Below, piece by piece: positions 1 to 34,789 of a stretch of DNA of 34,789 bases (position 1 is the stretch's first letter; the number at the start of each line of letters is the position of its first letter). Source of the DNA: Candidatus Aminicenantota bacterium (GTDB taxonomy: Bacteria; Acidobacteriota; Aminicenantia; JAMOAD01); assembly GCA_027067555.1 (NCBI GenBank), contig JAMOVU010000103.1:1-34789 (forward strand). Reading direction: 5' to 3'. The notes under the pieces are model-generated. The model saw only the letters and a program-made list of their open reading frames with translations. It was not told the DNA's origin and made no database searches. The position numbers and the translations under genes were made by a program.

Positions 1-1
1 T

Positions 2-937
2 TACATAGTATTAAAGGAAAAAGTTAACAAAAAGAAATTCATAAAAACCATGTTGATTCTTTTGTTATTATTTTTTATTATTACAATTATATTAATGATT
101 TACGGATGTAATTGGAGTAAAATAATATATCACCAAAGATTATTTATTGAAAAATTATCTTTGCCATTTATGCTTTATGAAATGAAAAATCCGAAAATTT
201 TGCTTTATTTTTTATACCTATTACCGCTATTATTTATTATTATAAAGGAAAAAGAAAAAATCAAAGAAACTTTTGAAGCTCCGTTTATTTCAATAAAAAG
301 AATGGGCTTTTTACTCTTAATAATTCATTTATTGGTTCTCTTCTCCTTATATCTTCAATCTGCAAGATCTTTAAACAGATCACCCCGTTTTTTATTCCCA
401 TTATATACTTTTTTACCATTTCTTGTGGCTTTGATTTATAAGGAATTAAAAAAGTACTCTGATAAAATAGCTGCCCTTTTTGTCTCTGTTATAATTCTTC
501 TGAATTTAGGAATTGATTTTACTGTTAAACCGAGGGATGTTTATAAACCGATTCCCTATGTTTACATAAAAAAAATGCTGGATTCATACAAACCCATAAT
601 AACTTTTTTACTTAAAAAGAGGATATATAATATCTATTCTTTTTACTGGATAGGATTTCCCATTATTTTTAATTCAAAAGAGAAAATTTATTCTGTTGAC
701 CGAAGCTCAAGAATAAAGGACTATTTAGAAAGAGTTAATAATTCTGATAAAGTTGCTTTTGTTTTTTGGAACACAATCGGGCATTGGAAAGAGTTTGAAA
801 CCTATTTGATAAGAAGTAAAATTAACTTTGCAAGGAAAAATATCAAAGGCTTTTTGTGCTACTATGATATTGATGTAGTAAAGTTGAGGAAATTGAGAAT
901 GTGGAAAGATATACTTTTTGTAATTTCCCTACCTTAA
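2..937 (+). CDS. Membrane glycosyltransferase-like protein, C-terminal part (5' end outside window)
   Basis: The reading frame is open to the left edge (codons in phase from base 2, before the first ATG at 50), so this is the 3' part of a longer gene. The visible ~311 residues start with hydrophobic segments (about four or five TM helices: LLLLFFIITIILM, LLYFLYLLPLLFIII, FLLLIIHLLVLFSLYL, FLFPLYTFLPFLVALI, IAALFVSVIILLNLGI). A soluble, basic C-terminal domain of about 120 residues follows. The motif R-S-P-R-F-L-F-P-L-Y between helices resembles the late loop of polytopic GT-C/PMT_2-like glycosyltransferases, in which an arginine-rich 'R+Y/FL.P..P' segment precedes the last helices. This is a weak family-level resemblance. 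The catalytic N-terminal loop, which would hold the DD/DE motif, lies outside the window. The gene is co-directional with the polysaccharide cluster downstream, 170 bp before the next likely start. Confidence 0.6.
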   Translation, partial: YIVLKEKVNKKKFIKTMLILLLLFFIITIILMIYGCNWSKIIYHQRLFIEKLSLPFMLYEMKNPKILLYFLYLLPLLFIIIKEKEKIKETFEAPFISIKRMGFLLLIIHLLVLFSLYLQSARSLNRSPRFLFPLYTFLPFLVALIYKELKKYSDKIAALFVSVIILLNLGIDFTVKPRDVYKPIPYVYIKKMLDSYKPIITFLLKKRIYNIYSFYWIGFPIIFNSKEKIYSVDRSSRIKDYLERVNNSDKVAFVFWNTIGHWKEFETYLIRSKINFARKNIKGFLCYYDIDVVKLRKLRMWKDILFVISLP

Positions 938-1107
938 AAACACATAAATTTATTTGATTAGAAATTCTTTAATTATCTTATTTTCCGGATTTTTTTATGA
1001 GAGTCGGGTATTTTATAGTTGTTTATTTCATTTTTAATTGAGTAAGACAAAATTTATTAAGAAATAAATAATTGTTTTTTAAGCAGTCTTTTAGTAAAAT
1101 AAAGAAT

Positions 1108-2082
1108 ATGAAATCAGATAATAAAAGTGCTCATAAGATTGCGGCAATCATAGTTACTTTTAACAGAAAGAAGTTCCTTCCTGAGCTTTTAAACTCTTTT
1201 GTTAAACAGACTTATCCTCTAAATTCTGTCATAATAGTAGATAATAGTACTAACTTTGAAACTCTTAACCTTTTGAATAATATGGGAGTTATAATGGGTA
1301 AGGTAGATAAAGGTTTAAAAGAGAATTGGGAGAAAGAGGGGAGATTAAGGGAAATAAAAGTTTTATACATAAAAACAGCTCAGAACATAGGAGGAGCCGG
1401 GGGATTTTCTCTCGGACTTAAAAAAGCTTATGAGAAAGGTTTTGAGCTTTTTTGGCTTATGGATGATGATGTGGAGCCTTTGCCTCAGGCTCTTGAGTAT
1501 CAATTGAAATTTCTTGATATTTCAAAATGTATTACACCTTCAAAAAAAGCCCTTGATAGGGAAGTTCTTCATTGGTGGGGATGGCTTGATTTAAAGACTT
1601 TAAGGGAAAAACCAATTCCGGAAAAAAATTATAGGAAAGAATATGCAGAAGTTAATATGGCATGCTTTGAGGGTTTACTTATTCACAGAGATATAGTTTC
1701 AAAAATAGGTTTTCCGAATCCTGAATTTTTTATTTATGGGGATGATGTTGTTTACGGATACAAAGCCTCTCAGCATACCAAATGTATTTATCTTTTAAAG
1801 CCTACCTTTGTAAAAAAACTGAAAAAGAAGAATTTTCACAAAAGGTTCGGAAAATACTACCCGTTTGCTTCCCGCACCCTTGCTTATTACCTTATTAGAA
1901 ATTATTTGTTAAAGGCAAAGGAGATAAACTCTGTTACTCCTGATAAAATTAACATGCTTTTTGTTTATTCCTATCATTTTTACTATTATCTTAAACAGAT
2001 GTTAAAAGCAGCTTTTATTGAATGGGATTTAAAAAAGCTATGGATATTAACAAAGGGATTTGTGGATTCTTTTAGGGTGTAA
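1108..2082 (+). CDS. GlfT2-like family 2 glycosyltransferase
   Basis: Cytoplasmic GT-A fold glycosyltransferase (COG1216/GlfT2-like group, rhamnosyl- or galactofuranosyl-transferase relatives) that would transfer a nucleotide-sugar unit onto a lipid-linked glycan. Visible motifs are the N-terminal IAAIIVTFNRK strand, VIIVDNST, the N-I-G-G-A-G-G-F loop, the metal-binding WLMDDDVEP, and a C-terminal FFIYGDDVVYG acceptor/catalytic segment. These are the same landmarks as in the second copy at 8367. Length (324 aa) is normal. I chose ATG 1108 because it places the first beta strand about 10 residues in, as in the paralogue. An in-frame TTG at 1072 would add 12 basic residues. Neither start has a good Shine-Dalgarno sequence. 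The sugar donor cannot be told from sequence. Confidence 0.85.
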   Translation: MKSDNKSAHKIAAIIVTFNRKKFLPELLNSFVKQTYPLNSVIIVDNSTNFETLNLLNNMGVIMGKVDKGLKENWEKEGRLREIKVLYIKTAQNIGGAGGFSLGLKKAYEKGFELFWLMDDDVEPLPQALEYQLKFLDISKCITPSKKALDREVLHWWGWLDLKTLREKPIPEKNYRKEYAEVNMACFEGLLIHRDIVSKIGFPNPEFFIYGDDVVYGYKASQHTKCIYLLKPTFVKKLKKKNFHKRFGKYYPFASRTLAYYLIRNYLLKAKEINSVTPDKINMLFVYSYHFYYYLKQMLKAAFIEWDLKKLWILTKGFVDSFRV

Positions 2083-2148
2083 GGTAATTCAATTTAGAGG
2101 GGAACGAATTTATCTTGTTTTTAAACTTTAGTTTTGCTAACATATTTT

Positions 2149-4086
2149 ATGTGTGGATTTGTTGGGATTGTCAATTTAGAGAATAGAGAGCGAATTTCTG
2201 AAGATATTTTGGTTACTATGGTTAATACCATGGTTCACAGAGGTCCTGATGATTGGGGTCTTTATATAGATAATAGAATTGCTTTTGGTCATAGAAGGTT
2301 AAGTATTATAGATTTATCATCAGCAGGAAAGCAACCAATGTTTGATTACAGAAAGAGAGCTTTAATTATATACAATGGTGAAGTTTACAATTATCAAGAA
2401 CTAAAAAATGAGTTAAAAAGGGATAATGTTAATTTTTTTTCTAACACTGATACAGAGGTATTGATAAATTTATATCTAAAAAAAGGGATAAAATTTATTA
2501 ATGATTTAAATGGACAGTTTGCTTTTTCAATTTATGATATTTTAAGAGGTAAAGTTTTTGTTTTCAGAGATAGAATAGGGATAAAGCCACTTTATTACTC
2601 TTTTTTTGATGGAAAATTAATCTTCGCTTCTGAAATAAAAGCTATTTTAAAATACCCCGGTTTTAGAACTTCTCCGGACTATATGGCTATTTCTTCATAT
2701 CTTAGTTTTAGATATCCTATAGAAGAGCATAGTCTGTTTTTGGATATAAAAACTTTACAACCCGGGAATTTTATTGAAATAGATTTAAATAATAATGAAT
2801 TCAAAATAAAAAAATATTGGGAGCTTCCTATTTTACTTGAGAAAGAGGAAGATTCTAATAAACATAAACAAAATATAAGAAAGCTACTTAAAAACTCTGT
2901 TAAATACCGAATGCTGTCTGATGTGCCTCTTGGAGCATATCTAAGCGGAGGTGTAGACTCAAGTATAATTACTTCTATAATGGCTAAAAACAGCCATAAT
3001 CCTGTAAAAACATTTACAATTGGATTTATTGAAGATGGTTATAATGAATTTAAATATGCAAAATTAGTTTCTCAAAAGTATAAAACAGAACATCATGAAA
3101 TAGTTTTTACAAAAGAGTCTTATATTGAAAATATGCAGACATTAATAAAATTTAAGGACTTACCTTTAGGTGTAATTAATGAGCCTTCTCTTTATGCTAT
3201 GTCAAAAGCATTAAAAGAGCATATTACTGTTGTGTTATCGGGGGAAGGGGCTGATGAAGTGTTTGGAGGGTATGGAAGAATTTTTCGAAGCCCTCTTGAC
3301 TTTTTTAGATTATCCGAGCTTGTTAAGTATGGCGAAAATAGAAAAGATATTGTGATACGGGAAATGATGAAAAATCTTTCTCTAAAATATGGCAATCGGA
3401 ATTTTAAAAATAAAGTTGAACACTTTTTGTTCCTATACCAATATTTTAATTGGGATGATAAAAAAAGATTTTTATCTAATGATTATGTGAAACTTTTAGA
3501 TAGAGATATTGAAATAAAAAATATTTTTTCAAAAATATTTGGAAAAATAAAAAAACTCCCGTTGTACGATCAATATATGTGGGTATTCCTTCGTTTTCAT
3601 ATAAGAGGTTTGCTTCAAAGGTTGGATACAGCGACTATGGCTACTTCTGTTGAAGGAAGGGTTCCTTTTCTTGATCATAAATTAATTGAGTATTCCTTGA
3701 CCATTCCTTACTCTCTGAAAATAAGATGGAAGAGTTATTTACATGAATTAAGATCAGCTATATATAATTCTGATCAAATAAGTGAAACTTTGGATACACC
3801 TAAATATATTTTAAAAGAATCTTTCAAAAAAGAACTTCCCAGAAAAATAATTAATAGAAAAAAAGTGGGATTTCCTGTACCATTTCATTTATGGTTAATG
3901 GGGGATTTAACACAATTCGCAAAATCTGTTTTTACTTCAAGGAGAGCTAAAGAAAGAGGAATATATAATATTAAAGAAATAATAAGAGTTCTGGAAAATC
4001 GAGAGTTTTTTAAAAATTATAACAATGGTATAAAAATTTGGATGCTACTAAATCTTGAGTTATGGTTAAGAAATTATTTTGATTGA
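2149..4086 (+). CDS. asnB: Glutamine-dependent amidotransferase, asparagine synthase family
   Basis: 645 aa, two domains. The Ntn glutaminase domain begins MCGFVGI, so Cys2 becomes the N-terminal nucleophile; this fixes the start at 2149 and rules out the in-frame TTG at 2134. Further glutaminase landmarks are HRGPDDWG, RLSIIDLS, YNGEVYN, GQFAFSIYD and RDRIGIKPLYY. The synthetase domain has the ATP-binding PP-loop LSGGVDSS, FTIGF, GEGADEVFGGY and the late RGLLQRLDTATMATSVEGR segment. All key residues seem present. The family makes asparagine from aspartate. Many copies in O-antigen and capsule clusters are thought instead to amidate uronic acids or other sugar carboxylates, and the neighbours (glycosyltransferase upstream, cytidylyltransferase 19 bp downstream) favour that second role by inference. 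No clear SD precedes the ATG; TAACAT/TATTTT A/T-rich sequence lies directly upstream. Confidence 0.9.
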   Translation: MCGFVGIVNLENRERISEDILVTMVNTMVHRGPDDWGLYIDNRIAFGHRRLSIIDLSSAGKQPMFDYRKRALIIYNGEVYNYQELKNELKRDNVNFFSNTDTEVLINLYLKKGIKFINDLNGQFAFSIYDILRGKVFVFRDRIGIKPLYYSFFDGKLIFASEIKAILKYPGFRTSPDYMAISSYLSFRYPIEEHSLFLDIKTLQPGNFIEIDLNNNEFKIKKYWELPILLEKEEDSNKHKQNIRKLLKNSVKYRMLSDVPLGAYLSGGVDSSIITSIMAKNSHNPVKTFTIGFIEDGYNEFKYAKLVSQKYKTEHHEIVFTKESYIENMQTLIKFKDLPLGVINEPSLYAMSKALKEHITVVLSGEGADEVFGGYGRIFRSPLDFFRLSELVKYGENRKDIVIREMMKNLSLKYGNRNFKNKVEHFLFLYQYFNWDDKKRFLSNDYVKLLDRDIEIKNIFSKIFGKIKKLPLYDQYMWVFLRFHIRGLLQRLDTATMATSVEGRVPFLDHKLIEYSLTIPYSLKIRWKSYLHELRSAIYNSDQISETLDTPKYILKESFKKELPRKIINRKKVGFPVPFHLWLMGDLTQFAKSVFTSRRAKERGIYNIKEIIRVLENREFFKNYNNGIKIWMLLNLELWLRNYFD

Positions 4087-4105
4087 TTAAAATAAGGAGG
4101 TAAAA

Positions 4106-4531
4106 ATGATAATTGGCTATACTACTGGGGTTTTTGATTTATTCCATATCGGGCATTTAAATCTTTTGAAGAATGCTAAAGGTATGTGCGATAAATTGAT
4201 AGTTGGAGTAACAACTGATGAGCTCATGATTAAATATAAAAAGAAAAAGGCGGTAATCCCTTTTGAGGAAAGAATTGAGATTATTAGAAATATAAAGTAT
4301 GTAGATGCCGCTATTCCTCAGGAAACAATGGATAAATTTGAGGCATGGAAGAAGCTTAAATTTGATTTGATGTTTGTAGGAGATGATTGGTATCAAACGG
4401 AGAAATGGGAAAAATTCGAAGAGGAGTTTAAAAGAGTAGGTGTTAGAATTATATACTTCCCTTATACAAAGGGAACTTCTTCAACATTGATTAATGAAGT
4501 TCTAAATAAGATAAGAAATGATGAATTATGA
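4106..4531 (+). CDS. tagD: Glycerol-3-phosphate cytidylyltransferase-like protein
   Basis: Small (141 aa) nucleotidyltransferase of the TagD/GCT type, which joins an alcohol phosphate (classically sn-glycerol 3-phosphate) to CTP to give CDP-alcohol. The sequence shows TGVFDLFHIGHLNLLKNA with the HxGH motif, the VGVTTDEL strand, a KKKKAVIPFEERIEIIRNI segment, FVGDDWY, and Y-T-K-G-T-S-S-T, which matches the RTxGISTT signature loop except that Arg is replaced by Tyr. The last motif distinguishes this group from many other HIGH-type transferases. The ATG has a strong SD (aaggagg, 8 bp upstream). The stop overlaps the start of the next gene, a CDP-glycerol transferase family member, by 14 bp, consistent with donor synthesis and use being coupled. 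The substrate could also be another polyol phosphate. Confidence 0.88.
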   Translation: MIIGYTTGVFDLFHIGHLNLLKNAKGMCDKLIVGVTTDELMIKYKKKKAVIPFEERIEIIRNIKYVDAAIPQETMDKFEAWKKLKFDLMFVGDDWYQTEKWEKFEEEFKRVGVRIIYFPYTKGTSSTLINEVLNKIRNDEL

Positions 4532-5783
4532 TGGTAAAGTTTTCAAAAGAATTAATTCGTTTTCTAAGAAGGTTAAAAAATTATTAACTGATTTTACCAA
4601 GATTTTTTTCTGGTTATTTTATTTATTTTCCAAATTTTTTCCCAAAGATGAAAATTTGTGGTTATTTGGGGCAGATAATAAAAACTCTTTTGAAGGAAAC
4701 TCAAAGTATCTTTTTTTGTATTTGCAGCAGCTGAAGCCAAAGGATATAAAATCTTTTTGGATTACAAATAATAAAAAACTTATTAGTGAGCTAAAGGAGA
4801 GGGGATACAGTGTATTGTATTATAGAAGTTTAAAAGGAGTATATTATTGCCTTAGGGCAAAGGTTTGGTTTTATAATCATTATTCTTCGGACATTTCTTT
4901 TTGGTTTTCAGGTGGTGCATTTAAAGTAAACCTATGGCATGGCACTCCGATAAAGAAAATAGCATGGGATTTTAAGAAAGGGAATATTATTAGATACCCT
5001 AAAAATATTTTAAAAAAATTAATCAATAGGATTATATATCCCCCGATTTTTCAAAAACCTGATTTAATACTTTCCACAAGTAAAAGAGCAGCGGAAAATT
5101 TTAAAACTGCCTTTAAACTCACCGATAAACAGATTATTATTTCAGGCAATCCTCGTAATGATATTTTTTTTCAAGATATAGAAGGCTTTGATATTAATTG
5201 CGATTCTCTTTATAATAAGTTGGAATTATTAAGAAAAACAAATAAAATAATTTTTTATATGCCTACTTACAGAGAGAAAACATCAAAGAAATTTTATAAT
5301 TATTTTGCTTTTGATAGACTGGAAAGATTCCTTGAAAAACACAATCTAATCTTTATTATAAAACCTCATCCTTGGGATGTATTAGGGGCCTTTGATAAGG
5401 TTAAGAACAGAAGGAGAATTTATTTTGTCAGCAAAAATAAAGATCCATATCCGATTTTAAAATTTACGGATATATTGATAACCGATTATTCTTCTGTGTT
5501 TATAGATTTTTTATTGCTCAATCGCTTTATAGTTTTTTTCCCATATGATATAAATGAGTACCAGAAAAATGAGAGAGAATTTTATTATGATTATGAAAAA
5601 ATTACACCGGGGAAAAAGGTGATGAATTATAATGAATTGGAGCAAGTATTGTTAGAATATTTAGAAGGAGAAGATAATTATGTAATGAAAAGAAAAGAAT
5701 CTCTTTCTTTCTTTTTTGATGTCAGTGGAATATCTTCACCCCATATTTATAATAAGATAAAAGGTCTTCTGAAAAATGAGTGA
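4518..5783 (+). CDS. CDP-glycerol glycerophosphotransferase family protein (TagB/TagF-like)
   Basis: 421 aa, Glyphos_transf family (PF04464 type), which transfers glycerol phosphate or a related polyol phosphate from the CDP-activated donor to a lipid-linked acceptor at the inner face of the membrane. Recognisable landmarks are the N-terminal ENLWLFGADN and NSKYLFLYL strand-helix, VNLWHGTPIKKIAWD (the WHGTxxK motif with a catalytic-type His), LILSTSKRAAENF, ISGNPRNDIFF, IFYMPTYRE, IIKPHPW (family His), LITDYSSVFIDFLLL and FYYDYEKITPG. Residues ~22-42 are hydrophobic/amphipathic and may anchor it. It overlaps tagD by 14 bp and the flippase by 8 bp, so the three are almost certainly translated from one message. 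A TagF polymerase is usually longer, so single-unit transfer (TagB-like) or a short polymerase are both possible. Confidence 0.88.
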   Translation: MMNYDGKVFKRINSFSKKVKKLLTDFTKIFFWLFYLFSKFFPKDENLWLFGADNKNSFEGNSKYLFLYLQQLKPKDIKSFWITNNKKLISELKERGYSVLYYRSLKGVYYCLRAKVWFYNHYSSDISFWFSGGAFKVNLWHGTPIKKIAWDFKKGNIIRYPKNILKKLINRIIYPPIFQKPDLILSTSKRAAENFKTAFKLTDKQIIISGNPRNDIFFQDIEGFDINCDSLYNKLELLRKTNKIIFYMPTYREKTSKKFYNYFAFDRLERFLEKHNLIFIIKPHPWDVLGAFDKVKNRRRIYFVSKNKDPYPILKFTDILITDYSSVFIDFLLLNRFIVFFPYDINEYQKNEREFYYDYEKITPGKKVMNYNELEQVLLEYLEGEDNYVMKRKESLSFFFDVSGISSPHIYNKIKGLLKNE

Positions 5784-7083
5784 TTTTCTGATTATATTTA
5801 AAAGAATTTTTGCTGCAAAAAAGAGAGATATTAAAATAATATTTAAAAATATTTTTGCAATATCCACAGTAAGATTTTTTGATTATTTGCTTCCACTACT
5901 TACGATACCTTATATAGTAAGGATAATAGGTGTTGAAAAATTCGGAGTAATTTCTGTTGCAAGAGCATACATAACCTTTTTTCTCGTTTTTGTTACCTTT
6001 GGATTTAATTTTTCTGGCACGAAATTTATTTCTTCTAATAGGCATAGGAAAAAGGAAATTAGTATAGAGACTTTTAATGTTATTTTTATAAAATTGTTTT
6101 TTGCATTTATAAGTTTTATTATAATTTTGATTTCAATTAAGTTTGTATCAAAGTTCAATAAGGAAGCTATTGTGTATCTTTTTACTTCCATAAACCTTTT
6201 TGGGGAAGCATTGTTTCCTGTCTGGTTTTTTCAAGGGCTTGAAAAAATGGATTATATTACAAAAATTACCATACCTATAAGGAGCTTTTTTACACTGTTA
6301 ATCTTTGTTTTTGTAAGAAAGCAAAGCGATTATATTTTAATCCCTCTTTTTTATGCTTTAGGTCCTTTTTTTGCCGGGATAGTTTCTATTTATATAATTC
6401 TTAAAGTGTTTAAATTAAGGTATTTTAAGTTTAGCTTAAAAAGGTTAAAAACATCCATTAAGAAGGGATTTAGTTTTTTCTTATCGAGGATTTCTTGGAG
6501 TCTTGTGACATCTATTGATGTTATAGTACTTGGTTTTGCTGCCGGAGACTATTTTGCAGGCCTGTTTTCATCGGCAAGGAAGATAGTAAAACAAATTTCT
6601 CTTGTTATTCAGCCTCTTTATTCCTCGATTTATCCATACTTTAGCAATAGAGAGCAAAGGGAAAAAGAGAAGAATATTAATATATTTTTTAAAATAATAT
6701 TTTTTCTTTCTACCTCCGGGATCCTGCTTATCATAATCCTGACTTTTATTTTTGCAAAGGATATTGTCATAATTTTGTTAGGTAAAAAATTCGTAGAGGT
6801 TATTCCAATTTTAAAATTATTTTTAGTTGTTCCATTTATTTATCATTTGAATGCAATTGTTGGAACAGCTGTTTTAATACCTCAGGGATATGAAAAAATA
6901 TTTAATAATAGTGTTATTATTGCATCAATTATTCATATCCTATTATTATTTGGCTTATTGGTTTTTAATGTATTAACTATTAAGAATCTTGTAATTCTGA
7001 TAATCTTTACATATTTAATTATTTTTGTATTAAGATTTGGAACGATTCTAAAATATAGAAATTTAAGAAAGTGGATTTTGTAA
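5776..7083 (+). CDS. Polysaccharide flippase (Wzx/MOP superfamily)
   Basis: 435 aa, polytopic, about 12 predicted TM segments, no long soluble domain. The N-terminus has the typical family pattern with RFFDYLLPLLTIPYIVRIIGVEKFG, close to the 'lxxPyitrvLGpexyG' start of oligosaccharide-repeat-unit exporters, followed by 'ARAYITFFLVFVTFGFN' and the internal 'GFSFFLSRISWSLVTSIDVIVLG' helix with an Asp in the membrane (a signature of the second half of the fold). The protein would move lipid-linked glycan across the cytoplasmic membrane. The ATG overlaps the end of the upstream transferase (ATGAGTGA), indicating translational coupling; no SD of its own. It ends 1 bp from the convergent stop of the next gene, with no terminator hairpin seen between them. 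Confidence 0.88.
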   Translation: MSDFLIIFKRIFAAKKRDIKIIFKNIFAISTVRFFDYLLPLLTIPYIVRIIGVEKFGVISVARAYITFFLVFVTFGFNFSGTKFISSNRHRKKEISIETFNVIFIKLFFAFISFIIILISIKFVSKFNKEAIVYLFTSINLFGEALFPVWFFQGLEKMDYITKITIPIRSFFTLLIFVFVRKQSDYILIPLFYALGPFFAGIVSIYIILKVFKLRYFKFSLKRLKTSIKKGFSFFLSRISWSLVTSIDVIVLGFAAGDYFAGLFSSARKIVKQISLVIQPLYSSIYPYFSNREQREKEKNINIFFKIIFFLSTSGILLIIILTFIFAKDIVIILLGKKFVEVIPILKLFLVVPFIYHLNAIVGTAVLIPQGYEKIFNNSVIIASIIHILLLFGLLVFNVLTIKNLVILIIFTYLIIFVLRFGTILKYRNLRKWIL

Positions 7084-7084
7084 T

Positions 7085-8323
7085 TTACTTTTTAATTAAG
7101 TAGTTAAAAATCCTTTCAGATGAATTTTCATCATTATAAGTAAAAGCTAATTTCAGTATTTCTTTTCTTTTAGTTTCGTAAATGTCTTTTTTAAGGATAT
7201 TAACAATAGCCTCTTCCAATTCATTTTGGGTAAATGCTTTTGGTCCTGGAGTCATTTCTTCATAATCAAATTGAAATTCCCTATCCATTTGAGAATATTC
7301 TTTTTTGTCAAAGGGAAAGAAAATAATTGGCTTTCCTAAGAAGAGATAATCCGTATAAATAGAGGAGTAGTCAGTGATTAGAAGATCGCTTAATGGTAAC
7401 ATTGGATATATATCTTTTGAAGAATCATAAAACAAAATATTTTCAAATGACTTTTTCTCTTTGATTTTTGTATCAGGGTGTAATTTGAGCACGAAAATAA
7501 AATTTTTGCTTGCGGCAAAATCATTTAATTTTTTTAAATTAAAGTAATCTAAAAAATTTCTCTGGCTATCTCTGAAAGTAGGCATATATATTATTACTTT
7601 GTATTTTTTTTCTCTCATTTTTTTTACATAATTTATGGTCTCAATATCAGTGTTAATAAATTGCAGTTTTCCGTATTTTTTACTGTTTTTTAAAATATCA
7701 TTTCTCGGATATCCTGTTTCTATTATATTTTTACATTTAAATGCTTTTTTAAAAAGCTTATTTGTATAAAAAGAGGATGTTGAGATTACCAAGTAAAAGG
7801 TTTGTTCATATCCGATAAGTTTAAAAAATAATCTTGCTCTTTTGCTAAGCTTTAGAAACTTTGGCTCATCTAAATATATTCTTTTAAAAGCAACACCATG
7901 CCATAACTGGACTCTCTTAGCACCATAAAAAAGGAAATACTTTAAGTTTGAAATCCACATCATATTGTCAACTATAAGATATTCTGCCCGTAAGCTATTC
8001 CAAATTGCCTTAAAAGATGGATATAAGTAAACTGACAAATTGCTTTTTTTGAGAAGATTATAAGTTAAGGAGTCTTCGGTAATAAAAAAGAATGAGAATT
8101 GATTTTTGTTTTCATTAAGGTCTTGAGAGTAAAAGTAAAGGTAAAGATATTTAACATTATCCAAAAACAATCCTTTATCTCTTCCTATGAAGGAAAAAGA
8201 TTTTTTTTTCTTGGGAATTATTTTAGCCAAAGGAACTATAATTATCCAGCCTATTATTATATAAAAAAAATTATTAATTCTTTTTTTAATTTTACTATAT
8301 AATTTTCGGGAACTAATTTTCAT
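7085..8323 (-). CDS. Second CDP-glycerol glycerophosphotransferase family protein
   Basis: Paralogue of the 4518-5783 protein with the same landmarks in order: SFSFIGRDKG, NVKYLYLYFYSQ, VQLWHGVAFKRIYLDE (WHG motif), YLVISTSSFYTNKLF, IETGYPRNDIL, IIYMPTFRD, VLKLHPD, LLITDYSSIYTDYLFLG, REFQFDYEEMTPG. The open frame extends to 8497, but that start would overlap the divergent glycosyltransferase and add a poorly conserved 58-residue extension. ATG 8323 (MKISSRKLYSK) gives 412 aa, close to the paralogue, and leaves a 43 bp divergent spacer. Residues ~18-32 (FFYIIIGWIIIVPLA) form a possible membrane anchor. It is the only minus-strand gene within the cluster. Two such enzymes suggest either priming plus polymerising steps or two different phosphate decorations (inference). 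Confidence 0.85.
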   Translation of the reverse strand: MKISSRKLYSKIKKRINNFFYIIIGWIIIVPLAKIIPKKKKSFSFIGRDKGLFLDNVKYLYLYFYSQDLNENKNQFSFFFITEDSLTYNLLKKSNLSVYLYPSFKAIWNSLRAEYLIVDNMMWISNLKYFLFYGAKRVQLWHGVAFKRIYLDEPKFLKLSKRARLFFKLIGYEQTFYLVISTSSFYTNKLFKKAFKCKNIIETGYPRNDILKNSKKYGKLQFINTDIETINYVKKMREKKYKVIIYMPTFRDSQRNFLDYFNLKKLNDFAASKNFIFVLKLHPDTKIKEKKSFENILFYDSSKDIYPMLPLSDLLITDYSSIYTDYLFLGKPIIFFPFDKKEYSQMDREFQFDYEEMTPGPKAFTQNELEEAIVNILKKDIYETKRKEILKLAFTYNDENSSERIFNYLIKK

Positions 8324-8346
8324 CTTATTAGAAAAAGTATTATAAT
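8317..8346 (+). promoter_or_regulatory. Possible divergent promoter region
   Basis: The 43 bp between the two divergent starts (8324-8366) contains TATAAT at 8341-8346 on the plus strand with TTTTCA 18 bp upstream. The overlapping ATTATA (8339-8344) reads as TATAAT on the minus strand. Both neighbouring genes could therefore be driven from here. The -35 match is poor and the stretch is nearly all A/T, so chance matches are likely. Confidence 0.35.
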
Positions 8347-8366
8347 TTATTATTATTAAAAAGTAA

Positions 8367-9356
8367 ATGAATATATTGATGACAAACAAAATAGCAACAA
8401 TAATAGTAACCTTTAATAGGATTAACCTTCTTTTAAAGGTTTTGGAAGCGGTTGAAAGGGAGGTTGAATCAAAAGGGATTTTGATTATTGTTGACAATAA
8501 TTCCTCTGATGGGACAGAGGAGGAATTGGTGAGAGTAGGGTATGTTTTTGATGAGTTTTCCCCTTATGAAGAGGATACAGGAAAAATTTCAATAAACATT
8601 AAAGAGAATTTGAAAATTATATATCTTAAGTTAGATAAAAACATTGGAGGCTCCGGCGGTTTTTATTATGGAGTTAAATTAGCTCTTAAAGAGGAGTGGG
8701 GCTGGCTCTGGTTTCTTGATGATGATGCAAAGCCTCAACCCGGATGTTTAAAAGAGCTTTTAAAGTATGCAAAAAAATCTGATGTGCTTGTGCCTTTGAG
8801 AATTTCAAACCCTATTGATGTGAGGGAGTTTCCGGCAATAAGGTTTAATATGAGAAATCCCTTTTTGAAAGAGGTAAGGGATGTGGGCTTTTATAAAAAT
8901 TATGAAAAGATAGAGGATTTACCAGAAACAATAGAGGTTGAGGATTTTTCATTTGAAGGACCTTTAATTAAAAGAAGGGTGATTGAAGAGATGGGACCTC
9001 CGAAAAAAGATATTTTTATATCCGGTGATGATACTGATTATGCTCTGAGAATATTAAGAAAATACGGAAAAAAACATCTTTTGATAACCCGTGCAATAAT
9101 TGAAAGAATAAGTCCTTCGAAAAAAAGTGAAATAATTCCTCTGTGGAAAGAATACTACCTGAAAAGAAACTATTATTATACACATTATACCTACGGGGAG
9201 AATGTTTTTGTTAAAATAAAGCCTTTTTTCCTATTTCTGTTTTCAATAATAAAGAATACTTTAAAAATGAGAATGAGTGTTGAAAAATTTAAAGTCAATC
9301 TTTATGCTTTTTGGGATTCAATTAAAAAAAAGATGCCAATAAGATATAAGCCGTAG
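8367..9356 (+). CDS. GlfT2-like family 2 glycosyltransferase (second copy)
   Basis: 329 aa GT-A glycosyltransferase of the same group as the 1108 gene. Shared landmarks: KIATIIVTFNRI, GILIIVDNNSSDGTEE, KNIGGSGGFYYG, the metal-binding WFLDDDAKP, FSFEGPLIKRRV, and FISGDDTDYALR near the C-terminal third. The C-terminus (VEKFKVNLYAFWDSIKKK.. to RYKP) is of special interest because a diverged copy of exactly this tail lies at 10849-10938. Start: ATG 8367 or ATG 8379 (MTNKIATII); no SD is visible at either. It would act on the cytoplasmic side on a lipid-linked acceptor. The donor sugar is unknown; galactofuranose and rhamnose are the usual candidates for the group. Confidence 0.85.
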   Translation: MNILMTNKIATIIVTFNRINLLLKVLEAVEREVESKGILIIVDNNSSDGTEEELVRVGYVFDEFSPYEEDTGKISINIKENLKIIYLKLDKNIGGSGGFYYGVKLALKEEWGWLWFLDDDAKPQPGCLKELLKYAKKSDVLVPLRISNPIDVREFPAIRFNMRNPFLKEVRDVGFYKNYEKIEDLPETIEVEDFSFEGPLIKRRVIEEMGPPKKDIFISGDDTDYALRILRKYGKKHLLITRAIIERISPSKKSEIIPLWKEYYLKRNYYYTHYTYGENVFVKIKPFFLFLFSIIKNTLKMRMSVEKFKVNLYAFWDSIKKKMPIRYKP

Positions 9357-9452
9357 TTACTTTTTTCTTTTGTTAGGAATAGAGGAACAAGATTAGATTA
9401 AAGGTTGAAAGAAGTTGAAAATTTAGAGAGTTTTTGGGAGATAATAGATGAA

Positions 9453-9481
9453 TTTACAAAAGTAAAAAGTAATTTTATAAT
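9453..9481 (+). promoter_or_regulatory. Sigma70-like promoter predicted to give a leaderless mRNA
   Basis: TTTACA (9453-9458), 17 bp spacer, TATAAT (9476-9481). The ATG of the next gene starts at 9487, where the transcription start itself would be expected (about 6-7 bp after the -10 box). There is no Shine-Dalgarno sequence between. Confidence 0.6.
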
Positions 9482-9486
9482 AAAAA

Positions 9487-10836
9487 ATGCAAGAAAAATC
9501 TGAAAATAAAACAATTTATAAGTTAATTTATTATCTTCTTATTGGTAGCGCTTTTTCGAGTTTAATTATTTATATGATTTACTTAAACAATTATTTTTTT
9601 AGTGATGATTTTGTCCTGATAAGTGATTCCATTAATAAAGCCACGATTTTTAAGCCCATTTCCTCCCATTTGAGACCAGTTGTGAGAGTCCATTTTATGA
9701 TTATTAATGAATTTTTTTTAAATTCTTCTTTTATTGCTCATCTTTTTTCCTTAATGCTGCATGTTTTTGCATCCCTTTCTTTATGGCTTTTTTTAAGAAA
9801 TAAATTTTCAAGTAAAGTAGCTATAATTTCCTCTCTTTTGTTTCTTTCATCTTTTAGACATAATGAAGCTGTTTTTTGGGTATCTGCTATAGGAGTTATT
9901 TATTGTTTTTTGTTTGTATTTTTATCTCTATATTTTTATGAAAAAGAAAAAAATTTAATGGCTGTTATGTTTTTGTTGTTGTCAATGTTTTCTTATGAAT
10001 TGTGGTTATTATTGCCTTTTGCTTTTCTGCTATTAAAGAAAAACAAAAAAATAATTTACTTATCTTTTATTTTTTCTGTTTCTTATATTTTTTTAATTTT
10101 CAAAAACCATTATATTAATACTTACGGAGGATTTTCATTTCGGAAGTTTCCTAATAAATTTTCTTATTTCATAACAGCAACTTTTTCTCCATTTTCCTTA
10201 TCGTCAGAGAACTTTTTATCATATATAATTCTTTTAATATTTGTTGGAATAGCAATATTTTTTATTCTAAAGAAGAAAAATAATTCTATTTTGATTCTTT
10301 CTATTTATTTTATACCTGCTTTGATATATTCCTTTTCTGAATATTTGCCTTCAAGATTTTTTTATTTTCCAACTGTCTTAGTTTATATTATGATTAGCAT
10401 TTTTTTTGTAATTAAAAAGAAATATTTTAAGATAGTGTCATCTCTTATATTACTATATTTTATAATTTTGAATCCTATTATATTATATGTGGATGGTAAG
10501 GATTATAAAAATTTTTCACACTTATATAAGAAAATAATTGTTTCAGGTGAAAAGAATCTAAGAAATTTAAAACCAAACGAGAAAATATCATTAATAGTTG
10601 CAATACCTCCAAATCTACTTTTTAATTTTTTAAAAATAATCAAAGGTACTCCTAAGGTGTTCTTTTATAGAGGGAAATTTTCTGTTGGGGGATTAATATA
10701 TGTAAAGGATTATGTTACTTTTATCCTGAACAAATTTTCGAAAAGACATAAGAAAATAGAATGTAATGGTTCCATGAAAGTTATGCAAATTGGTCATTAT
10801 TATCCAGTGTATAGATATTGTTTTAGAGTTTTGTAA
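9487..10836 (+). CDS. Polytopic membrane protein, GT-C glycosyltransferase-like
   Basis: 449 aa with about 10-11 hydrophobic segments. The first large loop contains N-Y-F-F-S-D-D-F-V-L-I followed by HLRPVVRVHFMI, FIAHLFSLMLHVFASL and a FRHNEAVFWVSAIG segment. This order matches the first-loop DD motif, 'yRPl', 'H..n...H' and 'H.E...W..g' landmarks seen in the two TMTC-like proteins at 11705 and 22979. It lacks their C-terminal TPR region; the last ~100 residues form a soluble domain (KNLRNLKPNEKISLIVAIP and onward). GT-C enzymes transfer sugars from polyprenyl-phosphate donors outside the cytoplasmic membrane, and that role is inferred only from these motifs. No SD; predicted leaderless. It sits between a glycosyltransferase gene and a remnant of a second such gene, so it may be an insertion into, or survivor of, a rearranged locus. 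Confidence 0.65.
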   Translation: MQEKSENKTIYKLIYYLLIGSAFSSLIIYMIYLNNYFFSDDFVLISDSINKATIFKPISSHLRPVVRVHFMIINEFFLNSSFIAHLFSLMLHVFASLSLWLFLRNKFSSKVAIISSLLFLSSFRHNEAVFWVSAIGVIYCFLFVFLSLYFYEKEKNLMAVMFLLLSMFSYELWLLLPFAFLLLKKNKKIIYLSFIFSVSYIFLIFKNHYINTYGGFSFRKFPNKFSYFITATFSPFSLSSENFLSYIILLIFVGIAIFFILKKKNNSILILSIYFIPALIYSFSEYLPSRFFYFPTVLVYIMISIFFVIKKKYFKIVSSLILLYFIILNPIILYVDGKDYKNFSHLYKKIIVSGEKNLRNLKPNEKISLIVAIPPNLLFNFLKIIKGTPKVFFYRGKFSVGGLIYVKDYVTFILNKFSKRHKKIECNGSMKVMQIGHYYPVYRYCFRVL

Positions 10837-10848
10837 GATTATTGGGAT

Positions 10849-10938
10849 ATGAAAATAGCTATTGAAAAATTTAAAGTGAATTTTTATGCCTTTTGGGATT
10901 CTTTTAAAAGGAAAATGCCTTTACGGTATAAGCCGTAG
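10849..10938 (+). pseudogene. Remnant: 3' tail of a GlfT2-like glycosyltransferase
   Basis: Thirty codons ending TAG read MKIAIEKFKVNFYAFWDS.., ending RYKP. Aligned with the end of the 8367-9356 protein, 20 of the last 25 residues are identical, and the downstream T-rich bases are also similar. No glycosyltransferase body precedes it: 12 bp upstream lies the stop of the membrane protein gene. It is best read as the last piece of a second, tandem glycosyltransferase gene lost by deletion or replaced by the 9487 gene. It is in frame with that gene's TAA, which could be coincidence. Confidence 0.8.
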
Positions 10939-10994
10939 GATCTATTTTCTTTGGAAAGTCATAAAATAAAAATATATTAAGGGATTTAATAAGC

Positions 10995-11032
10995 AAAAAA
11001 ATGGTGGAAGATTTAACTTCCCCCATTTTTTA
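10995..11032. terminator. Strong hairpin, probable bidirectional Rho-independent terminator
   Basis: AAAAAATGG (10996-11004) pairs with CCATTTTTT (11023-11031); inside this, after one T/C mismatch, GGAAG (11006-11010) pairs with CTTCC (11017-11021) around a 6 nt ATTTAA loop. The A-run on one side and T-run on the other give a U-tract in either direction. It would end plus-strand transcripts from the 9487 gene and minus-strand transcripts of the former Ig-like gene, whose decayed 3' end lies 11 bp away. Confidence 0.7.
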
Positions 11033-11042
11033 GATTTGAAAA

Positions 11043-11317
11043 TTATTTGGAGACTGTGTCGGAAGTTTCTATATTCTTTGAAGAATCATAAGGTATTGAA
11101 GCATGGGTTACATTTGTTACGGTAATTGCAAATGTTCATGACCATGCCTTTACTCTTGGAGAGGTAAAAGTTACCTTTCCATCACTTCCTGTTATGCTTA
11201 CAGCTCCTTACCATGTGTTACATAAACTGTTGCGTTGGAAACAGGATTACCATCCGAATCCATAATAGTAATCTCAGCATTTCCATAAAGATTTCTTCCT
11301 CTGCTTGTTGTCTACAT
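11043..11317 (-). pseudogene. Decayed Ig-like module of a secreted/surface protein
   Basis: On the minus strand one frame reads RGRNLYGNAEITIMDSDG then NPVSNATVYVTHG (about 11302 to 11203) and stops. After a frameshift the reading continues as GAVSITGSDGKVTFTSPR, then, after an in-frame TGA, TFAITVTNVTHASIPYD and ending TVSK with TAA at 11045-11043. The pattern 'D.dGnPVsnAtV..t', 'tgsdGkvtFtsp', 'tftvtnVTHasipYDss.N' is that of Ig-like (Big/CARDB-like) repeats at the C-terminus of extracellular proteases and adhesins. One frameshift and one internal stop, plus no upstream body (the plus-strand regulator remnant begins by 11335), show this is a fragment. The C-terminal stop appears original, just before the hairpin at 10995-11032. 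Confidence 0.75.
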
Positions 11318-11334
11318 AATATTATAGGTGAAAG

Positions 11335-11588
11335 GGGATTTTTGGAAAGGATGTTTCCTCTGGGGAGCTAAAGAAGGGGATTAAAAAAATTTATGAAGGG
11401 GATTTATGGGTAAGCCGAAAGATTATCAGCAAAGCTTTAGAACATAAGGTTTAAAGAATAAAGAAATCGGAGAAAAACTATTTATTTCAGAACAAACAGT
11501 TAAAACCCATGTAAATAATATTTTCAAGAAGTTGGGGGTTAGGAACAGGGCGCAGTTAATCGTAAGGGTGCTAAAAAAGAGTAAATAA
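11335..11588 (+). pseudogene. Remnant of a LuxR/NarL-type response regulator
   Basis: One frame reads KGIFGKDVSSGELKKGI then KKIYEGDLWVSRKIISKAL (11332-11440). This matches the end of a receiver domain ('GakGfllKdvs.eeL..AI..v..GelWlsr') and the linker. The frame stops at TAA 11452, and the next frame gives GLKNKEIGEKLFISEQTV then KTHVNNIFKKLGVRNRAQL, ending KKSK with TAA at 11586-11588. This is the helix-turn-helix core of the LuxR family. The start of the HTH ('LTeREreVL.lva') has been deleted at the junction around 11441-11448, and no receiver domain body lies upstream. The DNA-binding helix is intact in sequence, but no start codon or SD is in position, so I call it non-functional. Confidence 0.8.
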
Positions 11589-11603
11589 AGCATATTTATT
11601 GCG

Positions 11604-11617
11604 GTAAAGTACTTTAC
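11604..11617. repeat. Perfect 14 bp palindrome
   Basis: GTAAAGTACTTTAC is a perfect inverted repeat without a loop, 15 bp after the response-regulator remnant and about 90 bp from the convergent stop of the 11705 gene. It could have been an operator or be chance in AT-rich DNA. Apart from this and a T-rich stretch, 11589-11704 shows nothing recognisable. Confidence 0.3.
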
Positions 11618-11704
11618 TATTAATTAAGCTTTTTTGTTTTTTATAATGATTTTTTGTGATATAAAAAAGAATGAAAATATCAGAAAATAAAGACAAAATT
11701 CTTT

Positions 11705-13321
11705 TTATAATTCTTTCCTGATTTTTCTCTCAATTTTATTAGCACTTTCCCATTTTAACTGAGATATTTTAATTTCCCAAAGAATTGCATCCAAATCATA
11801 AAGATCTCCGAATTTATTTTGATAATCATAAATAAGTGATTCAGCTTTATCATAGTTTCCAACTCTTCTTAAAATATCAACAAGGTGGATTAGAACCCAG
11901 CTCTTTTCAATTCTGTTGCCGATTTTCTTATTGGCATTTTTGAGATGTAGTAATGCTTTGTCATACATTGCTGCCTTTTTAAAAATATCTGACTTACAAA
12001 AGTTGTAAAGTATAGAGTTTAACCTTTCAAGTTTTTTTTCATTTACCTTTTCCAGGTTTTCAATTGCTTTGAAATATCTTCCCTGTTTTATGTATAACCT
12101 TGCTAATCCTATCCTTTGATAATTGGATTCTGGAACTCTTTTTACCATATATTTCAAGTATCTTTCTTGGGAGAGAAAAAGGGAGTTATTCCAGATAATT
12201 TGTATCCCAAAGAGAATGAGAATTATTCCCAAAACTATATTTTTGAATTTTAATTTAATTTTTTCAAAGTAAATGGCTCCCAAGATTGCAATTGGAGGTA
12301 TTGATGCGGAAAGATACCTCGTTACGGCAGGGAAAAAGTATCTTAAAACCATTACTGAGAAAAAGCCTGTAAAAATTAAAAGAAATAAAAGGGAAAAAAG
12401 TTTAATATTTTCCTTTTTTATAAAGAATTTATATAATAAAAAGAGATAAAAAAAGATAAAAAGAATTCCTATTATAAAGTTAATTTTCAGAGAGCTTAAG
12501 TTTGATGTTTCAATAAGTTTTTCGAAATAGAGAGGGAAGAGCATATTTTTATTGTAAAATCCAAAAGAGGCAATGATTTTGTAAAGACTTAAGGTAATGG
12601 GTTTGATTTTGTAAAAAATTAGAGTGTGTTTAATTATTGAACTTCGTATTAGATAATAAACAACAAAGGCGGGAGCCAATGATAGATAGAAACAAATTTT
12701 TTTTGATTTTATTAAAAGAATATCAAGGATTATAAGTATTGGAATAAACAAAACGAAAGTTTCTTTGGTGAAGAGTCCTAAAATAAAGAATAGATGTGCA
12801 GGTAATAGATATTTACTTTTTCTTTCTCCTAAGTATTTTCCTGAAAAGTATAAAAAAGCAAAACCCCACATTAAATACATTGTTTCATTCCTTCCCACTA
12901 TCCAGGCGATATTTTCCGAATGAAGAGGATGGAATGCCATTAGAATTGTTGAAATTGCGGATGTATTATAATCAAGATTTAGTATATCTTTTACAAATAT
13001 AAAAAAGAAAAAAGAGAAAAAGAAAAGCAAAAGTATATTTGTTATTCTGAATCCTTCGTAATTGGTACCATATATTTTAAAATCAAGGTAAAAGGATAAA
13101 AGCACAAGTGGTCTATAATAATCATAGTCTCTTACCTCTCCTAAATAGGTCCAGTATCCTGTTTTAAAAAAGTTTAAAATATTTGTTTTCTGTTTTATTC
13201 TGACATCATTTTTTATAAAAATTTCATCATCCATTATAAAATCAGCTTTAAGGCCATTGAAGTATAAAGCAAAAAGAGAAACAAGAAGTAAAAACAAAAA
13301 AATGAGCTCTTTTCTTTTCAT
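11705..13321 (-). CDS. TMTC-like membrane protein with C-terminal TPRs
   Basis: 538 aa. The N-terminus is a hydrophobic helix, then a first extracytoplasmic loop with A-D-F-I-M-D-D-E-I-F-I, DYYRPLVLLSFYLDF, FRITNILL and the conserved FHPLHSENIAWIVGRNETM segment. About ten TM helices run to residue ~380. The final ~150 residues carry degenerate TPR helices (YQRIGLARLYIKQGRYFKAI, YDKALLHLKNA, RRVGNYDKAESLI). This architecture is that of bacterial relatives of eukaryotic TMTC O-mannosyltransferases (GT-C fold), where the DD pair in loop 1 is catalytic; glycosyl transfer to protein or glycan on the outer side is inferred. ATG 13321 has no SD (tagacaattATG). It is a clear paralogue of the 22979 gene and shares the loop-1 pattern with the 9487 gene. 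Confidence 0.75.
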   Translation of the reverse strand: MKRKELIFLFLLLVSLFALYFNGLKADFIMDDEIFIKNDVRIKQKTNILNFFKTGYWTYLGEVRDYDYYRPLVLLSFYLDFKIYGTNYEGFRITNILLLFFFSFFFFIFVKDILNLDYNTSAISTILMAFHPLHSENIAWIVGRNETMYLMWGFAFLYFSGKYLGERKSKYLLPAHLFFILGLFTKETFVLFIPILIILDILLIKSKKICFYLSLAPAFVVYYLIRSSIIKHTLIFYKIKPITLSLYKIIASFGFYNKNMLFPLYFEKLIETSNLSSLKINFIIGILFIFFYLFLLYKFFIKKENIKLFSLLFLLIFTGFFSVMVLRYFFPAVTRYLSASIPPIAILGAIYFEKIKLKFKNIVLGIILILFGIQIIWNNSLFLSQERYLKYMVKRVPESNYQRIGLARLYIKQGRYFKAIENLEKVNEKKLERLNSILYNFCKSDIFKKAAMYDKALLHLKNANKKIGNRIEKSWVLIHLVDILRRVGNYDKAESLIYDYQNKFGDLYDLDAILWEIKISQLKWESANKIERKIRKEL

Positions 13322-13353
13322 AATTGTCTATATTTTAACATACTAAGTTTTTA

Positions 13354-13381
13354 TTGAAAATTATAAAAATAATCCTATATT
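13354..13381 (+). promoter_or_regulatory. Sigma70-like promoter, predicted leaderless start
   Basis: TTGAAA (13354-13359), 16 bp spacer, TATATT (13376-13381). The ATG follows at 13388, at the expected transcription start, and no SD is present. Confidence 0.5.
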
Positions 13382-13387
13382 TACTAT

Positions 13388-15082
13388 ATGAAAAATAAAA
13401 AAGTTTTATTTTTAATAATGTTAGTTTTTATACTTTTTATTCAAACTAATTGCAAAAACGAAAATATAAAAGCCGAAGAAAAGGAAAACAGTTTAAGTGA
13501 AGGGGAAAAAATTGTTTATGGTTATGTTTTTACAGCAAATGATTTTAGGCCATTAGAACAAGTTAAAGTGGAAGAAACTCAAACTAATGGGAGTATAACC
13601 ACTAATGAGCAAGGCTTTTATGAACTTTCCCTGGAATCGGTGGATTGTGATAATTTGATAATTGAATTTTCGAAGGAAGGTTTTGAGAGTGAATTAATTA
13701 AAATAAGGGATAATGGAAAAAGCCGCCAGAGAGTTGATATATTTCTTATTCCGGAGCTTAATGGAAATATATATTATGTTTCACCTTCAGGAGATGATAA
13801 TAATAATGGGAGTGAAAGTTTTCCATGGAAAACTCCTGGATATGCTTCAAGGCAGTTGAGACCCGGTGATACACTTATTATTAAAAAAGGAGAATACATT
13901 ATTCAAACTTTTGATTCTGATATTATAAAGCCTTCCAGCGGAAATTCGGGAAACTGGGTTTTAATAAAAGGTGAAGATGGGGTAAAGGTTAAAGGGGAAA
14001 ACAATATAATGACTCTTTTGGATTTATCAAACTCTTCTTTTGTAAAAATAGAGAATTTGGAGTTTACAAATAATAATAAATCCTTTGTAAGAGACGGAGT
14101 GGAGATTTTGGGGAATGTTAGCAAAAATATAATTTTAAAAAAGGTTTATATTCATCATCTTGATGAATTTGGGATAAATGTTAAGGATATCAATTATATG
14201 GTAGTTGAATATTCCGATATTAAATATTGCGGGTTCGGAGCATTTGGGGGACCTCACGGGGATTACGGAGGGATAAGAAATCTAAAAGTCCTGTCTTCCA
14301 CATTTTCTTATTCAGGACATTATTATCAGGGTGGAGATGGCTCATCAAGGCCATATGACAGACCCGATGGCTTTGGAATTGAGCAGTCTCAAGGTCCAAT
14401 TGAAATATATGACTCTATTTTTGAGCACAATTATGGTGATGGAATCGATAGCAAGTCTTCAAATACATATATACATCATTGCATTGTTGCAAACAATTCC
14501 TGTGATGGGGTGAAGTTGTGGAGAGGAAACAGTAAGATTGAAAACACCCTTATTTATGGAACAGGAGATGGTATGGGAGGAGACTCCCCTTGGGCGGGAA
14601 TTGTTATTGATTGTGATAGGGAAGGAGATAGTTTTGAAATTAATGGAGTTACACTTCATGATAATGAAGAGAGAAGAGCTTACCCCATATATGTTCAGTA
14701 TGATAGTAGTGCATCCGTAAAGGTACGAATAATAAACTCGATTTTTTCCGGAGGCTTCGGACATCTTTGGTTCAGAGAAAATGTTAATCTGACTATGGAA
14801 TACAATTTAATATATATTCCTTCAAGAGATGATCAGGTCTATGCCAATGGGAGACTCTATTCACAGGAGGATGTGAAAAACGGAATTTTGGGAGATGGGA
14901 ATATTTTCGGAGATCCTAAATTTGTAAACCCTGCTTGGGGGAATGAAGGTGATTATCATCTAAAATCCGACAGCCCTGCGATTGACAAGGCCCAAAAAAG
15001 CACTTCTCTTTCAGATGATCTTGAACACACCAGAAGACCTATTGGTTCAGGCTCGGATATGGGAGCATACGAAAGCAAATAA
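13388..15082 (+). CDS. Exported beta-helix surface protein with N-terminal carboxypeptidase-regulatory-like domain
   Basis: 564 aa. Residues 1-22 form a signal peptide (MKNKKVLFLIMLVFILFIQT then N-C). Cys22 suggests a lipoprotein, but Asn at -1 is atypical. Residues ~45-115 resemble a CarboxypepD_reg/CNA-B-like beta-sandwich (VYGYVFTANDFRPLEQVKVE, then TNEQGFYELSL). Residues ~128-500 form a right-handed parallel beta-helix: the opening YYVSPSGDDNNNGSESFPW is the common DUF1565-like cap, and repeated 'V.ienleftnN', 'ieiydSifehNygdGId', 'tyIHHCIVANNSCDGVK' coils follow. The C-terminus has the choice-of-anchor-Q pattern SPAIDKAQ ... RRPIGSGSDMGAYES. Such folds bind or cleave polysaccharides (lyases, polygalacturonases), but no specific catalytic set could be assigned. 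The location next to polysaccharide genes and the divergent membrane GT-like gene fit a surface glycan role. Confidence 0.75.
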   Translation: MKNKKVLFLIMLVFILFIQTNCKNENIKAEEKENSLSEGEKIVYGYVFTANDFRPLEQVKVEETQTNGSITTNEQGFYELSLESVDCDNLIIEFSKEGFESELIKIRDNGKSRQRVDIFLIPELNGNIYYVSPSGDDNNNGSESFPWKTPGYASRQLRPGDTLIIKKGEYIIQTFDSDIIKPSSGNSGNWVLIKGEDGVKVKGENNIMTLLDLSNSSFVKIENLEFTNNNKSFVRDGVEILGNVSKNIILKKVYIHHLDEFGINVKDINYMVVEYSDIKYCGFGAFGGPHGDYGGIRNLKVLSSTFSYSGHYYQGGDGSSRPYDRPDGFGIEQSQGPIEIYDSIFEHNYGDGIDSKSSNTYIHHCIVANNSCDGVKLWRGNSKIENTLIYGTGDGMGGDSPWAGIVIDCDREGDSFEINGVTLHDNEERRAYPIYVQYDSSASVKVRIINSIFSGGFGHLWFRENVNLTMEYNLIYIPSRDDQVYANGRLYSQEDVKNGILGDGNIFGDPKFVNPAWGNEGDYHLKSDSPAIDKAQKSTSLSDDLEHTRRPIGSGSDMGAYESK

Positions 15083-15173
15083 TAGTATCCTTAATATAGC
15101 TAAACACGGGAAAAAAAGAAGTTATTTTTATTAATATTTTCCGATTTGTTTTAATGATAAGGTGGTTTTTCGC

Positions 15174-15202
15174 TTGACAATAGAATCATCTTGAATTATT
15201 AT
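15174..15202 (+). promoter_or_regulatory. Sigma70-like promoter of the tdh-kbl operon
   Basis: TTGACA (15174-15179), 17 bp spacer, TATTAT (15197-15202). The predicted start near 15209 leaves a ~20 nt leader that holds an AGAGGTGG Shine-Dalgarno (15217-15224) before ATG 15228. No attenuator or operator symmetry seen. Confidence 0.7.
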
Positions 15203-15227
15203 TTTTACTAAATAAGAGAGGTGGTCA

Positions 15228-16265
15228 ATGTCTGAAAAAATGAGGGCAATTTGGAAAAGGAGGCCGGGGAGAGGAATAGAAGTTGGAGAAGCTGATATTC
15301 CCATTATTAAGGATGATGAAGTTTTAATTAAGGTTAAAAAGAGGGCCATTTGCGGTACTGATCTTCATATCTATCAATGGAATGAGTGGTCCCAGAACAG
15401 AATCAAACCTCCGGTGATTATAGGTCATGAATTTTACGGGGAAATTGTTGAGATTGGTAAAAATGTGAAGGAGTTTAAAGTAGGAGAGCTTGTAACAGCT
15501 GAAATGCATGTTGTTTGCAATCATTGTTATCTTTGCAGAACAGGAAAGGCTCATCTTTGCGAAAATGTTGTTATCTTAGGTGTTGATGCAAATGGAGCTT
15601 TTGCAGACTATGTTGCGGTTCCGGCTTTAAATCTATGGAGAGTAAAAAAAGATATACCGGAAGAGTATTTTGCCATTTACGATCCTTTCGGAAATGCTGT
15701 ACACACCGTTTTTGAAGGGGATATGCCCACAAAAACAGTGTTAATTACAGGAGCAGGACCCATAGGGGCAATGGCAGCGGGTATTGCCAAAGCAGCGGGA
15801 GCATCACTCGTTATAGTTTCAGAACCGAATGAATACAGAAGAGACCTTGCCAAAAAGATGGGAGCCGATGTTGTTGTAAATCCGTTTGAGGAAAATCTTG
15901 TTGAAATTGTAATGGAGCTAACAGATGGCGAAGGTGTTGACAATGTACTTGAAATGTCAGGTGTGGCACCTGCCCTTTTGGAAGGGCTTAAAGCTATAAA
16001 AAAGGGTGGTATTTTGGTCCTTCTTGGAATTTTTAACAAAGATGTTACCGTTGATTTTAATGAACTTATAATTTTTAAAGGGATTAAAATTAAGGGTGTT
16101 AACGGAAGAAAGATGTATGATACCTGGTATAGAATGGACGGACTTTTAAGGTCCGGTAAAATTGATCTTTCTCCAATTATAACCCACAGATTCCCCATGG
16201 AAGAGATAGAAAAGGGGCTACTTTTAATGGAAGAGGGTAAGGCAGGGAAAGTAATTTTAACTTAA
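15228..16265 (+). CDS. tdh: L-threonine 3-dehydrogenase
   Basis: 345 aa zinc-dependent medium-chain dehydrogenase that oxidises L-threonine to L-2-amino-3-oxobutyrate with NAD+, in the cytoplasm. Catalytic-zinc residues Cys42 (ICGTDLHIYQWNEWSQ, the Tdh-specific stretch) and His67/Glu68 (GHEF). Structural-zinc cysteines are 97, 100, 103 and 111 (CNHCYLCRTGKAHLC). The NAD-binding Rossmann loop is ITGAGPIGAMA at ~169. Family length is ~340-350, so complete. The N-terminus (MSEKMRAIWK) and core resemble the archaeal/thermophile-type Tdh more than I would expect by chance, but related sequences occur across bacteria. kbl follows 15 bp downstream, and the product is unstable, which fits tight coupling of the two enzymes. 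Confidence 0.95.
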   Translation: MSEKMRAIWKRRPGRGIEVGEADIPIIKDDEVLIKVKKRAICGTDLHIYQWNEWSQNRIKPPVIIGHEFYGEIVEIGKNVKEFKVGELVTAEMHVVCNHCYLCRTGKAHLCENVVILGVDANGAFADYVAVPALNLWRVKKDIPEEYFAIYDPFGNAVHTVFEGDMPTKTVLITGAGPIGAMAAGIAKAAGASLVIVSEPNEYRRDLAKKMGADVVVNPFEENLVEIVMELTDGEGVDNVLEMSGVAPALLEGLKAIKKGGILVLLGIFNKDVTVDFNELIIFKGIKIKGVNGRKMYDTWYRMDGLLRSGKIDLSPIITHRFPMEEIEKGLLLMEEGKAGKVILT

Positions 16266-16280
16266 TAAAGGAGGTTAGTT

Positions 16281-17513
16281 ATGCCACTTGACAGATTTAA
16301 AAAAGTATTGGAAGGAGAATTAAATGAACTCAGGGAAAAAGGTACGGCAAAAGGAAAAGAATTAATCATAACAAAGGTCAAAAAACCCGAGGGTGATAGA
16401 GGACCCAGATATTATTTAAAAGGATTCGGAGAAAAAGAATTCATAAGGATGAACTCAAATTCCTATCTGGGAATGGCACTGAGAGAGGATATAATTGAAG
16501 TCGAAGAAAAAGCAGCAAGAGAGTTCGGAGTGGGCCCCGGTGCCGTAAGATTTATAAACGGAACATACAAAGCCCACAGAGATCTTGAAAAAAAGCTTGC
16601 TAATTTTCACGGAAGAGAGGATGCAATTATATTCAGTGCTGCCTATGCTACGATGATAGGTACCCTTACCGCTCTTATTTCAAAGGATACCATAGTTATA
16701 AGTGATGAGCTTAACCATAATTGTATTATTAATGCCATAAGACTCTCAAGACCTACCGATAAAGCTATCTATAAACATCTTGATATGAAAGAGATGGAGG
16801 AGCAAATAAAATCCGCAATCGGAAGAGCCAAAAGAATAGTGCTTGTTACGGATGGAATCTTCAGTATGCGTGGAGATTATGCTCCTTTGAATGAAATTAT
16901 GGATATTGTTAAAAAATATGATGATAAGTTTGAGGAGAACATAATTGTTGTTGCAGATGATTCCCATGGTGTCGGAGCTTTCGGAAAGACAGGCAGAGGA
17001 ACTGAAGAATACACCGGCGGAAGGGTTGATGTTTTGATTGGTACATTGGGTAAGGCTTTCGGAGTTAACGGAGGGTATGTTGTTTCGGATGAAACAATTA
17101 CAACATATCTCAGGGAAAAGGCAATTACCTATGTTTACTCAAACCCTATTACCGTTGCAGAGGCTGCAACCGCTTTAAAGGTCATAGAATTTCTTGATAG
17201 TGAAAACGGAAGAAAGAGACTTGAATATCTGAGGGAGCTCACAAAGAGGTTTGAATCAGGACTTAAAAGTATGGGATATGAGATAATAGAGAGTGAACAT
17301 CCTATTGTACCTTTGATGGTAAGGGATACAAAGAGGACATCGGATATTGTAAAATTCCTTCTTGAAAACGGAGTGCTTGCAACAGGGCTTAATTATCCTG
17401 TTGTTCCCAAGGGAGATGAGGAGATAAGATTTCAGATTAATGCTGATCATACTCCATCCGATATTGATTATGTACTTGATGTCCTGAAAAGGTACAAAGA
17501 GCAAAACGGTTAA
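16281..17513 (+). CDS. kbl: 2-amino-3-ketobutyrate CoA ligase (glycine C-acetyltransferase)
   Basis: 410 aa PLP enzyme of the alpha-oxoamine synthase family that splits 2-amino-3-oxobutyrate with CoA into glycine and acetyl-CoA. Landmarks: NSNSYLGMALR, VRFINGTYKAHRDLEKKLA (Kbl-type), DELNHNCIINAIRL, VADDSHGVGAFGKTGRGTEE (Asp226 and His229 contact PLP), the Schiff-base Lys258 in GTLGKAFGVNGGYV, and the C-terminal PVVPKGDEEIRFQINADHT. The match to the Kbl branch rather than BioF or HemA rests on these plus the tdh neighbour. A strong SD (aaaggagg) precedes the ATG. It is the second gene of the tdh operon and is followed after 47 bp by the GH20 fusion gene with its own SD. Confidence 0.93.
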   Translation: MPLDRFKKVLEGELNELREKGTAKGKELIITKVKKPEGDRGPRYYLKGFGEKEFIRMNSNSYLGMALREDIIEVEEKAAREFGVGPGAVRFINGTYKAHRDLEKKLANFHGREDAIIFSAAYATMIGTLTALISKDTIVISDELNHNCIINAIRLSRPTDKAIYKHLDMKEMEEQIKSAIGRAKRIVLVTDGIFSMRGDYAPLNEIMDIVKKYDDKFEENIIVVADDSHGVGAFGKTGRGTEEYTGGRVDVLIGTLGKAFGVNGGYVVSDETITTYLREKAITYVYSNPITVAEAATALKVIEFLDSENGRKRLEYLRELTKRFESGLKSMGYEIIESEHPIVPLMVRDTKRTSDIVKFLLENGVLATGLNYPVVPKGDEEIRFQINADHTPSDIDYVLDVLKRYKEQNG

Positions 17514-17560
17514 ATATATTAAAATTTTAAAGAACATATAAAAAACAAAGGAGTTTAAAA

Positions 17561-20077
17561 ATGAAAAAGGGATTATTCTATCTTACTGTTTTTATCCTTT
17601 TATCCTCTCTTTTACTTTCAAACAATTTGCCTTTAATGCCTTATCCGCAGAATATAAAAGTTGACAATGGCAAATTCTATCTTAAAGACACATTTAAAGT
17701 CTCAGTAAAAGGACCTTACAGCGAAAGGGTTGAGTTTGGTAAAAAAAATCTTTTGAATTTGATTTCCGAAAGAAGCGGAAGATATATTCATGAAGATGAA
17801 AACGGTGAAATACCACTTAATATAATTTATAAAAAAAGGATAAAGCTTTCTCCGAAAATGGATGAATCATACGAGCTTTCCGTATCCGGGAGCGAAATTA
17901 ATCTTAAAGCTAACACAGATATTGGTATTTTAAGGGGATTATCAACACTTTATCAGCTTCTCTCCTATGATGAAAAGGGTTTTTTCTTTAATAATGTCAA
18001 TATTAAGGATTGGTCGAGATTTTACTGGAGAGGGCTTTTAATAGACACATCAAGACACTTTATGCCTGTAAAGGTTATATTAAGAGTTCTTGATACAATG
18101 GCACTTGTTAAAATGAATGTTTTGCATTTTCATTTAAGTGATGATCAGGGATTCAGACTTGAATGTAAGACCTTTCCAAAACTTCATCTTACAGCTTCGG
18201 ATGGTAATTATTATACCCAGGAGGAGATGAGAAAAATAATAAGATATGCAAATCTAAGGGGTATAAGGATTATGCCTGAATTTGATATTCCCGGACACAC
18301 TTATAGTTGGATAGTTGCCTATCCTGAGCTGGCTTCTTTGCCGGGAGATTATAAAATGAGAAGGGATTACGGGGTATTTAATCCTGTTATGGACCCTTCA
18401 AACAAAAAGGTTTATAAGTTTTTAAAAAAATTCTTTAAAGAGATGAGTAAGCTTTTTCCGGATGAGTACATCCATATAGGAGGGGATGAAGTAAACGGAG
18501 TTCAATGGAAAAAGAGCAAAAGAATTAGGAAATTTATGAAAAAGCATAAAATAAAAACACTTGAAGAGCTTCAGGTTTACTTTAACAGGAAGATTCTCAA
18601 AATATTAAAGAAGTATCACAAGAAGATGATAGGTTGGGATGAGATTTATGGTCCCGGGCTTCCCAAGGATGTTGTAATTCACTCGTGGAGAGGTAAAAAA
18701 GCCTTATTCAAAGGTGCAAAAGAGGGCTATTTTACTATTCTTTCAAATGGGTATTACATAGATTTACTTCAGCCAACTTCCTATCATTATACAAATGATC
18801 CTATCCCTAAAAATTCTGATTTATCAGATGAGGAGAAAGCAAGAATTTTGGGCGGAGAAGCAACAATGTGGGCTGAGCTTGTTAACAAAAGAATTGTTGA
18901 TTCAAGAATATGGCCAAGAACAGCAGCGATAGCTGAAAGATTATGGTCATCACAAAAATTAAAGGATTTGAAATTTATGTATGAAAGATTATGGAAAGTT
19001 TCTCCGATGCTTGAAAGGGTAGGTTCCTGCCATATTAAGAATCAAAATGCTTTGATGAGAAATTTAGTTGATTCGGAGGATATAAATTTGATAAGGGAGT
19101 TTTTAGGTATAACTGAACCTATTATGGTTTACAAAAGGCATTGGTATACAAAGTATAATGTTTTCTATCCTCTGACAAGAACAGTGGATGCTGCGGTACC
19201 TGACCCAAAAGAGGCTGTGGAATTTAAGTTTTTGGTTAAAGATTTCATTAAAAGCGGGGATCAAAATCTTTTAAGCAGAATTATTGAAAAATTAAACCAA
19301 TACATTAAAATCTCCGAAAGCATTAAAAAGTTAGCTGAGAAAAAACCTGCTCTTCAAGAGATAATACCTTTGGCTGATAATATTATAAATCTTTCAAAGA
19401 TGGCACTTTTATCACTTGAATACGAAAAGGAGGAAAAAGAGTTTACCCCTGAGCTTGATATGAAAAGGGATACTCTTTTTACAAAGGCAAAGGATGTTGT
19501 CGCAGAGATGAGAATTGCCATATATCCGGCTCTTAAAAATCTTGCCTTTTACAATGAGAAAGACAAAGAGCTTGGAGTTTTGGAAACCAATATGGGTAAA
19601 ATGATAATGAGATTTTATGAAAAAGAGGCTCCTTTACATGTTGCTCAGTTTAAAGAGCTTATAAAATCAGGTTTTTACAATGGAAAAACTTTTTACAGAG
19701 TTGTGAAAGGGCATGTGATTCAGGCCGGAGATAAAGAGGGAACAAATTACAAGACAGTAAAGGCTGAATTTAACAAACATCCTCATCTTGTGGGGACTGT
19801 CGGAATGGCAAGGGATAAAGATCCTGACAGTGGCTCCACAGAGTTTTACATCTGCCTTGTGCCAAGCCCCCACCTTGATGGTAAATACACTGTATTCGGA
19901 CAGCTTATTGAAGGGTATGATGTACTTGAAAAAATAGGCAATGTTGAGGTTAAAAAACAATTTTTAGGAGAAGACAAAAAAATCGCATTTCACACTCCGG
20001 TAAAGCCTGTGGTAATAAAAAAAGCATATCTTGTAAAGGGGAACTTTATTCCTCTTTTTGAAAGGTATGAAAATTGA
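17561..20077 (+). CDS. Exported GH20 beta-N-acetylhexosaminidase fused to a cyclophilin-type prolyl isomerase
   Basis: 838 aa in one uninterrupted frame. Residues 1-20 are a signal peptide. Residues ~24-145 are the GH20 N-terminal domain (LPLMPYPQNIKVDNGKF). Residues ~152-465 are the catalytic barrel with YWRGLLIDTSRHFMPV, VLHFHLSDDQGFRLE, PEFDIPGHTYSW, the HIGGDEVNG motif (Asp309-Glu310 catalytic pair), GWDEI and GGEATMWAE. A ~200-residue helical stretch follows. Residues 671-830 are a complete cyclophilin domain: VLETNMGKMIMRFYEKEAP, FYRVVKGHVIQAGD (Arg713 and Gln721 match the catalytic Arg/Gln), STEFYICL (Phe762) and HLDGKYTVFGQLIEG. GH20 enzymes remove terminal GlcNAc/GalNAc by substrate-assisted catalysis; cyclophilins isomerise Xaa-Pro bonds. 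The ATG has an AAAGGAG SD. The combination on one exported chain is unusual. Confidence 0.92.
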   Translation: MKKGLFYLTVFILLSSLLLSNNLPLMPYPQNIKVDNGKFYLKDTFKVSVKGPYSERVEFGKKNLLNLISERSGRYIHEDENGEIPLNIIYKKRIKLSPKMDESYELSVSGSEINLKANTDIGILRGLSTLYQLLSYDEKGFFFNNVNIKDWSRFYWRGLLIDTSRHFMPVKVILRVLDTMALVKMNVLHFHLSDDQGFRLECKTFPKLHLTASDGNYYTQEEMRKIIRYANLRGIRIMPEFDIPGHTYSWIVAYPELASLPGDYKMRRDYGVFNPVMDPSNKKVYKFLKKFFKEMSKLFPDEYIHIGGDEVNGVQWKKSKRIRKFMKKHKIKTLEELQVYFNRKILKILKKYHKKMIGWDEIYGPGLPKDVVIHSWRGKKALFKGAKEGYFTILSNGYYIDLLQPTSYHYTNDPIPKNSDLSDEEKARILGGEATMWAELVNKRIVDSRIWPRTAAIAERLWSSQKLKDLKFMYERLWKVSPMLERVGSCHIKNQNALMRNLVDSEDINLIREFLGITEPIMVYKRHWYTKYNVFYPLTRTVDAAVPDPKEAVEFKFLVKDFIKSGDQNLLSRIIEKLNQYIKISESIKKLAEKKPALQEIIPLADNIINLSKMALLSLEYEKEEKEFTPELDMKRDTLFTKAKDVVAEMRIAIYPALKNLAFYNEKDKELGVLETNMGKMIMRFYEKEAPLHVAQFKELIKSGFYNGKTFYRVVKGHVIQAGDKEGTNYKTVKAEFNKHPHLVGTVGMARDKDPDSGSTEFYICLVPSPHLDGKYTVFGQLIEGYDVLEKIGNVEVKKQFLGEDKKIAFHTPVKPVVIKKAYLVKGNFIPLFERYEN

Positions 20078-20132
20078 GAGAATAATTATAAGATGTGAAA
20101 ATGAATAAATAGAAAAGATTCGGGAAATAGAG

Positions 20133-20157
20133 CATAAGCAAGTGGCTATGTTTTTCT
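20133..20157 (+). terminator. Possible Rho-independent terminator after the tdh-kbl-GH20 operon
   Basis: CATAAGC (20133-20139) can pair with GCTATG (20145-20150) with one bulged A and an AAGTG loop, followed by TTTTTCTT. The stem is short, but the position, 56 bp after the last stop, is right. Confidence 0.4.
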
Positions 20158-20176
20158 TAAAGACAGATTATTTAGC

Positions 20177-20204
20177 TTGTTAAATCCTTAAAAATTGTTA
20201 TAAT
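20177..20204 (+). promoter_or_regulatory. Sigma70-like promoter of the lipoprotein gene
   Basis: TTGTTA (20177-20182), 16 bp spacer, TATAAT (20199-20204). Predicted start ~20211, giving a ~72 nt A/T-rich leader that ends in an AAAGGAGAG Shine-Dalgarno before ATG 20283. Confidence 0.5.
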
Positions 20205-20282
20205 TTAAAAACATTTACTGAAAATGATTTTTTAATTTTTCAGATATCTTTAAAGAAACTTAAGCAAAAGGAGAGAAGATAT

Positions 20283-20909
20283 ATGAAGAAGAGTTTTATT
20301 ATTGTTTTGATGATTGTTTCTGCAGTATTAATGTCTTCTTGTGCTGTTATCGTATCCAAAGATATGATGGGAAGCGGAAAACCTCTTCTTTCTCCCGAAA
20401 AAGTGGAGGGGATATGGGTATTTGATGATGGTAGGGATGATACATTTTACTTTGTAAAAATTGATAAAAAAATCAAAGGTCTTGTTCATATTCTGAATAT
20501 TAATACGAGAAAGAAAAATATTTTCACAAAAAAGTTTAAAGTAAGGGTAAAAGAACTTGTTTTTAAAGGAAAAAGCTATCTTTTCGCCAATTTCAGAGTT
20601 AAAGATCTTGATGTGGATAAGGAAGAAGATAAAGAGCTTGGGAAGTATTATCTCTGGTTTAGGTTTGATATAAAGAAGGATAGAATATTACTCTATATGC
20701 CGCGGATAGATATTTTTCGTGAAGCAATAGAGAGAGGGGTATTAAGGGGAAAATCCGGAAAAGATTATGTCAGGCTGGATTCTACGGAAAGGGAAATAGA
20801 AGATTTTATTAAGAAAACTGGAATTGAGAAATTGTTCGCACCTGATTCAGAGATGATTATAAAGAGAATTAAGAAATTTTATATTAATCAGAGGAAAAGT
20901 TGTAAATAG
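20283..20909 (+). CDS. Small lipoprotein of unknown function
   Basis: 208 aa. A signal peptide with lipobox (..AVLMSSC, Cys20) predicts a membrane-anchored lipoprotein. The rest is a basic, beta-rich domain (VEGIWVFDDGRDDTFYFVKI, then IKGLVHILNINTRKKNIFTK) that I do not recognise; the 'eGiWvfddgrd.tfyf.ki' opening recalls small lipocalin-like or DUF-type lipoproteins that report on 'G.W', but this is not enough for a call. The start is set by a good SD. The last 26 bp overlap, tail to tail, the 3' end of the helicase gene on the other strand, so there is no room for a separate terminator between them. Confidence 0.75.
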   Translation: MKKSFIIVLMIVSAVLMSSCAVIVSKDMMGSGKPLLSPEKVEGIWVFDDGRDDTFYFVKIDKKIKGLVHILNINTRKKNIFTKKFKVRVKELVFKGKSYLFANFRVKDLDVDKEEDKELGKYYLWFRFDIKKDRILLYMPRIDIFREAIERGVLRGKSGKDYVRLDSTEREIEDFIKKTGIEKLFAPDSEMIIKRIKKFYINQRKSCK

Positions 20910-22929
20910 AAAGGTGAAGGTTATTTTTGGTTGAGTTAAAGAAAATTTCCGCATCAGCAGGCCCTTCCACATTCTCACTTAAAAATTCACTTCCTGTTGT
21001 GATTACTATTGCACGCTTATCAAGATATTCGAGAATATCTTTTGTAAGGAAGGGAGAGAGATTATTTATAAGATTTTTATTAAGATCGCTACTTGCAGTT
21101 AAAGTTAGTCTGTCTTTCGCTCTTGTCACGGCAACATAAAAAAGCCTTTTTTCCTCTTCAATAGCTTCTTTATCCGCAAAAGCATAGGAAGAGGGCAGAA
21201 TACCATCAACAAGGCCTTTTATTATCACATGCTTCCATTCAAGACCTTTTGCCGAGTGTATTGTTGAAAGAACAACCTTATCATCCTTTATTTCCTTATC
21301 ACCCTCTTCACTTCCGATGAGAGGCTGTTCATTAATGGTAATATCCGCGAGAAAATCGGAAAGGCTCCTGTATTTTCTTGCTATTGAGGAGAGAACCTCA
21401 ATATCCTTTTCTCTTTTGGGATAATCATCATATTTGAATTTCATATGATTGAAATATCTTTTTTCAGAGAAAAATGTTATAAGATTGTCAGGAGATTTAT
21501 CCTTAAGTTTTTCAGCTTCGGAAAAAAGTTCTCCGAGGGCTTTAAGGGAAAGGTCAGCTCTTTTTTCTCGCCAGCCTTTTTTAAAGTACTCTGCGACTTC
21601 TGAAATTGAATCCATTTTTACAATATTTAAAGTTATTGAAGATGAGATTTTTTCACCTATGCCTATCTCAAGCTCAAGAAGCCTATTCCAGGATATTCCA
21701 TCCTTAATGTTGTGCATTACTCTGAGGTAAGAGAGAATATCCTTTATGTGGGCGAGTTGGTAGTATTTTAAACCGCCGTAAATCTCGTATGGTATTTTTC
21801 TTCTATCAAGCTCCATCTGAAGTCCGAATGAAAGATAACTTGCCCTGAATAAAACTGCTATTTGAGAGAGATCTTCACCCTCATTCCATAATTCTAAAAT
21901 ATGATCTGCTATATAGGTATCTTCTTCATCATAGTTTCTGAAAAAGAGAAGCTCGGGGATATCACCGTTTCTTTTTTCCGCTGAAATAAGGGTTTTTTCA
22001 AACTTTTCCCCTAATGTTTTCATTATTTTATTGGAAAGGTTTAAAATTTCCTGAGTTGAGCGGTAATTATACTCCAATTTTATAATTTTTGTATTTTTGA
22101 ATATTTTTGGAAAATTCATTATATTCTCATGGTTGGCTCCTCTGAATCTATAGATACTCTGCGCATCATCTCCGACCACCATTATTTTTTCATGCTCTTC
22201 TGCAAGAAGCTTTATTATTTCAGCCTGAGCAAGGTTTGTGTCCTGATACTCATCCACCATAATGTATTTGTATCTTTCGGATAAAAGCTTTTTTACTTTC
22301 TCTTCTTTTTTGAGTAAAAAAATTAAAAATTCAAGAAGATCATCATAATCAAGAAGATTGTGCTCACTTTTATAAACAAGGTATTCTCTTCTTATGGAAT
22401 TAATTTCATCCTTCAGATGCAGAAATTGAGGATAATCCTCGCGAAGCTTTTGCTCTATTGAGATTCTTCTGTTTGTTGCATTGGATATTATCTCTTGTAT
22501 TGTTTTTTTCTTGGGAAATCTTTCCTTTTTATCTTTGAGCTTTAATTTTTCAATTATTATTCCGATTACTGCTTCCTGATCCGGTTGATCTATAATGGTA
22601 AAAGATGGATTCAAACCTATTAAACCTCCGTATCTTCTTAACACCCTGTTTGCAAATGAATGAAAAGTTCCCCCCTCTACCTTTTTTATGGAACTATTAT
22701 GGGATGATGCTCTTGATAGCATCTCTCTCGCAGCTTTTCTTGTGAAGGTTAGAAGTAAAATGTTTTCCGGAGAGTAACCTGTTTCAAGCAAATAAATTGT
22801 TTTAAATTCTATCACACGGGTCTTACCGGAACCTGCTCCTGCAATAACCAACAGAGGATTTTCTATGTCAAAAACGGCATCAAGCTGTTGGGGATTCAGG
22901 TATTCTCTTAAGTTTTTTATAAAGTTCAT
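20884..22929 (-). CDS. UvrD/PcrA/Rep-family superfamily I DNA helicase
   Basis: 681 aa 3'-5' helicase for repair or replication restart. Motifs in order: Q-motif LNPQQLDAV, Walker A AGAGSGKTR (30-38), Ia TFTRKAAREML, II VDEYQDTN, III GDDAQSIYRFRGA, IV LEYNYRSTQEIL, V STIHSAKGLEWKHV, VI FYVAVTRAKDRLTL. All catalytic residues appear intact. The protein is slightly shorter than E. coli UvrD (720) and ends soon after motif VI plus ~65 residues, so a long C-terminal tail such as the PcrA/UvrD RNA-polymerase-binding Tudor domain is probably absent; I cannot assign it to UvrD, PcrA or Rep. The ATG has no SD; a -10-like TATCAT ends 8 bp upstream. It sits 49 bp after the TMTC-like gene on the same strand, with no functional link evident. 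Confidence 0.92.
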   Translation of the reverse strand: MNFIKNLREYLNPQQLDAVFDIENPLLVIAGAGSGKTRVIEFKTIYLLETGYSPENILLLTFTRKAAREMLSRASSHNSSIKKVEGGTFHSFANRVLRRYGGLIGLNPSFTIIDQPDQEAVIGIIIEKLKLKDKKERFPKKKTIQEIISNATNRRISIEQKLREDYPQFLHLKDEINSIRREYLVYKSEHNLLDYDDLLEFLIFLLKKEEKVKKLLSERYKYIMVDEYQDTNLAQAEIIKLLAEEHEKIMVVGDDAQSIYRFRGANHENIMNFPKIFKNTKIIKLEYNYRSTQEILNLSNKIMKTLGEKFEKTLISAEKRNGDIPELLFFRNYDEEDTYIADHILELWNEGEDLSQIAVLFRASYLSFGLQMELDRRKIPYEIYGGLKYYQLAHIKDILSYLRVMHNIKDGISWNRLLELEIGIGEKISSSITLNIVKMDSISEVAEYFKKGWREKRADLSLKALGELFSEAEKLKDKSPDNLITFFSEKRYFNHMKFKYDDYPKREKDIEVLSSIARKYRSLSDFLADITINEQPLIGSEEGDKEIKDDKVVLSTIHSAKGLEWKHVIIKGLVDGILPSSYAFADKEAIEEEKRLFYVAVTRAKDRLTLTASSDLNKNLINNLSPFLTKDILEYLDKRAIVITTGSEFLSENVEGPADAEIFFNSTKNNLHLSIYNFSSD

Positions 22930-22937
22930 CGTATCTT

Positions 22938-22966
22938 ATGATATCAGAAATAGGTATGTTTTTGAA
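22938..22966 (-). promoter_or_regulatory. Possible promoter of the helicase gene, near-leaderless
   Basis: On the minus strand TTCAAA (22966-22961), 17 bp spacer, TATCAT (22943-22938), then ATG at 22929. The transcription start would fall 1-3 nt before the ATG, and no SD exists. Confidence 0.4.
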
Positions 22967-22978
22967 TTTAGGGATTTC

Positions 22979-24658
22979 TTATTTTATCTTTTGAAGAATT
23001 AACTTTTTTAATTTATTATAATATTTTAAATTGGGATCTAAATTTTTAGCCTTTTCAAGATAGTGTAAAGAATAGCTATAATTTCCGGCATAAAAGTAAA
23101 CTAATGATAATCTGAAAAACAAATCAGCATTTTCAGAGATATTTTTTGCCTTTAAGAGATATTCGATTGCTCTTTCCCAATCTTTTTCCTTCTCATAGTA
23201 CTTTGAGAGCAATAAATATGAGTAATATTCTGATTTTTTGTACTTAGTATTTTTCAAAATTTTTAATACTATTCTTTTTGCTTCCTCTTTTTTATTCAAG
23301 ATTAGAAGTAAATTGGCTTTAAAAATGGTGGCATCTTCTTTAAGATAAAGATATTTGTTATTATAATTCAGTTTAATTGCTTTATCCGTTAGCTCTAAAG
23401 CTTCTGTGTAGTCTCCTTTTTTTGCTTTTACATAGGCAAGCCTTAATTTTAAACTTCCTTCATCGGGGTAAACTTTCGTCAGAGTTTTTAAATAAACTTC
23501 ATTTGATTCAAACGGCTTTTGAAAATCTAAATATGTATATAAGTAGAATAGGATTAAGGAACTAATCATAATATATACAACTGCCTTGAGTCTATGTTTA
23601 ATTCCTATAATAAAAATTTCTCCTATAAAAATTACGGAAAAAATACTTGAAGTGTAAACAAATCTCATTGCAATTGAAGGGTAGGAGGGTAAAATATTGG
23701 GGTTAATCACAGGAAGGAGAAAGAATAGGGTAGGTATGGAGTAAAAACTGAATTTAAGCGTGTTTTTGTATTTATAGATAAAGAGAATTAATATAAAGAA
23801 CAATATAGCTAAAAGATAGTACTCAAATTTTGTGCTATCAAATTCTTTCATCGAAATATAAAATGTTTTAAAGACAGGAAAAAACATTATTTTAAAATAA
23901 ATCCCGAGTGCTTTTATTGTATCGGGAATATCTTTAAGTGAGAGTCTTTTAAGAACACTATTAGCATGGGAAAATCGAATGTGAAAGAAGATGTAGAGTG
24001 CTTCAATGAAAAAGAAAGGAATGGAATATTTGAATATCTGGATTTTTTCCAGTCTTTTAATAATTAAATAAAAGAGCAGAATAAATGGCAGGATTGCTGC
24101 AACTTCTTTTGAAAGCAGGGAAAAAATAAAAGATAAAAGAGATAAAATGAAAAAAGTATATCTTTTTGCTTTGAAAAATTTTATCAAAAACAGAGTTGTT
24201 AAAAGAATAAAGAAAGTGGCTATGAGGTCTGTTCTACCTGAAATCCAGAATATATTTTCCACATGAGCAGGTAAAATTGAAAATATGAATGATGAAGAGA
24301 AAGAAAAGAGAAGGTTATTAGATAAAATCTTCAGAATTAAAAAAAGCAGAATAACATTGACTGTATGTACTAAGATGTTTGTTAGGTGATAACCTTTTGG
24401 ATTCAATTTCCATATTTTATAATCAAGGTAATATGAAAAAAGTATCACAGGTCTCCAGTAGTGAAGATAAGGATGCTCTGTTGTTGTAAAAAACTGCCCT
24501 GTTGCGGATTTTAAAAAATTATTAAAATTTCTTATTCTTTCATTGTTTACTATTAATGGATAATCATCCGAAAGAAATTCATAATTTATTGCCCTGAAAT
24601 TAAAAGCAAAATTAAGTACGATTAAAAACAGAATAATTAATAATTTTTTATTTTTCAA
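22979..24658 (-). CDS. TMTC-like membrane protein with C-terminal TPRs (second copy)
   Basis: 559 aa paralogue of the 11705 gene. Loop 1 carries INYEFLSDDYPLIV, HYWRPVILFSYYLDYKIW, YHLTNILVHTVNVI and ILPAHVENIFWISGRTDLIA, the same conserved run as in eukaryotic TMTC proteins and their bacterial relatives. Some ten TM helices are followed, from ~residue 400, by about four TPR units (LRLAYVKAKKGDYTEALELT; YSYLLLSKYYEKEKDWERAIEYLLKA; DLFFRLSLVYFYAGNYSYSL). The likely start is a TTG at 24658; it has no SD, lies 27 bp after the citF stop, and gives the normal family N-terminus (MKNKKLLIILFL). GT-C glycosyl transfer outside the membrane is inferred from the family. Confidence 0.75.
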   Translation of the reverse strand: MKNKKLLIILFLIVLNFAFNFRAINYEFLSDDYPLIVNNERIRNFNNFLKSATGQFFTTTEHPYLHYWRPVILFSYYLDYKIWKLNPKGYHLTNILVHTVNVILLFLILKILSNNLLFSFSSSFIFSILPAHVENIFWISGRTDLIATFFILLTTLFLIKFFKAKRYTFFILSLLSFIFSLLSKEVAAILPFILLFYLIIKRLEKIQIFKYSIPFFFIEALYIFFHIRFSHANSVLKRLSLKDIPDTIKALGIYFKIMFFPVFKTFYISMKEFDSTKFEYYLLAILFFILILFIYKYKNTLKFSFYSIPTLFFLLPVINPNILPSYPSIAMRFVYTSSIFSVIFIGEIFIIGIKHRLKAVVYIMISSLILFYLYTYLDFQKPFESNEVYLKTLTKVYPDEGSLKLRLAYVKAKKGDYTEALELTDKAIKLNYNNKYLYLKEDATIFKANLLLILNKKEEAKRIVLKILKNTKYKKSEYYSYLLLSKYYEKEKDWERAIEYLLKAKNISENADLFFRLSLVYFYAGNYSYSLHYLEKAKNLDPNLKYYNKLKKLILQKIK

Positions 24659-24685
24659 AGAAAAGGTGTGTTTTAGCTTTTTTTA

Positions 24686-26251
24686 TCAATCAAGTACCTG
24701 TCTTACAACATCAATAACAGTTCCGTCAACCCATTTTATTGCTGCGACTATTTTTTCTCCCAATTTAGGCTTTTTAGGTTTTCCTCCGCAAATTTTCTCG
24801 GCCTCCTCTTTCAGCTCTTCAATACTTCTTATCGGAAGATTGGTTCCTTTTACCGCATTTATAAGATCCTTTCTTCGCGGATTAATTGCTATTCCTCTTT
24901 CCGTAACGATTACATCTATGAGTTCACCGGGCCCCACAAGTGTTGTTACTTCGTCAACTATAACAGGTATTCTGTCCCTGAAAAGGGGAATGGGTAATAT
25001 AACTGTTTTTCCGTAAAGACAGTTCTGCCATCCACCTATTCCGTGTAAAAGCCTTCCGTCAGAATGGGTTACAACATTGGCATTAAAATTCACATCAACC
25101 TCTGTTGCTCCCAAGACAACAACATCAACCATTGAAGCGAAGTTTCCCTTTCCATGGAAATTATAGCTTGTAAAGGGGCTTGTATCCTGATGATTGGGAT
25201 TTTCCCTCATTGATCTAACGCCTTCAAGGTCAAAGGTTTGACCATCAAGAATATAGTCAGTAAGTCCCTCTTCAAGCATTTCCGTAAGATACTTTGTTGA
25301 ACCTCCCCTTACAAATCTGGCCTTTATATTATTCTTTTTCATTATATCTCTCAAAAACACTGCAAATGCAAGTGAAGTTCCTCCTGCACCTGCCTGAAAA
25401 GAGAAACCATTCTTGACAATTCCAGCTTCAAGGGCAAACTGTGCTGCCATCTCAGCAATTAAGAGTCTATCGGGACTTTTTGTAAGCTGGGTTGTTCCCG
25501 AGACTATTTTTGAAGGATCTCCTATTGATTCTACCTCAACAACATAGTCAACATAATTTCCCTGAATCTGCCAGGGAATGCAAGGGAATGGGACCAAATT
25601 GTCTGTTACAACAATGACATAATCCGCATACTGAGAATCAGCAAGTGCAAACCCCAAAAGCCCGCATGCGGCAGGACCGTAAAGTCCATTTGCATTACCG
25701 AAAGGATCAGCACAGGGAGCTGAAATAACAGCTATATCTATGTGAACCTCACCATCCTGTACAGCCTGATATCTTCCTCCGTGGGACCTCAAAATTGCAG
25801 TGCCTTTCATCTTGCCTCTTGAGGTAAAGTCTCCCAATGGTCCGTTCATACTTCCTTCTATGTGATGTATGACACCACTTTCAAGGTGTTTTATTATGGG
25901 AGCGTGAATTGGAAATGATGCACTCGGAAACCATCTGAGATTTTTTACACCTAACTCAGCAGCTGCATCAAAAACCATATTTGCAACATAATCACCATTT
26001 CTGAGGTGATGATGTGTGGAAATTGTCATTCCATCCCTTATCCCGGCTTTTTTAAGGGCTTCCTTTATACTTTCGACCCTTTTATCTCCATCCCAGGGAT
26101 AATCAATACATGATCTTATGGGCGGGGCCGCTTTTCTACCTGTTGGTTTATGTTTATTAACTCCTTTGAAAGGAATATGTTTTTCTCCGTTAATTTCAAC
26201 CAAAACCTCTCTTCCTGCTGCATTTATTTCTGTTTTGTAATTATACTTCAT
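24686..26251 (-). CDS. citF: Citrate (or citramalate) lyase alpha subunit
   Basis: 521 aa, full family length. The alpha subunit exchanges the acetyl group on the acyl-carrier subunit for citrate (acetyl-ACP:citrate ACP transferase) before the beta subunit cleaves it. Clear CitF landmarks: IPFKGVNKHKPTGRKAAPPI, MTISTHHHLRNGDYV, HIEGSMNGPLGDFTSRG, RSHGGRYQAVQDGEVHIDIA, CADPFGNANGLYGPAACG, FSFQAGAGGTSLAF, RENPNHQDTSPFTSYNFHGKG and ERGIAINPRR. The ATG overlaps the last bases of the citDE gene by 4 bp (ATGA) and has a GGAGGG SD inside it. The same protein family serves citramalate lyase in glutamate fermentation via methylaspartate, so the substrate is not settled. No citC ligase, citG or citX gene is in the window. 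Confidence 0.93.
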   Translation of the reverse strand: MKYNYKTEINAAGREVLVEINGEKHIPFKGVNKHKPTGRKAAPPIRSCIDYPWDGDKRVESIKEALKKAGIRDGMTISTHHHLRNGDYVANMVFDAAAELGVKNLRWFPSASFPIHAPIIKHLESGVIHHIEGSMNGPLGDFTSRGKMKGTAILRSHGGRYQAVQDGEVHIDIAVISAPCADPFGNANGLYGPAACGLLGFALADSQYADYVIVVTDNLVPFPCIPWQIQGNYVDYVVEVESIGDPSKIVSGTTQLTKSPDRLLIAEMAAQFALEAGIVKNGFSFQAGAGGTSLAFAVFLRDIMKKNNIKARFVRGGSTKYLTEMLEEGLTDYILDGQTFDLEGVRSMRENPNHQDTSPFTSYNFHGKGNFASMVDVVVLGATEVDVNFNANVVTHSDGRLLHGIGGWQNCLYGKTVILPIPLFRDRIPVIVDEVTTLVGPGELIDVIVTERGIAINPRRKDLINAVKGTNLPIRSIEELKEEAEKICGGKPKKPKLGEKIVAAIKWVDGTVIDVVRQVLD

Positions 26252-27465
26252 TGCTCATCCCTCCAATTTTCATTTATTAATCCCTCTTTTAAAGCAAGAT
26301 TTATTGTTCTCAAAGCTCTTTTTACAACGGGCGGGTCAATCATTTTGCTTCCCAAGGATACCACTCCAAGTCCCTTTCTTTCGGCTTCTTCAAAAGCAAG
26401 AACTATTTTCTTAGCTTTTTCAATCTCTTTTTCCGTGGGAGCAAAAGCTTCATGAATTACTCTTATTTGTCTCGGGTGAATACAACCTTTACCATCAAAA
26501 CCAAGAGATTTTGCCTCTATTACACTTTCTCTGAGGCCTTCCATATCATTTACATCGGAAAATACTGTGTCAATGGCCTGAATACCAGCAGCTTTTGCTG
26601 CATTTACAAGCATGGATCTTGCAAAAAAGCTCTCTCTACCTTCATTGGTTCTCTGGGTTCCAATATCAGCAGTATAATCTTCAAGCCCGATTGCAAGTGC
26701 GACTATTCTTTTTGATGCTTTTGCTATTGAGTAGGCATTCATGACTCCTGCCGCACTTTCTATTATAGGCATATAGTACGGATCAAATGTATCCGGATTT
26801 TCTTTTAAAATTTCATCAACTTTTCTATCTATTTCTTTTATTTGCTCCGGAAATTCAACTTTTGGAATCAAAATCAAATCAACTTTTTGGGGGATTACCT
26901 CTTCAAGATCCTCATATCCCAAAGGAAGTTGATTTATTCTTACCATTCTTTCAGCACCTTTAAAATCAATTGATCTTAGAGCATTTCTCACCAGAATTCT
27001 TGCTGCATCTTTGGCAGGAGGTGCAACAGAATCTTCAAGGTCAAGAATTAAACCGTCAGGCTTGTGTATTGCTGCATTAAGAAAAAATTTAGGTTGATCT
27101 CCCGGAAGATAGAGTCTTGATCTTCTGAATCTATCCCTTTCACTTCTTTTAAATTCATATTCCCAGGAGGGAAGATACTTTTTCCCTTTATCAAGTCCCA
27201 ATCTTTTAATCGCAGCTTCTATTCTTGCCATAATTACAAAGGGTAGGGCGCCTGTGTCTATCATTTCTATCTCAACATCCTCAATCCCGAAGAATTTCAT
27301 CATATCAAAAATCAGATCTTTTATAGAATCTCCGTAGAGAACTTTAACTTTGCTCTCAAGATTAAGGTTAACTCCCTTTATCCCATCACCAACTTTAAGA
27401 GAGACCCAGCAATCAGACCTTATTTTATCGCCCTTGTTTCCTGCTTCGGAAGTTTTTATGCTCAT
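26248..27465 (-). CDS. citE: Citrate lyase acyl carrier protein-beta subunit fusion (CitD-CitE)
   Basis: 405 aa carrying two normally separate subunits. Residues 1-~97 are CitD (gamma, acyl carrier): AGNKGDKIRSDCWVS aligns with the 'AGtlESgDv' prosthetic-group segment and puts Ser17 at the attachment serine, then YGDSIKDLIFDMMKFFGIED, DTGALPFVIMARIEAAI. Residues ~110-400 are CitE (HpcH/HpaI aldolase fold), which cleaves citryl-ACP into acetyl-ACP and oxaloacetate: RSRLYLPGDQPKFFLNAA, GLILDLEDSVAP, LILIPKVEFPEQI, PIIESAAGVMNAYSIA (Mg2+-binding Glu), IGLEDYTADIGTQRT (Asp ligand) and GFDGKGCIHPRQI. No stop or frameshift separates the parts. ATG has a strong AAAGGAGG SD. It is the first gene of the operon with citF. 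Confidence 0.92.
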   Translation of the reverse strand: MSIKTSEAGNKGDKIRSDCWVSLKVGDGIKGVNLNLESKVKVLYGDSIKDLIFDMMKFFGIEDVEIEMIDTGALPFVIMARIEAAIKRLGLDKGKKYLPSWEYEFKRSERDRFRRSRLYLPGDQPKFFLNAAIHKPDGLILDLEDSVAPPAKDAARILVRNALRSIDFKGAERMVRINQLPLGYEDLEEVIPQKVDLILIPKVEFPEQIKEIDRKVDEILKENPDTFDPYYMPIIESAAGVMNAYSIAKASKRIVALAIGLEDYTADIGTQRTNEGRESFFARSMLVNAAKAAGIQAIDTVFSDVNDMEGLRESVIEAKSLGFDGKGCIHPRQIRVIHEAFAPTEKEIEKAKKIVLAFEEAERKGLGVVSLGSKMIDPPVVKRALRTINLALKEGLINENWRDEQ

Positions 27466-27499
27466 CCTACCTCCTTTTATGCTTTAATTTGATGAAAAA

Positions 27500-27528
27500 A
27501 TTATAACATTTTACGAATTTTTTTTGAA
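27500..27528 (-). promoter_or_regulatory. Probable promoter of the cit operon
   Basis: Minus strand: TTCAAA (27528-27523), 17 bp spacer, TATAAT (27505-27500), then ~28 nt to the ATG with an AAAGGAGG SD at about 27470-27478. The -10 is perfect; the -35 is moderate. Upstream, 27529-27716 is A/T-rich with no gene seen. Confidence 0.5.
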
Positions 27529-27716
27529 CCTAATTTTGTTCGTCAAAAATTGATGCTACAAGAATAAATATGTTTAATTCTAAATTTCAAAATAGGAAGA
27601 ACATGTAGTGAAAAGAGATTCTTTTAAATAAAAAAAGATAAGAATTTTTTGTAATTGCTTATAATTTTTATAGGAATACAGTAATCTATAATTTAATCCT
27701 TCTTTTGAGATTGTTT

Positions 27717-28553
27717 TTAATATTTTTTTACTATGCTCATCAAAAGAGTTCTTTCAAAATCTTCTGTTAATATGTTATTTTGAACAAATTGATAAAGAGC
27801 TGTTTGGAAAATTCCTTCTATGACTATATCTATTGCTTTTATTATTGCAATGTATAACAAACCGAAGGAAATCAAAATAATGGTAATTAGTTTATCATTA
27901 TAATGAAGAATAGGGATAATGAGAAGAAGTGCAGGTAAATAGAGGATAAAAAATATCAGTCTTATACTTATGTTTCCGACAATCTCTTCTCCCCATGTAT
28001 TTTTGGCAAGGAAGCTGGATTCTTTCAAGGCTTCGAAAGGCCCCTTCTTTTCGAAGATGATTATCGGTAAAACAAAGAAACTTGTGATTCCCCACGTAAT
28101 ACCCAGTATATTAGAAAATAGTTTTGCGATTTTTTCATTGAATAATTCTTCAATTAGTGAAAGAAAAACACCGATTGTAAGGGAAATAAGTGCCCATAGG
28201 GCAATATTAATAGTATGAGTACTCGCTATTAAAATACCGTCAATAACATTGGGGTTATCTCCTTCAAGCCTTATTTTGGCGCATGCCATTAGCGCGGAAT
28301 TTAGAAACATCCCGATGAAAACTGTAAGATAAATGATTAGAAAAAGATATAGATAGATTCCAATATCATGATTTTCGATTAATTTATTTAATTTGTCGAA
28401 TCCGTTAACTTGATTAATATAAGCAATGTTTGAAGCGAAAAGTAGAAATAAAATAAAGCCTGATAAAAAAGGGAAAAAAATCATTTCTTTATCCTTTTTA
28501 AATACTTGCCATGATGCTTTTATTATTCTAAAAGAATTGGAAACTTTACCCAT
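27717..28553 (-). CDS. Six-TM membrane protein of unknown function (DUF6159-like)
   Basis: 278 aa. Opens SNSFRIIKASWQVFKKDKEM, then IFFPFLSGFILFLLFASN; the pattern 'r...as..vlr.dk.l..fPl.s' is typical of a widespread family of uncharacterised integral membrane proteins (DUF6159-like, from memory). About six TM helices: residues ~26-46, 66-92, 113-135, 145-168, 196-217 and 222-245. A basic N-terminal amphipathic stretch (residues 5-22) may lie on the membrane. The ATG follows directly on the stop of the dehydrogenase gene (TAA ATG), so translation is likely coupled. No catalytic motif seen. No function assigned. Confidence 0.7.
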   Translation of the reverse strand: MGKVSNSFRIIKASWQVFKKDKEMIFFPFLSGFILFLLFASNIAYINQVNGFDKLNKLIENHDIGIYLYLFLIIYLTVFIGMFLNSALMACAKIRLEGDNPNVIDGILIASTHTINIALWALISLTIGVFLSLIEELFNEKIAKLFSNILGITWGITSFFVLPIIIFEKKGPFEALKESSFLAKNTWGEEIVGNISIRLIFFILYLPALLLIIPILHYNDKLITIILISFGLLYIAIIKAIDIVIEGIFQTALYQFVQNNILTEDFERTLLMSIVKKY

Positions 28554-29390
28554 TTATTTTAAGTATAATATCTCAAGACCTTTATCTTTTATGAGTTTTT
28601 CGCTTCTCTTCCATAGTTCTTTTCTGACATTACTATCATATGAAATTCTTGCGGGCTCTGATACTCTTCTGTTTGAAAAATACTTACCCGTTATTTCTGA
28701 AACATCGGGAGAAGATGCAAGGTAGACAGATGTTTTTGCTCCTTCTGCAAGTGATGCTCCGCCAAATCCCCAGCCTTCTCTCAATAATTTTGTGTTTATG
28801 ACACCGGGATGAAGGCAGTTTACGGTAATATCCGAGCTCCTTAATTTTTCCGCAAGTTCGAATGTGAAAAGTATGTTTGCTAATTTTGAAAGTGAGTATG
28901 CTTCATATCCACTGTAACCTTTCTCCCCCTGAAGATTTTCAAAATCAATGGAAGACGAATGTGCCATTGAGCTTACATTAACAATTCTTGAAGGAGCTGA
29001 TTTTTTCAAAAGAGGTATAAGCAAGAGAGTGAGGTAAAAGGGAGCAAGGTGATTAATAGCAAAGGTAAGCTCGTATCCGTCTTCAGAAAGGATCTTTTGA
29101 TGGGAAAAAATTCCGGCATTATTTATAAGAACATCCAATTTTTCTTCATTTTCCAGAATTTTATCAGCCATCTCTTTTATTTCCTTTAATGATGAAAAAT
29201 CCGCTCTGTATGCTCTTACATTCCCGTATTTTGAAAGCTCTTTGATTGTTTTCTCTATTTTTTCCTGAGATTTTCCGTGAATTAAAACTTTAGCTCCTAA
29301 TTTTAAAAGCTCAATTGCGGTTTGTTTGCCTATTCCGTCCGTTGAACCTGTTATAAGAATGGTTTTTTTACTTATATTCCAATCACTCAT
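28554..29390 (-). CDS. Short-chain dehydrogenase/reductase, retinol dehydrogenase-like
   Basis: 278 aa NAD(P)-dependent oxidoreductase of the classical SDR family. Cofactor motif TGSTDGIGK (14-22), NNAGIF (90-95), catalytic Ser around 140 (IVNVSSMAHSSSID), Tyr165 and Lys169 (YSLSK), then NCLHPGVINTKL. HGKSQEK after the second strand carries basic residues in the place often used to hold NADPH. The pattern is close to the retinol dehydrogenase/WWOX-like branch, but bacterial members act on varied alcohols and carbonyls, so the substrate is unknown. ATG 29390 is preferred over the in-frame TTG at 29396; SD is only GGGG. It lies 23 bp after the S9 peptidase stop in the same direction and probably shares its message. 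Confidence 0.88.
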   Translation of the reverse strand: MSDWNISKKTILITGSTDGIGKQTAIELLKLGAKVLIHGKSQEKIEKTIKELSKYGNVRAYRADFSSLKEIKEMADKILENEEKLDVLINNAGIFSHQKILSEDGYELTFAINHLAPFYLTLLLIPLLKKSAPSRIVNVSSMAHSSSIDFENLQGEKGYSGYEAYSLSKLANILFTFELAEKLRSSDITVNCLHPGVINTKLLREGWGFGGASLAEGAKTSVYLASSPDVSEITGKYFSNRRVSEPARISYDSNVRKELWKRSEKLIKDKGLEILYLK

Positions 29391-29413
29391 TTGCAACCCC
29401 TTTTTAAACAGTT

Positions 29414-31936
29414 TTATTTAACTTTACCAAGGTGTTTTGCAAACCATGTGGAGAATTTTTTAAAAGTAGCTTTGTCTTTTACAGCTCCTCCGAGACCATG
29501 TTTGCCTTCGGGATCCAGAAATAGATCAACAAGACTCTCTTTACCGGCTTCAAGAAAAGCTCTGTACATATTTACAGTGTCCTGATAGAGAACATTGGGA
29601 TCAACCATTCCGTGTACCATTAAAATAGGATGTTTAAGGTTTTTTGCAAGAGGGATAAGTGAGTATTTTCTCATAGTGAGCTTTCCTCTTACGGATTTTC
29701 CTATTGTAGCTCCCGTGTACCAGGAGTTATAATTTTCCCACTGAGTTGGTGGTGCAGCTGATATTCCGCACGCAAATGTATCAGGGCTTGTGAGCATAGT
29801 GTAAAGTGTCTGAAAGCCTCCGAAACTCCATCCGTGAAGCCCAAGCCTATTTATATCAACTCCGAAACCTGTTTTTATGTGTTTTACAAGATCTTCAAGA
29901 TCCTCAGTTTGAGGTTTTCCCGGATGTTGCCAGTTTGCCTCATTGAACTTTTTTCCGTATCCTGATTGACCTCTCGGATCAATATCTATTGTCACATAGC
30001 CGTATTTCAAAGCCATAAACATCTGGAAAAAGTATGATAATCTGCTGAAATTATCAACCTCAATTGTGTGCCTTCTGCCCAATGGACCTCCGTAAAGATA
30101 GATAATAGCCGGTCTTTTGTCGGTTGGTTTCCAGCCTATTGGTTTGAAAATCATTCCGTGAATAGTGTCACCGTATCTATTTTTATATGTGAAAAGCTCA
30201 GGTTTAAGTATATTTATTTTTGCAAGCTCGGGACTATGGCTCTTTGTTAAGACTTTTTTATTCCTGTTTTTAATATTTATAAGATAAAGTTCTGGAGCAT
30301 TGTACCAATTGCCGTAAACCGAAGCAAGCCATTTTCCGTCCTTTCTCACTGCTGTTTCTCTGTGAGCTCCGTTTAAAAGCCCTATGTTTTTCATCTGTCC
30401 GGTTTTTATATTGACTCTGTAAACACCGTACATTGCAGGGTTCTGTTTATCGGAAATTATGTAAAGATATTTTCCATCTTTTGAAAAATCTATTACAGGA
30501 AAGCTCTCGAATTTCCCTTTTATAAGTTCTTGTTTTTGTTTTGTTTTCAAATCAAAAATAAATGGTTGTCTGAATCCCTCCTTGTTGAATAAAATGGCAA
30601 CAAGGTGTTTACTGTCAGGCGTAAACCTGATGTTATTGTAATAATTGGATTTGTATCCTATTGATTCTTTCATCTTGAAAAATTCAAGGGGCTTTTTGTC
30701 TCTGATGTTTCCAATCCATATTTTAAGATCTCCTTTTTCCCTTTCCCATGTCATAAATGCAAAATACTGCCCATCTTTACTCCATCTGATTTCACTGAAT
30801 TCATACCATATATCGCCTCCGGGAATTTTAAAAATAGGCTCAGGCTGTTTACCATAATTTGTTCTTTCTATTTTCCTTAAATAAAATCTGTATTCAGGCT
30901 CATTTCTTTTCATCTCAGTGGTCTGTCTTTTTACTGTGAAAGATTTTGCAAATCTATCCTTATAACTCATTATTTCAACATCCCTGTATGCAGGTTTTCC
31001 TTTCTGTCGTGATGCAATAATTATCATCCACCTGTCATTGGGGGATATGTATGTTCTTTCTATTTTAAAACCCTTTTTATCATTCTTTCCTTTTTCCAGT
31101 TTATGGTTTATCTGTAGAATGTATGATGAGCCAAACATAACCTTGTAAACACCATTACCTTTTCTGTAAAAATAGCCTTTTCCATCCGAGGTGTATCTTA
31201 TAAGATGCTCTTTTTCATCTGTCATTGTAAGTCTTTTTATTGTGTTTGTTTTGGGAAAATACCTGTAAAGATCTTCTCTGTATTCAAAAATAAGCTCCTC
31301 TGCCTTTTTTGACCAAGCATAATTGGAAACCCCGGGATAAAGATCAGATCTTTTGACCTTTTCCTTCTTCTTTTTTTCCTTGAGTTTATCCCTCAGTTCC
31401 CATAGTTCAAGCTCCTTTTTCTGCTTTTTAATTTTTTCCTTTTCCTTTTTATTTCCTCTCTTTTCCGATTCCTTTTCCTTTTTTTCAAGTTCTTTTTTTA
31501 GCTCCTCAATCTCCTTTTTTTCAAATTTTGAAAGATCAACTTTCTTTCCTTCCAAGAAGGCCTTTTGAAGATAGTATTTTTCCTGAAGAATTTGCTCCTC
31601 TTTTCTCTTTTGTTTTGCTTTTTCTATGAATTTTTTATACTCTTCAGGAGTTTCAAATTTTTTCATTATTTCAAGGGAGGTTGCTCTTTTCAGCTTTTTT
31701 GTTTTTAAATCATATATGTATAAATCATAGCCTAACTCATCATAAGGATTCCATAAAAAGGAAAGGTATCTTCCCTTTTCAGAAAATTTTATAAGCCTTG
31801 CTCTTTTACCGAGAGGGGACCTTACTTTGTAAAAATCCTCAATACTAAGATTTTTCAAATCAATTTTTTGGGCTACTATAATTGATGAAATAAAAAGGAT
31901 AATTAAGGTGAAAATCAAAAAATTCCTTTTTCTCAT
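29414..31936 (-). CDS. Exported S9 (dipeptidyl-peptidase IV-like) serine peptidase with a charged helical insert
   Basis: 840 aa. Signal peptide 1-22 (MRKRNFLIFTLIILFISSII). Beta-propeller domain ~25-560, hydrolase domain ~580-840. Catalytic triad: Ser704 in HGWSFGGFQ, Asp779 in VHGMVDPN, His813 in PEGKHGLGG; oxyanion/Tyr loop YLYGGPLGRRH at ~619. The family releases dipeptides or other short peptides from the N-terminus or cleaves oligopeptides after uptake into the periplasm or at the cell surface. Unusual: residues ~92-197, inserted in the first propeller blade, are almost all Lys/Glu/Arg/Leu and predicted to form a long coiled coil (KKEIEELKKELEKKEKESEK). SD CGGAGG upstream of ATG. First gene of a likely three-gene unit with the dehydrogenase and membrane protein. 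Confidence 0.92.
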   Translation of the reverse strand: MRKRNFLIFTLIILFISSIIVAQKIDLKNLSIEDFYKVRSPLGKRARLIKFSEKGRYLSFLWNPYDELGYDLYIYDLKTKKLKRATSLEIMKKFETPEEYKKFIEKAKQKRKEEQILQEKYYLQKAFLEGKKVDLSKFEKKEIEELKKELEKKEKESEKRGNKKEKEKIKKQKKELELWELRDKLKEKKKKEKVKRSDLYPGVSNYAWSKKAEELIFEYREDLYRYFPKTNTIKRLTMTDEKEHLIRYTSDGKGYFYRKGNGVYKVMFGSSYILQINHKLEKGKNDKKGFKIERTYISPNDRWMIIIASRQKGKPAYRDVEIMSYKDRFAKSFTVKRQTTEMKRNEPEYRFYLRKIERTNYGKQPEPIFKIPGGDIWYEFSEIRWSKDGQYFAFMTWEREKGDLKIWIGNIRDKKPLEFFKMKESIGYKSNYYNNIRFTPDSKHLVAILFNKEGFRQPFIFDLKTKQKQELIKGKFESFPVIDFSKDGKYLYIISDKQNPAMYGVYRVNIKTGQMKNIGLLNGAHRETAVRKDGKWLASVYGNWYNAPELYLINIKNRNKKVLTKSHSPELAKINILKPELFTYKNRYGDTIHGMIFKPIGWKPTDKRPAIIYLYGGPLGRRHTIEVDNFSRLSYFFQMFMALKYGYVTIDIDPRGQSGYGKKFNEANWQHPGKPQTEDLEDLVKHIKTGFGVDINRLGLHGWSFGGFQTLYTMLTSPDTFACGISAAPPTQWENYNSWYTGATIGKSVRGKLTMRKYSLIPLAKNLKHPILMVHGMVDPNVLYQDTVNMYRAFLEAGKESLVDLFLDPEGKHGLGGAVKDKATFKKFSTWFAKHLGKVK

Positions 31937-31966
31937 AAAATTCCTCCGAAAATTATTTTAATATAA

Positions 31967-31995
31967 ATTATACGGTTTATCTGTTTTAATGTTAG
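31967..31995 (-). promoter_or_regulatory. Possible promoter of the S9 peptidase gene
   Basis: Minus strand: CTAACA (31995-31990), 17 bp spacer, TATAAT (31972-31967), followed by a ~25 nt leader with GGAGG SD. The -35 matches 4 of 6. Confidence 0.4.
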
Positions 31996-32003
31996 GGAGG
32001 ATA

Positions 32004-33044
32004 TTAAATCCTAAAAACAGAGTGAATTGCATCAATTGCTATGCTGACATCATTATCATCAATATCATTGTGAGTTACGAATCTTACCAATTTATCATTA
32101 AAGGGTAGGGCTAAAACCTTTTTCTCCTTTAACTTTTCCAAGAACTCAAAAGAGCTCATTGTTTTAAGGTGTATCATAACAAAGTTTGTCTTAACCCTTT
32201 CAAGGTCAACCTGTAGCTCTTTTATATCCGAAATGCCTTCAGCAAGTCTCTTTGCTCTTTTATGATCTTCATCGAGCCTTTTTGTCATAACTTTTATTGA
32301 AACAATCCCGGCAGCAGCAATAACTCCTGCCTGTCTCATCCCACCCCCGAGATATTTTCTTATTATCCTTGCTTCACTAATAAATTCTTTGCCTCCAACT
32401 AATATCGAACCTACAGGTGCTGCAAGTCCTTTGGAAAGACAGAACATTACAGAATCAAAATGCTTTGTTATTTCCTTTACATCAACTCCGAGTGCAGTTG
32501 CCGCATTAAAAACTCTTGCTCCGTCAAGATGAAAGTGCAAGTTGTGTTTTTTTGCCACTTTAGAAACTTCTTTTATGTAATCGGTTGGAATTGGAACCCC
32601 TCCCCAATAATTATGCGTGTTTTCAAGTGCTATTGCCTTTGTTTCAGGAATGTGATCCCTAAGGCTTTTATGAATATTTTCCTCTATCTTTTCAATTGGT
32701 ATTATTCCGTGATCAGAAGGAAGTGGTCTTGGAAGAGAGCCTGCTATTCTTGAAACATTACCGGCTTCATAATTATAGATGTGTGAATGCTCTTCCAGAA
32801 TGATCTCTTTACCTTCTCCTGCTGCAAGTTTTACTGCTATCGTATTTCCCATTGTGCCTGATGGAACGAAAAGAGCTGCCTCTTTTCCCAAGGTTTCTGC
32901 TGCAAGCTCTTCAAGCTCTTTTACAGTCGGATCATCTCCCAGAACATCATCTCCAACCTCAGCTTCATACATTGCCTTTCTCATCTCTTCGGTGGGTCTT
33001 GTAACAGTATCACTTCTGAAATCCGAGTATCCTTTGTATGACAT
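32004..33044 (-). CDS. ltaE: Low-specificity L-threonine aldolase
   Basis: 346 aa PLP enzyme that cleaves L-threonine (and allo-threonine) to glycine and acetaldehyde, in the cytoplasm. Landmarks: FRSDTVTRPTEEMRKAM, DDVLGDDPTVKELEE, PSGTMGNTIAVKL, EEHSHIYNYEAG, IALENTHNYWGG, FHLDGARVFNAA and the Schiff-base Lys205 in CLSKGLAAPVGS. The open frame runs 32 codons further upstream, but ATG 33044 is the real start: it has a strong AAAGGAGG SD 6 bp away and gives the conserved family N-terminus. It offers a CoA-independent alternative to the Tdh/Kbl route encoded 16 kb away. It has its own promoter and ends 67 bp before the S9 gene's start. Confidence 0.95.
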   Translation of the reverse strand: MSYKGYSDFRSDTVTRPTEEMRKAMYEAEVGDDVLGDDPTVKELEELAAETLGKEAALFVPSGTMGNTIAVKLAAGEGKEIILEEHSHIYNYEAGNVSRIAGSLPRPLPSDHGIIPIEKIEENIHKSLRDHIPETKAIALENTHNYWGGVPIPTDYIKEVSKVAKKHNLHFHLDGARVFNAATALGVDVKEITKHFDSVMFCLSKGLAAPVGSILVGGKEFISEARIIRKYLGGGMRQAGVIAAAGIVSIKVMTKRLDEDHKRAKRLAEGISDIKELQVDLERVKTNFVMIHLKTMSSFEFLEKLKEKKVLALPFNDKLVRFVTHNDIDDNDVSIAIDAIHSVFRI

Positions 33045-33071
33045 TTTATCCTCCTTTATAATTAATTTGAA

Positions 33072-33100
33072 ATTATAGGATATTATCTGAAAATGTTCAA
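33072..33100 (-). promoter_or_regulatory. Promoter of the threonine aldolase gene
   Basis: Minus strand: TTGAAC (33100-33095), 17 bp spacer, TATAAT (33077-33072). The predicted start near 33066 gives a ~22 nt leader with the AAAGGAGG SD. It is back to back with the lipoprotein promoter, the two -35 boxes being 8 bp apart. Confidence 0.65.
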
Positions 33101-33108
33101 ATTTTATA

Positions 33109-33137
33109 TTGACGAATTGGTACTTTTTAATTATAAT
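33109..33137 (+). promoter_or_regulatory. Promoter of the lipoprotein gene
   Basis: TTGACG (33109-33114), 17 bp spacer, TATAAT (33132-33137), predicted start ~33144, AAGGAGG SD at 33152-33158, ATG 33165. This is close to consensus and also rules out the upstream in-frame start at 33093, which would lie before the promoter. Confidence 0.75.
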
Positions 33138-33164
33138 CATTTAACTAAAATAAGGAGGAGGCAA

Positions 33165-33857
33165 ATGAAAAAGATATTTGCTATTTTAATGATTGTTTTT
33201 GTTGCTCTTTTCTTTTATTCTTGCGGAAGCAAGGAAAGTAGCGGTGAAAAAGAGAGTGTGAAAAAAGAGGAAAAGATGGAATCAAAACATGTGGAAAAGG
33301 AAGGGCATGAAGAGAAAGGAGAAAAGGAGGAGAAGAAAGAATCAGAAGAGAATCCATTTGTAGCAATGCAAAAATTTGCAGAAAATGTAAAAAAAGCCTC
33401 TGAGAAACAGCAAGGAGGGAAAATTGTTGTTTTAAATGAAGAGGATTACCTTAAAATATTGCCGGAAGTTTCAGGCTGGAAACTTGCGGAAAAACCCTAT
33501 TATTCAAAGGATAAGATAGGGGCAATTGAAACATCAGAGATAAAAGCAACATACATGAATGGTGATAAGAGAGTTTATGTTCAAATTCAGGATACAGGAA
33601 GTATGTCTTCTTTGATTGCACCTATAAAGATGGCTTTGAGTATGATGATAGAGCATGAGGATAGTAATGGCTATGAAAAACCATTTGAGTTTAAGGGTGA
33701 GAAAGGAATGCTAAAGTATGATAAAAATTCTAAAAAAGGTGAACTGACATTTCTTGTAAAGTCGAGATATATTATAGATATAAATTCAAATGAAAATGTG
33801 GATATGAAAACACTTAAAAAATTTCTTGAAAATATGAAATTGGATGGATTAAAATAA
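33165..33857 (+). CDS. Lipoprotein with charged linker, unknown function
   Basis: 230 aa. Signal peptide and lipobox (..FFYSC, Cys20) predict a lipid anchor. Residues ~22-62 are a Glu/Lys/Ser-rich low-complexity linker (KEEKMESKHVEKEGHEEKGE), then a folded domain from ~75 (IVVLNEEDYLKILPEVSGWK..ATYMNGDKRVYVQIQDTGS ... GYEKPFEFKGEKGMLKYD) ending with a helix. The 'lp...gW....y...v.atY..gd..v.v.i.Dtg' pattern recalls uncharacterised bacterial lipoproteins with a single alpha/beta domain. I cannot name a function. Start fixed by promoter and SD. The stop is 1 bp from the convergent M28 gene's stop, with no hairpin between. Confidence 0.8.
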   Translation: MKKIFAILMIVFVALFFYSCGSKESSGEKESVKKEEKMESKHVEKEGHEEKGEKEEKKESEENPFVAMQKFAENVKKASEKQQGGKIVVLNEEDYLKILPEVSGWKLAEKPYYSKDKIGAIETSEIKATYMNGDKRVYVQIQDTGSMSSLIAPIKMALSMMIEHEDSNGYEKPFEFKGEKGMLKYDKNSKKGELTFLVKSRYIIDINSNENVDMKTLKKFLENMKLDGLK

Positions 33858-33858
33858 A

Positions 33859-34788
33859 TTAAAGACCATATTCACTTATTAAATAAGTTAATATAGCCAT
33901 AGCAGCGGAGCCAAGCTCAAACTCACGAGGATGGATAGCTGAAAATCTGTCATTAGCAGAATGATGGTAATCGAAATATCTCTGAACATCGGGAACATAA
34001 CCAAACTGGGCTTTCGTTCCCTTAATTTTAGAGACATCGGCTCCGCTTCCTCCCGGCTTTATCCAATCAATTAAGGCAATTTTTAAATAAGGAAGCCAGC
34101 TTATTACTTTTTGTTTTATCAATTCATCTTTTGTATTTATTGTAAAACCACGGGGGACAGCTGCTCCTCTGTCACTCTCAATAGCTGCTATATGAGTTTC
34201 CTTTGATTTTTTTACATACTCTCCGTAGGTGTATGCACCACTGTTTTTTGAGCCAAATTCTTCATTCATATAAAAAATTACTCTTATGGTTCTTTTTGGC
34301 TTTATATTTAGTTTTTTAAATAAATGAAGGACTTCAAGAGATTGAACACATCCTGAGCCATCGTCAACAGCTCCATCTCCCAAATCCCAGCTATCAAAAT
34401 GCCCTCCTAAAACAATAACTTCCTCCGGTTTTTCACTTCCTTTAATTTCTGCTATTAAATTATATGATTTGGCGAGAGGAAGATTTTTGCAATTTAGTTT
34501 TACTCTAACTTTAAGTTCCGGAAATTTTTTTATATTTTGGCTCAAAAGATCGGCATCCTTTAAACCTATAGCAATAGCCGGAATCTTTTTAATGTCTTTT
34601 TTGTAAGAAACAAGGCCGGTATGGGGGTTATTATCATACTTAGTTGTGACCGATCTTACTATTATAACAGCAATGGCTCCGTACTTAGCTGCTTCAGAAG
34701 CTCCCGCTGTTCTCTGGTTGACAGCTCTTGCATAAGCTTTGAAAGTATCAACAAGCTCCTTTTCCATAGGTCTGTTAAAAAATACTAT
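33859..34788 (-). CDS. M28 family metallopeptidase, C-terminal part (5' end outside window)
   Basis: The frame is open to the right edge: codons before the internal ATG 34767 read IVFFNRP, which continues a PA-like domain strand, so the gene starts beyond the window. The visible part holds the end of a PA-like domain (YARAVNQRTAGASEAAKYGA) and most of the zinc-peptidase domain. Counted from the internal Met: His123 and Asp125 (LGGHFDSWDLG), Asp135 (GAVDDGSG, bridging), Glu169/170 (YMNEEFG, catalytic plus ligand), Asp199 (ESDRGA) and a late His at 268/269 (YFDYHHSANDR). The full two-zinc set is present. These are exported aminopeptidases/carboxypeptidases of the Q-type that trim peptides outside the cytoplasm, matching the exported S9 peptidase nearby. 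Confidence 0.88.
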   Translation of the reverse strand: MVFFNRPMEKELVDTFKAYARAVNQRTAGASEAAKYGAIAVIIVRSVTTKYDNNPHTGLVSYKKDIKKIPAIAIGLKDADLLSQNIKKFPELKVRVKLNCKNLPLAKSYNLIAEIKGSEKPEEVIVLGGHFDSWDLGDGAVDDGSGCVQSLEVLHLFKKLNIKPKRTIRVIFYMNEEFGSKNSGAYTYGEYVKKSKETHIAAIESDRGAAVPRGFTINTKDELIKQKVISWLPYLKIALIDWIKPGGSGADVSKIKGTKAQFGYVPDVQRYFDYHHSANDRFSAIHPREFELGSAAMAILTYLISEYGL

Positions 34789-34789
34789 T

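Follow-up and report, generated by a model that had tools for sequence, protein, structure and literature searches.

The window, a stretch of 34,789 nucleotides, carries one open reading frame that joins a predicted FjGH20-type beta-N-acetylhexosaminidase almost directly to a cyclophilin of a rare subtype (Table 1). Our favoured reading, to which we give a probability of roughly 0.45, is that the cyclophilin would be a prolyl isomerase or prolyl-peptide binder tethered in the periplasm. The hexosaminidase would provide both its export and its anchorage, and the two sites would be coupled catalytically only loosely or not at all. This reading and its rivals partly overlap. Prolyl isomerases are usually viewed as general folding aids, and here the genome's only cyclophilin shares a chain with a glycosidase. 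Coupling of the two activities would make the protein a concrete case of prolyl isomerisation aiding glycoprotein breakdown; without such coupling, the protein would plainly illustrate how a housekeeping module switches carriers.

The original prediction had placed a GH20 enzyme and a cyclophilin in a single frame of an exported protein. This was borne out: the coordinates and frame were exact, the 838-residue frame had no internal stop, the N-terminus was signal-like, and Pfam assigned GH20 domain 2, the GH20 catalytic domain and a cyclophilin domain to the one chain. No stop or frameshift lay between the domains, and the open fused frame also occurred in three other assemblies (G001, G002 and G004). 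Because four separate MAG assemblies carry the fused frame, an assembly artefact or frameshift was ruled out. The source genome of the window (G000) measured 2.82 Mb in 202 contigs and was 97.7% complete; named relatives place it in Candidatus Aminicenantes (Acidobacteriota).

Table 1. Positions in the window of the fused reading frame, its parts and its conserved neighbours.
Feature	Position	Strand	Basis
tdh-like zinc dehydrogenase, neighbour, conserved in genus only	15228..16265	+	Pfam; synteny
kbl-like aminotransferase-fold enzyme, neighbour, conserved in genus only	16281..17513	+	Pfam; synteny
AAGGAG, ribosome-binding-site-like, 7 bases 5' of ATG	17548..17553	+	sequence
Fused frame: exported FjGH20-type hexosaminidase and cyclophilin, 838 aa	17561..20077	+	Pfam; 6yhh alignment; same architecture in G001, G002 and G004
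Signal-peptide-like hydrophobic N-terminus, residues 1-20	17561..17620	+	hydropathy
GH20 N-terminal domain (GH20 domain 2), residues 24-151	17630..18013	+	Pfam PF02838, PF14845
GH20 catalytic TIM barrel, residues 154-464	18020..18952	+	PF00728 E 5.6e-97; Foldseek 6yhh
Catalytic pair Asp309-Glu310 within HIGGDE (305-310); Glu310 = FjGH20 Glu317	18485..18490	+	6yhh alignment; PMC7426924
FjGH20-type C-terminal helix-bundle domain, residues ~481-661	19001..19543	+	6yhh alignment; PMC7426924; AlphaFold/Foldseek; end point of free homologs
Tyr524 = FjGH20 Tyr538 (sugar-pocket lining), loop poorly predicted	19130..19132	+	alignment; PMC7426924; Y-x-R-H conserved in 18/20 homologs
Cyclophilin domain with subtype-specific C-terminal extension, residues ~670-826	19568..20038	+	PF00160 at 674-807 (E 1.9e-38); alignment; AlphaFold strands
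Cyclophilin active-site strand RVVKGHVIQ: Arg713 (CypA R55), His718 (F60), Val719 (M61), Gln721 (Q63)	19697..19723	+	alignment
Tyr763 = CypA F113 (base of proline pocket)	19847..19849	+	alignment; PMC2911226

The N-terminal part of the protein is, judged by sequence, a complete FjGH20-type beta-N-acetylhexosaminidase with its catalytic residues in place. The closest solved structure was FjGH20, a chitobiase of Flavobacterium johnsoniae (6yhh), whose chain residues 6-671 aligned with query residues 22-661 (E 7.7e-166). A Foldseek search with the AlphaFold model also returned 6yhh as the top match (TM 0.88 by target length). The window protein and FjGH20 share the same three domains: an N-terminal domain (PF02838 and PF14845, above cut-off in the window protein), a TIM barrel with the HxGGDE motif, and a C-terminal helix bundle. 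In FjGH20 this last domain (504-673) is an eight-helix bundle in which a loop puts Tyr538 into the sugar pocket (PMC7426924). The equivalent pocket-lining tyrosine, Tyr524, was present in the 6yhh alignment, on a loop with a pLDDT below 50 in the model.

The stretch of about 200 residues between barrel and cyclophilin had been described as a helical region joining the domains, and structure prediction of it had been proposed. The AlphaFold helices and the Foldseek match corresponded to the C-terminal domain of 6yhh, and the end-to-end alignment with that domain ruled out a helical linker. Because the stretch aligned with the 6yhh bundle and is common to free GH20 relatives, it is the enzyme's own C-terminal domain. 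Free homologs of the FjGH20 type in the Acidobacteriota and Bacteroidota samples stopped at about query residue 661, where the cyclophilin starts, and their chains closed on a helix, for example ...LIVEPVEKLIVSTTNK*. The fused proteins pass from the last GH20 helix into the first cyclophilin strand within a few to about fifteen residues. Between helix bundle and cyclophilin there is almost no linker; the FjGH20 chain, in contrast, lacks a cyclophilin and ends at the point where that of the window protein begins.

The fusion was the only PF00160 match in each of the four genomes that carry it. It is not the sole peptidyl-prolyl isomerase of the cell, which was ruled out by the presence of FKBPs (2 matches) and parvulins (3 matches) in the window's genome. 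A lone cyclophilin joined in cis would suit the suggestion that it speeds the folding of its attached hexosaminidase, a helper carried by its own client. However, an attached cyclophilin is missing from many FjGH20-type homologs of both Acidobacteriota and Bacteroidota (more than 80 in the sample of 396 Acidobacteriota genomes), and proline made up 4.3-4.4% of the fused GH20s, no more than in their free counterparts (4.5-6.6%). Moreover, the cyclophilin is C-terminal and so emerges last, and its subtype is also attached to other, unrelated proteins. With unfused GH20 homologs both widespread and a little higher in proline, this part of the original prediction was weakened, and we consider it the weakest of the readings and quite improbable.

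The cyclophilin domain scored 132.7 bits against PF00160 (cut-off 21.7) and 71.7 bits against the NCBIfam PpiA equivalog NF008151, below the curated cut-off of 308. It shares with E. coli PpiA and bacterial cyclophilins (2mvz, 1clh) and with human CypA the cyclophilin fold by sequence and the equivalents of catalytic Arg55 and Gln63 (Arg713 and Gln721), which are invariant across the subtype. Unlike PpiA and CypA, it is fused, has a His60/Tyr113 pocket and bears a C-terminal extension with a conserved H-x-P motif. Alignment with CypA showed that R55, Q63 and L122 were kept and that the other site positions differed (F60H, M61V, F113Y, W121H and H126Y; His718, Val719, Tyr763, His771 and Tyr776 in the window protein), with Leu772 the only residue retained from the canonical pocket of Phe60, Met61, Phe113, Leu122 and His126. 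Val61 and Tyr126 also occurred among the compared ordinary bacterial cyclophilins, and the unusual changes were His60 and Tyr113. The claim that catalytic residues are in place therefore stood for the GH20 part and for Arg713 and Gln721, but not for Phe762, which adjoins the F113 column; the F113 equivalent is Tyr763.

Isomerase activity of the fused cyclophilin is plausible, because the Arg and Gln are kept and a His at the Trp121 position is compatible with activity in human cyclophilins (PMC2911226). The departures of the proline pocket from CypA (F60H, M61V, F113Y and H126Y) mean that this activity could be weak or lost. A domain that had lost it would serve for binding or docking. Consistent with such a loss, the base (F113Y) and one wall (F60H) of the pocket are altered in nearly all subtype members; in human cyclophilins Phe113 forms the base and Phe60 one wall of the proline pocket, and both define the S1' pocket (PMC2911226). 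However, Arg and Gln at the catalytic positions never vary within the subtype, the Tyr and His replacements are conservative and match the pocket in size, and free exported members have been kept in several phyla, all of which leaves a non-catalytic role with a small probability.

The His60/Tyr113 cyclophilins are a rare, well-supported subtype, forming a clade of 38 sequences in the cyclophilin tree (support 100/99). Every row of this clade had His60 and Tyr113, where most of the compared ordinary bacterial cyclophilins had Phe at both positions; the contigs were scanned with the patterns GHVIQAG and SG..E.YIC, so the sample is biased toward these motifs. When 399 genomes of the phylum of Psychrosphaera were searched by profile, without such patterns, two more members emerged, both with His60 and one with Phe113. 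Outside the Aminicenantia fusions the subtype is usually free. The free exported members, from Thermoanaerobaculia, Holophagae, Rheinheimera, Shewanella, Psychrosphaera and some Aminicenantes, were 50-67% identical and shared the signature R-H-V-Q-A/G-Y-H-L-Y. They stand alone and have their own signal peptide or lipobox, whereas the fused copies have neither. Their neighbourhoods were varied, with no neighbour family common beyond close kin, and were dropped as a functional clue.

In other Aminicenantia the same subtype was fused to a RhaT-type symporter, a BNR_2 (sialidase-type) domain, both of these, a C69 peptidase or a glyoxalase-fold domain (L066, L067, L069, L071, L074, L070 and L073). 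These fusions share cyclophilin subtype and taxonomic class with the window protein but have unrelated partners, and most fall in a separate cyclophilin clade of 10 rows (support 100/100). In one 844-residue frame RhaT, the BNR_2 sialidase-type domain and the subtype cyclophilin form a single chain (L074, 3919-6453; the same as L040, 3087-5621, minus strand), and sister genomes have RhaT-cyclophilin or sialidase-cyclophilin chains instead. The cyclophilin was N-terminal to the C69 peptidase (L070, 5791-7673) and to the glyoxalase-fold domain (L073, 5857-7308), and the C69 peptidase gene of L052 and that of L083 each had an unfused cyclophilin gene a short way upstream, only a few genes off. 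A separate cyclophilin fusion, to HEAT-repeat proteins, occurred in another Aminicenantia family (L042, 1403-3079; L043, 2065-4017); there the cyclophilin is C-terminal and its active site is ordinary (Phe60/Phe113).

Exported or membrane partners so varied and unrelated are more readily explained by a portable module than by a component reserved for GH20. The subtype thus behaves as a detachable exported module, with the GH20 fusion as one of several attachments. Sequence comparison shows that a previously free exported cyclophilin was joined almost directly to the last GH20 helix, its own signal peptide being absent. In our favoured reading, the two domains would be active in the periplasm or on the cell surface. 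There the GH20 part would remove terminal beta-GlcNAc or beta-GalNAc, while the cyclophilin part, exported by GH20, would act as a tethered prolyl isomerase or prolyl-peptide binder on any exported proteins or glycopeptides nearby.

The partners also bear on a reading in which the two activities share a substrate: the cyclophilin would bind or isomerise Xaa-Pro bonds in mucin-like or glycosylated Pro/Thr-rich proteins, opening glycans or backbone to the hexosaminidase and to peptidases. We regard this as unlikely, though worth serious weight. Fusion of the same subtype to a BNR_2 sialidase-type domain and to RhaT speaks for it, and the two glycan-linked partner settings (GH20 and sialidase-type/RhaT) hint at coupling over convenience, against the favoured reading. 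However, the C69 peptidase and the glyoxalase-fold domain are also among the partners, and the neighbourhoods of the free relatives are mostly unshared. The near absence of a linker and a pTM of 0.87 for the AlphaFold model of the window protein would suit coupling and suggested a rigid inter-domain pose, but the model of the G004 ortholog, with a poorly modelled barrel, reached only 0.62. Because it fails to reproduce the model of the window protein, we make no claim for the relative pose. A bolder version, in which Aminicenantia attach the portable subtype to glycan-acting proteins (hexosaminidase, sialidase-type domain and sugar symporter), the altered pocket reads prolyl bonds near glycosylated residues, and one chain isomerises and deglycosylates the same glycoprotein, seems to us a long shot.

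The GH20-cyclophilin fusion was found in four MAGs, three of one genus (the window's genome, G001 and G002) and one of another genus in the same Aminicenantia family of Acidobacteriota (G004). It had been suggested that this domain pair is not an established architecture, and the architecture is unusual: no description was found in literature searches, and no fusion was found beyond the window's own family among 396 Acidobacteriota genomes, nor any among the strong matches listed from 396 Bacteroidota genomes, where a fusion of GH20 with a very dissimilar cyclophilin might escape. A further genome of the family (G003, 85% complete) had neither the fusion nor an FjGH20-type GH20, and only a cyclophilin in a 224-residue frame. 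The four fused GH20s formed one clade (support 96/98). In the cyclophilin tree the G004 copy was unplaced, and a clade of all four copies was not recovered but also not rejected (AU p 0.42). On these trees the simplest reading is one fusion event, in an ancestor common to at least two genera of the family; G004 may have undergone a second fusion or had a domain replaced.

Between the window protein and those of G001 and G002, identity was 88-91% in the cyclophilin and 87-88% in the GH20 barrel, compared with 50% in the N-terminal domain and 61% in the helix bundle. For the cyclophilin dN was about 0.08, with synonymous sites near saturation. Conserved like the barrel and far above the other two domains, the cyclophilin is under purifying selection. 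This bears on whether adjacent genes simply fused without functional meaning and the product was kept as harmless. The partners do vary by lineage, and in one genus (g5) RhaT and a BNR_2 sialidase-type gene adjoin the cyclophilin, the fusions joining such neighbours. However, the strong purifying selection on both domains, the retention in two genera and the status as sole cyclophilin leave a neutral fusion with little probability.

The gap of 47 bases between kbl and the fusion gene held no terminator-like site in our scan, and this short distance together with the good ribosome-binding-site-like sequence makes co-transcription of the two genes likely. The position of the fusion behind tdh-kbl, as originally noted, recurred in G001 and G002, where tdh and kbl flank the fusion (91-92% identical), with uvrD as well in G001. 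However, neither gene was found beside the fusion in G004, which has a sodium:sulfate-type symporter upstream instead. With no support beyond the genus, tdh-kbl was rejected as part of the system and placed outside its definition because of this absence; the neighbourhood of the fusion is a genus trait.

Near tdh-kbl the window also has, on the minus strand, genes for a prolyl-oligopeptidase-family peptidase (29414-31936) and a beta-eliminating lyase of threonine-aldolase fold (32004-33140), which together with tdh-kbl are a possible peptide/threonine catabolism cluster. Such a set would fit a shared glycoprotein substrate, but the absence of tdh-kbl beside the G004 fusion counts against this. 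Elsewhere in the window, one frame on the minus strand (26248-27465) encodes an HpcH/HpaI citrate-lyase beta-type protein with an N-terminal acyl-carrier domain (PF06857) and adjoins CitF (24686-26251). A surface-polymer gene cluster at 1072-8497 comprises a glycosyltransferase, an asparagine synthase, two CDP-glycerol glycerophosphotransferase-like proteins and a polysaccharide flippase.
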